From the NCBI RefSeq assembly GCF_027579695.1, contig NC_083587.1:7628001-7692000 (forward strand): DNA of 64,000 nt. Direction: 5' to 3'. The translations under genes were made by a program, and so were the position numbers. The stretch is from Neoarius graeffei (taxonomy: Eukaryota > Chordata > Actinopteri > Siluriformes > Ariidae). The notes under the pieces were generated by a model, which ran no database searches, was not told where the DNA came from, and saw only the letters and a program-made list of their open reading frames with translations. How positions within the stretch are numbered: position 1 is the stretch's first letter; each line of letters starts with the position of its first letter. Shown here piece after piece: positions 1 through 64,000 of the stretch.

Positions 1-541
1 CGCCTATCCCAGCCCAACCCAAAAGCCAGTATCTCACTGGGCTGCGACAAATTGCGAACGTCATGCGCGAGAGAGTTTCAAAAGTGTCTTGAAACATTCG
101 CAGGGCTTCTCAATTTCCTCGCATGAGTCGCAAAGTGTCTCTCCTTCATCGCTGATATTTTGAACATGTTCAAAAAATTAGTGTGACAAAATTTCTCTCA
201 AAATAGCCGCAAATGCATCGTTGGTGTCGCAAGGCTGTCACGAACATAGACATAGACGCCGCATTGAGCTGGTGGCCCCGTTGCTGGGATACGTCAGAGT
301 GTCCGCCATATTGGATGTGGCAAATCTTCCCTGTAAACCAATGCAAGTAAATGGACTGAACTTCATAAAGCCCCTTTCGACAATAATATTTAACTTGATG
401 TCTTTTATTCACCCATTAAGACACACACGCATATATTTGGGAAACAAATAGGCATCAAAACAACACATATAACTTTTAATGTGATGGTTATAAATAGTGT
501 GCGAAATACCCTGTACACTGCAAACTAGCGACAGATACGCA
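1..541. other. Non-coding flank, probable old repeat DNA
   Basis: No supported gene. The short open frames on both strands show no recognisable domain and overlap each other. A block in the middle, with a motif close to CCATATTGGATGTG, also occurs inverted just before the satellite array, so at least part of this stretch is dispersed repeat. Confidence 0.5.
236..345 (+). repeat. Short dispersed repeat, copy 1
   Basis: Shares, in the same order, a 'catagacatagacgc' block, a TACGTCA block and CCATATTGGATGTG with the reverse complement of 3180-3302. Similarity was judged by eye and is partial. Probably an old MITE-like repeat; no ends or target duplication could be defined. Confidence 0.35.
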
Positions 542-662
542 ATTGAGGTATTTCACTCACGTGACCAAGTCATGTGATGCTGCCATTTTGGACGGCACGG
601 CTCGAATCAGTTTGAATGCGAGGAAGGCGACAAACGAAAAACATAAAAGAAAAAGGAGCGAG

Positions 663-1010
663 ATGCAGAAAACACCTTCACTATCCAGTGATGTAGGGCA
701 TTTACAGGGCGAGCAGAGGGAGAGGTATTTGCAAAAATTGAGGTTAGCAGGCTTAGAGAACGATGTTTACCCGCTTCCACCAGGATTGTTCACTGACGTA
801 CGGAAGTACACGAAGCCCTCATCTTTACCTGACTTCGGCCCACAGGATCTGTACACCTATGTCGTTAAAAACCCATCGCCATACACAGGTATTGATCTGA
901 AAGCGTATAAGAGTTTGGATGCCTACAAATATTTTGTGTCAGGCTGGGTAACATGCCTACATCAGTGGGTCGTCCCTGGAGCCGGTGGTCGCCATCTGAT
1001 TACAGCTAAG
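663..1010 (+). pseudogene. First exon of a SWIM/YqaJ-like family gene, carried inside the element
   Basis: This open exon encodes about 116 residues from the first in-frame ATG and ends exactly at an AAG/GTTTGT splice donor; the frame then runs into intron-like sequence. Visible features are a basic start, a coiled segment around GEQRERYLQKLRLAG, and the block LKAYKSLDAYKYFVSGWV near the end. I recognise that block from fish and invertebrate proteins that continue into a SWIM zinc finger and a YqaJ-type nuclease; neither downstream domain is present here. The frame is also open upstream through the element's end. The copy at 52985-53332 has the same 348-bp length, so the exon moves with the element. 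Whether it was captured from a host gene or is the 5' exon of a large transposon gene cannot be settled here. Confidence 0.55.
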
Positions 1011-1201
1011 GTTTGTTCACATTTTCATTTACTTTCGGTCCTCAGGATAAACAAAATGTTATTAAATGTCATTGAAATAACTTCTTAGTCTGTTGAGACA
1101 TGGCCCGTTATAAATTTGCTGTTACCAGGCAATGACCAAGAACTGTATTATTAGGGTCGGTGTCTGTGTTGTTGCAGTGTACTAGCAGCTAGCTGTTAGC
1201 A

Positions 1202-1882
1202 CTAGCTAATGTCAACAACATCGTAGCTAGTATGTTACTGTAGCAATATTTACGTTCAGTCATTTGGATGACTGTTAAAACCTTTCAGTCTCAAGTTTTT
1301 CCTTTACTGGATTTACTAGTTTACTGAGCTAGCGCGCTCGGCCAAACCGGGAGCCATCGCGCGCTCTCCGGCCGAGCCGGGAGCCATCGCGCGCTCTCCG
1401 GCCGAGCCGGGAGCCATCGCGCGCTCTCCGGCCGGGCCGGGAGCCATCGCGCGCTCTCCGGCCGGGCCGGGAGCCATCGCGCGCTCTCCGGCCGGGCCGG
1501 GAGCCATCGCGCGCTCTCCGGCCGGGCCGGGAGCCATCGCGCGCTCTCCGGCCGGGCCGGGAGCCATCGCGCGCTCTCCGGCCGGGCCGGGAGCCATCGC
1601 GCGCTCTCCGGCCGGGCCGGGAGCCATCGCGCGCTCTCCGGCCGGGCCGGGAGCCATCGCGCGCTCTCCGGCCGGGCCGGGAGCCATCGCGCGCTCTCCG
1701 GCCGGGCCGGGAGCCATCGCGCGCTCTCCGGCCGGGCCGGGAGCCATCGCGCGCTAGCTCAGTAAACTAGTAAATCCAGTAAAGGAAAAACTTGAGACTG
1801 AAAGGTTTTAACAGTCATCCAAATGACTGAACGTAAATATTGCTACAGTAACATACTAGCTACTGTTGTTGACATTAGCTAG
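1202..1882. repeat. Long inverted repeat (hairpin) with a minisatellite loop
   Basis: The arms are about 134 bp each and near perfect; for example CTTTCAGTCTCAAGTTTTTC on the left returns as its reverse complement on the right. The loop holds the 30-bp minisatellite. The same arms, with a different centre, form the palindrome at 52296-52795. Confidence 0.9.
1331..1755. repeat. 30-bp GC-rich minisatellite, about 14 copies
   Basis: Tandem units contain GGGAGCCATCGCGCGCTCTC. The central units are identical and the left-edge units differ by a base or two, as expected from recent expansion. It sits exactly in the hairpin loop. The long minus-strand open frame over it (MAPGPAGERA repeated) exists only because the 30-bp unit has no stop in that frame; I do not call it a gene. 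Confidence 0.95.
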
Positions 1883-1949
1883 CTTGCCGTCCAAAATGGT
1901 GGACACCGGGGCGTCACGTGACCCTGTGACGTCAGGTGAAATACCTCAA

Positions 1950-2657
1950 TAGATAGCTCAGGTAAGCTAATCAGTCAGCATACCGTAGCAAGCTACCAAA
2001 ACCTGAGGCCTAAATAACCAACCTACAAGACTGAATATGATAAATGATGGAAATAGTGGAAAAACTGGAAATAGTGAATGAAAATAAAAATGTACTGTTT
2101 TATTTATTGAGTCACCACACAGACGTACTCTCGTTGAATAAAGTGAGCTGAATGACCGCCAAACTGAGTTCGGCCAGGTTCTAACGTCATACCAAAACAA
2201 AATACATCACTGATTCCTTCACATTCAGAAAGGTTAAAAACCTTCATCATACGTTCAAAAACGTTCATCATAGTGTGGCACTGTATTATCTAATTCTCAT
2301 TGCTTATAACTATACACCTACCCGGTGGAGATGAGCTGGGAAACTGAAGACTGAAGGAACAGCTCCCTCTCTGATCCTGACTGTCTGACCTGTCCTGTCA
2401 AAATCCTCCATTCTGAAGTGTTCACTGCAGAGCATGGATGACGGAGTAGCAGAAAACCCTTCCCGTCGCACAGCTGTCTCCCACTGCTTTTTTCATGTCT
2501 TTAGTTTTGGGAAACCTACATAGTATGTGAAAAGTTAGCTAAGCAACTAACAACAATCAGCATAGTTATGAAGGAAATACTTCATTGTTTGGAGACAGGT
2601 TTCACCGAGCAGCTATTATGCGCGAGACTTCATATTAGCCACAAAGTCAGAAAAATC
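1950..2657. other. Non-coding stretch without recognised features
   Basis: AT-rich sequence with no supported gene. The last 17 bases, acaaagtcagaaaaatc, are the target duplication of the SINE that follows. Confidence 0.5.
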
Positions 2658-3008
2658 ACACACACACATCACATTATCTCTAGCCGCTTTATCCTTCTAC
2701 AGGGTCGCAGGCAAGCTGGAGCCTATCCCAGCTGACTACGGGCGAAAGGCGGGGTACACCCTGGACAAGTCACCAGGTCATCACAGGGCTGACACATAGA
2801 CACAGACAACCATTCACACCTACGGTCAATTTAGAGTCACCAGTTAACCTAACCTGCATGTCTTTGGACTGTGGAGGAAACCGGAGGAAACCCACGCGGA
2901 CAACATGCAAACTCCGCACAGAAAGGCCCTCGCCGGCCCCGGGGCTCGAACCCAGGACCTTCTTGCTGTGAGGCGACAGCGCTAACCACTACACCACCGT
3001 ACCGCCCT
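2658..3008 (-). mobile_element. tRNA-derived SINE, copy 1
   Basis: Read on the minus strand it starts with a tRNA-like head: an A box close to TGGTGTAGTGG and a B box GGGTTCGAGCCCC, followed by a conserved body and a simple-sequence tail (ATGTGTGTG-like). A perfect 17-bp target duplication, acaaagtcagaaaaatc, lies on both sides, showing LINE-driven insertion. Two more copies lie at 51189-51568 and 62426-62793. Confidence 0.9.
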
Positions 3009-3179
3009 ACAAAGTCAGAAAAATCTGTTGGTAAAATTACGTTATAATGAGCAAATACAATGAAAAGTATTTTTCAGGTCTCACCGGTGAAAGGTAATCC
3101 CATGTGATCTCGTTTGGACGGTAAACCTGTTGGTACAGTTAAACGCAGCACATGAATGAGGCATCTTTATTCTCGGCTA

Positions 3180-3302
3180 CTGTATAGACGCTATACCAGA
3201 GACGGTTGAAGAATCTCCACTTCGGCACATCCAATATGGCAGCGAGGATGACGTATGATTCTATGCAGAAGGCAGCGTCTATGTTTATATGTCTATGATA
3301 AA
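3180..3302 (-). repeat. Short dispersed repeat, copy 2
   Basis: Inverted, diverged partner of the repeat at 236-345; the shared blocks are CCATATTGGATGTG, ACGTCA and ATAGACG. It abuts the first satellite units. Confidence 0.35.
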
Positions 3303-6300
3303 GCTGACATGAATCACTTGATGCAGCTATAAAGCTAACATGAATCACTTGATGCAGCTATAAAGCTAACATGAATCACCTTGTGCAGTTATAAATCTAA
3401 CATGAATCACTTTGGGCAGCAATAAAGCTAACATGAATCACTTTATGCAGGTATAAAGCTAACATGAATCACTTTATGCAGCTATAAATCTAACATGAAT
3501 CACTTTGTGCAGCTGTAAAGCTAACATGAATCACTTTGTGCAGCTGTGAAGCTAACATGATTCACTTTGTGCAGCTGTAAAGCTAACATGAATCACTTTG
3601 TGCAGCTGAGAAGCTAACATGAATCACTTTATGCAGCTATAAAGCGATCATGAATTACTTTGTGCAGCTATAAAGCTAACATGAATCATTTTGTGCAGAT
3701 ATAAATCTAACATGAATCACTTTGGGCAGCAATAAAGCTAACATGAATCACATTGTGCAGCTGTAACGCTAACGTATCACTTTGTGCAGGTGTAAAGCGA
3801 ACATGAATCACTTTGTGCAGCTTTAAAGCTAACATGAATCACTTGGTGCATCTATAAAGCTAACATATCACTTTGTGCAGCTGGAATGCTAACACGAATC
3901 ACTTTGTGCAGCTATCAAGCGAACATGAATCACTTTATGCAGCCATAAAGCGAACATGAATCACTTTGTGCAGATGTAAAGCTAACATGAATCATTTTGT
4001 GCAGCTGTAAAGCTAACATGAATCACTTTGTGCAGATATAAATATAACATGAATCACTTTGGGCAGCAATAAAGCTAACATGAATCACTTTGTGCAGCTG
4101 TAAAGCTAACATGAATCACTTTATGCAGCTATAAAGCGAACATGAATTACTTTTGCAGCTATAAAGCGAACATGAATCACTTTGTGCAGATGTAAAGCTA
4201 ACATGTATCACTTTGTGCAGGGGGTAAAGCTAAAATGAATTACTTTGTGCAGCTATAAAGCTAACATGAATCAGTTTGTGCAGCTGTAAAGCTAACATGA
4301 ATCACTTTGTGCAGCTATAAAGCGAACATGAATCACTTTGTGCAGCTGTAAAGCTAACATGAATCATTTTGTGCAGCTGTAAAGCTAACATGAATCACTT
4401 TGTGCAGCTGTAAAGCCTACATGAATCACTTTGTGCAGCTGTAAAGCTAACATGAATCAGTTTGTGCAGCTGTAAAGTTAACATGAATCAATTTGTGCAC
4501 CTGTAAAGCTAAGATGAATCAGTTTGTGCAGCTGTAAAGCTAACATGAATCACTTTATACAGCTATAAAGCGAACATGAATTACTTTGTGCAGCTAGAAA
4601 GCTAACATTAATCACTTTGTGCAACTATAAATCTAACATGAATCACTTTTTGCAGCTGTAAAGCTAAAATGAATCACTTTGTGCAGCTGAAAAGCTAACA
4701 TGAATCCCTTTATGCAGCTATAAAGCTAACATGAATTACTTTGTGCAGCTATAAAGCTAACATGAATCACTTTGTGCAGCTGTAAAGCTAACATGAATCA
4801 CTTTATGCAGCTGTAAAGCTAACATGAATCACTTTATGCAGCTGTAAAGCTAACATGAATTACTTTGTGCAGCTATAAAGCTAACATGAATCACTTTGTG
4901 CAGCTATAAAACTAACATGAATTACTTTGTGCAGCTATAAAGCTAACATGAATCACTTTGTGCAGCTGTAAAGCTAACATGAATCACTTTATGCAGCTGT
5001 AAAGCTAACATGAATCACTTTATGCAGCTATAAAGCGATCATGAATTACTTTGTGCAGCTATAAAGCTAACATGAATCACTTTGTGCAGATATAAATATA
5101 ACATGAATCACTTTGGGCAGCAATAAAGCTAACATGAATCACTTTATGCAGCTATAAAGCTAACATGAATCACTTTGTGCAGCTGTAAAGCTAAAATGAA
5201 TCACTTTGTGCAGCTATAAAGCTAACATGAATCACTTTGTGCAGCTGTAAAGCTAACATGAATCACTTTATGCAGCTGTAAAGCTAACATGAATCACTTT
5301 ATGCAACTATAAAACTAACATGAATTACTTTGTGCAGCTATTAAAGCTAACATGAATCACTTTGTGCAGCTGTAAAACTAACATGTATCACTTTGTGCAG
5401 GTGTAAAGCTAACATGAATCAGTTTGTGCAGCTGTAAAGCGAACATGAATTACTTTGTGCAACTATAAATCTAACATGAATTACTTTGTGCAGCTGTAAA
5501 GCTAAAAGGAATCACTGTGCAGCTGTAAAGCTAACATGAATCACTTTATGCAGCTATAAAGCTAACATGAATCACTTTGTGCAGCTGTAAAACTAACATG
5601 TATCACTTTGTGCAGGTGTAAAGCTAACATGAATCAGTTTGTGCAGCTGTAAAGCTAATATAAATCACTTTATGTAGCTATAAAGCTAACATGAATTACT
5701 TTGTGCAGCTGTAAAGCTAACATGAATCACTTTGTGCAGCTGTAAAGCTAAAATGAATCACTTTGTGCAGCTGTAAAGCTAACATGAATCACTTTATGCA
5801 GCTATAAAGCTAACATGAATTGTTTTGTGCAGCTTTGAAGCTAACATGAATCACTTTGTGAAGCTGTAAAGCTAACATGAATCACTTTATGCAGCTATAA
5901 AGCCAACATGAATCACTTTATGCAGCTATAAAGTTAAAATGAATGACTTTGTACAGCTGTAAAGCTAACATGAATCACTTTATACACCTGTAAAGCTAAC
6001 ATGAATCACTTTGTGCAGCTGTAAAGCCTACATGAATCACTTTGTGCAGCTGTAAAGCTAACATGAATCAGTTTGTGCAGCTGTAAAGTTAACATGAATC
6101 AATTTGTGCACCTGTAAAGCTAAGATGAATCAGTTTGTGCAGCTGTAAAGCTAACATGAATCACTTTATACACCTGTAAAGCGAACATGAATTACTTTGT
6201 GCAGCTAGAAAGCTAACATTAATCACTTTGTGCAACTATAAATCTAACATGAATCACTTTTTGCAGCTGTAAAGCTAAAATGAATCACTTTGTGCAGCTG

Positions 6301-6446
6301 AAAAGCTAACATGAATCCCTTTATGCAGCTATAAAGCTAACATGAATTACTTTGTGCAGCTATAAAGCTAACATGAATCACTTTGTGCAGCTGTAAAGCT
6401 AACATGAATCACTTTATTCAGCTATAAAGTAAACATGAATCACTTT

Positions 6447-6501
6447 CATGTTAGCTTTATAGCTGCACAAAGTGATTCATGTTAGCTTTATAGCTGCACA
6501 A
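6447..6501 (-). repeat. Two satellite units in inverted orientation, first occurrence
   Basis: Inside the otherwise head-to-tail array, about 55 bp read as the reverse complement (TTAGCTTTATAGCTGCACAA). The same inverted segment with the same flanks recurs about 2,477 bp downstream, so the inversion came before a block duplication. Confidence 0.9.
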
Positions 6502-8923
6502 TCACTTTGTGCAGCTGTAAAGCTAACATGTATCACTTTATACAGCTGTAAAGCCAACATGAATCACTTTGTGCAACTATAAACTTAACATGAATCACTT
6601 TATTCAGCTATAAAGTGAACATGAATCACTTTGTGCAGCTATAAAGCTAACATTAATCACTTTGTGCAGCTATAAAGCTAACATGAATCATTTTGTGCAG
6701 ATATAAATCTAACATGAATCACTTTGGGCAGCAATAAAGCTAACATGAATCACATTGTGCAGCTGTAACGCTAACATGTATCACTTTGTGCAGGTGTAAA
6801 GCGAACATGAATCACTTTGTGCAGCTTTAAAGCTAACATGAATCACTTTGTGCATCTATAAAGCTAACATATCACTTTGTGCAGCTGGAATGCTAGCACG
6901 AATCACTTTGTGCAGCTATCAAGCGAACATGAATCACTTTATGCAGCCATAAAGCGAACATGAATCACTTTGTGCAGATGTAAAGCTAACATGAATCATT
7001 TTGTGCAGCTGTAAAGCTAACATGAATCACTTTGTGCAGATATAAATATAACATGAATCACTTTGGGCAGCAATAAAGCTAACATGAATCACTTTGTGCA
7101 GCTGTAAAGCTAACATGAATCACTTTATGCAGCTATAAAGCGAACATGAATTACTTTTGCAGCTATAAAGCGAACATGAATCACTTTGTGCAGATGTAAA
7201 GCTAACATGTATCACTTTGTGCAGGGGGTAAAGCTAAAATGAATTACTTTGTGCAGCTATAAAGCTAACATGAATCAGTTTGTGCAGCTGTAAAGCTAAC
7301 ATGAATCACTTTGTGCAGCTATAAAGCGAACATGAATCACTTTGTGCAGCTGTAAAGCTAACATGAATCATTTTGTGCAGCTGTAAAGCTAACATGAATC
7401 ACTTTGTGCAGCTGTAAAGCCTACATGAATCACTTTGTGCAGCTGTAAAGCTAACATGAATCAGTTTGTGCAGCTGTAAAGTTAACATGAATCAATTTGT
7501 GCACCTGTAAAGCTAAGATGAATCAGTTTGTGCAGCTGTAAAGCTAACATGAATCACTTTATACAGCTATAAAGCGAACATGAATTACTTTGTGCAGCTA
7601 GAAAGCTAACATTAATCACTTTGTGCAACTATAAATCTAACATGAATCACTTTTTGCAGCTGTAAAGCTAAAATGAATCACTTTGTGCAGCTGAAAAGCT
7701 AACATGAATCCCTTTATGCAGCTATAAAGCTAACATGAATTACTTTGTGCAGCTATAAAGCTAACATGAATCACTTTGTGCAGCTGTAAAGCTAACATGA
7801 ATCACTTTATGCAGCTGTAAAGCTAACATGAATCACTTTATGCAACTATAAAACTAACATGAATTACTTTGTGCAGCTATAAAGCTAACATGAATCACTT
7901 TGTGCAGCTGTAAAGCTAACATGAATCACTTTATGCAGCTGTAAAGCTAACATGAATCACTTTATGCAGCTATAAAGCGATCATGAATTACTTTGTGCAG
8001 CTATAAAGCTAACATGAATCACTTTGTGCAGATATAAATATAACATGAATCACTTTGGGCAGCAATAAAGCTAACATGAATCACTTTATGCAGCTATAAA
8101 GCGAACATGAATTACTTTTGCAGCTATAAAGCTAACATGAATCACTTTGTGCAGTTATAAATCTAACATGAATCACTTTGTGCAGCTGTAAAGCTAAAAT
8201 GAATCACTTTGTGCAGCTATAAAGCTAACATGAATCACTTTGTGCAGCTGTAAAGCTAACATGAATCACTTTGTGCAGGTGTAAAGCTAACATGAATCAG
8301 TTTGTGCAGCTGTAAAGCTAATATAAATCACTTTATGTAGCTATAAAGCTAACATGAATTACTTTGTGCAGCTGTAAAGCTCACATGAATCACTTTGTGC
8401 AGCTGTAAAGCTAAAATGAATCACTTTGTGCAGCTGTAAAGCTAACATGAATCACTTTATGCAGCTATAAAGCTAACATGAATTACTTTGTGCAGCTGTA
8501 AAACTAACATGTATCACTTTGTGCAGCTGTAAAGCTAACATGAATCACTTTGTGCAGCTGTAAAACTAACATGTATCACTTTGTGCAGCTGTAAAGCTAA
8601 CATGAATCACTTTATGCAGCTATAAAGCTAACATGAATTACTTTGTGCAGCTTTAAAGCTAACATGAATCACTTTGTGCAGCTGTAAAGCTAACATGAAT
8701 CACTTTGTGCAGCTGTAAAGCTAACATGAATCACTTTATGCAGCTATAAAGCCAACATGAATCACTTTATGCAGCTATAAAGTTAAAATGAATGACTCTG
8801 TACAGCTGTAAAGCTAACATGAATCACTTTATGCAGCTGTAAAGCTAACATGAATCACTTTGTGCAGCTATAAACTTAACATGAATCACTTTATTCAGCT
8901 ATAAAGTAAACATGAATCACTTT

Positions 8924-8978
8924 CATGTTCGCTTTATAGCTGCACAAAGTGATTCATGTTAGCTTTATAGCTGCACAA
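8924..8978 (-). repeat. Two satellite units in inverted orientation, second occurrence
   Basis: Near-identical duplicate of the inverted segment at 6447-6501, including the flanking TTTATTCAGCTATAAAGTAA variant. Confidence 0.9.
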
Positions 8979-11900
8979 TCACTTTGTGCAGCTGTAAAGC
9001 TAACATGAATCACTTTATGCAGCTATAAAGCGAACATGAATTACTTTTGCAGCTATAAAGCGAACATGAATCACTTTGTGCAGATGTAAAGCTAACATGT
9101 ATCACTTTGTGCAGGTGTAAAGCTAAAATGAATTACTTTGTGCAGCTATAAAGCTAACATGAATCAGTTTGTGCAGCTGTAAAGCTAACATGAATCACTT
9201 TGTGCAGCTATAAAGCGAACATGAATCACTTTGTGCAGCTGTAAAGCTAACATGAATCACTTTGTGCAGCTGTGAAGCTAACATGAATCACTTTGTGCAG
9301 CTGTAAAGCCTACATGAATCACTTTGTGCAGCTGTAAAGCTAACATGAATCAGTTTGTGAAGCTGTAAAGTTAACATGAATCAATTTGTGCACCTGTAAA
9401 GCTAACATGAATCAGTTTGTGCAGCTGTAAAGCTAACATGAATCACTTTATACAGCTATAAAGCGAACATGAATTACTTTGTGCAGCTAGAAAGCTAACA
9501 TGAATCACTTTTTGCAGCTGTAAAGCTAAAATGAATCACTTTGTGCAGCTGTAAAGCTAACATGAATCACTTTGTGCAACTATAAATCTAACATGAATCA
9601 CTTTTTGCAGCTGTAAAGCTAAAATGAATCACTTTGTGCAGCTGTAAAGCTAACATGAATCACTTTGTGCAACTATAAATCTAACATGAATCACTTTTTG
9701 CAGCTTTAAAGCTAAAATGAATCACTTTGTGCAGCTGTAAAGCTAACATGAATCCCTTTATGCAGCTATAAAGCTAACATGAATTACTTTGTGCAGCTAT
9801 AAAGCTAACATGAATCACTTTGTGCAGCTGTAAAGCTAACATGAATGACTTTGTGCAGCTGTAAAGCTAACATGAATCACTTTATGCAGCTGTAAAGCTA
9901 ACATGAATCACTTTATGCAGCTATAAAGCGATCATGAATTACTTTGTGCAGCTATAAAGCTAACATGAATCACTTTGTGCAGATATAAATATAACATGAA
10001 TCACTTTGGGCAGCAATAAAGCTAACATGAATCACTTTATGCAGCTATAAAGCGAACATGAATTACTTTTGCAGCTATAAAGCTAACATGAATCACTTTG
10101 TGCAGTTATAAATCTAACATGAATCACTTTGTGCAGCTGTAAAGCTAACATGAATCACTTTATGCAGCTATAAAGCTAACATGAATCACTTTGTGCAGCT
10201 GTAAAACTAACATGTATCACTTTGTGCAGGTGTAAAGCTAACATGAATCAATTTGTGCAGCTGTAAAGCTAACATGAATCACTTTGTGCAGCTGTAAAGC
10301 TAAAATGAATCACTTTGTGCAGCTGTAAAGCTAACATGAATCACTTTGTGCAGGTGTAAAGCTAACATGAATCAGTTTGTGCAGCTGTAAAGCTAATATA
10401 AATCACTTTATGTAGCTATAAAGCTAACATGAATTACTTTGTGCAGCTGTAAAGCTCACATGAATCACTTTGTGCAGCTGTAAAGCTAAAATGAATCACT
10501 TTGTGCAGCTGTAAAGCTAACATGAATCACTTTATGCAGCTATAAAGCTAACATGAATTACTTTGTGCAGCTGTAAAACTAACATGTATCACTTTGTGCA
10601 GCTGTAAAGCTATCATGAATCACTTTGTGCAGCTGTAAAACTAAGATGTATCACTTTGTGCAGGTGTAAAGCTAACATGAATCAGTTTGTGCAGCTGTAA
10701 AGCTAATATAAATCACTTTGTGCAGCTGTAAAGCTAACATGAATTACTTTGTGCAGCTGTTAAGCTAACATGAATCACTTTGTGCAGCTGTAAAGCTAAA
10801 ATGAATCACTTTGTGCAGCTGTAAAGCTAACATGAATCACTTTATGCAGCTATAAAGCTATCATGAATTACTTTGTGCAGCTTTAAAGCTAACATGAATC
10901 ACTTTGTGCAGCTGTAAAGCTAACATGAATCACTTTATGCAGCTATAAAGCCAACATGAATCACTTTATGCAGCTATAAAGTTAAAATGAATGACTTTGT
11001 ACAGCTGTAAAGCTAACATGAATCACTTTATGCAGCTGTAAAGCTAACATGAATCACTTTATGCAGCTATAAAGCTAACATGAATTACTTTGTGCAGCTT
11101 TAAAGCTAACATGAATCACTTTGTGCAGCTGTAAAGCTAACATGATTCACTTTATGCAGCTATAAAGCCAACATGAATCACTTTATGCAGCTATAAAGTT
11201 AAAATGAATGACTTTGTACAGCTGTAAAGCTAACATGTATCACTTTATACAGCTGTAAAGCCAACATGAATCACTTTGTGCAACTATAAAGCTAACATTA
11301 ATCACTTTGTGCAGCTATAAAGCTAACATGAATCACTTTGTTCAGCTGTAAAGCTAACATGAATCACTTCGTGCAACTATAAAGCTAACATTTATCACTT
11401 TATACAGCTATAAATCTAACATGAATCACTTTGTGCAGCTATAAAGCTAACATGAATCACTTTGTGCAACTATGAAGCTAATCTGTATCACTTTGTGCAG
11501 CTATCAAGCGAACATCAATCACTTTGTGCAGCTATCAAGCGAACATGAATCACTTTATACAGCTATGAGGTGAACATGAATCACTTTGTGCAGCTGTAAA
11601 GCTAGCATGTATCACATTGTGCAGGTGTAAAGCTAACATGAATCACTTTGTGCAGCTGTAAAGTTAACATGAATCACTTTGTGCAGCTGTAAAGCTAATA
11701 TGAATCACTTTATGCAGCTGTAAAGCTAACATGAATCACTTTGTGCAGCTGTAAAACTAACATGTATCACTTTGTGCAGGTGTAAAGCTAACATGAATCA
11801 CTTTGTGCAGCTGTAAAACTAACATGTCTCACTTTGTGCAGGTGTGAAGCTAACATGAATCACTTTGTGCAGCTATAAAGATAACATGAATCACTTTGTG

Positions 11901-13900
11901 CAGCTATAAAGCTAACGTGTATCACTTTTTGCAGCTATCAAGCAAACATGAATCACTTTGTGCAGTGATCAAGCGAACATGAATCACTTTGTGCAGCTAT
12001 AAAGCGAACATGTATCACTTTGTGCAGGTGTAAAGCTAACATGAATCAGTTTGTGCAGCTGTAAAGCTAACATGAATCACTTTGTGCAGCTATAAAGCTA
12101 ACATGAATCACTTTGTGCAGCTGTAAAGCTAACATGAATCACTTTGTGCAGCTGTCAAGCTAACATGAATCATTTTGTGCAGCTGTCAAGCTAACATGAA
12201 TCACTTTGTGCAGCTGTAAAACTAACATGAATCACTTTGTGCAGCTGTAAAGCAAACATGAATCATTTTGTGCAGCTGTAAACCTAACATGAATCACTTT
12301 GTGCAGCTGTAAAGCTAACATGAATTATTTTGTGCAGCTATAAAGCTAACATGAATCACTTTGGGCAGCAATAGAGCTAACATGAATCCCTTTATGCAGC
12401 TATAAAGCTAACATGAATCACTTTATGCAGCTATAAATCTAACATGAATCACTTTGTGCAGCTGTAAAGCTAACATTAATCACTTTATGCAGCTAAAAAG
12501 CTAACATGAATAACTTTGTGCAGCTAAAAAGCTAACATGAATCACTTTGTGCAGCTGTAAAGCTAACATGAATCACTTTATGCAGCTATAAAAGAACATG
12601 AATCACTTTGGGCAGCAATAAAGCTAACATGAACACTTTGTGCAGCTGTAAAGCTAACATGAATCACTTTATTCAGCTATAAAGCTAACATGAATCACTT
12701 TGTGCAGCTATAAAGCTAACATGAATCGCTTTGTGTAGCTGTAAAGCTAACATGAATCACTTTATGCAGCTGTAAAGCTAACATGAAACACTTTGTGCAG
12801 CTATAAAGCTAAAATGAATCACTTTGTGCAGCTATAAAGCTAACATGAATCACTTTATTCAGCTATAAAGTGAACATGAATCACTTTGTGCAGCTATAAA
12901 GCTAACATTAATCACTTTGTGCAGCTATAAAGCTAACATTTATCACTTTATACAGCTATAAAGCGAACATGAATCACTTTGTGCAGCTGTAAAGCTAACA
13001 TGAATCACCTTGTGCAGTTATAAATCTAACATGAATCACTTTATGCAGCTATAAATCTAACATGAATCACTTTATGCAGCTATTATAACATGAATCACTT
13101 TGTGCAGCTGTAAAGCTAACATGAATCACTTTGTGTAGCTGTAAAGCTAACATGAATCACTTTGTGCAGCTGTAAAGCTAACATGAATCACTTTGTGCAG
13201 CTATAAAGCGATCATGAATTACTTTGTGCAGCTATAAAGCTAACAGGAATCATTTTGTGCAGATATAAATCTCACATGAATCACTTTGGGCAGCAATAAA
13301 GCTAACATGAATCACATTGTGCAGCTGTAACGCTAACATGTATCACTTTCTGCAGGTGTAAAGCGAACATGAATCACTTTGTGCAGCTGTAAAGCGAACA
13401 TGAATCACTTTGTGCAGCTGTAAAGTTAACATGAATCACTTTGTGCAGCTGTAAAGCTAATATGAATCACTTTATGCAGCTGTAAAGCTAACATGAATCA
13501 CTTTGTGCATCTACAAAGCTAACATATCACTTTGTGCAGCTGGAATGCTAACACGAATCACTTTGTGCAGCTATCAAGCGAACATGAATCACTTTGTGCA
13601 GCTATAAAGCGAACATGAATCACTTTGTGCAGATGTAAAGCTAAGATGTATCACTTTGTGCAGGTGAAAAGCTAAAATGAATTACTTTGTGCTGCTTAAA
13701 GCTAACATGAATCAGTTTGTGCAGCTGTAAAGCTAACATGAATCACTTTGTGCAGCTATAAAGCGAACATGAATCACTTTGTGCAGCTGTAAAGCTAACA
13801 TGAATCATTTTGTGCAGCTGTAAAGCTAACATGAATCACTTTGTGCAGCTGTAAAGCCAACATGAATCACTTTGTGCAGCTGTAAAGCTAACATGAATTC

Positions 13901-15505
13901 CAACCCTGATTCCAAAAAAGTTGGGACAAAGTACAAATTGTAAATAAAAACGGAATGCAATAATTTACAAATCTCAAAAACTGATATTATATTCATAATA
14001 GAACATAGACAACATATCAGATGTTGAAAGTGAGACATTTTGAAATTTCATGCCAAATATTGGTTCATTTGAAATTTCATGACAGCAACACATCTCAAAA
14101 AAGTTGGGACGGGGGCAATAAGAGGCTGGGAAAGTTAAAGGTACAAAAAAGGAACAGCTGGAGGACCAAATCGCAACTCATTAGGTCAATTGGCAATAGG
14201 TCATTAACATGACTGGGTATAAAAAGAGCATCTTGGAGTGGCAGCGGCTCTCAGAAGTAAAGATGGGAAGAGGATCACCAATCCCCCTAATTCTGCGCCG
14301 ACAAATAGTGAAGCAATATCAGAAAGGAGTTCAACAGTGTAAAATTGCAAAGTGTTTGAACATATCATCATCTACAGTGTATAATATCATCAAAAGATTC
14401 AGAGAATCTGGAAGAATCTCTGTGTGTAAGGGTCAAGGCCGGAAAACCATACTGGGTGCCCGTGATCTTCGGGCCCTTAGACGGCACTGCATCACATACA
14501 GGCATGCTTCTGTATTGGAAATCACAAAATGGGCTCAGGAATATTTCCAGAGAACATTATCTGTGAACACAATTCACCGTGCCATCCGCCGTTGCCAGCT
14601 AAAACTCTATAGTTCAAAGAAGAAGCTGTATCTAAACATGATCCAAAAGTGCAAACGTCTTCTCTGGGCCAAGGCTCATTTAAAATGGACTGTGGCAAAG
14701 TGGAAAACTGTTCTGTGGTCAGACGAATCAAAATTTGAAGTTCTTTATGGAAATCAGGGACGCCGTGTCATTCGGACTAAAGAGGAGAAGGACGACTCAA
14801 GTTGTTATCAGCGCTCAGTTCAGAAGCCTGCATCTCTGATGGTATGGGGTTGCATTAGTGCGTGTGGCATGGGCAGCTTACACATCTGGAAAGACCCCAT
14901 CAATGCTGAAAGGTATATCCAGGTTCTAGAGCAACATATGCTCCCATCCAGACGACGTTTCTTTCAGGGAAGACCTTGCATTTTCCAACATGACAATGCC
15001 AAACCACATACTGCATCAATTACAGCATCATGGCTGCGTAAAAGAAGGGTCCGGGTACTGAACTGGCCAGCCTGCAGTCCAGATCTTTCACCCATAGAAA
15101 ACATTTGGCGCATCATAAAACGGAAGATACGGCAAAAAAGACCTAAGACAGTTGAGCAACTAGAATCCTACATTAGACAAGAATGGGTTAACATTCCTAT
15201 CCCTAAACTTGAGCAACTTGTCTCCTCAGTCCCCAGACGTTTACAGACTGTTGTAAAGAGAAAAGGGGATGTCTCACAGTGGTAAACATGGCCTTGTCCC
15301 AACTTTTTTGAGATGTGTTGTTGTCATGAAATTTAAAATCACCTAATTTTTCTCTTTAAATGATACATTTTCTCAATTTAAACATTTGATATGTCATCTA
15401 TGTTCTATTCTGAATAAAATATGGAATTTTGAAACTTCCACATCATTGCATTCCATTTTTATTTACAATTTGTACTTTGTCCCAACTTTTTTGGAATCGG
15501 GGTTG
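13901..15505 (+). mobile_element. Tc1-like transposon (family A) inserted in the satellite
   Basis: The terminal inverted repeats are roughly 200 bp, beginning CAACCCTGATTCC on the left and ending GGAATCGGGGTTG on the right, with an inner repeat of the motif AAAAAAGTTGGGAC. The right flank is TA; the left flank now reads TC, so one target base pair appears changed. Satellite units run up to both ends. A second copy of the same family lies at 28584-30197. Confidence 0.93.
14263..15285 (+). CDS. Tc1/mariner transposase, apparently full length
   Basis: Cut-and-paste transposase of the Tc1 group; it binds the inverted repeats and inserts at TA. I chose the start MGRGSPIPL, which gives 340 residues, the usual Tc1 length; the frame is open 18 codons further upstream. 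The N-terminal half holds two helix-turn-helix segments ([18 protein letters not shown] and the RALRRHC region). The catalytic core shows LWSDESKFE (first D), [10 protein letters not shown] (second D) and, 34 residues on, [11 protein letters not shown] with the E, that is, a DD34E triad. There is no stop or frame break. This suggests fairly recent insertion, although one target base differs. Activity cannot be judged from sequence alone. Confidence 0.92.
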
Positions 15506-15507
15506 TA

Positions 15508-18500
15508 TTTTGTGCAGCTATAAAGCGAACATTAATTACTTTGTGCAGCTGTAAAGCTAACATGAATCAGTTTGTGCAGCTGTAAAGCTAACATGAATCA
15601 CTTTGTGCACCTGTAAAGCTAACATGAATCAGTTTCTGCAGCTGTAAAGCTAACATGAATCACTTTATACAGCTATAAAGCGAACATGAATTACTTTGTG
15701 CAGCTATAAAGCTAACATGAATCACTTTGTGCAACTATAAATCTAACATGAATCACTTTTTGCAGCTGTAAAGCTAAAATGAATCACTATGTGCAGCTGT
15801 AAAGCTAAAATGAATCACTTTGTGCAGCTGTAAAGCTAACATGAATCCCTTTATGCAGCTATTAAGCTAACATGAATTACTTTGTGCAGCTATAAAGCTA
15901 AAAATGAATCACTTTGTGCAGCTGTAAATATAACATGAATCACTTTGGGCAGCAATAAAGCTAACATGAATCACGTTGTGCAGCTATAAAGCGAACATGA
16001 ATTACTTTGTGCAGCTATAAAGCTAACATGAATCACTTTGTGCAGCTGTAAAGCTAACATGAATCATTTTGTGCAGCTGTAAAGCTAACATGAATCACTT
16101 TGTGCAGATATAAATATAACATGAATCACTTTGGGCAGCAATAAAGCTAACATGAATCACTTTGTGCAGCTATAAAGCTAACATGAATCACTTTATGCAG
16201 CTATAAAGCTAACATGAATCACTTTATGCAGCTATAAAGTGAACATGAATTACTTTTGCAGCTATAAAGTTAACATGAATCACTTTGTGCAGCTGTAAAG
16301 CTAACATGAATTACTTTATGCAGCTATAAAGCTAACATGAATCACTTTGTGCAGCTGTAAAACTAACATGTATCACTTTGTGCAGGTGTAAAGCTAACAT
16401 AAATCACTTTATGCAGCTATAAAGCGAACATGAATTACTTTGTGTAGCTATAAAGTTAACATGAATCACTTTGTGCAGCTATAAAGGTAACATGAATTAC
16501 TTTGTGCAGCTATAAAGTTAACATGAATCACTTTGTGCAGCTGTAAAGCTAACATGAATCACTTTGTGCAGCTATAAACCTTACATGAATCACTTTGTGC
16601 AGCAATAAAGCTAACATGAATTTCTTTGTGCAGCTATAAAGAGAACATGAATCACTTTGTCCAGCTATAAAGCTAACATGAATCACTTTGTGCAGCTATG
16701 AAGCTAACATGAATCACTTTATGCAGCTAGAAAGCGAACATGAATCACTTTGTGCTGCTATAAAACTAACATTAATCACTTTGTGCAGCTATAAAGTTTA
16801 CATGAATCACTTTGTGCAGCTGTAAAGTGAACATGAATCACTTTTTGCAGCTATAAAGCTAACATGAATCACTTTATACAGCTATAAAGCAAACATGAAT
16901 CACTTTGTGCAGCTATAAAGAGAACATGAATCACTTTGTGCAGCTGTAAAGCTAACATGAATCACTTTGTTCAGCTGTAAAGCTAACATGTATCACTTTG
17001 TGCAGGTGTAAAGCTAACATGAATTACTTTGTGCAGCTGTAAAGCTAACATGAATCACTTTGCTCAGCTATTAAGCTAACAGGAATCACTTTGTGCAGCT
17101 GTAAAGCTCACATGAATCACTTTGTGCAGCTATAAAGTTAACATGAATCATTTTGTGCAGCTATAAAGCTAACATGAATCACTTTATGCAGCTATAAAGC
17201 GAACATGAATCACTTTGTGCAGCTGTAAAGCTAACATGAATCACTTTGTGCAACTATAAAGCTAACATGTATCACTTTGTGCAGGTGTAAAGCTAACATG
17301 ATTCACTTTGTGCAGCTGTAAAGCTAACATGAATCACTTTATACAGCTATAAAGTGAACATGAATCACTTTGTGCACCTATAAAGCTAACATGTATCACT
17401 TTGTGCAGGTGTAAAGCTAACATGATTCACTTTGTGCAGCTGTAAAGCTAACATGAATCACTTTGTGCAGCTATAAAGCTAACATGAATCACTTTGTGCA
17501 GCTGTAAAGCTAACATGAATTATTTTGTGCTGCTGTAAATTCAACATGAATCACTTTGTGCACCTATAAAGTTAACATGAATCACTTTGTGCAGCTATTA
17601 AGCTAACATGAATCACTTTTTTCAGCTATAAAGCTAAAATGAATCACTTTGTGCAGCTATTAAGCTAACATGAATCACTTTGTGCAACTTTAAATCTAAC
17701 ACGAATCACTTTTTGCATCTATAAAGCAATTTGAATCACTTTTTGCAACTATAAAGCGAATTTGAATCATTTTGTGCAGCTATAAAGCTAACATGAATCA
17801 CTTTGTGCAGCTATAAAGCTAACATGAATTACTTTGTGCAGCCATAAAGCTAACATGAATTACTTTGTGCAGCTATGAAGCTCACATGAATTACTTTGTG
17901 CAGCTATAAAGTTAACATGAATCACTTTGTGCAGCTGTAAAGCTAACATGAATCACTTTGTGCAGCTATAAACCTTACATGAATCACTTTGTGCTGCAAT
18001 AAAGCTAACATGAATTTCTTTGTGCAGCTATAAAGAGAACATGAATCACTTTGTCCAGCTATAAAGCTAACATGAATCACTTTGTCCAGCTATGAAGCTA
18101 ACATGAATCACTTTATGCAGCTAGAAAGCGAACATGAATCACTTTGTGCAGGTGTAAAGCTAACATGAATTACTTTGTGCAGCTGTAAAGCTAACATGAA
18201 TCACTTTGCTCAGCTATTAAGCTAACAGGAATCACTTTGTGCAGCTATAAAGCGAACATGAATCACTTTGTGCAGCTATAAAGCTAACATGAATCACTTT
18301 GTGCAGCTGTAAAGCTAACATGAATTATTTTGTGCTGCTGTAAATTCAACATGAATCACTTTGTGCACCTATAAAGTTAACATGAATCACTTTGTGCAGC
18401 TATGAAGCTAACATGAATCACTTTTTTCAGCTATAAAGCTAACATGACTCACTTTGTGCAGCTATTAAGCTAACATGAATCACTTTGTGCAACTTTAAAT

Positions 18501-18957
18501 CTAACACGAATCACTTTTTGCATCTATAAAGCAATCTGAATCACCTTGTGCAACTATAAAGTGAACATGAATCACTTTTTGCATCTATAAAGCTAATTTG
18601 AATCACTTTGTGCAGCTATAAAGCTAACATGAATCACTTTGTGCAGCTATAAAGTTAACATGAATCACTTTGTGCAGCTGTAAAGCTAACATGAATCACT
18701 TTGTGCAGCTATAAAGTTTACATGAATCACTTTGTGCAGCTGTAAAGTGAACATGAATCACTTTTTGCAGCTATAAAGCTAACATGAATCACTTTATACA
18801 GCTATAAAGCAAACATGAATCACTTTGTGCAGCTATAAAGAGAACATGAATCACTTTGTGCAGCTATAAAGAGAATATGAATCACTTTGTCCAGATATGA
18901 AGTTAACATGACTCATTTTGTGCAGCTATAAAGCTAAAATGACTCATTTTGTGCATG
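15508..18957. repeat. 31-bp satellite array, right part (about 110 units)
   Basis: Continuation of the satellite beyond the Tc1 insertion, with more diverged units toward the right end (AGAGAACATG, AGTTTACATG, GCAATTTGAATC variants). Internal block duplications are again visible, for example the GCTCAGCTATTAAGC variant near 17060 and 18210. Confidence 0.96.
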
Positions 18958-18968
18958 TTATTGTTCTA

Positions 18969-19270
18969 CAGTGGTGCCTGAAAGTTCATGAACCCTTTTG
19001 AATTTTCTATATTTCTTCATAAATATCACCTAAAATATCATCAGATTTTCACACAAGTCCTAACATTAGATAAAGAGAATCCAGTTAAGCAATGAGTCAA
19101 AAATAATCTACTTGGTCATTTATTTATTGCAGAAAATCATCCAGTATTATATATCTGTGAGTGGCAAAATATGTGATCTTCTTGGATTTGAAGTTAATTT
19201 GGTGAAATTAGAGTCAAGTGTTTAAAATCAATGGGATGACACTCAGGTGTGAGTGGGCACCCTGTTTTAA
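18969..19270 (-). mobile_element. End fragment of a Tc1-like element (family B)
   Basis: Begins CAGTGGTGCCTGAAAG directly after TA and matches, with many changes, the terminal ~300 bp of the elements at 37325-38928 and 49093-50700, up to the CACCCTGTTTTA block. The transposase part and the other end are missing. It marks the right edge of the satellite array. Confidence 0.85.
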
Positions 19271-19540
19271 GCCTCACTCACGACCCAACGTAAATGTTTT
19301 GAACACGCATTGGTCACAGGTTTTGGTAGCTCGCAGAAAACCCAGGTTGTTAGGTCTGACAGCATAACTAAAAGGGGAGGGCCAGAAGGTAACACAGGCA
19401 TGAGGGAGCCCCGGGACATAAAGCAGCAGCCACTACACTGTCAACAAACTCAAGTGAGAAAGCGAGTGTGGACTGACAGCATCCATACATCCCAGTTCAC
19501 CAAAACACTTTGTCTGAGGATCCTGCAGATCTACACCTAA
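19271..19540. other. Non-coding spacer
   Basis: A short open frame here has no recognisable domain. I see no gene. The sequence reads like old repeat DNA, but I cannot name a family. Confidence 0.4.
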
Positions 19541-19636
19541 TCTAAGTGATTATTTTTAGGGTTGTAGCTCCACAAAGTGATTATTTTTGGGGTTGTAGCT
19601 TCACAACGTGATTCGTGTTAGGATTATAGCATCAGG
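19541..19636 (-). repeat. Decayed satellite-like units, inverted
   Basis: Two to three diverged units resemble the reverse complement of the 31-bp satellite: TTGTAGCTCCACAAAGTGAT, then TTGTAGCTTCACAACGTGAT and a GTTAGGATTATAGC remnant. They lie about 580 bp beyond the edge of the array, directly before the histone remnant. Confidence 0.6.
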
Positions 19637-19654
19637 ACGGAATTCCACAGTAGG

Positions 19655-19696
19655 GTTCATGGCCAAGGCGAAAAGTCGGCCACCAGAAAGAAGTAA
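19655..19696 (+). pseudogene. 3' remnant of a replication-dependent histone gene, probably H1
   Basis: A short lysine-rich stretch ending in a TAA lies 36 nt before a perfect histone 3' stem-loop. In one frame it ends KSATRKK and stop; an adjacent frame gives AKAKS just upstream. Together they look like the last residues of a histone H1 tail with a one-base frame change. The rest of the gene is gone; inverted satellite-like repeats lie where its body should be. H1 is inferred only from the K/A/S composition; the stem-loop makes a histone origin firm. Confidence 0.5.
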
Positions 19697-19732
19697 ACAT
19701 GTTTGTTTGACTAAAGTTTTCTTTCCCTAAAC

Positions 19733-19748
19733 GGCTCTTTTAAGAGCC
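19733..19748 (+). promoter_or_regulatory. Histone mRNA 3' stem-loop (orphan)
   Basis: GGCTCTTTTAAGAGCC followed by ACCCA: a six-pair stem and four-base loop, the SLBP-binding processing signal of replication-dependent histone mRNAs. The stem is intact, yet the gene it served is reduced to its last codons. Confidence 0.9.
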
Positions 19749-19940
19749 ACCCATGTTTTCATTCAAAGAGCAGTTTTCCATATTCACTCATGATATCAGA
19801 TGCTGCTGATTGTTGTGGTGGAGTTGATTCCTGCTTTACAAAATGGTGACAGGAGGGCACTGGGAGAAAATGAACTGAGTCAGGGCTGATGGAACTAATA
19901 ACAATTTAGATTTCTATACATCAATATATAAACTTTATAA

Positions 19941-20549
<609 letters not shown>

Positions 20550-20581
20550 ACTCATCTGTTGCTGCTTTCGTCAGTCCCAAA

Positions 20582-20597
20582 GGGTCTTTTAAGAGCC
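20582..20597 (+). promoter_or_regulatory. Histone 3' stem-loop of H2A, with a mismatch
   Basis: GGGTCTTTTAAGAGCC followed by ACCCA. The third stem base is G where the neighbours have C, giving a G/G mismatch inside the six-pair stem and probably weaker SLBP binding. Confidence 0.8.
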
Positions 20598-20860
20598 ACC
20601 CATCTATGCTCAAAAAGCACACTTTATTAATCCTTTCCCAGGTTTTGGTGCATTTCATAGCTCTAGCATAAAAGGAATTCATAAACAATATAATCAAGTG
20701 GTGTTAATAGTGATGATACATTTTATTTATAATGCATTTTAGTAGGAATAGTATAACACTAATAATAGTAGTGTGCTGGCTATGACGGCGCTGTCCGTGC
20801 GGTGATTGAACCTACAAAACGCGCTAAGCTGCGCTGTTGGCTCTGCGGAGCTGCACGAGC
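20598..20860. other. Histone spacer
   Basis: No gene is seen between the H2A 3' end and the H3 promoter region. Confidence 0.5.
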
Positions 20861-20920
20861 GGCAATATATTAGGGACGTGTGTGGCTGTGTTTCAAACTG
20901 TGTCGGTGGGAAAAGACATT

Positions 20921-21045
20921 CCAATAGCAAATAGGTGACGCAGCGTGTTCTCTCCAATGACAGGCGACCTTGTTCAAGATGCCCAATGAGTGCAGGACGC
21001 CATTAGATTTGAAAAAGCCAGCGTCCGCTGGCGCCGTTTATTCTG
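20921..21045 (+). promoter_or_regulatory. Histone H3 promoter elements
   Basis: Three CCAAT boxes (CCAATAGC, TCCAATGA, CCCAATGAG) lie within about 70 bp, followed by a TATA-like GTTTATTCT some 35 bp before the ATG. Confidence 0.6.
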
Positions 21046-21059
21046 TTTCTCATCTGTGA

Positions 21060-21419
<360 letters not shown>

Positions 21420-21433
21420 TGAGCTCACAGTTA

Positions 21434-22118
21434 TGCCGCTTTTCCACTACAAACGCGGCTGAGCCGTGCCGTGCTGAGTTGGGCTGAGTCGAGCTGAGTG
21501 GGGCTGTTGGAGTTGCATTTCGACTACAACCGCGCTGAACCGTGCTGGCTGGAAGTGGGTGGACACATTGGGTGGAGTTAGCGAAAGTGGGTGGACGTCA
21601 GGTGATGTCGTTAAGCAGTGCAAACAGTGACATCAGTGAGCTTTTAAGCGGTAGTCTCGTGACCCGAATAGTAAACAATAAACATGGAGGACATGGAGTC
21701 GTTAGTGTTGCTGGTCTTGGTTCTGTGGCTTGTTGTCACCGACAACGCCAACAGATACTGGCAAGAGCGTATAGATGAGGCGAGGCGCATAAGGCTTCAT
21801 AATTCTCGTAATTCTCCTCCTTCCGGGTTTGCAGTGTTTACAGATCCCAGCGTACTCGCGGGGCGTGTGTGGGCATGTGAGGACACGCCTCCTCACCAAT
21901 CAGTGCACAGGGGAGTGTCTGCTCACGCCCCCAGCCTCACTCGGCTCGGTTTGGCTCGCTTCAGCCCCACTCCAAAACGGTGCGAGTTTTAGGGGCTAAG
22001 CAGGGCTGAAGCGAGCTGAGTCGTGCTGTTTTTTGGTAGTCGAAACACAAGCCGTGTCGGGCTGAAGTGAGCTGAAGCGAGCTGAAGTGAGCTGAAAAAG
22101 GGTAGTGGAAAAGGGCCA
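21434..22118 (+). mobile_element. PIF/Harbinger-type MITE, copy 1
   Basis: The ends TGCCGCTTTTCCACTAC and GTAGTGGAAAAGGGCCA are inverted repeats flanked by the 3-bp duplication TTA, typical of PIF/Harbinger. Subterminal regions are rich in GAGCTGA/GGGCTGA repeats. An internal open stretch starting MEDMESLVLLVLVLW looks like the N-terminus of the accessory protein found in fish Harbinger elements, but no transposase is present. A related, longer copy lies inverted at 34744-36011. Confidence 0.85.
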
Positions 22119-22121
22119 TTA

Positions 22122-22745
22122 GAGTGGAGTTGGAGCAGTGAAACAAAACAGCTGTTAGGACACAGTGGCCAGAGTTCTAGAACTCCTCACGGTTTGGCTA
22201 ACAGGTTTTTGTCCCCGTCCTTTTAGATATTGTGGTGTCTGAGCACCACTTCAGTAATCAGAACAGAGAAGCAGAAAGTTTTCTCTGCTGCTTGGAAATG
22301 AGCAAAGGTAATGTTGTATTTAATAATTGGTCTATATGTATCGAGGACAAAACCTTGTGCGTATTTCAATACATTTATCACTTCACACACATTTTGTGTT
22401 TTTAACAATGGATATTGTCACAAGGCGGATTTCCATTTAGCCGCAGATATAAAACATTCTAAATATTTATAATAACAGTCAAGCTACTCAATAGAAGTCA
22501 CTACGCAGCACCCATATAATGTTCACTCTCTATGTTATTTTCGCTTTATAAGTAAAATAGCTCATTTATTTACTTCTTGGATGGAGGTTGGTTTCCCTGA
22601 TTTGCCCACATGTGGAAACTTTTTTCGGTGTATTTTCCATCAACAAATATTTATTAAACTCTGCATTTAGTGTACTACAACGGACTTTCGCAAGGGAGCG
22701 GTGCAGAGAGAGAGAGACACGAATTTGCTCTCCTATAAAAAGTGG
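22122..22745. other. Histone spacer, no gene seen
   Basis: AT-rich spacer between the Harbinger MITE and the 3' end of H2B. The open frames are short and without domains. Confidence 0.5.
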
Positions 22746-22747
22746 GT

Positions 22748-22763
22748 GGCTCTTAAAAGAGCC
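22748..22763 (-). promoter_or_regulatory. Histone 3' stem-loop of H2B
   Basis: On the minus strand GGCTCTTTTAAGAGCC followed by ACCCAC, 37 nt after the H2B stop codon; perfect stem. Confidence 0.92.
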
Positions 22764-22800
22764 GTTGGGTTGCTGAAGGCGGCAGCAGCAGCAGCACGCT

Positions 22801-23175
22801 TTACTTGGAGCTGGTGTACTTGGTGACGGCCTTTGTGCCCTTGGACACGGCGTGCTTGGCCAGCTCGCCAGGCAGTAAAAGGCGTACAGCGGTCTGGATC
22901 TCTCTGGAGGTGATGGTGGAGCGCTTGTTGTAGTGAGCCAGACGAGAGGACTCACCGGCGATACGCTCAAAAATGTCATTGACAAAGGAGTTCATGATGC
23001 CCATAGCCTTAGACGAGATGCCAGTGTCGGGATGAACCTGCTTCAGGACCTTGTACACGTAGATAGCGTAGCTCTCCTTCCTGGACTTTCTGTGCTTCTT
23101 GCCTCCTTTACCAGCCGCCTTGGTCACGGCTTTCTTGGAGCCCTTCTTGGGCACGCTTTTAGGTGGCTCGGGCAT
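22801..23175 (-). CDS. Histone H2B, near-intact
   Basis: Core histone H2B, 124 residues, the normal fish length, with complete histone fold ([39 protein letters not shown]) and the [10 protein letters not shown] end. The start is MPEPPKS. Changes from the usual sequence are few: A to P and A to V in the tail, R to H in the basic KKHRKSRK block, EASRL to ESSRL, and AVSEGTK to AVSKGTK. The last replaces E113, one of the two H2B residues of the nucleosome acidic patch, with lysine. The promoter has a CCAAT box and a TATA-like element and the 3' stem-loop is perfect, so the gene could be expressed. It points toward the H2A/H3 remnants. It may be functional or an early pseudogene. Confidence 0.93.
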
Positions 23176-23204
23176 GGTGCTGCTCCTCGGGTAAACTGTA
23201 AGAG

Positions 23205-23287
23205 AATAAATAAGGCCCGCCTTGTGGCCGCTCTATTTACAGGTCCACAGTGTAATTAGACACGAGGCAGGAACATATTTTATTGGC
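23205..23287 (-). promoter_or_regulatory. Histone H2B promoter elements
   Basis: On the minus strand a CCAAT box (GGCCAATAAAA) is followed by a TATA-like TTATTTATTC about 35 bp before the ATG. Confidence 0.6.
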
Positions 23288-23299
23288 CACAGTTCCAAA

Positions 23300-24240
23300 C
23301 CTCCTCATACGGGGCGCCTCCTACCGCTCCGCCCACTTCCTTCCTCTCCGCCTCGCTTTGTCTCCCTTCCCGCCGTTTTATATTCACAGCACTGATGGGA
23401 AAATTATATATTATGTAAAATGCACCCTTTTCTTATATTTCAATAACCATCTGTTACACACACACAGTTTTCATATACTGTAGAAGCGACTGGCAAGGGG
23501 GGCAGTTTAAAGCTACACAGATTAAGGTTTGTAATATTATGATGTGCTTATACAAACTCTCCCTGCTGTAAAGGCAGCAAAATTACATGGAAAAATTTAT
23601 TCACAGTTAGCCAGTTTGCATGGTGATACAGGTGGTGAATGTCAATCCTTATTCGTATTGACACAGATATCATCGAATGTTACGACATGTTGCTGCTGCT
23701 TTTCTTCATTGAGACAGACATGTTGATTTTGTTTTGACAGATGTGTGTTTTTCCTGCAGCCTTTGTATGCATATAAACGGACAGCTGTGTCAAAAACAAA
23801 CTTGGAAAATCGCAGCTTCACGAGCTCACAGATGGTTTTGGAGGTAAGCGTGTAATTGCTGGAAGTTTCTGCAATGGAAAACTACAATACTTATATTTAT
23901 TAACAATAGTATCCAATATAATACACAGTAAAATGTGTATTGTGTGTCTGTGGATAAGGGCTGGGATGGCAGTGGGTTAGCTGTATAATTTGTGCCATTA
24001 TAAGACCCACAACGTACAACTACTGTTTGCTGTGTTTCAGGTGAGGCAGTAGATGAGGAGAGTTTTCTTCTTTTAGATGAGGGCCCCACTGCGAGTCTCA
24101 TTCCCAAAATTGGCCTACACTACATAGTAATGACATTGTCACAAGGGACATTTATATAAAAATATTCAAAATTTTTTATGTAATAATAATAATAATAATA
24201 ATAATAGGTCATTTAAATAAATAATTGGATGAAGATTAAA
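23300..24240. other. Non-coding stretch with a (TAA)n microsatellite
   Basis: No supported gene. A run of about nine TAA units lies at 24181-24207. The open frames are short and lack domains. Confidence 0.5.
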
Positions 24241-24269
24241 AAGTGATGAATAAAATAAATGTTTTTGTT

Positions 24270-24676
24270 TGTTTGGTTTGGTTTTGGCAGTGCTGCGTGT
24301 TGTTCTGTGTGGATCTTGACTACCATCGTATGGACAAGTTTAAAAAGTGCACGTCACTCAATGTTTACCCAGATGCAAGTGGGGAGTTAAACTCTCGTGG
24401 TTACCAGAGGACTAGCCCCCCACTGTAACCCTAGCTATGTAATAGGCGAGAGGCCGAGGGCTGTGGAAACGGAGATCGGCGCCACACGGCGCGGGAAGGA
24501 CTTTAACTTTTAACAATTTATACTACTGCTTATATGCCATTATGCTGCTTTTAAAAGGTTTTGTGTGTGTGTGTGTATATATATAATTTATTGATATGCT
24601 GCTGTGATCTGAGCCCTCAAACAGTGTTTTGTTGTATAGTAATGTGCACTGACAATAAAGAATCAATCAATCAATG
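24270..24676 (+). mobile_element. 3'-end fragment of a LINE
   Basis: The block GGAAACGGAGATCGGCGCC, a GAAGGACTTT block, TGCTGCTGTGATCTGAG and the end GACAATAAAGAATCAATCAA resemble the 3' untranslated end and simple-repeat tail of a fish LINE. No reverse-transcriptase frame precedes it, so it is 5' truncated. The clade is uncertain. Confidence 0.4.
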
Positions 24677-24839
24677 TACCCCATTTGTAATAGAAATTGC
24701 GTCTTACAAATTTACTCAAAAATAACTTCATATTTTACAAAGAAAATATGTACAATTTCTGATAAATCCCAAAGCCAGAGAAATACATTTTCAAACTCTA
24801 AATGGAGTGTACCATCCAGTGATCTGTTGTGACAGTGGT

Positions 24840-25270
24840 TAATTATTGAAACCAGGAATTGTGTGTTTTGTGAAAATAATGAAACCTCTGATCATTTATT
24901 TTTCCAGTGTATGTCTGCAGAAGCCTTGTGACTGGATGGACATGACTGGCTTGACCTGAAGGTTTTTCAGTTGGAAAACTTTACTCAAAAGGACATTATT
25001 TATGGACAACAGGAAAAATGACTTTTTGATGAATGTCATTATTATCCTTTGTAAATTCTATATCCACAGATGGAAGTACATGAAGGTGAAACCCAGGTGT
25101 TGTGGATTTCATAATGAGTTTCTTTCTTACACTAAAGCCATTCAGGTCACGAAAACGAAAGATGCAATTAAACTTTTAAACATAATTGAAGAGCATGATT
25201 TACAAGAAAAGCCTGAGCCTCATAAATGTGTTTTATGTTTGTTTGCTTGTTTGTTTGTTTTGTTGTAATT
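24840..25270 (+). mobile_element. L1/Tx1-type LINE, C-terminal remnant
   Basis: In broken frames the stretch encodes CVFCENNETSDHLFFQC, which fits the C-x2-C...H...C zinc-binding end of L1-clade reverse transcriptases, followed by a helical tail (ILCKFYIHRWKYMKVKP...TKDAIKLLNI) as in fish L1/Tx1 ORF2. There are several stops and frame changes. It ends in a GTTT-rich tail. Old, 5'-truncated copy. Confidence 0.6.
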
Positions 25271-25673
25271 TATATGCACCTGTTCCTTATGATCTGAAGG
25301 AAACATTAGTGCCAAGTAGCTTGTTTATGGGTCCGTCTCAGAAACTGGTCTCTCATTTGGGACATTATGGTCAAAAAAAGCATTTTCTAATTTTACAATT
25401 TTTTTTTGCATTTACTTAACACTCAATGTTTCTTTTGTCATGTTTAATAAGAATAAAGACAGCATCTTGCTTCATCTGGCCTCCACTGTGGAAAATTTTA
25501 ACGATGTTCTGAAGTTCACTCGCATAACATGGAAACATGTATGCATTTAAAAATGTGAACGTGAGCTGTAGATATTTATGCTCAAATCTACTCAAAGTAG
25601 GGGGCGGGGCACCATCACGCTGTGTCAAGACAAGAACTTTCCTGAGAAATAACGCGAACGTCTGCATCATGCG

Positions 25674-25872
25674 GGATTTGCGGGCGGGAGCGGGACAAAA
25701 TATGGCAGGCGCGGGCGGGAGCGGAACTGAAAATCATAATTTTTTTGTGGGTGTGGGTGGGAGCGGGACTGAAAATCATAATTCTTTGCAGGTGCGAGCG
25801 GGAGCGGGACTGCACAATGCGGGTGCGGGCGGGGCGGGACTGAAAAATCCAACCCGCGCAGACCTCTAATAC
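25674..25872 (-). repeat. GC-rich internally repeated block, probable transposon end
   Basis: On the minus strand it starts TAGAGGTCTGCGCGGG and repeats CAGTCCCGCTCCCGC-type units three to four times, separated by AATTATGATTTTC. Such ends occur in hAT-type elements, but I found no matching second end or target duplication. Confidence 0.4.
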
Positions 25873-26099
25873 ACAGACAAAAGTTTGAAACTGTCACACA
25901 ATATCCCATTGATTTATTCAATTATTTGCTTTTTCATCACTCACATAACATGGAAATACATGGTTTTTTTTCTTTACTAGTATCTTTTTACAGTGAAGAT
26001 ATCATTACTTATATCACATCTGAACAAGTTGCAGATTTACACTCTGCATTAAAATGTAATCATTCTCACAACTTAAAGTTAAATTATATTTTGATTACA

Positions 26100-27834
26100 A
26101 CCAGGTCAGGGGATGCTGGTGTTGTAGGAGCCGCGCTGTGTGCTGCTTCACTGTCTGGTCTTGGCACTCTACACACTCCCTGTATGCACACTTCTTTTGC
26201 CATATTCCATCATCCCGACCACAGGTCAGGAGATCGATGGCATGGTAGCCATGCCTGATGCGAGCAGCATTGTCTGTCCTTCCAGTGATGGCATTTAGGG
26301 TACGAAGCTTCAGGTCAATGTTTGTGCAATACTCACACAGACACATTCTCAGCCGCCAGTCTTGCCGTGGATAAATGTACCTGGGTTTGCACTTGGCAAA
26401 GTGAGAGAAGCTGACCTTTGTTGACCCTGCTGGTTGTGCGGCAACAAAGTCATCGTAGACTTCCCTCAAGGGCTTCGTCAACAGTGATGCAGCCTGGCCG
26501 GTTTTTGATGAGACAAGCTTTTTGTCAGGGATGGGGCAGGAAACACTTTTGTAATATTCCTCAATCTCTTTTTTCATCTTCTCTCATTTCATGTGCTTTG
26601 ATGCAGCCAGTGACAAAATGCTCTTCTTGCTGACTGCTAGGATGCTGCTGGATCCTCGAAGATTCAGGTATTTTTGACAGGTATTGCGGAGAACATGGCG
26701 AGTGTGAAGCAGATCTTTATTTCGCCTGGTGTTGTTCTTTTTCAGCTCAAATATCACAGATTTCCCGATCCTGTGTTCTAATGACCCTGGCTGGAGTGTT
26801 TTGAATAGCTGCTTCTTACGAGGTGCAAGGGAATGTACAATATCATTCAGAGTCTCTACGAGTCTGCAAGGACCGTGTGGAAAAGTTGCATAGGCCCGAG
26901 CCTTTGCCTTTCTTCTGGCTCCTTGACTCCATGATGACAATGGGGTGCAAGTGGAAGCCTGTGGTATGCTGCTGGATGGCTGGGAAGCAGCAGCTGCAGA
27001 TACTGAAACAGTAAAAATGATTAAATTAACTTGTAACAATTTTTGAAACACAAGTGTGTAACTTGTGAAAAATATATTTTCAATAATACTATTTAAATAT
27101 AATGATCATCAATATATTTCTATTGTAATGTTTAATTTGCAGCGTACATGCAGAATTTCACAGCTATGATTAATTTCATAACCAGGATATAACACAAAGT
27201 GACAATTCTAAAACATCCATCAGTCTACAGTTTATAAAAAAAATTATGAGAATCATTCACATCATCTTTAAAAATCTTTTTTTGACTGCATGCACTAGAA
27301 CATTCAAAGAAGAATCATTCAATCAATATTTTAAATAGAAAAGTTTATTATGTTAATATTATTATCTTTGTTTTCACTACTGGTAAACACAAATAGATGG
27401 GAGATATTTCCAGAAAGCAGCTGAACAATGTCTGTAGTGGCCATGACATTCAGATTAAATGGCTTTTACAGCTTTATATTTTAAGTGTCACTTAAAATAG
27501 AAAGCTCTGAGAAATTACAACTTACACCAAACATTATAACTAAGTGGAATTTACTTCCCACTTTCCTAACTATATTTAAGTTTATTATTACTAGACAATA
27601 CATGGTACCTCTTTTGTTCGCTCGCTTTTCTCTTTCCGGCTGGGCTCTCTTCTCCCTCTGATGGCGTTGTTTCTGGGGGTGTAAGCTCACCCCCCACTTT
27701 GCCTTCGCCTGCCTCCACTTCTCTCTCTGCTCCTCTTTAGCAGCTCGAGTCAATCTAGGTTGCTCTGGCTGCTCTGCTTTTTTTCAGGCTCTCATCGCCT
27801 GCATCTGAAGCCTGCTTTGCTCTCTCTGAATGGC

Positions 27835-27894
<60 letters not shown>

Positions 27895-28250
27895 GTTAGC
27901 TTTGGATTTGGCAACTTTTCAACATGTTATGATGAATAACCCTGTTACATAAAAATGAAACTTGCACTAGTTGTAATATTCAGGTATGCTTCACTTCATT
28001 CATTAATACTGCCATACACATTCTTATTGACAAATATATCAACAATAGATGCATTTGCAAAATATGTCTAATGCACACTTTGATTTAGGTTTTTGTAAAA
28101 AATGTACCTTCTTTTCTTCAGAACAATTTTTTCTGTAGGCTTTTGTTGCCTCTCTGCCTCTTTGGATGTATTCAGCCCATCTCTCAGGTTCATTTTGTTG
28201 CAGTCGGTCTTTCCAATCGCGTGTCGCCTCAGAGGCAGTTTTCCTTTTTT
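26100..28250 (-). pseudogene. Broken multi-exon gene for a basic, cysteine-rich protein (possibly transposon-derived)
   Basis: Reading on the minus strand I see three exon-like parts. The first (about 28110-28240) encodes ASEATRDWKDRLQQNEPERW and continues to an AAG/GTACAT donor. The second (about 27600-27835) holds TPPETTPSEGEESPAGKRKA near its end but is out of frame in its first half. The third (about 26100-27002) starts after a TTTCAG acceptor. Its first half has PHGPCRLVETLNDIVHSLAP and its second half has YKSVSCPIPDKKL, FSHFAKCKPRYI and a cysteine cluster CLCEYCTN...CAYRECVEC; one frame change separates the halves. The layout matches a group of uncharacterised fish and invertebrate proteins that I associate with mobile DNA. 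Function unknown; clearly disabled. Confidence 0.5.
27841..27892. repeat. (CA)n microsatellite
   Basis: About 26 uninterrupted CA units, directly before the splice acceptor of the second exon of the broken cysteine-rich gene. Confidence 0.97.
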
Positions 28251-28583
28251 TGAGCGGTGGGGATGGAGTAAGGCGGAGTGTGTGTCTCTAAAAGACGGAT
28301 CCTTAGCCTTGAACTATGGCACAAAGCCACTGACCTGATGAAAAGTAAAACAGTTTAATGATTTTTATTAGTAAATTTTGAATAAATTTAGAATCAATCC
28401 ACAGGTATTGAAGGTTATTTTAAAAAAGTATCAAGATAGTTAATTAAAACAAGAAATGGTAGCAATGGATATACCAAAGCTCATCTGAAAGATTTAGTAC
28501 AGTCACAAAGCATTCTGAATCTTCACAGAAAAATACTAATTACAGCAAATTATTCCTGTAACATTTTTGTGCATGCTAAAATA

Positions 28584-30197
28584 CAACCCCGATTCCAAAA
28601 ACAAAGTACAAAGTTGGGACAAAGTACAAATTGTAAATAAAAACAGAATGCAATGATGTGGAAGTTTCAAAATTCCATATTTTTTTTCAGAATAGAACAT
28701 AGATGACATATCAAATGTTTAAACTGAGAAAATGTATCATTTAAAGAGAAAAATTAGGTGATTTTAAATTTCATGACAACCACACATCTCAAAAAAAGTT
28801 GGGACAAGGCCATGTTTACCACTGTGAGACATCCCCTTTTCTCTTTACAACAGTCTGTAAACGTCTGGGGACTGAGGAGACAAGTTGCTCAAGTTTAGGG
28901 ATAGGAATGGTAACCCATTCTTGTCTAATGTACGATTCTAGTTGCTCAACTGTCTTAGGTCTTTTTTGTCGTATCTTCCGTTTTATGATGTGCCAAATGT
29001 TTTCTATGGGTGAAAGATCTGGACTGCAGGCTGGCCAGTTCAGTACCCGGACCCTTCTTCTACGCAGCCATGATGCTGTAATTGATGCAGTATGTGGTTT
29101 GGCATTGTCATGTTGGAAAATGCAAGGTCTTCCCTGAAAGAGACGTTGTCTGGATGGGAGCATATGTTGCTCTAGAACCTGGATATACCTTTCAGCATTG
29201 ATGGTGTCTTTCCAGATGTGTAAGCTGCCCATGCCACACGCACTAATGCAACCCCATACCATCAGAGATGCAGGCTTCTGAACTGAGCACTGATGACAAC
29301 TTGGGTCGTCCTTCTCCTCTTTAGTCCGAATGACACGGTGTCCCTGATTTCCATAAAGAACTTCAAATTTTAATTCATCTGACCACAGAACAGTTTTCCA
29401 CTTTGCCACAGTCCATTTTAAATGAGCCTTGGCCCAGAGAAGACGTCTGCGCTTCTGGATCATGTTTAGATACGGCTTCTTCTTTGAACTATAGAGTTTT
29501 AGCTGGCAACGGTGGATGGCACGGTGAATTGTGTTCACAGATAATGTTCTCTGGAAATATTCCTGAGCCCATTTTGTGACTTCCAATACAGAAGCATGCC
29601 TGTATGTGATGCAGTGCCGTCTAAGGGCCCGAAGATCATGGGCACCCAGTATGGTTTTCTGGCCTTGACCCTTACGCGCAGAGATTCTTCCAGATTCTCT
29701 GAATCTTTTGATGATATTATGCACTGTAGATGATATGTTCAAACTCTTTGCAATTTTACACTGTTGAACTCCTTTCTGATATTGCTCCACTATTTGTCAG
29801 CACAGAATTAGGGGGATTGGTGATCCTCTTCCCATCTTTACTTCTGAGAGTCGCTGCCACTCCAAGATGCTCTTTTTATACCCAGTCATGTTAATGACCT
29901 ATTGCCAATTGACCTAATGAGTTGCAATTTGGTCCTCCAGCTGTTCCTTTTTTGCACCTTTAACTTTTCCAGCCTCTTATTGCCCCTGTCCCAACTTTTT
30001 TGAGATGTGTTGCTGTCATGAAATTTCAAATGAGTCAATATTTGGCATGGAATTTCAAAATGTCTCACTTTCGACATTTGATATGTTGTCTATGTTCTAT
30101 TGTGAATACAATATCAGTTTTTGAGATTTGTAAATTATTGCATTCCGTTTTTATTTACAATTTGTACTTTGTCCCAACTTTTTTGGAATTGGGGTTG
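28584..30197 (-). mobile_element. Tc1-like transposon (family A), copy 2
   Basis: Both ends are CAACCCC-type inverted repeats flanked by a perfect TA duplication. The left end carries a short internal duplication (ACAAAGTACAAAGTTGGGAC). Same family as 13901-15505. Confidence 0.93.
28816..29835 (-). pseudogene. Tc1 transposase with a premature stop
   Basis: The frame starts [11 protein letters not shown] as in the intact copy, but codon 13 is TGA where that copy has CGA, a CpG-type change. Beyond it the frame is open to the end, with the DD34E residues kept ([30 protein letters not shown]). One serine is missing from the helix-turn-helix (NISSTVH against NISSSTVY). A shorter protein could start at a downstream Met but would lack the first DNA-binding residues. 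Confidence 0.9.
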
Positions 30198-30199
30198 TA

Positions 30200-30474
30200 T
30201 ATTGGCATTAAAAATTTGATGTGATTACAATAAGAATTGATATTAAACTGGACATGAACAAAAAAAACCTTAATTTTCCCTTTAGGGTGGGCATTACTTT
30301 CAAATGAGCAAAAAAAAAAATTCAGCAGCACTTCCCCTAGATTATTAATTTCATAAACCCCCTTCCCCCCCCCCCCCCCATTCTCAGTTTGCCAACTGGC
30401 AATACTGCCCCCACACTAAACTAATCTTAAATAGTTTCCAAACTATTGCCTTTTTAATTTTATTAGGTTTTCAA
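30200..30474. other. Non-coding spacer with a C-run
   Basis: No gene. A run of about 14 C lies near 30366-30379. Confidence 0.5.
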
Positions 30475-30640
30475 GCCAAAGAAGAAGCCTTTATTTGTCA
30501 CATGTACACTCAAGCACAGTAAAATTCCTCCTCTGCATTTAACCCATCTAAAGCAGTGAATACACACATGCATATACAAGTGAGCAGTGAGCACGCGCAC
30601 ACACACCCCAGAGTAGTGGGCAGCTATAAACCCCTTGCAC
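30475..30640. repeat. Dispersed fish repeat fragment
   Basis: Contains CCTTTATTTGTCACATGTAC, an AGCACAGTAAAATTCCTCCT block and the stretch ending AGTAGTGGGCAGCTAT, blocks I recognise as a common interspersed repeat of fish genomes. The family name and ends are not certain. Confidence 0.45.
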
Positions 30641-30736
30641 TGATGTCACATTTATGTTAGCAACTGTTGCTACCCTAGTCCTGGGGGACAAGTGAACTTT
30701 GTTTACATACAGTTCACATACTGAAGCCAAGCAAAG

Positions 30737-30890
30737 ATGTCCGACATCTGGTGCTGTTGTCCTAAGAAAACTACAGCTAAAAAAGCTTTACTATCGGATT
30801 ACTTGGATAATCTAAGTCAGAAAGAAGTGAAGGATAAATATATGCAGAAATTAGAGTTTATTAGCAGTTCAGATCCATACAAAATTCCTC
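30737..30890 (+). pseudogene. Second SWIM/YqaJ-like N-terminal exon fragment
   Basis: An open stretch starts MSDIWCCCPKKTTAKK and contains SQKEVKDKYMQKLEFI, which lines up with GEQRERYLQKLRLAG of the exons at 663-1010 and 52985-53332 and with the KLxxYxxKL start of the SWIM/YqaJ family. It runs into LINE sequence near the end, so the rest is missing. It is not embedded in the palindrome element, so it is an independent member of the family. Confidence 0.45.
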
Positions 30891-31041
30891 CCAGTCAAAT
30901 TCCATATTGTTTATAAAATACTACTATTGACCTTTAAATCACTGAATGGTCTCACGCCACAGTACCTGAGCTAAATTCTGGTCCTTTATGACCCGCCATG
31001 CCTACTTAGATCAACAGGTGCAGGCTACCTCAAGGGGCAGA
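30885..31041 (+). mobile_element. LINE reverse-transcriptase C-terminus, first half
   Basis: One frame reads LPVKFHIVYKILLLTFKSLN, GLTPQYLS, a stop, then LLRSTGAGYLK: the conserved end of the fish L2/Rex-type ORF2. It is interrupted by a large insertion; the continuation is at 37221-37322. Confidence 0.75.
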
Positions 31042-31233
31042 CATGGATTAAAGCAAAAAAAAAAAATTTGACTGAAAATTTACGGGGGGGGGGGTATGGG
31101 TGGATTTCGATGAAATTCTATGGGGGGTTATGGGTGGATTTCGATGAAATTCTGAGAATGATTAACTTAGAACTGATAACTTTATTATCAATTAATTAAT
31201 GGATTAATATATTCAATTTATTGCACTTTCTTT

Positions 31234-31431
31234 CTATTGCTTCTGTATATATTTTTTTTTGTGGCAAACCACACAAATGCAAGCGCCTGGAATGTTTAGC
31301 TTTTTGCACCATGAACTAAATGGCTTTCCGTTTTCACCTATTTCGTACAGCCAAGCCCACCTCCACTTGTTTTTTACACCTTTATCGATGGCAGACACAT
31401 CAGTGCCTTCTTTCATGTAAAGCACATCCAT
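31234..31431 (-). pseudogene. Possible N-terminal zinc-finger exon of element X's transposase
   Basis: Sixty-five residues include VSAIDKGVKNKWRWAWLYEI, SSWCKKLNIPGACICVVCHK: a tryptophan-rich start and a CxxC, like the N-terminal BED-like segments of fish transposase proteins. The expected following residues are not found. Assignment is by resemblance only. Confidence 0.4.
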
Positions 31432-32090
31432 GCTGCCGAAACCAAAAGCAGAATGACATGCTCCTCTATGCTCGACGTCAATATAGAAAAAAGTTTGGAT
31501 CTTCGCTTAAATTAAAATTAAAATTATAATTTGACCTTACTTTGTGTTGAATACGACTTCAAAAACAATTCAAGATTTTATTAAGAGAAATATTGTGGCC
31601 AACACGAGTGTTAAGTTACCTAAAAGATCGCGTGAAGTTGGCTGCTATCTACTTTGCGTTCGTTCTCATTTTCCTCCATCATTTCATAGGCCAGAAACAG
31701 ATGTTTTGATGTAATTTAACTTAGTAGACTATGATTATTATTTAATCATGGGCGCCGCCAGGGGGGGAAAGGTTAGAACAATTCTAGGGGCCCAGCACTG
31801 CCATGGGGCCCTTTAAGGGGCTGATAATATGCTTTTAATGATTTTAATAAGACTTTTGAAATAACAACAATGCAATATTCCATCTGGTAAAATGAGCTAA
31901 TTGAACAAGGTTGTCTATTTCTTGAGTTCTTCAACATATTGTCATTTAACCCTCCCCCTTTTGCGAAATGGTACAGTCCAGTTCTGGTAGAAGCGCGATG
32001 CATTAAATCTGTGTGCTGATCAGTGCAATGCTACTTGCTGCTGTGTCGCGGTGCAGCAGCCAGCCAGCCAGCAGTGGAGTGCGTACAGTC

Positions 32091-33522
32091 CAGTGGCGGC
32101 TGCTGCTTTTTAAAACAGGGGAAGCCCATTTTATGTATTCATCGTAAAACCTGTAGGCCGGATATCAAAGCATAGAAAGGTGTGCCCCATTAGCATAGTG
32201 AACTAGACAACCCTACCTAGTGGCAGAAAGTATTTTTGCTTGTACATTTCATGTTATAGTCTGGCTTGCCAGGCTAGTGCCTCATATCTTTAATCAAAAA
32301 TATGAAACATCCAAAAATCACTGGCTATTCAACGAAGAGCCTTGAACAATCATACCCTGATATGCAACACAGAGTCTTTAACACAACACCCAGCTGTGCA
32401 ACACATCCTTGAACATCTTCTGCAACACAGTCTGGAAATTCATAACCAGGTAGGCTATGCAACACACAGAACCTTGAATATTATACCCAGGTATAACCTA
32501 CAACACAGAGCCCACCATTCTCTTAACATTACTGAACAATATACACACTTCAGATTCATGAACATTATATGATGCACACTATTTATACACAAATTCTGCC
32601 CTCCGCTCCTTTTCCAGAAAATGCTCTGTGACCCTGTCATACCAGCTGGTTGTGCTTTCCAGAGACTTCACCAATTTCTGTTAGCAGCTAGCACTGCAGA
32701 TCCCAATGAGGCTCAAGCTAGCCTACAACCAGATTGAACTACAAATGAAATAAACGAGTGAATTCACGAATGATCAAACTGATAGAATGGATGAAAGTTA
32801 ACGGAGCACAACGAGTAATATTTACATTTATTTACAGAGTAATGTACAGAGACATCAATGAGAAGAAACGTTTATATGAAAAGAAATTCGGACAGCACTT
32901 TGGCACACGACTACACTTTCTCAACATCCGCTAGGGACTGATCATACTTCCGTGTTCCTCGCCGACGCCGAAGTACAGAGCCTGCCCTCCTCACGACCTC
33001 CAATAATCCTTCATCAGCCCGGCTTCTTGTCCCTCCCACTGTCTCGTTTAGTCCCAGAGAAGCCCGGCTTCCCTGGAAGTGATGATTTTGTCGATTTTAA
33101 CCAATAACAACTAGCCGAAATTGGCTGTTCAGAGCCCTCTCATAGACTGCAACGGATACCCGGCTGCCAGCGCATAGAGCCCATTGAAATAAGAAAGGTT
33201 ACAGCCAGTGTTGCCAGATTGGGCTGTTTTAAGTGCATTTTAGCGGGTTTTGAACATATTTTGGCTGGAAAACGTCAGCAGTATCTGGCAACGCTGGTTA
33301 CAGCCTGGCAGCAAAGGTGATTCTTGTAGAGAACTGCAAGTTTGTCAGACATCACTCAAATAAGTTACAGGATAGTTATGAACGTAAATACAATCTTGGG
33401 CATATATTATGTTATGCAAGTTATTGCTTTAATGAGAATTCAACGTCATAGATGCTGCAGTTTGGGGAGAGAATATTAGGGGAAGCTCGGCTTCCCTTGT
33501 TGTCTCTGAGAAATCGCCCCTG
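32091..33522. mobile_element. hAT-B: non-autonomous hAT inside hAT-A
   Basis: Starts CAGTGGCGGCTGCTG and ends CGCCCCTG, with a perfect 8-bp duplication GTACAGTC on both sides and subterminal GGGGAAGCC/GGCTTCCC blocks. No transposase. Near 32340-32520 it contains loose tandem repeats of a GCAACACA-type motif. Confidence 0.85.
33206..33296. mobile_element. hAT-C: 91-bp MITE inside hAT-B
   Basis: Ends CAGTGTTGCCAGAT and ATCTGGCAACGCTG, with a perfect 8-bp duplication GTTACAGC. The shortest complete element in the window. Confidence 0.9.
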
Positions 33523-33544
33523 GTACAGTCTATGATCGCTAAAT

Positions 33545-33939
33545 ATGAAGAGTGGCTGTCAAAAATGTAAAGAAAGGCAGCTGAAAGCTGAGAGGGACCG
33601 GAGAGGCAGGCAACTGGTCACTCAGTTTTTCCCAAAGAAAGGTAGCTATCGCTCACATGTGTGTTCAAAATATTAGCGAATGGTAAATGAACAGTATGAA
33701 CATGGTTGGATTAGCCTATCAAGAGAACACTTTTACAGTTTGTACAGTGACATTTTTTCCATTTTAATAACTGAACTGACTTGTGTGATAAACAGGATGA
33801 AATATTACGTTATGCTGGTGCTAATAACTAGTGCTAATAACCAGTTTCATAACTAATGGGGTGCCCTAAATATGCACAGATTCAGCCTCAGGGGGACATC
33901 CGCCCTACCAAACCACTGAACTCCCCTTTGGAGAAGGAG
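33545..33939 (+). pseudogene. First two exons of the hAT-A transposase
   Basis: Exon 1 starts ATG and encodes MKSGCQKCKERQLKAERD and then QLVTQFFPKK, the basic start and QFF motif typical of DUF4371/ZMYM-type hAT proteins, ending at AAAG/GTAGCT. A second open exon of 60 bp (33880-33939) lies between a CACAG acceptor and a GAG/GTAAGC donor and continues the phase. The catalytic part is missing. Confidence 0.55.
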
Positions 33940-35239
33940 GTAAGCAGCAATACAACCCATAAATGCTTTAGGATTGAAGTTTTTAACGAGCGAGCGCCAT
34001 ATACAGTTTGCTAGATTAAAGTGTTGCTAATAATGGACACCAGTCAAGTGTTTGACATGGTTACGTGTGTGGAATGTTCACACGTTCTAAACCACTGGGT
34101 ATTTAAATCTTTACTGTATGAGTAGTGTAAATATTGTTCTTCATGTTTACATTTGGATTGGTTGATATTGCTGGTAAAAATCTATCTTGAATATTGAATA
34201 TTTTATTGTTCATGGATATTTGAATATTTGCTTTGACAATAAATGAGTGCTGCCTAAAAGAAAGCATAAACTCTCAGTGTATTTCTTGCAGTGCATTATG
34301 TTGTATGAAATAACTGCTGCCTAGTTATTAATCAAGGCAGGAAATTGTGATTACTGATGTTTTCTGGAACTCTCTGGCACTGAAGTAGCCTATAAAGAAT
34401 GTATATCTTATAAATCCATACAGATACAGTGATGCATGCAAGTTGTGTCAACACATGAATGAATGAACTCCATACTAAGTAGCCCAATTTTGCACACTTG
34501 AATGAAGAAGAGTTCAAAGCAGTGTGTTAAATAATGCTGGTTATGTTTATTTACAGTCAACTCAATAATAACTGCTGCATCATTCACCATTTTATTTCCT
34601 TTTTTCTTTTTATGTATGGGCTTATATTGGCCTGAATTATGTCTGGGCTTATACTGCCATCTACTGGTCAAGCAACATAAAAGTGTAAATTAGAAAACAA
34701 GGTCAAAAACTCCTGGTCCATGGAGGGGCAACCAATAGTCTAATGGCCCTTTTCCACTACCCTTTTTCAGCTCACTTCAGCTCGCTTCAGCTCACTTCAG
34801 CCCGACACGGCTCGCGTTTCGACTACCAAAAACCAGCACGACTCAGCTCGTTTCAGCCCTGCTTAGCCCCTAAAACTCGCACCGTTTTGGAGTAGGGCTG
34901 AAGCGAGCCAAACCGTGCCGACTGAGGCTGGGGGCGTGAGCAGACACTCCCTTGTGCACTGATTGGTGAGGAGGAGTGTCCTCACATGCCCACACACGCC
35001 CCGTGAGCGCGCTGGGATCTGTAAACACCGCAAACCCGGAAGGAGAATAATTATGAATTACGAGAATTTCTGAAGCCTTATGCGCCTCGCCTCATCTATA
35101 CGCTCTTGCCAGTATCTGTCCGCGTTGTCGGTGACAACAAGCCACAGCACCAAGACCAGCAACACTAACGACTCCATGTCCTCCATGTTTATTGTTTACT
35201 ATCCTGGTCGTGAGACTACTGCTTAAAAGATCACTGAAT

Positions 35240-35805
35240 CAGTGACATACAGAGCATCGTGGATGAGTTCGCGGTGCGCAAGGCTCGTCGTATGCCCTTC
35301 AAATAATGCGCGCAGTAGGCTATTGATGTTTTATTATGAGCCATGTACAGTATGTCGCCGAATGTTTTTTTTGTTTCTGAGTTACATGTTCGTTTGAAGG
35401 ACTTAATGTACAAAATAACATAGTTGCACCCCGTAGTGTTGAAATTGGTAAACACAGTGCATTCAGTGAGGTTTGCACCGCCCTCCTTTTATTTCTGACT
35501 CTTCCTGTCACCGTTGCAACCTCTGAGCGCTCATTCGTATGCCTTTCAAATAATGTGCGCAGTATAGGCTATTGATGTTTTATTATGAGCCATGTACAGT
35601 ATCCTAATGTTTTTTGTTTCTGAGTTACATGTTCGTTTGAAGGACTTGATGTACTAAATAACATAGTTGCACCCGGTAGTGTTGAAATTGGTAAACACCG
35701 CAGTTGCGGACATTTTGTAGCCTAAAATGATGTTATGATAAGCTTTAATAAAGGGCCCGGTCATTTGCCCCGCCCCCGGCCCGGCTCTGACTTGTTCCGC
35801 CACTG
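35240..35805 (+). mobile_element. hAT-D: hAT remnant inside the Harbinger element
   Basis: Starts CAGTGACATACAG and ends GTTCCGCCACTG, flanked by TCACTGAAT and TCACTGAT (8-bp duplication with one extra base). It interrupts the Harbinger sequence exactly. Inside, a block of about 170 bp (35289-35455 and 35536-35698) occurs twice, 247 bp apart. Confidence 0.7.
35483..35572 (+). pseudogene. hAT dimerisation-domain remnant
   Basis: One frame reads LLLFLTLPVTVATSERSF then VCLSNNVRS, matching the hAT C-terminal signature LPVTVATSERSFS. Only this end of the transposase remains. Confidence 0.75.
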
Positions 35806-37220
35806 TCACTGATGTCACTGTTTGCGCTGCTTAACGACATCACATGACGTCCACCCACTTTCGCTAACTCCACCCAATGTGTCCACCCACTTCCAGCCAG
35901 CACGGTTCAGCGCGGTTGTAGTCGAAATGCAACTCCAACAGCCCCGCTCAGCCCGACTCAGCTCGACTCGGCACGGCACGGCTCAGCCGCATTTGTAGTG
36001 GAAAAGCGGCATAACTCTGCTTACGCTCAAATTTCTGTCTAGACACACTTTGCTTTGAACATATTCCCTTTTTCAGAACAGTACACACAGCTTTCTACCT
36101 AACACATAACAATCCATGGGATTTCCATAGGTATTTTGATGCTGGGTAGAAAACTTTTTCGATGATTTATTAGCAGTCACATCACACATTTCACTACCAA
36201 TTGTCCTAGCACAAGAAGGCATGTGGCAAAATCTTGAATTTTCATCTGTGATTGTAAATGCACCAGAATTAGTCACTGACCAGTTTTCATCTAGTCCCTG
36301 GTAGGTTAATACATAAAATGTAATAACAAAGTCACAAACTCAAGGTGCATGGGCTATCAAAAGTCAAATAATGACAATAGTGCAATTGTGACGAGGGTGG
36401 GCAAAGTTGGGGGGCCCAAAATTCTAATCTTTCATGGGGCCCAAAATTTCTGGCAGCGCCCCTGTATTTAACTGTAGTCTTCTAGACATTTTGACTGTTT
36501 GGGGCATTGAACGCTGGTGTATGATTTTCAGGGAATAAAGTTTAGCGCATGTTGGAACATCATTGCGCTCGCAGCCTCCAACTCCTCAAATGTCCTTTAA
36601 ATTGTGATATAACGTAGGCTATAAGGCACGGTTCTAACATACCTTACACATTGGCCTAACGAAAATAATAATTGTTGGGGCGTCTGCTGATTTGTTAGCT
36701 ATAAATTTAGGTCTAATTACTTCTGACAGTCTGCAAGCATTCACCGTTGGGTCTTCAAGTCTGGCTGAAGCAGAGGAGCGGGCTTTCCGGGGTTTATTTT
36801 TTCTTTATTTTTTTTTTTTACATGCTCTATTTCTATATGTCCAGGTTTGAACTAAGTCATTTTGGCAAGATTTAATTTAATACAAAACAGAAATGGTCAG
36901 ACACAAGCACGCCAAGCACATGGGAATGTATTTTGCCAATTTTGACAGCGCATGTTTTTTTAATGCCGTACCATAGACAGCGAACGTTTAAACATGATCA
37001 AACATAGGAAATGAACGACACAAAGCATGGCTCAAAAACAAAAAAGTTAAATAAACCCTGCTGATAGTTGATGGTGTTACAACACATCAGTGTTATAACC
37101 CAATCTCTACCCAACCACCCGTCATTTTAATTCTCCTCGGATCAGCACCGACCTCACATTTGGCCTTGGGAGAGTTCAGTTGACGGAAATCCGTCACACG
37201 ACGGAAAACTTTAATCCATG

Positions 37221-37322
37221 GGCAGAGCCTTTTCTTACAAAGCCCCACAGTTATGGAACAGCCTTCCAAATAGAGTTCGGGCATCAGATGCAGTCTCAGC
37301 ACTTACATCTCGGCTGAAAACA
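37221..37322 (+). mobile_element. LINE reverse-transcriptase C-terminus, second half
   Basis: After the GGCAGA duplication the frame reads GRAFSYKAPQLWNSLPNRVR and then SALTSRLKTY, the standard end of L2/Rex-type ORF2. It is cut again by a Tc1 at the next TA. Confidence 0.8.
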
Positions 37323-37324
37323 TA

Positions 37325-38928
37325 CAGTGGTGCTTGAAAGTTTGTGAACCCTTTAGAATTTTCTATATTTCTGCATAAATATGACCTAAAACATCAGATT
37401 TTCTCACAAGTTCTAAAAGTAGATAAAGAGAACCCAGTTAAAGAAATGAGACAAAAATAGTATACTTGGTAATTTATTTATTGAGGAAAATGATCCAATA
37501 TTACATATCTGTGAGTGGCAAAAGTATGTGAACCTTTGCTTTCAGTATCTGGTGTGACCTCCTTGTGCAGCATTAACTGCAACTAAACGTTTCCGGTAAC
37601 TGTTGATCAGTCCTGCACACCGGCTTGGAGGAATTTTAGCCCATTCCTCCAAACAGAACAGCTTCAACTCTGGGATGTTGGTGGGTTTCGTCACATGAAC
37701 TGCTCACTTCAGGTCCTTCCACAACATTTTGATTAGATTAAAGTCAGGACTTTGACTTGGCCATTCCAAAACATTAACTTTATTCTTCTTTAACCATTCT
37801 TTGGTAGAACGACTTGTGTGCTTAGGGTCATTGTCTTGCTGCATGAACCACCTTCTCTTGAGATTCAAATCATGGACAGATGTCCTGACATTTTCCTTTA
37901 GAAATCACTGGTATAATTCAGAATTCATTGTTCCATCAATGATGGCAAGCCGTCCTGGCCCAGATGCAGCAAAACAGGTCCAAACCATGATAGTACCACC
38001 ACCATGTTTCAAGGATGGGATAAGGGTCTTATGCTGGAATGCAGTGTTTTCCTTTCTCCAAGTGTAACACTTCCCATTTAAACCAAAAAGTTCTATTCTG
38101 GTCTCATCCATCCACAAAACATTTTTGCAATAGCCTTCTGGCTTGTCCATGTGATCTTTAGCAAACTGCAGATGAGCAGCAATGTTCTTTTTGGAGAGCA
38201 GTGGCTTTCTCCTTGCAACCCTGCCATGCACACCATTGTTGTTCAGTGTTCTCCTGATGGTGGACTCATGAACATTAACATTGGCTAATGTGAGAGAGGC
38301 CTTCAGTTGCTTAGAAGTTACCCTGGGGTCCTTTGTGACCTTGCTGACTATTACACGTCTTGCTCTTGGAGTGATCTTTGTTGGTCGACTACCCCTGGAT
38401 AGGGTAACAATGGTCTCAAATTTCCTCCCATTTGTACACAATCTGTCTGACTGTGGATTGGTGGAGTCCGAACTCTTTCGAGATGGTTTTGTAACCTGTT
38501 CCAGCCTCATAAGCATCAACAACTCTTTTTCTGAGGTCTTCAGAAATCTCCTTTGTTCGTGCCATGATACACTTCCACAAACGTGTTGTGAAGATCAGAC
38601 TTTGATAGATCCCTGTTCTTTAAATAAAACAGGGTGCCCACTCACACCTGATTGTCATCCAATTGATTGAAAACACCTGACTCTAATTTCACCTTCAAAT
38701 TAACTGCTAATCCTAGAGGTTCACATACTTTTGCCACTCACCTATGTAACATTGGATCATTTTCCTCAATAAATAAATGACCAAGAATAATATTTTTGTC
38801 TCATTTGTTTAACTGGGTTCTCTTTATCTACTTTTAAGACTTGTGTGAAAATCTGATGATGTTTTAGGTCATATTTATGCAGAAATATAGAAAATTCTAA
38901 GGGGTTTACAAACTTTCAAGCACCACTG
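37325..38928 (-). mobile_element. Tc1-like transposon (family B), copy 1
   Basis: Starts CAGTGGTGCTTGAAAG and ends CTTTCAAGCACCACTG, with a TA duplication. The inverted repeats are about 200 bp. The same family gives 49093-50700 and the fragment at 18969-19270. Confidence 0.94.
37505..38572 (-). pseudogene. Broken Tc1 transposase (family B)
   Basis: A long frame of 205 residues covers the second helix-turn-helix (SKQLKASLTLANVNVHESTI) and the first catalytic D in LWMDETRIELF. The part with MQQDNDPKHT and SPDLNPIE lies further on in another frame, and the start (MARTKEISEDLRK) is likewise out of frame. At least two frame breaks; inactive. Confidence 0.88.
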
Positions 38929-38930
38929 TA

Positions 38931-39052
38931 TCACTCACATGCTGTATATTCACAACTTGTCACTACTTCAAGTATATTTGTAGTTGATACAAGTATTTTA
39001 AATGTATTTTATATAAAGCACATCATAATTTCTGTCAGTTTAACCAAGGTAG
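38931..39052. other. Short unique spacer
   Basis: AT-rich, no gene. The last five bases, GGTAG, are the target duplication of the LTR element. Confidence 0.5.
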
Positions 39053-39573
39053 TGTTAGGGATTTGCTGGGATTCGAACCTGGCTCGTTGGTGTGACAATC
39101 CAGCAAACCCCCACTAGGCCACCAGGGGGATGACTCAAATGCAGAGGCGTGAGGCGGAAGTAGAAAAAGTATCAAACAACAGTTTATTTACACTATGTAC
39201 AATATTTACAATCCGATGAAAAAACAAAAAAAAGAAAATCCAAAAGCTCAGAAGATAACAAAAATAAAAATATCCGAAGGTACAAAACAAAAGCCAAAAA
39301 AACAGAAAAGCAAAGTGCAAAACAAAGAACACAGTATAGAGGAAACTGGAGATAAACATAACAGCACAAAGACTCCGTGACAAGAGGACTGAACTCAGGG
39401 GTATAAATACACAAACTAATTAAGGACACAGGTGAAGATAATTAGGACTAAACAGGCAATTAACAAAAACACAAAACACAGGAACAGTGGCGGCCTCTAG
39501 AGGCCAAAATAAACATGACACGAAAAGGAAATAACAGCGGCCTCTAGAGGCCAAAACAGTCCTAGTCCTAACA
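39053..39573 (-). repeat. LTR (3' LTR of the minus-strand element)
   Basis: TGTTAGG...CCTAACA, nearly identical to the LTR at the other end. Confidence 0.95.
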
Positions 39574-39587
39574 GGACCCCCCCCCCT

Positions 39588-42500
39588 CTAGGAGCGTCTC
39601 CTGACGTTCCCAGGGTGATCCGGATGGGCCGAATGGAAGTCCCAACATAGTTCTTTATCTAGGACATCCCGAGCAGGAACCCAGCAGCGCTCCTCAGGAC
39701 CATAGCCCTCCCAGTCCACCAGGTATTGCAACCCGCCGCGGACCCGGCGGGAGTCAAGCAGGCGATGCACAGTGAACACAGTCTGACCCTGGAAGATGCG
39801 GCGGGTGGGGGGTTCCTAGGGGCAGGGGCATACGTAGATGTCAGTACGGGCCGCAACAGGGAAACATAGAAAGTGGGGTTGATCCTCAGAGTCCGGGGCA
39901 ACTGGAGCCGGTAGGAGACAGGGTTCACCCTGCGTACCACCTTGAAGGGGCCAATGTAGTGAGGAGCAAGCTTGCGGTTCTCCACCCGCAGCGGAAGGTC
40001 CTTAGTGGACAGCCAAACCTGCTGCCCAGGGCGGAAAGCGTGTGCAGGTCTTCTATGGCAGTTGGCCTGAGTCTGGTTGGTTCTGGAGGTCTGTATGAGG
40101 GTCTTCCTGACCTTGCTCCAGGTCTTGCGACACCGTCTCACATATTGGTTGACCGAGGGCACCCCCGTGTCCTCCTCCTGGTCCGGGAACAGAGGTGGCT
40201 GGAACCCGAATTGGCACTGGAATGGCGACAGCTTGGTGGCCGATGACTGCAGGGTGTTGTGGGCGTACTCTGCCCATGGCAGCCAGGTGCTCCACGATGT
40301 CGGGTTATCCATAGCCAGGCCTCGCAGGGTGGTTTCCAGGTCCTGGTTGAGCCTCTCTGTCTGACCATTGGACTGTGGGTGAAACCCAGAGGAGAGGCTG
40401 GCAGTGGCTCCGATGACCTTGCAGAACCCGTGCCACACTCGGGAGGAGAACTGGGGCCCTCGGTCTGAGACGATGTCCTGTGGAAGACCAAAGACTCGGA
40501 AGACATGATTGAACATAAGTTTAGCTGTTTCAAGAGCAGAGGGGAGTTTGCACAGTGGTATGAAGCGGCAGGCCTTGGAGAATCTGTCAACTATGACCAA
40601 AATGACCGTGTTACCTTGTGACTCAGGGAGACCTGTGATGAAGTCGACTGCCACGTGGGACCAGGGACGCCGGGGAATGGTCAGAGGATGCAGGAGACCC
40701 TGGGGACGCTGTCGTGGGTTCTTGGTTCTGGTGCAAACCTCACAGGACAGGACAAATGACCTTACTTCCTTCTCCATGTTAGGCCACCAGAAGCGTCTTT
40801 TCAGGAAGTCCAGGGTCCTCCGAGCTCCCGGGTGGGCGGTGAGAGGGGAAGAGTGACCCCACTGGAGAACCTTGGCCCGGGCTTGATGTGGGACGTACAA
40901 GAGGCCCGGTGGCCCCGTCCCAGGACCGGGGTCCTGGCGTTGGGCTCGTCGAACAGCCTCCTCAATACCCCAGCGGACAGGGGCCACAATCCAGGACACC
41001 GGGATAATAGGCCCAACTTCATTCTCCCTGTTAGTGGCAGAGAACAGCCTGGACAGTGCGTCAGGTTTGGTGTTCTTGGAGCCGGGGCGGTACGAGAGGG
41101 TGAAGTCAAACCGACTGAAAAACAGGGCCCACCTAGCCTGTCGAGGATTCAGTCTCTTGGCTTGCTGGAGGTACTCCAGGTTCTTGTGGTCAGTCCAAAC
41201 CAGGAATGGATGTTGCGCTCCCTCCAGCCAGTGCCTCCACTCCTCAAGGGCCAGTTTGACCGCTAGCAGTTCTCGATCCCCCACATCGTACCGGGACTCT
41301 GCAGGACTCAGGCGGTGGGAGAAGTAAGCACAGGGGTGCAGCTTTCCTTCCGAACGTTGAGAGAGCACCGCGCCGACACCACTGTCCGAGGCGTCCACCT
41401 CCACGATGAATGGTTGGGAGGTGTCTGGGAGGACCAGAATGGGTGCCGTGCAGAAGCGGTCCTTGAGGTCTTTGAATGCCTTTTCTGCCTGAGGAGACCA
41501 GACATAAGATCCACCTGTCCTTTTGGTGAGGTCTGACATGGGTGCTGCCACAGAACTGAAGTTCCTGATGAACTTGCGGTAGAAGTTAGCGAATCCTAAG
41601 AACCGCTGAACCTCCTTAACGGACTTGGGAGTAGGCCAATCCCGGACGGCCAGGGTCTTGGCAGGGTCCATTTGGAGTTGGCCTGTCCGTACAATAAATC
41701 CCAGAAAGGAGACCTCGGGAACATGAAATTCGCATTTCTGGGCCTTGGCGAACAGATTGTTCTGTAGCAGCCTCTGGAGAACCTGGCGGACATGGTGGCG
41801 GTGCTCCTGCACGGTCTTGGAGAAGATAAGGATGTCGTCGAGGTAGACAAAAACGTACAGGTTAATCATGTCCCTTAAGACGTCGTTGATTAGGGCCTGA
41901 AAAACAGCTGGTGCGTTGGTGAGTCCGAAGGGCATCACCTGGTATTCGTAGTGCCCAGACGGGGTGTTAAAGGCAGTCTTCCACTCGTCTCCCTGTCGGA
42001 TACGGATAAGGTGGTATGCGTTCCGTAGGTCCAACTTGGTGAAGACGGTGGCGCCTTGGAGCAGGTCGAAAGCAGTGGACATCAGCGGAAGGGGATATCG
42101 GTTGCGCACAGTGATCTTGTTCAGGCCCCTGTAGTCAATACATGGTCGGAGCCCCCCATCCTTCTTGCCGACAAAGAAGAAGCCGGCACCAGCAGGTGAG
42201 GTGGAGGGTCGAATGAACCCAGAGACCAGGGCGTCTTTGAGGTATTCCTCCATGGCCTTGCGTTCTGGCTGAGAGAGGGAAAACAGTCTGCCACGAGGAG
42301 GGGTAGTCCCAGGGAGCAAGTCGATGGCACAGTCGTAGGCCCGGTGCGGAGGAAGAACGGCGGCCCTGCTCTTGCTGAATACCTCCTTGAGATCCCAGTA
42401 CTCTGTGGGAACTTGAGATAACTCGGTGAGATCAGGGGGCTCGGCAGGAGACACAGGAGAGCTAGAGAGAAGACAAGAGGCATGGCATGCAGGGCCCCAT

Positions 42501-42982
42501 TCCACAACCTGGCTTGTTACCCAGTCTATGCGAGGGTTGTGGTGAGTAAGCCAAGGAAGGCCTAGAATAACTGGGAACTCAGGTGAAGGAATCAGGTGCA
42601 GGGATATTTCTTCCTTGTGACCTTGAGACTGGAGGAAGACTGGAGAAGTAACTTGGGTGACTCTTCCATCACCTAACGCTTGGCCATCGAGGGCAGACAC
42701 AGACAGTGGGACTTCAAGAGGTGCAGTAGGAATATTGATGCTTTGGGCGAAGTGAATATCCATAAAGTTCCCAGCCGCCCCTGAGTCTATCAAAGCTTGA
42801 CAAGAGTGGACAGACTCACCCCAGGAGATGGAGACCGGGATGTAGATTCCTTGGCCAGGGAGTCCGGGAGAGAGGGTAGGCCCCGTCACAACCCTCCCTC
42901 GGCTGGACGGGGCGGTCCTTTTCCCAAGAGTTCGGGACATGATGCTCGGAAGTGACCAGGCTTGCCACAGTAGATGCAGCAC
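39588..42982 (-). pseudogene. pol region of the Ty3/gypsy fossil
   Basis: In order: an aspartic-protease motif ([12 protein letters not shown]), reverse transcriptase with [13 protein letters not shown], RNase H around [11 protein letters not shown], integrase with an H-H-C-C zinc-binding segment and DFITGLP, and near the end a chromodomain-like stretch ([19 protein letters not shown]). The order protease-RT-RNase H-integrase is that of Ty3/gypsy, and the chromodomain places it among chromoviruses. Confidence 0.92.
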
Positions 42983-43653
42983 TTATCCCTCCTTCTGCGC
43001 TCCCTCTCAGATGCGGAGAGGCGAGTACGACCCACTTGCATGGGTTCTGGACAGTCACTGAAGGAGGTAGATGGTTTCCAGGTAGAGGTAGGGAGGCTGG
43101 GGGGGCTCAAGGCTTGGTGGCATTCTCTCATCCTGTTGTCCAGACGAATAGCATGTGAGATGAGGGTTTCGAGGTCACTTGGGCATCCAATAGAGGCCAG
43201 ACCGTCCTTGATGGGGTCAGACAGACCATGGTGGAAGGCTGACACAAGGGCAGTCTCGTTCCATCCACTTACTGCTGCGAGCGTTCGGAACGAGATGGCG
43301 TAATCTGCGACGCTTCCTCCTTGCCGGATGGACATGAGCTTTCGGGCTGCGTCGGTACTGATGTCTGTCTGATCGAAGACCCGAAGCATCTCTTCAGAAA
43401 ACAGCTGGAAGTCAAAGCACTCAGGTCCCTGTCTCTGCCAGATAGCAGTAGCCCAGGCTCGCGCCTTACCAGCTAATAAGCTTATCACAAAGGCAATCTT
43501 GTGGCGATCCATAGTGTAGGTGGTAGGCTGAAGCTCAAAGGTGAGTTGACACTCGGTAAGGAACTCTCGGCACTCACCGTGCTTGCCGTCATACCTCTGT
43601 GGTGCAGGAAGGCTGGGTTCGCGAGGTGAAGAAGGCAGCATGGCAGGAGGCAC
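42886..43653 (-). pseudogene. gag region of the Ty3/gypsy fossil
   Basis: A frame of 255 residues with a capsid-like core (YDGKHGECREFLTECQLTF, then WATAIWQRQGPECFDFQLF) and a zinc knuckle [14 protein letters not shown] near the end. The same arrangement is found in sushi-type gag and in the domesticated mammalian RTL/PEG10 relatives. Confidence 0.9.
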
Positions 43654-43878
43654 TGGAGCAGGAGCTGGATCAGGATATGCAGGCAGAGATGTCAGCTGTG
43701 CCAGGGTTTACCCAATTTGCTGAAGCAGTTCCTCGTGGCGAGCAAGGGCCTCACGTTGGCTGGTGAGCGTACGTCCATGGTCGCTCCAAAGCGTGTCAAA
43801 GCTGCCATAATTCCCTGAAGGTTGGCCGGGTAGACAGTTGAAGCAGCCTCTGCTGAGTCGGTCATGACGGAGTCTTTC

Positions 43879-44400
43879 TGTTAGGGATTTGCTGGGATTC
43901 GAACCTGGTTCGTTGGTGTGATATTCCAGCAAACCCCCACTAGGCCACCAGGGGGATGACTCAAATGCAGAGGCGTGAGGCGGAAGTAGAAAAAGTATCA
44001 AACAACAGTTTATTTACACTATGTACAATATTTACAATCCGATGAAAAAACAAAAAAAAAGAAAATCCAAAAGCTCAGAAGATAACAAAAATAAAAATAT
44101 CCAAAGGTACAAAACAAAAGCCAAAAAACCAGAAAAGCAAAGTGCAAAACAAAGAACACGGTATAGAGGAAACTGGAGATAAACATAACAGCACAAAGAC
44201 TCCGTGACAAGAGGACTGAACTCAGGGGTATAAATACACAAACTAATTAAGGACACAGGTGAAGATAATTAGGACTAAACAGGCAATTAACAAAAACACA
44301 AAACACAGGAACAGTGGCGGCCTCTAGAGGCCAAAATAAACATGACACGAAAAGGAAATAACAGCGGCCTCTAGAGGCCAAAACAGTCCTAGTCCTAACA
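43879..44400 (-). repeat. LTR (5' LTR of the minus-strand element)
   Basis: TGTTAGG...CCTAACA, followed outside by the duplication GGTAG. Confidence 0.95.
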
Positions 44401-44405
44401 GGTAG

Positions 44406-45230
44406 TTTACAATTCTGTATTGTATACTTTTAAATGATGACCGTGCAGAATTATAAAACACAGTTTTAATTCTTCATGATATACATATCCTAGTTATGTC
44501 CTTTACAAACATATGAAGGAACTTACAGCTGCTGTTACACTACTGCAATATTTAAATACTCATATCTGTATTTTAGTGTTGTTTTCAAGTATCTATATTT
44601 CTTTTCAATTATTTTTCTATTGGTTTTACTCACTACATTTCAAAATTCTATGATATACATATTTTTTCATAACTTGAGCTCATTTTTTCTCTTCTGATAG
44701 CTTCAATTTTTTAGCTGCTGTGAAATAATAATTAAAAGGGGGAACTATTTATATGCACATTTTACCTGTGTAAGCAGAATGTTTACACTAAATAGCAATA
44801 TTTTCTCTCCAAAAAAAGCAGCATTATTCCAAATATATGTTGTGAGCTGCGTTTTGTATTTGTATCAGGAAATTTGTATTATATCTGCTTATTACTAGCA
44901 TGTAAGCAAGGCTGCACTGTCAGAATTATTAACAGGCTCGCTAACATTTGAGAGATTGCACATATAGCTTCAGTTTGTTAGTTACTGTTACCCAAAATCT
45001 TGGGTAACAAGATTTCTGTATTCTTGCTTTCTTTATTCTTGCACTTCAAGGTAATTTCAGCAATTTTTTTTATTCTTTAACTGAAGAATTTTTTTTTTAA
45101 TTTTTTTAAAACAAGACTTAGCACTTTTACTTGAGTATAAAATTGGTTTGCTTCTACCACTTCTGGTCACATGCCTGCCACAGAATGAGAATAAATCAGT
45201 TGTGCTATAATAATGAATAATACATGCATG
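44406..45230. other. AT-rich stretch, no gene seen
   Basis: Unique-looking AT-rich sequence, presumably intron if the collagen exon to its right is real. Confidence 0.45.
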
Positions 45231-45235
45231 CTTAC

Positions 45236-45280
45236 CTTTGGCCCAGGCTCACCAGGGGGTCCTTGTTCACCTTTGTCACC
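45236..45280 (-). CDS. Single collagen triple-helix exon (45 bp)
   Basis: On the minus strand an exon of exactly 45 bp encodes GDKGEQGPPGEPGPK, five perfect Gly-X-Y triplets beginning with a complete Gly codon. It lies between an acceptor (GACGTCAG) and a consensus donor (AAG/GTAAGC). Fibrillar and related collagen genes are built from such 45- or 54-bp exons that start with Gly, so length, phase, content and splice sites agree. The polypyrimidine tract is weak. No other collagen exon is visible in the window, so either the introns are very large or this is a stray or decaying exon. The collagen type cannot be told from 15 residues. Confidence 0.6.
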
Positions 45281-45734
45281 CTGACGTCGCTTTTGACAAT
45301 ATGTTGAATGATTCATCAGTGAATTGTTTCAATACGTTTGAAGATTCTGGGGTTGTTTATTTCGCTATTATTATTATTTAATTAATTAAATTTTTTTGGG
45401 GGGGGGGGGGGGGGTTAGAAACAGCGCTTAACAGGTGCTTAATTATTTCACCATCTGGCACCTAGTTAGTTCAAATAAACAGCAACTGTAATGTGCACAG
45501 AGTGTATAAAGTGCTCCAAAGTGTCCTTTTTTTACTGCCGTCACTCCCAGTGCCCTTTTTTTAATATGCCACACAACAAAGCAAAATGCTCATTTCCTCT
45601 CCATGTTTTTTGAAAGAGTACTACAGACATTCTGCTTTTAACTGCCCTGAGTCAACAGGAAATGTTTCTGTGAATTATATATTATGTTTTTATATTTTGT
45701 GCTTAAGAACAACATGGTGAAAAATGCAGTTGAA
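45281..45734. other. Non-coding stretch with a G-run
   Basis: No gene. A run of about 17 G lies near 45398-45414. Confidence 0.5.
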
Positions 45735-47265
45735 GTTCAGACTTTCAGCTTTACTTCAGTGGGTTGAACAAAATGATTGCATACAAATGTGAGGAACTAA
45801 AGCATTTTTTAAACACAATCCCTTCATTTCAGGGGCTCAAAAGTAATTGGACAAATTAAATAATTGTAAATAAAATGTTCATTTCTAATACTTGGTTGAA
45901 AACCCTTTGTTGGCAATGACTGCCTGAAGTCTTGAACTCATGGACATCACCAGATGCTGTGTTTCCTCCTTTTTAATGCTCTGCCAGGCCTTTACTGCAG
46001 CGGTTTTCAGTTGCTGTTTGTGGGCCTTTCTGTCTGAAGTTTAGTCTTTAACAAGTGAAATGCATGCTCAATTGGGTTGAGATCAGGTGACTGACTTGGC
46101 CATTCAAGAATATTCCACTTCTTCGCTTTAATAAACTCCTGGGTTGCTTTGGCTTTATGTTTTGGGTCATTGTCCATCTGTATTATGAAATGCCGACCAA
46201 TCAGTTTGGCTGGATTTGAGCACACAGTATGTCTCTGAATACCTCAGAATTCATCCGGCTGCTTCTGTCCTATGTCACATCATCAATAAACACTAGTGAC
46301 CCAGTGCCACTGGCAGCCATGCATGCCCAAGCCATCACACTGCCTCCACTGTGTTTTACAGATGATGTGGTATGCTTTGGATCATGAGCTGTACCACACC
46401 TTCACCATACTTTTTTCTTTCCATCATTCTGGTAGAGGTTGATCTTGGTTTCATCTGTCCAAAGAATGTTCTTCCAGAACTGTGCTGGCTTTTTTAGATG
46501 TTTTTTAGCAAAGTCCAATCTAGCCTTTTTATTCTTGAGGCTTATGAGTGTCTTGCACCATGCAGTGAACCCTCTGTATTTACTTTCATGCAGTCTTCTC
46601 TTTATGGTAGATTTGGATATTGATATGCCTATCTCCTGGAGAGTGTTGTTCACTTGGTTGGCTGTTGTGAAGGGGTTTCTCTTCACCATGGAAATTATTC
46701 TGTGATCATCCACCACTGTTGGCTTCTGTGGGCGTCCAGGTCTTTTTGCACTGATGAGTTCACCAGTGCTTTCTTTCTTTCTCAGGATGTACCAAACTGT
46801 AGATTTTGCACTCCTAATATTGTAGCAATTTCTCGGATGTTTTTTTTTCTGTTTTCACAGCTTAAGGATGGCTTGTTTCACCTGCATGGAGAGCTCCTTT
46901 GACCGCATGTTTTCTTCACAGCAAAATCTTCCAAATGCAAGCACCACACCTCAAATCAACTCCAGGTCTTTTATCTGCTTAACTGAGAATGACATAACGA
47001 AAGAATTGCCCACACCTGCCCATGAAATAACCTTTGAGTCAATTGTCCAATTACTTCTGGTCCCTTTAAAAACAGGGTGGCACATGTTAAGGAGCTGAAA
47101 CTCCTAAACCCTTCATCCAATTTTAATGTGGATACCCTCAAATGAAAGCTGAAAGTCTGGACTTTATGACCATTTCCATTATATAACTATAACTTGAATA
47201 TGTTTCAGTAAACAGGTAAAAAAACAAAATTTGTGTCCATGTCGAAATATATATGGACCTAACTG
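45735..47265 (-). mobile_element. Old Tc1-like transposon (family C), one end incomplete
   Basis: The right end is ATATATGGACCTAACTG followed by TA. The left side shows only the inner part of the inverted repeat (AAGTTCAGACTTTCAGCTTT), so the outer ~100 bp are lost. A third Tc1 family in the window, and the oldest by decay. Confidence 0.85.
46007..46900 (-). pseudogene. Broken Tc1 transposase (family C)
   Basis: Pieces in separate frames: a DNA-binding part with ANQVNNTLQEIGISISKSTI and the first catalytic D in LWTDETKINLY, then a later piece with MDNDPKHKAKAT and SPDLNPIEHAF (second D and E). Several frame breaks; not functional. Confidence 0.88.
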
Positions 47266-47468
47266 TATGTGCTTGTCTATGTGATAGAAAGACACTGATC
47301 AATGCTAAACTAGTGACAGAGCACTGAAAATCAGGCCTCTTATAGACAATTTTCAAGGTCAGGGAACGGTGGGCCAGTGAGCTGCCTTCAGCGAATAAAT
47401 TTATAGGAAGATAGTTAGATGAAGTTTTTTGCCTCTGCTGGGAATTTTGGGAAGAAAACTGGATAGAA

Positions 47469-47532
47469 AAAGCAACAGATGGTTTTGATCTCTTGGTTCT
47501 GGGCCCAGTGCGCTTCCGGTGCAGCACTCTGT
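47469..47532 (-). tRNA. Initiator tRNA-Met-like pseudogene, unit 1
   Basis: Most decayed unit: the start AACAGAGTG and CCGGAAGCGCACTGGGCCC are recognisable, but part of the T arm is deleted and the anticodon position reads CAG. Confidence 0.55.
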
Positions 47533-47607
47533 TCACCTCACACCCGATAGGACTCAAATCAACAATCCCTGGCTCATGGAAAACATTGGTGTAAAAGAGC
47601 TCAGAAC

Positions 47608-47679
47608 CAGCAAAGGATTATTTCCATCCATTGACCTCTGGGTTATGGGCCCAGCATGCTCCCACTGTGCCACTCCGCT
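47608..47679 (-). tRNA. Initiator tRNA-Met-like pseudogene, unit 2
   Basis: A 72-nt match without gaps to vertebrate initiator tRNA-Met. The start AGCGGAGTGGCACAGTGG covers the A box. The anticodon arm CTGGGCCCATAACCCAG has the three G:C pairs that mark initiators and anticodon CAT. The 3' half is more diverged (GGATGGAAATAATCC) and the T stem no longer pairs, so it is probably not functional. Confidence 0.7.
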
Positions 47680-47755
47680 CATCTCATGTGCAGCCTGGGA
47701 CTTGAACCCACAATCCCTGGCTCATGGAAAACGTTGGTGTAAAAAACTGCAGAAT

Positions 47756-47827
47756 GATCAGAGGATGGCTTCAATCCATCAACCTCTGGGTTAGGGGCCC
47801 AGCATGCTCCTACTTTGCCACTCTGCT
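47756..47827 (-). tRNA. Initiator tRNA-Met-like pseudogene, unit 3
   Basis: Full length. The acceptor start AGCAGAG and T arm GATGGATTGAAGCCATC are well kept, but the anticodon has changed from CAT to CCT. Confidence 0.68.
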
Positions 47828-47903
47828 CATCTCACATGCCTCCTGGGACTCAAACCCACAATCCCTGGCTCATGGAACACTTTGGCATAATAGACCTCAG
47901 AAC

Positions 47904-47975
47904 TTGCAGAGAAGGGCTTTGAGCCATCAACTTCTGGGTTATGGGCCCAGCATGCTCCCACTGTACCACTCTGCT
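47904..47975 (-). tRNA. Initiator tRNA-Met-like pseudogene, unit 4
   Basis: Full length. AGCAGAGTGGTACAGTGG and CTGGGCCCATAACCCAG with anticodon CAT are kept; the T arm carries changes (GATGGCTCAAAGCCC). Confidence 0.68.
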
Positions 47976-48050
47976 CAGCTTGTGTGCTACCTGGGACTTG
48001 CACCCACAATCCCTGGCTCATGGAAAACATTGGTGTAAGAGATCTCAGAG

Positions 48051-48100
48051 CTAGCAGAGGATGGTTTTGACACATTGACCTCTGGGTTATAGGGCCCCCC
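48051..48100 (-). tRNA. Initiator tRNA-Met-like pseudogene, unit 5 (3' part)
   Basis: Only the part from the anticodon loop on remains (ATAACCCAGAGGTC...ACCATCCTCTGCTA); the 5' half is replaced by a G-run. Confidence 0.6.
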
Positions 48101-48101
48101 C

Positions 48102-48173
48102 ACATCCGAGGTGGGACTCAAACTCATAATCCCTGGGTTAGGAGGTTAGTGCCTTACCCATTACAACTCAGGA
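48102..48173 (-). tRNA. tRNA-Arg(CCT)-like pseudogene
   Basis: TAATGGGTAAGGCACTAACC, the anticodon CCT in CTAACCTCCTAACCCAGGG, and a B box GAGTTTGAGTCCCACC match vertebrate tRNA-Arg-CCT along its length. The acceptor 5' strand is changed, so function is unlikely. The 3' half of the same tRNA also occurs in every spacer of the adjoining array. Confidence 0.6.
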
Positions 48174-48483
48174 ACTTCTTGGTTCCTGAGTTGTTTGCGC
48201 CGAGTCCTTTTTCTCGCGAGTGCTGGCGTTAATTACTAATCTTTTTAAAAACTTTTTTCTACAAATAATTTTCCAGTATCCTCTTCATTTTTATTGTACT
48301 GTTGCTTTCCTTTTTGTACTTTCCACTTTCGCGTTCCTTTTTCCATTTTTTTCTCTCTTTTTTCGAAAGAACACCGAGACCAGAAGCTTTCTTTTTCTTT
48401 TCTCTCCCCCTGTGTAAAGACCACAAGCGGAGGCCATCTACATCAGATCTGCTTTAATATCAACAGATCTTCGATTAAGGTAC

Positions 48484-49092
48484 GTGAATCTTTTCATCAT
48501 GGCACACCTTCAGCTTGCTCAGTGTGCTGAGTGCAGGATGTTTAGTCATTCTTCCTCCGTCGCTAGTGATAGCTTTATTAGCTTTATTTGTGATAAGTGC
48601 AGATTAGTTAGCTCTCCGACAGAGAAAATTATAGTGCTAGAAGTGCATGTCCAGGCTTTAGAGAAGGCCAGTAAGCGTGAAAACAGTGTGGTTTCTGTAG
48701 GGGAAAGTCTGGATGCCCTAGGTGGAGTTAGTAATCCCCCAACTCTGGCATTAGAGCCCTTACAGTGGGGTGAATGGGTGACGACTCGTCAGCATAAGCG
48801 TAGAGCCAAAGCTACCGCTGAGGCTCACCCATGGGAGCACCACTCCTCTCCGTGTCACGTGTCGAACAGGTTTGCTCTCCTTAGTGATGCACCTGCTGAG
48901 AAACCTGAAAGAACTCTGGTTATAGGGGACTCTATCATACGGCACGTGAAATTAGCTCAGCCTTTAGGGGCACCAGCAGCTTTAGTCAGGTGTATACCAG
49001 GAGCCAGGGCGCCGGACATAGCAGGTAATCTTAGGGTCCTAGGCAAGCACAGGTTCTCAAAGATAGTTATCCATGCAGGAGCTAATGATATA
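48484..49092 (+). pseudogene. LINE ORF1, zinc finger and first half of SGNH esterase
   Basis: The probable start is [15 protein letters not shown] (48499). A CxxC...CxxC finger (CAECRMF...CDKC) is followed by a charged segment and then the esterase block [12 protein letters not shown] with its catalytic serine, and IPGARAPDI. The frame is cut at HAGAND by the Tc1; the following residues come from the transposon. Such ORF1 proteins bind LINE RNA and carry a lipase-like fold of unclear role. Confidence 0.8.
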
Positions 49093-50700
49093 CAGTGGTG
49101 CTTGAAAGTTTGTGAACCTTTTAGAATTTTCTATATTTCTGCATAAATAGGACCTAAAACATAATCAGATTTTCACACAAGTCCTAAAAGTAGATAAAAA
49201 GAACCCAGTTAAACAAATGAGACAAAAATATTATACTTGGTCATTTATTTCTTGAGGAAAATGATCCAGTATTACATATCTGTGAGTGGCAAAAGTATGT
49301 GAACCTTTGCTTTCAGTATCTGGTGTGACCCCCTTGTGCAGCAATAACTGCAACTAAACATTTGCGGTAACTGTTGATCAGTCCTGCACACCGGCTTGGA
49401 GGAATTTTAGCCCATTTCTCCGTACAGAACAGCTTCAACTCTGGGATGTTGGTGGGTTTCTTCACATGAACTGCTTGCTTCAGGTCCTTCCACAACATTT
49501 CGATTGGATTAAGGTCAGGACTTTGACTTGGCCATTCCAAAACATTAACTTTATTCTTCTTTAACCATTCTTTGGTAGAACAACTTGTGTGCTTAGGGTC
49601 GTTGTCTTGCTGCATGACCCACCTTCTCTTGAGATTCAGTTCATGGACAGATGTCCTGACATTTTCCTTTAGAATTCACTGGTATAATTCAGAATTCATT
49701 GTTCCATCAATGATGGAAAGCCGTCCTGGCCCAGATGCAGCAAAACAGGCCCAAACCATGATACTACCACCACCATGTTTCACAGATGGGATAAGGTTCT
49801 TATGCTGGAATGCACTGTTTTCTTTTCTCCAAACATAATGCTTCTCATTTAAACCAAAAAGTTCTATTTTGGTCTCATCTGTCCACAAAACATTTTTCCA
49901 ATAGCCTTCTGGCTTGTCCACGTGATCTTTAGTAAACTGCAGACGAGCAGCAATGTTCTTTTTGGAGCAGTGGTTTTCTTCTTGCAACCCTGCCATGCAC
50001 ACCATTGTTGTTCAGTGTTCTCCTGATGGTGGACTCGTGAACATTAACATTAGTCAATGTGAGAGAGGCCTTCAGTTGCTTAGAAGTTACCCTGGGGTCC
50101 TTTGTGACATCACTGACTATTACACGCCTTGCTCTTGGAGTGATCTTTGTTGGTCGACCACTCCGGGGGAGGGTAACAATGGTCTTGAATTTCCTCCATT
50201 CGTACCCAGTCTGTCTGACTGTGGATTGGTGGAGTCCAAACTCTTTAGAGATGGTTTTGTAACCTTTTCCAGCCTGATGAGCATCAACAACACTTTTTCT
50301 GAGGTCCTCAGAAATCTCCTTTGTTCGTGCCATGACACACTTCCACAAACATGTGTTGTGAAGATCAGACTTTGATAGATCCCTGTTCTTTAAATAAAAC
50401 AGGGTGCCCACTCACACCTGATTGTCATCCCATTGATTGAAAACACCTGACTCTAATTTCACCTTCAAATTAACTGCTAATCCTCGAGGTTCACATACTT
50501 TTGCCACTCACAGATATGTAATATTGGATCATTTTCCTCAATAAATAAATGACCAAGTATAATATTCTTGTCTCATTTGTTTAACTGGGTTCTCTTTATC
50601 TACTTTTAGGACTTGTGTGAAAATCTGATGTTGTTTTAGGTCATATTTATGCAGAAATATAGAAAATTCTAAAGGGTTCACAAACTTTCAAGCACCACTG
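49093..50700 (-). mobile_element. Tc1-like transposon (family B), copy 2
   Basis: Ends CAGTGGTGCTTGAAAG and CTTTCAAGCACCACTG with a TA duplication; inserted in the LINE ORF1. Confidence 0.94.
49313..50330 (-). pseudogene. Broken Tc1 transposase (family B), copy 2
   Basis: Three frame-separated pieces: the start MARTKEISEDLRKSVVDA with helix-turn-helix, a middle piece with LWTDETKIELFG (first D), and the end MQQDNDPKHTSCST...SPDLNPIEMLW (second D and E). All catalytic residues survive, but at least two frame breaks separate them. Confidence 0.88.
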
Positions 50701-50702
50701 TA

Positions 50703-51023
50703 TGCCTTCATCAGTCTGAGGTTACTAAGAGTAACTTTGTAGAGGTGTTTAAATTAGCGAAGGCGATGTCCGATGCTGTAGTATGTTCTGGCCCCATCCC
50801 AATGCGGCGTTGCGATATAGCTTACAGCAGGTTATGGTCGCTGAACTACTGGCTGTCCAGGTGGTGCTCTGAAAACAGTGTGGACTTTATAGATAATTGG
50901 GCTAATTTTGAGGGCACTGCTGGCCTGTTAGGGCGGGACGGTATCCATCCCACTCGGGAAGGTGCTGCTCTCATTTCCTGCAGCATAGGTCATAGTCTCA
51001 GGACAGACCTAGTTAATTCCTGA
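50703..51023 (+). pseudogene. LINE ORF1, second half of SGNH esterase
   Basis: Resumes the esterase after the Tc1: VEVFKLAKAMSDAVVCSGPI, WCSENSVDFIDNW and the catalytic Asp-His block RDGIHPTREGAALI, ending in a stop. The TA target sits between the GAND block and this part. Confidence 0.8.
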
Positions 51024-51188
51024 CAATCCAGAGCCAAGGCCAGGGAGCAGACGAACAGGCTAAACCGACTGTCTGCTAGCTGCACAGAGTCGTCACTCAG
51101 GGTCCACTACATTGAGACGGTGTCTGTTCCCCAAGCTCAACAAAAAGGTAGAAATTTTCAGAGAATTTACTGCAGTAACCTAATCAAT

Positions 51189-51568
51189 GGCGGCACGGTG
51201 GTGTAGTGGTTAGCGCTGTCACCTCACAGCAAGAAGGTCCTGGGTTCGAGCCCCGGGGCCGGCGAGGGCCTTTCTGTGTGGAGTTTGCATGTTCTCCCCG
51301 TGTCCGCGTGGGTTTCCTCCGGGTGCTCCGGTTTCCCCCACAGTCCAAAGACATGCAGGTTAGGTTAACTGGTGACTCTAAATTGACCGTAGGTGTGAAT
51401 GTGAGTGTGAATGGTTGTCTGTGTCTATGTGTCTGCCCTGTGATGACCTGGCGACTTGTCCAGGGTGTACCCCGCCTTTCGCCCGTAGTCAGCTGGGATA
51501 GGCTCCAGCTTGCCTGCGACCCTGTAGAAGGATAAAGCGGCTAGAGATAATGAATGAATGAATGAATG
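51189..51568 (+). mobile_element. tRNA-derived SINE, copy 2
   Basis: Starts GGCGGCACGGTGGTGTAGTG (A box), has B box GGGTTCGAGCCCC and a (TGAA)n tail. Perfect 12-bp target duplication aacctaatcaat on both sides. The most complete of the three copies. Confidence 0.95.
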
Positions 51569-51716
51569 AACCTAATCAATATAAAATTAGATCATACTGA
51601 CTGTACAGCTGCTGCCAGCACCTTTGATCTAAAGGTGGGGCTATTAAATATTAGATCTCTTACATCTAAACGCTAATGGTTAATGAACTCATTACTGATC
51701 AGAAGTTTAATGTACC

Positions 51717-52228
51717 GTATTTTCCAGACTATACGTCGCTCCAGAGTTTAAGTCGCATCAGCCAAAAAATGCATTATGAAGACAAAAAAAACATATATAC
51801 GTCGCACCGGACTACAAGTCGCACTTTTTTGAAGGGTTATTCTATCCATAGAATCTGTGATTCTATCTGAAAAGCGGCGCGTGGTTACTGCACAACTGCA
51901 TCGTTTATTTAATAAACGAACAGCTGAGCAGTGATAACGCGCCCTTTGCCCTGTAAGTAGCCTAGTCTGATTATTTTAAATATCTACTACTATCTTTAAT
52001 ACTATCACTATCGTTATTACTAATAGCCTATATTATTATTATAACTAATATTAGTAGCCTATTACTGATGCATTAATCAGTTTGCTTTTAGAATATTTTT
52101 ACTGGTAGGGCTTATTATCGCCCCATGGCTCTTTCATCTTTGTTATTAAAGCTGTAGTCATCATCAAGGAGTGTCATTCTTCATTTTTGTTGAATTTTAT
52201 TTCATCAAATCAGAGGTCAAGTAGGCTA
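51717..52228. repeat. DNA-transposon end (CGTATTTTCC type) and unassigned flank
   Basis: Starts CCGTATTTTCCAGACTATAC after TA, with repeated ACGTCGC/AAGTCGC blocks to about 51830, a terminal pattern common in vertebrate MITEs. No second end was found. The remainder is AT-rich without a gene. Confidence 0.5.
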
Positions 52229-52295
52229 TTGAGGTTTTTCACCTGACGTCACAGGGTCACGTGACGCCCCGGTGTCCGCCGTTTTGAAGGTCAAG

Positions 52296-52795
52296 CTAGC
52301 TAATGTCAACAACATCATAGCTGGTATGTTACTGTAGCAATGTTTACATTCAGTCATTTGGATGACTGTTGAAACCTTTCAGTCTCAAGTTTTTCCTTTA
52401 CTGTATTTACTAGTTTACTGTAATTATGATCCGGCAGCTATTTACACCGGATCCAGTGTAAATAGCTGCCAGAGCGCGCTCCGGCTTGCTCTCCCTCAAA
52501 TTAAGCAGCACGCTCCGGCTTGCTCCCGGAGTGCTCCGGCCGAGGTTCCGGAGCGCGCTTCGGCTTGCTCCCGGAGTGCGTGCTGCTTAATTTGAGGGGG
52601 AGCAAGCCGGCGCACGCTCCGGCAGCTATTTACACTGGATCTGGTGTAAATAGCTGCTGGATCATAATTACAGTAAACTAATAAATACAGTAAAGGAAAA
52701 ACTTGAGACTGAAAGGTTTTAACAGTCATCCAAATGACTGAAAGTAAACATTGCTACAGTAACATACCAGCTATGATGTTGTTGACATTAGCTAG
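52296..52795. repeat. 500-bp palindrome
   Basis: Arms of about 220-235 bp pair almost perfectly around a centre near 52545; the outer ~135 bp match the arms of the hairpin at 1202-1882. The inner part has GGATCCAGTGTAAATAGCTG and its reverse copy and CTCCGGCTTGCTCCC repeats. Two open frames on opposite strands are mirror images of each other, which shows the symmetry. Confidence 0.93.
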
Positions 52796-52984
52796 TGCTA
52801 ACAGCTAGCTGCTAGTACACTGCTACAACACAGACACCGACCCTAATAACAGTTCTTGGTCATTGCCTGGTAACAGTAAATTTATAACGGGCCATGTCTC
52901 AACAGACTAAGAAGTTATTTCAATGACATTTAATAACATTTTGTTTATCCTGAGGACCGAAAGTAAATGAAAATGTGAACAAAC

Positions 52985-53332
52985 CTTAGCTGTAATAAGA
53001 TGGCGACCACCGGCTCCAGGGACGACCCACTGATGTACGCATGTTACCCAGCCTGACACAAAATATTTGTAGGTATCCAAACTCTTATACGCTTTCAGAT
53101 CAATACCTGTGTATGGCGATGGGTTTTTAAAGACATAGGTATACAGATCATGTGGGCCGAAGTCAGGTAAAGACGAGGGCTTTGTGTACTTCTGTACATC
53201 AGTGAACAATCCTGGTGGAAGCAGGTAAACGTCGTTCTCTAAGCCTGCTAACCTCAATTTTTGCAAATACCTCTCCCTCTGCTCGCCCTGTAAATGCCCT
53301 ACGTCGCTGGATAGTGAAGGTGTTTTCTGCAT
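52985..53332 (-). pseudogene. First exon of a SWIM/YqaJ-like family gene, copy 2
   Basis: Same 348-bp exon as 663-1010, from MQKTPSLSSDVGHLQ to the AAG/GTTTGT donor, with only a few replacements (YPLPPG to YLLPPG, DVRKY to DVQKY, YVVKN to YVFKN, CLHQW to CVHQW). The open frame extends upstream through the element end. Both copies keep the frame and the donor. Confidence 0.6.
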
Positions 53333-53456
53333 CTCACTCCTTTTTCTTTTATGTTTTTCGTTTGTCGCCTTCCTCCCATTCAAACTGATTCGAGCCGTGA
53401 CGTCCAAAATGGCAGCCTCACATGACTTGGTCACGTGGGTGAAAAACCTCAATAGG

Positions 53457-53970
53457 TATATCATCTCCAAAGACAGGTACGGTAGTAAAAACAACCGTCT
53501 AGTGAAAAAAAACAACAACCGCTCAGAGAAAAAAACAGGCAGAAAGTGTGCCTGCCAGTTAACGTCATATCAGATAAAAACATTAAACGTTATTCAGACC
53601 ATTAACACCATAACATCAGAGATGAAGAATAAAGTTCATCTTGGAAGGAGAGTTATTTTTAAAAATGCAAAACAAAATCATTTATAATAGCCCAGAGAAA
53701 AACTGGCTGAATATGTACCGTAACATCAATTTATTCAATAGCCTATAGGCCTAAAATCAGGGCTTAATTTGAGCCGGAACATGACGGAACGAGATCCATA
53801 ACCTCCGTCGTCGGATCCGGCAGCTATTTTCATTTCATTCGGTGTTCCGGCAGCTATTTAAATGGATCAGATCACCTCTGTGACCATCACAAAGGGAAAA
53901 AAATCAAACAATAAATTAAATAAGTAAATAAAAATTTGTTTAGTGTTCGGTTTTGATTTTGATATCTGTT
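53457..53970. other. Non-coding stretch
   Basis: No supported gene. The motif TCCGGCAGCTATTT occurs twice near 53815 and 53855 and also inside the palindrome of the neighbouring element, so part may be related repeat DNA. The last 8 bases, TATCTGTT, are the target duplication of the next element. Confidence 0.4.
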
Positions 53971-55049
53971 CAGGGACGCAGGAACTAGGGGTGCTGCAGC
54001 ACCCCCCCTCCTGGACAACAGGTGCAACTACAACATTGGCGTTGTAAATTCAGGCATACCTTTTTCTTTTATTCTAAAATAAAAACAAAATGAAAAAACA
54101 TTTTTTTTCTCATTTTTACATGCTTATAAGTAGTTTTAAATGTAATTTAAAAATTTGGTTTGAGGTGAGTGATAAACGTTTAGACCTCAACCAGACCGGA
54201 AAGAACAGTGGCGTAGAACAGTGCACTGGTGGCGGGAGAGTTCGTTTAGCTAGTGGTGTGTGTCAATGTAGCAGCAATGAGCCAGAAAAGGATTTCTGAT
54301 TTCTTTAAAGATGGAGGGGGCCAAAAAGCCAAAGTCTTATGACGGAGGGCACGAGGAAGTTCAGGAGGAGGACGAGAGGCCTTCATCATCAGGGCAGGCT
54401 TCCCACTCCAGTACTGGCTGTAGCACTGCCACTGACCAGCAGCTAACTGGCTGTAGTGAAAGCACCAGTAGGGCTACCACCTCCCCTGTCAGCGAGGCAA
54501 CAAGTGGGTATGTACCCGATGATAAACCCTTTCAACCAACAGACCACTCGTTCCCAGCCAGACGCTTTGGCAAGGAAAATTTCTCCCGGTCCTTTAACCC
54601 TGCGTGTGTGAGAGCGGGAGAACACGAACGCGAGTGTGGACTATGAATGATGTCAAAATGCGGCCGTAAATAATTTAATAGGCCCTCTCTTCTTTTAGTA
54701 TGGTTAATCTTATTAAGGTTATGGTTATCTTGTTTTTGTCACCTAAAAATGTACACCTACGAGTCCGACCTATCATAGTTTGGATGTTTGATACCATGAA
54801 CAGCTACGCGGCGCGCTCTGGCTGAGAACGGACTTTGTATTTTTCATCTTTTGTCTAAAAAAATAAATGCACTTAGTATTGAATATATGTGAGTGTCTCA
54901 GTAAATGTAAGATTATAGCTCTGGCCTGGCTTTTAGTAGCCTACTGTAAGAAATAATACTGAGAATATAGCCTTTGGGCTCTATTTGGTGCATCGTCCGA
55001 TGACATAGCCTACAGCACCCTGCACTTCAGATGAGTTCCTGCGTCCCTG
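53971..55049 (+). mobile_element. hAT-E: non-autonomous hAT with a 5' exon
   Basis: Ends CAGGGACGCAGGAACT and AGTTCCTGCGTCCCTG, a perfect 16-bp inverted repeat, with a perfect 8-bp duplication TATCTGTT. It keeps the first coding exon of a TTF-type hAT transposase; the catalytic part is deleted. Confidence 0.93.
54277..54646 (+). pseudogene. N-terminal exon of a TTF-type hAT transposase
   Basis: Starts MSQKRISDFFKDGGGQKAK, then a stop and frame change; in the next frame come a Ser-rich linker and YVPDDKPFQPTDHSFPARRF followed by GKENFSRSFNPA, the start of the TTF-type zinc finger found in many hAT proteins. It ends there, before the usual WF... continuation. Confidence 0.7.
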
Positions 55050-55340
55050 TATCTGTTGTTGATTTCTCTCCTATGACATCCACAAAATCTATGCGGGGGG
55101 GGGGACATGGGGTGTATACTTCCGCTCAATAGAACACCGGGTTTTTTGTAGCCGTTTGCTTGCGCTGTGGAAAAAATGGCAAAAAAAACGAGAAAGCTTA
55201 CTAAAATTTTTAAAATGAATTCTCCAACTTGTTTTGTAAACCCTTTATTTCTTTTACTTTTATTGATTGCACTTATGTTTGCTGGCACTGCTTTTAACGA
55301 GCAGGAGAAAAACAGGGAGGGCTCGGAAAATGACGGCAGG

Positions 55341-55412
55341 TCGGAATCGAACCCGGGTCCCCGGATTTATGGTATGGTGCCTTATCCACCTGAGCCACGA
55401 AATCCCGCTGGC
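55341..55412 (-). repeat. tRNA-like head of a SINE or tRNA pseudogene
   Basis: On the minus strand GTGGCTCAGGTGGATAAGGC (A box) and GGGTTCGATTCCGACC (B box) lie 31 bp apart, the spacing of a tRNA gene. The anticodon arm is not convincing. The plus-strand open frame across it is therefore not called a gene. Confidence 0.5.
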
Positions 55413-55719
55413 ACCGCTTTTAAATACCCTACTTAAATCCTTAAAATGAGTCATTTAACTCATGTCTTGTGTGATCTGATCTCCAATGGTGAAATAAACT
55501 GGTTGTGATATGAGTACAGTCTGTTATTTTAGAAAATAAATTTAATATATAATTTAATATATAGCCTAATAAAAAATATTTTATAACATCACGACATATT
55601 ACTGTCTGTAACTGTTCGTCACTAAAGCATTTTCTAAGATCATAATGTCTGATATTTTTTACACACACAATAAGCGCGTGTGCGTAAAGTTGTAGTAAAC
55701 CACCCCCCTGCATGGTGAA

Positions 55720-55870
55720 GTTGGTTTCAGGTTGGATATTCGTTGGATATTCATTGGATATTCGAAGTTGGTTTCAGGTTGGATATTCATTGGATATTCA
55801 GATATCAGTGAAATACTGTTGGTTTCAGGTTGGTTGGATATTCGTTGGATATTCAGATATCAGTGAAATA
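55720..55870. repeat. Short tandem motif GTTGGATATTC
   Basis: Irregular repeats of TTGGATATTCGTTGGATATT and GGTTTCAGGTTGGATATTC, apparently the disordered left edge of the larger array that follows. Confidence 0.8.
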
Positions 55871-57530
55871 CCATTGTTTTTCAATGGGGAAACACTTTTT
55901 TTTTCCAATAGCTTTTTTCAATAGCTTTGACATAAAGTGACCTTGGGACCCCAAACCTTGCAGCATGCAACACCTATACAGGTGCAATAGGGCACACCCC
56001 AAATTATTGGAAATTAGTTCCTCTTCAATGTATATCTTCATCAATTTAAAATACCATTGTTTTTCAATGGGGAAACACTTTTTTTTTTTCAATAGCTTTG
56101 ACATAAAGTGACCTTCGTTGGATATTCGTTGGATATTCAGATATCAGTGAAATACCATTGTTTTTCAATGGGGAAACACTTTTTTTTTTCAATAGCTTTG
56201 ACATAAAGTGACCTTGGGACCCCAAACTTTGCAGCATGCATCACCTATACAGGCGCAATAGGGCACACCCCAAATTATTGGATTTTAGTTCCTCTTCAAT
56301 GTATATCTCCATCAATTTAAAATACCATTGTTTTTCAATGGGGAAACACTTTTTTTTCAATAGCTTTGACATAAAGTGACCTTGGGACCCCAAACTTTGC
56401 AGCATGCATCACCTATACAGGCGCAATAGGGCACACCCCAAATTATTGGATTTTAGTTCCTCTTCAATGTATATCTCCATCAATTTAAAATACCATTGTT
56501 TTTCAATGGGGAAACACTTTTTTTTCAATTGCTTTGACAAAGTGACCTTGGGACCCCAAACTTTGCAGCATGCATCACCTATACAGGCGCAATAGGGCAC
56601 ACCCCAAATTATTGGATTTTAGTTCCTCTTCAATGTATATCTCCATCAATTTAAAATACCATTGTTTTTCAATGGGGAAACACTTTTTTTTCAATAGCTT
56701 TGACATAAAGTGACCTTGGGACCCCAAACTTTGCAGCATGCATCACCTATACAGGCGCAATAGGGCACACCCCAAATTATTGGATTTTAGTTCCTCTTCA
56801 ATGTATATCTCCATCAATTTAAAATACCATTGTTTTTCAATGGGGAAACACTTTTTTTTTTTCAATAGCTTTGACAAAGTGACCTTGGGACCCCAAACTT
56901 TGCAGCATGCATCACCTATACAGGCGCAATAGGGCACACCCCAAATTATTGGATTTTAGTTCCTCTTCAATGTATATCTCCATCAATTTAAAATACCATT
57001 GTTTTTCAATGGGGAAACACTTTTTTTTCAATAGCTTTGACATAAAGTGACCTTGGAAACCCAAACCTTGCAGCATGCTTCAGCTACATAGGCTCAATGA
57101 GGCACACCCCACATTTTGGATTGTAGTTCCTCTTCAATGTATATCTTCACCAATTTAAAATACCACTGTGTTTCAATGGGGAAACCCATTTTTTCAATAG
57201 CTTTGACATATAGTGACCTTGGAAACCCGAACCTTGCAGCATGCTTCAGCTACATGGTCCTAATAAGGCACACTGCAAATTATTGGAATTTAGTTCCTCT
57301 TCAACATATATCTTCATCGAATTAAAATGCCATTGTTTTTCTATGGGAAAACCCTTTTTTTCAATAGGTTTGACATAAAGTAATCCTGGGACCCCAAAAC
57401 TAGCAGAATGCTTCAGCTACATAGGACCAATAAGGCACACCCAAAATTATTAGAACTTTATTTTCCTTCAATGTATATACACATTAATTTAAAATACCAC
57501 TGCTTTTCACAGGGGAACCCAAAATTTTAA
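55871..57530. repeat. ~167-bp tandem array, about nine units
   Basis: Units share CAATAGCTTTGACATAAAGT, GACCTTGGGACCCCAAA, TTGCAGCATGCATCACC and ATACCATTGTTTTTCAATGG. The central units (about 56,210-57,040) are almost identical; those at the right end differ at many sites. Open frames in it are repeat translations. Confidence 0.95.
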
Positions 57531-57965
57531 ATATACATTCACATGATCTTTCACATGACCCAATCTGTCAATATGTTTCACACAAAGTGACTAAACATGT
57601 TGCAACATGTTTAAACCACATGGTACCACTAAAGCACAACACACATTTATTCACACAAAACACAAAGCCATTTTTGTTTTTTTAAGCTGTCCAATGTTGC
57701 CTTCACCATGTTGAGACAAAGAGCATGAAACCAACGGTCACATGCGTCGCACTGGATCTGTTGAATGAAACAAATCCATCACTGCACATTCAGTTGTGGA
57801 CATAACTTTGCCCTTTGAGAAAGGCACTTTACCTTACTCTACATTGCATATTGCATATGGTACTGTAAGTATGTAGATTGTATTGATAAAAGGCAGCTAA
57901 ATGCATAATTAATTGTTTCTACAGACATCATATAATCATGTCATTCCACATTTAATTTGACTCGA
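57531..57965. other. Spacer between the tandem array and the multi-exon gene
   Basis: No exon recognised. The remaining zinc-finger exon expected downstream of the gene's last visible exon is not found here. Confidence 0.4.
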
Positions 57966-57970
57966 CTCAC

Positions 57971-58247
57971 CCAGTCTGTGTAAGAAGCCGCGTTCCCAGG
58001 GGCCTTGTCCGTTCCACACATGCCGCATTCATTTTCAAAGACTGCAAAGTGCATTTGTGCAGTACATTAAATCAGAGGATATGTGTTGAGCATTTAATTT
58101 ACTGAGATACTCTTGGTACTCTAGTGTACCTGACGCTTTGAGGACTTGGAGAGCCATAAATCTTCTCGCTTCTGCCATGGCTCTCTTTGTTGTGTCGAAT
58201 TGTATTGTCGGAACGTCTGGGAAAGCTTCCATCACTGCTATGGCCAT
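57971..58247 (-). pseudogene. Exons 7 and 8, end of protease and start of a zinc finger
   Basis: Exon 7 (58247-58130) encodes MAIAVMEAFPDVPTIQFDTT, the last helices of the protease fold, and ends TCAG/GTACAC in phase 1. Exon 8 (58041-57971) continues in phase with VFENECGMCGTDKAPGN and ends TGG/GTGAGT. The family goes on with a PHD-like finger, whose next exon is not seen. Confidence 0.6.
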
Positions 58248-58257
58248 CTAAATGAAC

Positions 58258-58820
58258 ACATTAAAAATGTCTTCGCAATTGATCACTAAAACATTGTGCA
58301 TGCAGGGTGCAATAGTATATAAAATGAACAGTAGATATTTATCTTTGGGACAAAGAAACGGTTGAGACAAATGGAAGATTGTGAATTAAAGGAAAGTAGT
58401 CTACTACCATTTCAAAAATGTTCAATCCAATAACAAGATGGAGAATTGTGTATAGAAAGCATGTCAGTGGTTAAAACGGTCAGCGGTTGTCAGCGGTTAA
58501 AAAAAACAGGCTGTAAAAGTTGAATAATTTTAAACACAAGGAAAAATATTTCTAAATGAATTATATTGACTGCCAACATGAATGTACTGTACAGATAAAA
58601 GGACAACACAGAGGGGCTGCTTCACTCAGAAGTAAAGATGTGGGGGGATTAATTACTTATGTATTACATAAGAAGTGGCCAAAGTTCATACAGGAAACTC
58701 TGTGTTGCCGTAATTAGGCTGATGTCATGATGCCATTTTGAATTCAATTCTGAGAGTTTCCCGTTTGAAATAATGAGTGACCAAGATTTGTTCCAACTTT
58801 TTCTGTTTTGGGGTTGTATT
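58258..58820. other. Intron of the multi-exon gene
   Basis: No exon or gene recognised. A stretch near 58760-58820 (TTGTTCCAACTTTTTCTG, GGGGTTGTA) resembles the end of a family A Tc1 element and may be a small relic. Confidence 0.4.
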
Positions 58821-58829
58821 TCCACTTAC

Positions 58830-58956
58830 TTTTATAACAATGACACCACAACTGCACCCATCCTGCTGAACTGGGTGAGCCATGACAGCACCTTTCCAAG
58901 GGATGTCCACCCAGTCGGTATTGCCGTGGCAGGCTCTCCTCATTTTTAAGTATTCG
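58830..58956 (-). pseudogene. Exon 6, protease Gln and Cys
   Basis: Encodes EYLKMRRACHGNTDWVDIPW and VQQDGCSCGVIVIK, which contains the conserved Gln and nucleophile Cys of Ulp1/SENP-type proteases (Q-x-D-G-x-x-C-G). Ends AAA/GTAAGT. Confidence 0.7.
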
Positions 58957-58964
58957 CTAAAGAC

Positions 58965-59725
58965 ATATGTGATTTAGTAGGTTCTTTAGACGATACAATA
59001 CGAATTAAACAATAGCAACTATGTTTAGGAATGAACATGCTGTGCTCCCCCTATCCTCTCAGCTCATGTGCTCCTAAACACTGTCCATGCACTCCCATCT
59101 TTACATAGTACATGAGCTCCCACCCCAACACTGAGTACCCTCTCACACCTCAGACACATAAAGTAGACCCCAATTACCTCATTCCCCTTCACATCACATA
59201 CAAAACAAAGAAGTGTCAAAAAGGAAGTAAAAGTAGTTTGGAAAGTAAAACCCCTGCCACGTTTTACTTCCAACACAGGTGACTTCCCTGAGTGGCTGAT
59301 CTACCTGTCCACCTATCCACCTGCTGGTTGGATCAGAGTTGTGGCAGGGTTTTAATTTGGTCTTTTTTACTTTTACTTGTCTGAAACCTCTGCATACATA
59401 TGCATATTTGCTGCCCATATTCCCTTCCTGCCACACACACAGTCCATGTTGCCCAACAGAGTAGTGTATGTTCTTCCATATACTCCCATATTCTCCACAC
59501 ACAGCCTATGCACTGCCCAACCACACCATTTTGCACTTTATGCATTATTAAAGCACTTTATGGTACTTGTGTATGCATGTAACAAACAAAATCCTTGTCA
59601 CTTTGTCATTATCATTTTATCTTTTTCTATTTTCTTAAATATTGCTTGTGGGGGAATTGCTGTTATTTGATCTAAATGTGATTGATTACAAAGCATCTAA
59701 ATAATTACAAAAATAACAAAAATAA
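58965..59725. other. Intron of the multi-exon gene
   Basis: No conserved exon recognised. The overlapping open frames on both strands lack domains. Confidence 0.4.
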
Positions 59726-59732
59726 ACCTTAC

Positions 59733-59992
59733 CGTATTCTCTGGGCAGCAACACATGAGTCCTTGTGTTCATTGGATGCTGGTGATGGGTCGCACACAAA
59801 AACTCTGGCAGAATTTGCATGTATGTACTGTGAAATAACAGAGGGTATTATGCAACTAATATTTACAGCTATTTCTCAATATGGTAAACATGTAAATGAT
59901 TGCTGATGACTAGTGCCACAAACCAGTGCGTTCCAGTGGTTATTTCTGACGTGGATGAATGATATAATGGCTTCATAGTTGTCAAAGTTTAC
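59733..59992 (-). pseudogene. Exons 4 and 5, protease His and Asp
   Basis: Exon 4 (59992-59924) encodes NYEAIISFIHVRNNHWNAL with the catalytic His of C48 peptidases (NHW). Exon 5 (59804-59733) encodes FVCDPSPASNEHKDS with the catalytic Asp. The join between the two is out of frame by my reading, which may be a small indel. Confidence 0.55.
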
Positions 59993-60173
59993 CTATAACA
60001 TTGAAACATCAATGTTTAATGACAGATGAAAGTGTAACTGGGGTTATTCGTCAAGACTGTGTGGTGTGTCCTGTTTACCATATTTGATAGAGATATTCAT
60101 GTAGAAATACCTGGTAATTATTGAACTATTCCCATAACACAACATGCCATCAGAGGCAGACACTGAGCATTAC

Positions 60174-60308
60174 CTTCGGTAAACTTTGGCGGCGTACAGA
60201 CGCCCTGTCCCCAGTCAGAATTACTCCAGCAGTGTAGTGGTCCATTAGATAAATTCTGTCAGCCACATTCAATGCGAAAGCATTGATGTGCATCAGTGCC
60301 TGAATAAT
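60174..60308 (-). pseudogene. Exon 3
   Basis: 135 bp, phase 0, between TTGCCAG and AAG/GTAATG. Encodes IIQALMHINAFALNVADRIY followed by LMDHYTAGVILTGDRASV. Confidence 0.6.
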
Positions 60309-60585
60309 CTGGCAACATAAGAAAATGTTTCACTAATAAAGTATTCTCACACACCTTGGTCATATGAAAACAAACCACATTTCGTCAATGGAAATAACAT
60401 AATTATGGCTTATTCATAGTATTTGGCTCACTGAGTAATAGCTATAAGCTTTCATTATGTTTCCATTATTCAAAGGTGCCAGAGGCATGCAGTTCCCAAT
60501 TCATCTGCCAGGCATGTCAGTTTGAAGCAAATGTAAAGATGGCAAAACAAGGAATGAAAGGCAAAGGAGAAGAAAAGATGCCTAC

Positions 60586-60720
60586 CTCGCCCGTCAACCA
60601 CTGATGTGGTTTCAATGAACACAACTCACTATGGTGTACGAATATGCTTCGACCCTTAATCTGCGATGGGAGCACTGACACAACCACCTCTGTCGGCCTC
60701 TTCTTCCACAACACATCAAG
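60586..60720 (-). pseudogene. Exon 2
   Basis: 135 bp, phase 0 at both ends, between TTTTTAG and GAG/GTAGGC. Encodes LDVLWKKRPTEVVVSVLPSQ and later HHSELCSLKPHQWLTGE, the entry segment of Ulp1-like domains (LRPHQWL type). Confidence 0.65.
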
Positions 60721-60824
60721 CTAAAAAGAAAGTCAGAATAAACATGTATTTTATGGATTGCATGTGGATAAAAGTAGTTTATTTGGTTAGGTTCTAGAAT
60801 GTTCATTAAAAAAAAAAACTTTAC

Positions 60825-62413
60825 CCGAGAGTCTTCAACCTCTTTTGGCTCGACTTTTACCTTCCTGTTTGGTATTGTCTTGCCCTTTGGCTTAGGAAGT
60901 TGTGTTGGTGGATTGAAATACTTGGATTTCCTCTTCGAGCTTCCAGAGGAGGTGGCCCGCTTGGACCACTGTTCTTCTGGGTCATCCTCTGGCTTCAGAC
61001 AGCTTCTGAGGTTTCCACCAAGTATCTCCATTGGCAGGCTGTGTTGCATTAAATGCTCGACATATCTTCCCTGCACTGAGGTGAACATTTTCGAAATGAA
61101 CTCAGCAGGTCTGAGGTGTGTCTTCTTGCCAAGGATGCGATGTTTGACTCATCCAAACCAGAGCTCAGCATGGCAGTTGGTGTCCCTTGTTTTGTATGGC
61201 CCTGTTCCTATGGTGGTTCCATCTATGTGCCGTGAAAGGTCACCAAGGAGTACACCACTCCACAAGCTAAAAATTCCCATGTAGGTCTTTAACAAGACAT
61301 CAATGATCCCAGGGCAGTGGTAATGGTTGTCTTCATCTACTGCTTGATCACACATTACATCACATTTTGCTTGCTCCCTTCTTTGAGCAAAAACCGCAGT
61401 AAATGGGGACCTAGCCAGAATGCCCTTGTTGGGGTCACTGGAATTCCTTGTCCTCTTCTCCTCTGTTTCGTACATGTCTTCAAAAGACAGGTCTTCACAT
61501 TTCAAAATGCAGTGGTCGAGGTACTGCTTGCTGTTGTGGACTGACTCTGTGAGTTGCTCTGCACAAAAACATACAGCCATGTGGTAGAAGACCTCAAGGG
61601 CCTCTTGCATTGTAGTGCAATTTAACAAGAAAGCAAAGCAGTATGTGGCATACTCCTTTAAGCCTTTGTCCGATGTTTGTCTCCCAAATGATTGTGACAC
61701 TGCCTTCAGTATGTGCGCAGAGCACAAATGGAGCACAATGAAAGGGGTCTGTTTCCCTGTACCAATCACAATTGAAAATGTTCTGTCGAGATAGCCAGAG
61801 ATGTCCTCATGGTTGCAGGCCAGAAGAACACTATTGATCAGGGCCCAACTGTAATCGGTTTCCATCTGGGCTACTCTCCTCCCTGTCATTTGACGCATTC
61901 TCCTGAAAAACTCCATCAGCCAATGAGATATTGAGGGCACTGTGTGGCTGTTGGTGACAAGTTCTGCCACAGGAAGAGGTGGCTTGTCCTTGCCCGCACC
62001 CGGCAGGACCAGGGCATAGTAAAGTACTCTCTTAGACTGGTTCAGGAGCTTCTGCACCACTCCACCTGTGGCATCAAGGTAGAGGCATGTTTCCATAGAT
62101 TGTTTTAAATGTGCACACAAAATTTGGAGGCCTGCATTTGTGTACAAGTGAGCTGCAAATGGCTCTATCTGCAATAACTGCAAATAACCATTTGAAGAGG
62201 CATGCTGACCACTCTCTCTCAAAATTTTTTGTGTGAGCATTAGCTCCAACACATTATCATTGTGAAGCTTTGCCACACTTCGAATCTCAGAGGATATTTT
62301 TTTTAAAACATCCTTCGTCAGGCTTCTTGTGATGTTTCCCGCCACAAGTTCTTCAATGGGTGTGTTTTTGAGTAAATCATAACAATTGCTCATACCATTC
62401 TGTATGGCCTTTG
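60825..62413 (-). pseudogene. Exon 1, transposase-like core (after the SINE)
   Basis: About 414 residues are open from just after the SINE, then a TGA, then the same frame goes on to a CGG/GTAAAG donor. The core shows CLYLDATGGVVQKLL (first acidic residue), RVAQMETDYSWALINSVLLA (second) and FIVLHLCSAHILKAV with a C-x2-H, the pattern of MULE-type DDE transposases. At the TGA the sequence reads CHAELWFG, stop, VKHRILGKKTHLRPAEF; the continuation fits the family, so the TGA is a single nonsense change. A basic Lys/Pro-rich linker ends the exon. Confidence 0.65.
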
Positions 62414-62425
62414 CTATTTTGCCTC

Positions 62426-62793
62426 ATCTCATTATCTCTAGCCGCTTTATCCTTCTACAGGGTCGCAGGCAAGCTGGAGCCTATCCCAGCTGACTACGGG
62501 CGAAAGGCGGGGTACACCCTGGACAAGTCGCCAGGTCATCACAGGGCTGACACATAGACACAGACAACCATTCACACTCACATTCACACCTACGGTCAAT
62601 TTAGAGCCACCAGTTAACCTAACCTGCATGTCTTTGGACTGTGGGGGAAACCGGAGCACCCGGAGGAAACCCACGCGGACACGGGGAGAACATGCAAACT
62701 CCACACAGAAAGGCCCTCGCCAGCCCCGGGGCTCGAACCCAGGACCTTCTTGCTGTGAGGCGACAGCGCTAACCACTACACCACCGTGCCGCC
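62426..62793 (-). mobile_element. tRNA-derived SINE, copy 3, inside exon 1
   Basis: Same SINE as the two others, with a perfect 12-bp target duplication ctattttgcctc. Removing the SINE and one duplication (380 bp) puts the flanking reading frames exactly in register (RGKI then AKAIQNGMSNCYDLL), so the exon was open when the SINE landed. Confidence 0.95.
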
Positions 62794-62805
62794 CTATTTT
62801 GCCTC

Positions 62806-63650
62806 GACGAAGATATTTTGCCGGCCTGAATTTTTTCTGGGATCGTAGGTGACTGACTTCCCCAAATCTTGTTACTATTACAGTAACATTTTTTACGTTT
62901 GCTTTTGGTGGGTCTTTCATTTCAAAGTGATATATGCAACAATCATCAAATGTGCATCTTGCTGTGGCATGAAGGTATGGCACATTCTTTTTGCGGCTGT
63001 CATGTTTTTTCACATTTTGATACTTGAATGCCAACGTGCAAGATGGATTTTGTCTTCTGAATTCGTTATAAAAAACATCTGTCCATGGGGGTTTTAGTTT
63101 TCTTTGTCCTTTTTCTGGCTTTATTTTGTTCCAATGTTTTCTTTTTATCGTCAGTCTGAATAGTTTTGGTCCTGCATTGCATGTTCTGTATGCCTCCTCT
63201 TCATCTGCTGGTACAGCTGAGCGTGTATGTGAACCACGCTTGTCTGTGTTGTCTTCACTGTCCTGATCATCCTTCTGCCGGTCTTCATCCTCTGTCTCTT
63301 CCTCACCTTCTTTTCCTTCAGAACTTTCCCTGTCTTCATCTGCTGGTACAGCTGAGCGTGTATGTGAACCACACCTGTCTGTGTTGTCTTCTCTATCCTG
63401 ATCATCATTCTGCCGGTCTTCATCCTCTGTCTCTTCCTCACCTTCTTTTCCTTCAGAACTTTCCCTGTCTTCATCTGCTGGTACAGCTGAGCGTGTATGT
63501 GAACCACGCTTGTCTGTGTTGTCTTCACTGTCCTGATCTTCATTCTGCCGGTCTTCATCCTCTGTCTCTTCCTCACCTTCTTTTCCTTCAGAACTTTCGC
63601 TGTCTTCATCTGCTGGTACAGCTGAGTGTGTATGTGAACCACAATAATCT
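62806..63650 (-). pseudogene. Exon 1, N-terminal part with acidic repeats (before the SINE)
   Basis: The frame starts after a TTGCAG acceptor and stays open to the SINE. It holds about three and a half copies of a 45-residue acidic repeat (TRSAVPADED, then ESSEGKEGEEETEDEDRQND), then KPPWTDVFYNEFRRQNPSCT and CTFDDCCIYHFEM. I chose this frame over the longer-looking alternative because it continues without break into the conserved part and is in register with the transposase core. Confidence 0.65.
63201..63640 (-). repeat. 135-bp coding tandem repeat, about 3.3 copies
   Basis: TCATCTGCTGGTACAGCTGA recurs at exact 135-bp steps (63201, 63336, 63471, 63606). 135 is a multiple of three, so copy number changes keep the frame of the acidic 45-residue repeat. 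Confidence 0.95.
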
Positions 63651-63654
63651 GCAA

Positions 63655-64000
63655 TACATCCTTACAGCCACGGGGTAAGTTGGCACATGCCATAGAATGT
63701 CAATGTAAATGAGTGTGCCAACTTGCCCCAAAATGACTGTGCCAACTTGCCCCGTGCACATCAGTACAGCACTCTTGACAAAAATAATGTTGGCCTGTTA
63801 ACATCTGACACCACAGAATTCCAGTTTTAATATGAAATTATAGCTAGATCCTCCATCTATCAAATGCAATATTTTTTATTTCCCTATTCCTTAGTACTAG
63901 CTTTTTAGAGCTAATTTAGTGGAAGGTGTCAATTTTTAGTTTGGTCATCACAAAATCAAAAAAGCCGACGGGTATCGGCAGGCCAGGCGTGCTGCAGCTC
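63655..64000. other. Probable intron or flank upstream of exon 1
   Basis: No exon recognised. A short repeat GTGCCAACTTGCCCC occurs twice near 63715 and 63742. Confidence 0.4.

Follow-up and report, generated by a model that had tools for sequence, protein, structure and literature searches.

MITE-like derivatives of DNA transposons are internally deleted, keep their own termini, lack a transposase and reach high copy numbers, and typical MITEs are shorter than the 1.0-1.9 kb met with below. The ISL2EU group is part of the PHIS (PIF/Harbinger-ISL2EU-Spy) DNA transposons (PMC4482050, PMC9179366); an AT target duplication has been reported for it, and its usual traits include ends that begin with GG and a target context of A-AT-T (PMC4482050). 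Pack-TIR and Pack-TYPE elements are non-autonomous and carry, between terminal repeats, an exon captured from a non-transposon gene (PMC8277862, PMC8903248).

The window analysed here, the whole stretch of 64,000 nucleotides from Neoarius graeffei, contains two elements (copies 1 and 2) that are non-autonomous and very probably derive by internal deletion from an ISL2EU-group DNA transposon. They represent a defective cut-and-paste transposon of high copy number, with the first coding piece of its parent's second gene, and as such are largely ordinary. As far as the consulted parts of the published descriptions go (PMC4482050, PMC9179366), its likeness to ISL2EU lies in the AT target duplication of both copies, in a relative (L070, with other outermost bases) that has a THAP, HTH and DDE transposase and a second gene with YqaJ, and in another relative (L069) that shares the TGAGG terminus and exon 1 and carries YqaJ, the window copies keeping only exon 1 of that gene. 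Unlike ISL2EU elements proper, copies 1 and 2 are non-autonomous; the ends of the TGAGG family begin with TG and not with the usual GG (although L070 itself begins with GG), and the target is mostly T-AT-A, compared with the reported A-AT-T (PMC4482050). The second gene here also contains a SWIM-like motif and a PHD-like finger, both absent from the published descriptions in the parts consulted (PMC4482050, PMC9179366). The family resembles MITE-like derivatives in having its own termini, no transposase, a high copy number and a left end colinear with a coding relative, but its members are mostly 1.0-1.9 kb among the copies seen, carry a whole exon with a putative donor, and include a palindrome whose loop varies and is often GC-rich. 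With Pack-type elements it shares non-autonomy, terminal repeats and an exon aboard, whereas the exon here is the transposon's own. Among the matches listed for the ISL2EU and animal Pack-type literature, covered as titles and abstract openings, we found no published account of a TGAGG-ended family.

Two insertions in the window

Copy 1 (544-1948) and copy 2 (52230-53451) belong to one transposon family and were inserted separately; each has terminal repeats of 13 bp and an AT duplication. Their parts are as follows.

542..543, no strand: AT target duplication, left of copy 1 (flank reading)
544..1948, plus: copy 1, non-autonomous ISL2EU-type element, 1,405 bp (terminal repeats, AT both sides, alignment to L069)
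544..556, plus: left terminal inverted repeat of copy 1, TGAGGTATTTCAC (terminal-pattern search)
663..1010, plus: exon 1 of the transposon's own YqaJ gene, copy 1, open, 348 bp, 116 codons
1011..1016, plus: putative splice donor GTTTGT, copy 1 (six bases identical in L070 and all 30 aligned copies)
1011..1280, plus: 5' part of intron 1, copy 1 (resemblance to L069 stops a little short of L069 exon 2)
1202..1338, plus: palindrome arm 1, copy 1 (begins as intron sequence in its native direction)
1347..1755, plus: minisatellite in the copy 1 loop, 30-bp GC-rich unit, 13.6 units (overlaps the start of arm 2)
1749..1882, minus: palindrome arm 2, copy 1, inverted (134 of 134 aligned positions equal arm 1)
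1936..1948, minus: right terminal inverted repeat of copy 1 (terminal-pattern search)
1949..1950, no strand: AT target duplication, right of copy 1 (flank reading)
52228..52229, no strand: AT target duplication, copy 2
52230..53451, minus: copy 2, non-autonomous ISL2EU-type element, 1,222 bp (in opposite orientation to copy 1)
52296..52513, plus: palindrome arm, copy 2
52578..52795, minus: partner palindrome arm, copy 2 (96% complementary)
52985..53332, minus: exon 1, copy 2, open (96% identity to the copy 1 exon)
53452..53453, no strand: AT target duplication, copy 2

The preliminary description had noticed two copies with the same order of parts, and this order holds: termini, a 348-bp open exon ending at AAG/GTTTGT, and a palindrome toward the other end. 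The termini it placed at 543-556 and 1936-1949, and at 52229-52242 and 53439-53452, are present, but the mobile units are best read one base further in at each end, as 544-1948 and 52230-53451. When up to two mismatches are allowed, the terminal pattern matches the window five times against 0.60 expected, and four of the five matches are the termini of the two copies; the fifth (42237-42250) has two mismatches and no partner, and may be due to chance. The loop of copy 2 differs in sequence from the minisatellite loop of copy 1, neither copy has space for another gene beside the palindrome, and a Pfam search of the long exon frame of both copies returned no match. Elsewhere in the window, positions 3298-18955 are a 15.7-kb tandem array of about 506 copies of a 31-bp unit (81% matches).

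Abundance of the termini and target duplication

Exact TTGAGGTATTTCAC sites number 6,015 in the 2.34-Gb genome (3,050 forward and 2,965 reverse), compared with 14 and 9 for the reversed control. Seventy of the 100 listed sites, all on contig C1, form 35 inward-facing pairs less than 3 kb apart (641-1984 bp, median 1,230), and these same 100 sites include no outward-facing and no same-strand neighbours within 3 kb (0 and 0); the remaining 30 are without a partner at the exact pattern. The 35 inward pairs bear out the supposition of the preliminary description that the terminal repeats recur together at other sites. Exon 1 is found in all of the first five C1 elements listed by terminus (L001, L002/3, L004/5, L006 and L008).

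The coding interior is rare in comparison with the 6,015 termini. The YqaJ-side DNA occurs in at least four places at 95% identity or more (C7, C6, C8 and C5, with 40 of 1,207 candidates scored), and the transposase-side DNA gave three long matches at 94% or more (C8, C6 and C5, the last interrupted). Pieces of the transposase exon measuring 64-69 bp lie at seven further places, on C22 (L076), C5, C1, C18, C14, C13 and C7. L076, the only one of these short-piece places that was read, has a TGATCC-type end together with transposase-side sequence, and looks like another deletion derivative.

An AT on both sides flanks 28 of 31 elements, copies 1 and 2 among them, while in the other three AC or GT replaces AT on one side. 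Among L009-L038, L009 is copy 1 itself, and this sample excludes five loci without both recognizable ends (L014, L021, L023, L028 and L035); L025 was additionally omitted from the arm comparison and the exon alignment, which leaves 30 elements for these. A single AT stands at the element-free sites corresponding to L029, L037, L006 and L008, whose joined flanks match relatives at 86-98%. Two further spanning matches were not counted as clean element-free sites, namely L033 (two matches within a tandem repeat, with GT replacing AT at one end) and L036 (82%, with GC at the site). Three segments of the window (21623-21920, 34942-35237 and 31334-31645) are other interspersed repeats that represent element-free sites for the L006 and L008 insertions elsewhere. 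The base before AT is T in 25 of the 31 elements and the base after it is A in 26. We considered TA as the target duplication and rejected it, as TA/TA is found in 21 of 31 elements against 28 for AT/AT and the element-free sites show one AT.

Coding relatives of the elements

Loci L069-L075 were reached through a YqaJ profile search. Bases 1-737 of copy 1 align with L069 at 95% in one block of 747 columns with small gaps, TGAGG terminus included, and what the two have in common is the terminal repeat, the leader, exon 1 and most of intron 1; the similarity stops just before exon 2 of L069. Behind its TGAGG left terminus and exon 1, L069 continues with a SWIM-like exon, a YqaJ domain (PF09588, 6.2e-16) and a PHD-like finger. 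The SWIM-like exon contains a CxC...CxH pattern, picked out by eye, that we take to be a SWIM-like motif, and Pfam returned no SWIM family match in the L069, L070 or L055 proteins. The guess of the preliminary description that the exon comes from a SWIM/YqaJ gene is thus confirmed by Pfam for YqaJ, and by eye only for SWIM. It had also proposed a genome-wide search for the element ends and a comparison of exon and intron with the YqaJ gene, and these yielded abundant ends and 95% colinearity with L069.

L070, a two-gene element of 6.7 kb, has terminal repeats GGACCCTTTTCA and is flanked by AT at both ends; in it, a gene with THAP, HTH_Tnp_4 and DDE_Tnp_4 domains (PF05485, PF13613 and PF13359) faces the YqaJ gene. 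The order of the latter is as in L069: exon 1, SWIM-like exon, YqaJ (PF09588) and PHD-like finger. The THAP/HTH/DDE transposase is thus seen in a close relative whose outermost bases, GGACCCTTTTCA, differ from TGAGG. L069 shares about 95-97% identity with L070, L071 and L072 in the interior of the YqaJ gene; around exon 1 its identity with L070 is only 89%. Despite these nearly identical interiors the outermost ends differ, with TGAGG in L069, GGACCC in L070 and TGACCC in L072, which suggests replacement or rapid change of ends. Between the right ends of copy 1 and L070, similarity is limited to short stretches.

Exon 1, the SWIM-like exon and YqaJ keep a constant order and strand in the 18 loci that match all three queries, out of 38 searched; these represent 17 distinct places (L064 is the same as L073), at E values up to 0.05, and the SWIM-like match of L065 reaches only 0.042. 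For many of the remaining 20 loci the sequence covered extends just 1.5 kb from the YqaJ match and may not reach as far as exon 1. In L055 one frame of 619 amino acids runs from the C-terminal portion of the exon-1 region through the SWIM-like motif and YqaJ, and ends in a cysteine pattern that by eye is PHD-like; Pfam matched only YqaJ and a viral alkaline exonuclease in it.

Among the loci examined we saw no complete autonomous copy with TGAGG ends and both genes. L069 combines a TGAGG left end with the YqaJ half, its similarity to relatives breaks off inside the element, and a search with the transposase-side DNA gave no transposase match near it. Past this break, positions 757-1092 of L069 (minus strand) hold a THAP frame (PF05485, 1.8e-11) on the same strand as exon 1, whereas the THAP gene of L070 faces the YqaJ gene. 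Also beyond the break, an open frame at 994-2013 has the look of a retroviral envelope gene and may be one.

Origin and fate of exon 1

The two window copies are separated by 50 kb and their left 783 bp are 96% alike, as one segmental duplication would leave them. This reading is exceedingly improbable: the flanks differ, each copy has its own AT on both sides, the loops differ and thousands of termini lie elsewhere. The copies are therefore separate insertions, and the segmental duplication that the preliminary description had named as a counter-case does not apply. Its first reading was Pack-type capture, in which a transposon takes up an exon of a host gene and then spreads it. An open exon with an intact donor, set between terminal inverted repeats in many copies, has just this appearance, and Pack-TIRs exist in animals (PMC8277862). 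However, the coding relative L069 has the exon at the identical place behind the identical terminus, and the gene in question is the YqaJ gene that ISL2EU elements are described as having in the part of the literature consulted (PMC4482050), so that capture is highly unlikely. Judged from the alignment, exon 1 belongs by origin to the YqaJ gene of the transposon itself and is no stolen host gene; capture goes unsupported because terminus, exon and intron 1 form one similarity block with L069. The other possibility raised at the outset, that the element arose by deletion from an autonomous transposon and that the exon is the first coding exon of the latter, fits the result, except that the transposon, then taken to be an unknown one, belongs to the ISL2EU group.

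The exon could also be kept by selection, if a truncated N-terminal protein of the YqaJ gene (116 residues and about 25 more read from the intron) helped or blocked transposition. ATG and donor are kept in 30 of 30 aligned copies, and the 23 copies picked by protein match have changed almost solely at third positions (0/2/38 exon changes at codon positions 1/2/3), a pattern that is expected because these copies were chosen for an intact protein. The seven elements outside that choice, namely copies 1 and 2 (open, and singled out in the preliminary description) and five C1 elements taken by position, show 39 exon changes distributed 15/7/17, in a comparison whose non-picked sample is small and whose majority base comes mostly from protein-picked copies. 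Three of the five frames taken by position are broken, by an internal deletion, a frameshift and a stop respectively. One 643-bp element (L077) is without about 206 bp of exon 1, and two further C1 pairs nearly equal it in length, the only property compared. Set against these observations, a selected product is very unlikely, and exon 1 appears to be without clear constraint in the copies taken by position. Rates of change in the seven elements are 1.65% for exon, 1.10% for intron and 2.84% for leader, the exon changing no more slowly than the intron, with the palindrome-arm columns omitted on account of poor alignment (6.5% and 4.1% apparent change).

The open frame itself probably reflects the youth of the copies, and many frames may still await decay: over the left 800 bp or so, the 30 copies differ by 2.6% on average and the closest pair by 0.25%. 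Stops occur in only two of 150 rows, a rarity due to the choice of these rows by protein score (the best 150 of 21,666 first-look candidates). That the frame stays open through the terminal repeat, as the preliminary description had stated, is true of both window copies (498-1088 and 53569-52907) but is not a general trait. Of 30 exon matches with assigned loci, 12 have frames of at most 169 amino acids, and in L069 (169 aa) and L070 (165 aa) the exon frame closes inside the element.

In copy 1, both palindrome arms match intron 1 of L069 in their outer portion. Since the 66 bp outside the right arm are common to 22 of 30 elements, the inverted duplication probably arose, to judge from the shared sequence, in the ancestor of most sampled copies, with variation of the loop (34-866 bp in 23 elements with comparable arms) probably following later. 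Arm homogenization was considered and set aside: arms differ by 1.8% within elements and by 2.4-2.6% between them, a gap too small to claim gene conversion because subfamily structure could cause it. These means rest on 23 of the 30 elements, since L011, L027, L029, L032, L033, L036 and L038, with 14-33 comparable positions, were dropped.

Read inward from the left end, the window copies follow the coding relative through the terminal repeat, the leader and exon 1 into most of intron 1; where the relative goes on with its coding interior, they have an inverted copy of the intron side and a variable GC-rich loop, and then the right terminal repeat. After excision, faulty gap repair or template switching probably produced both the internal deletion and the inverted duplication, a route familiar by analogy from other DNA transposons, and the elements would be moved by a transposase made elsewhere that recognizes their ends. 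We infer that exon 1 is a passenger that stems from the native left end and is decaying under no clear constraint.

Once inserted in sense orientation into a transcribed gene, a donor that lacks its acceptor could trap splicing. There is a slim chance that such insertions, each bringing a dispersed donor and an in-frame exon with no acceptor, give rise to fusions starting with the N-terminal part of the YqaJ gene, and that the fusions or the truncated protein might regulate ISL2EU transposition. These results remove an apparent case of animal gene capture and establish the parentage of the elements as a non-autonomous ISL2EU family with its parent's YqaJ exon 1 at the left end. They also provide an abundant and fairly recent set of insertions, as the closest pair indicates, in which exon trapping by a dispersed donor is testable.
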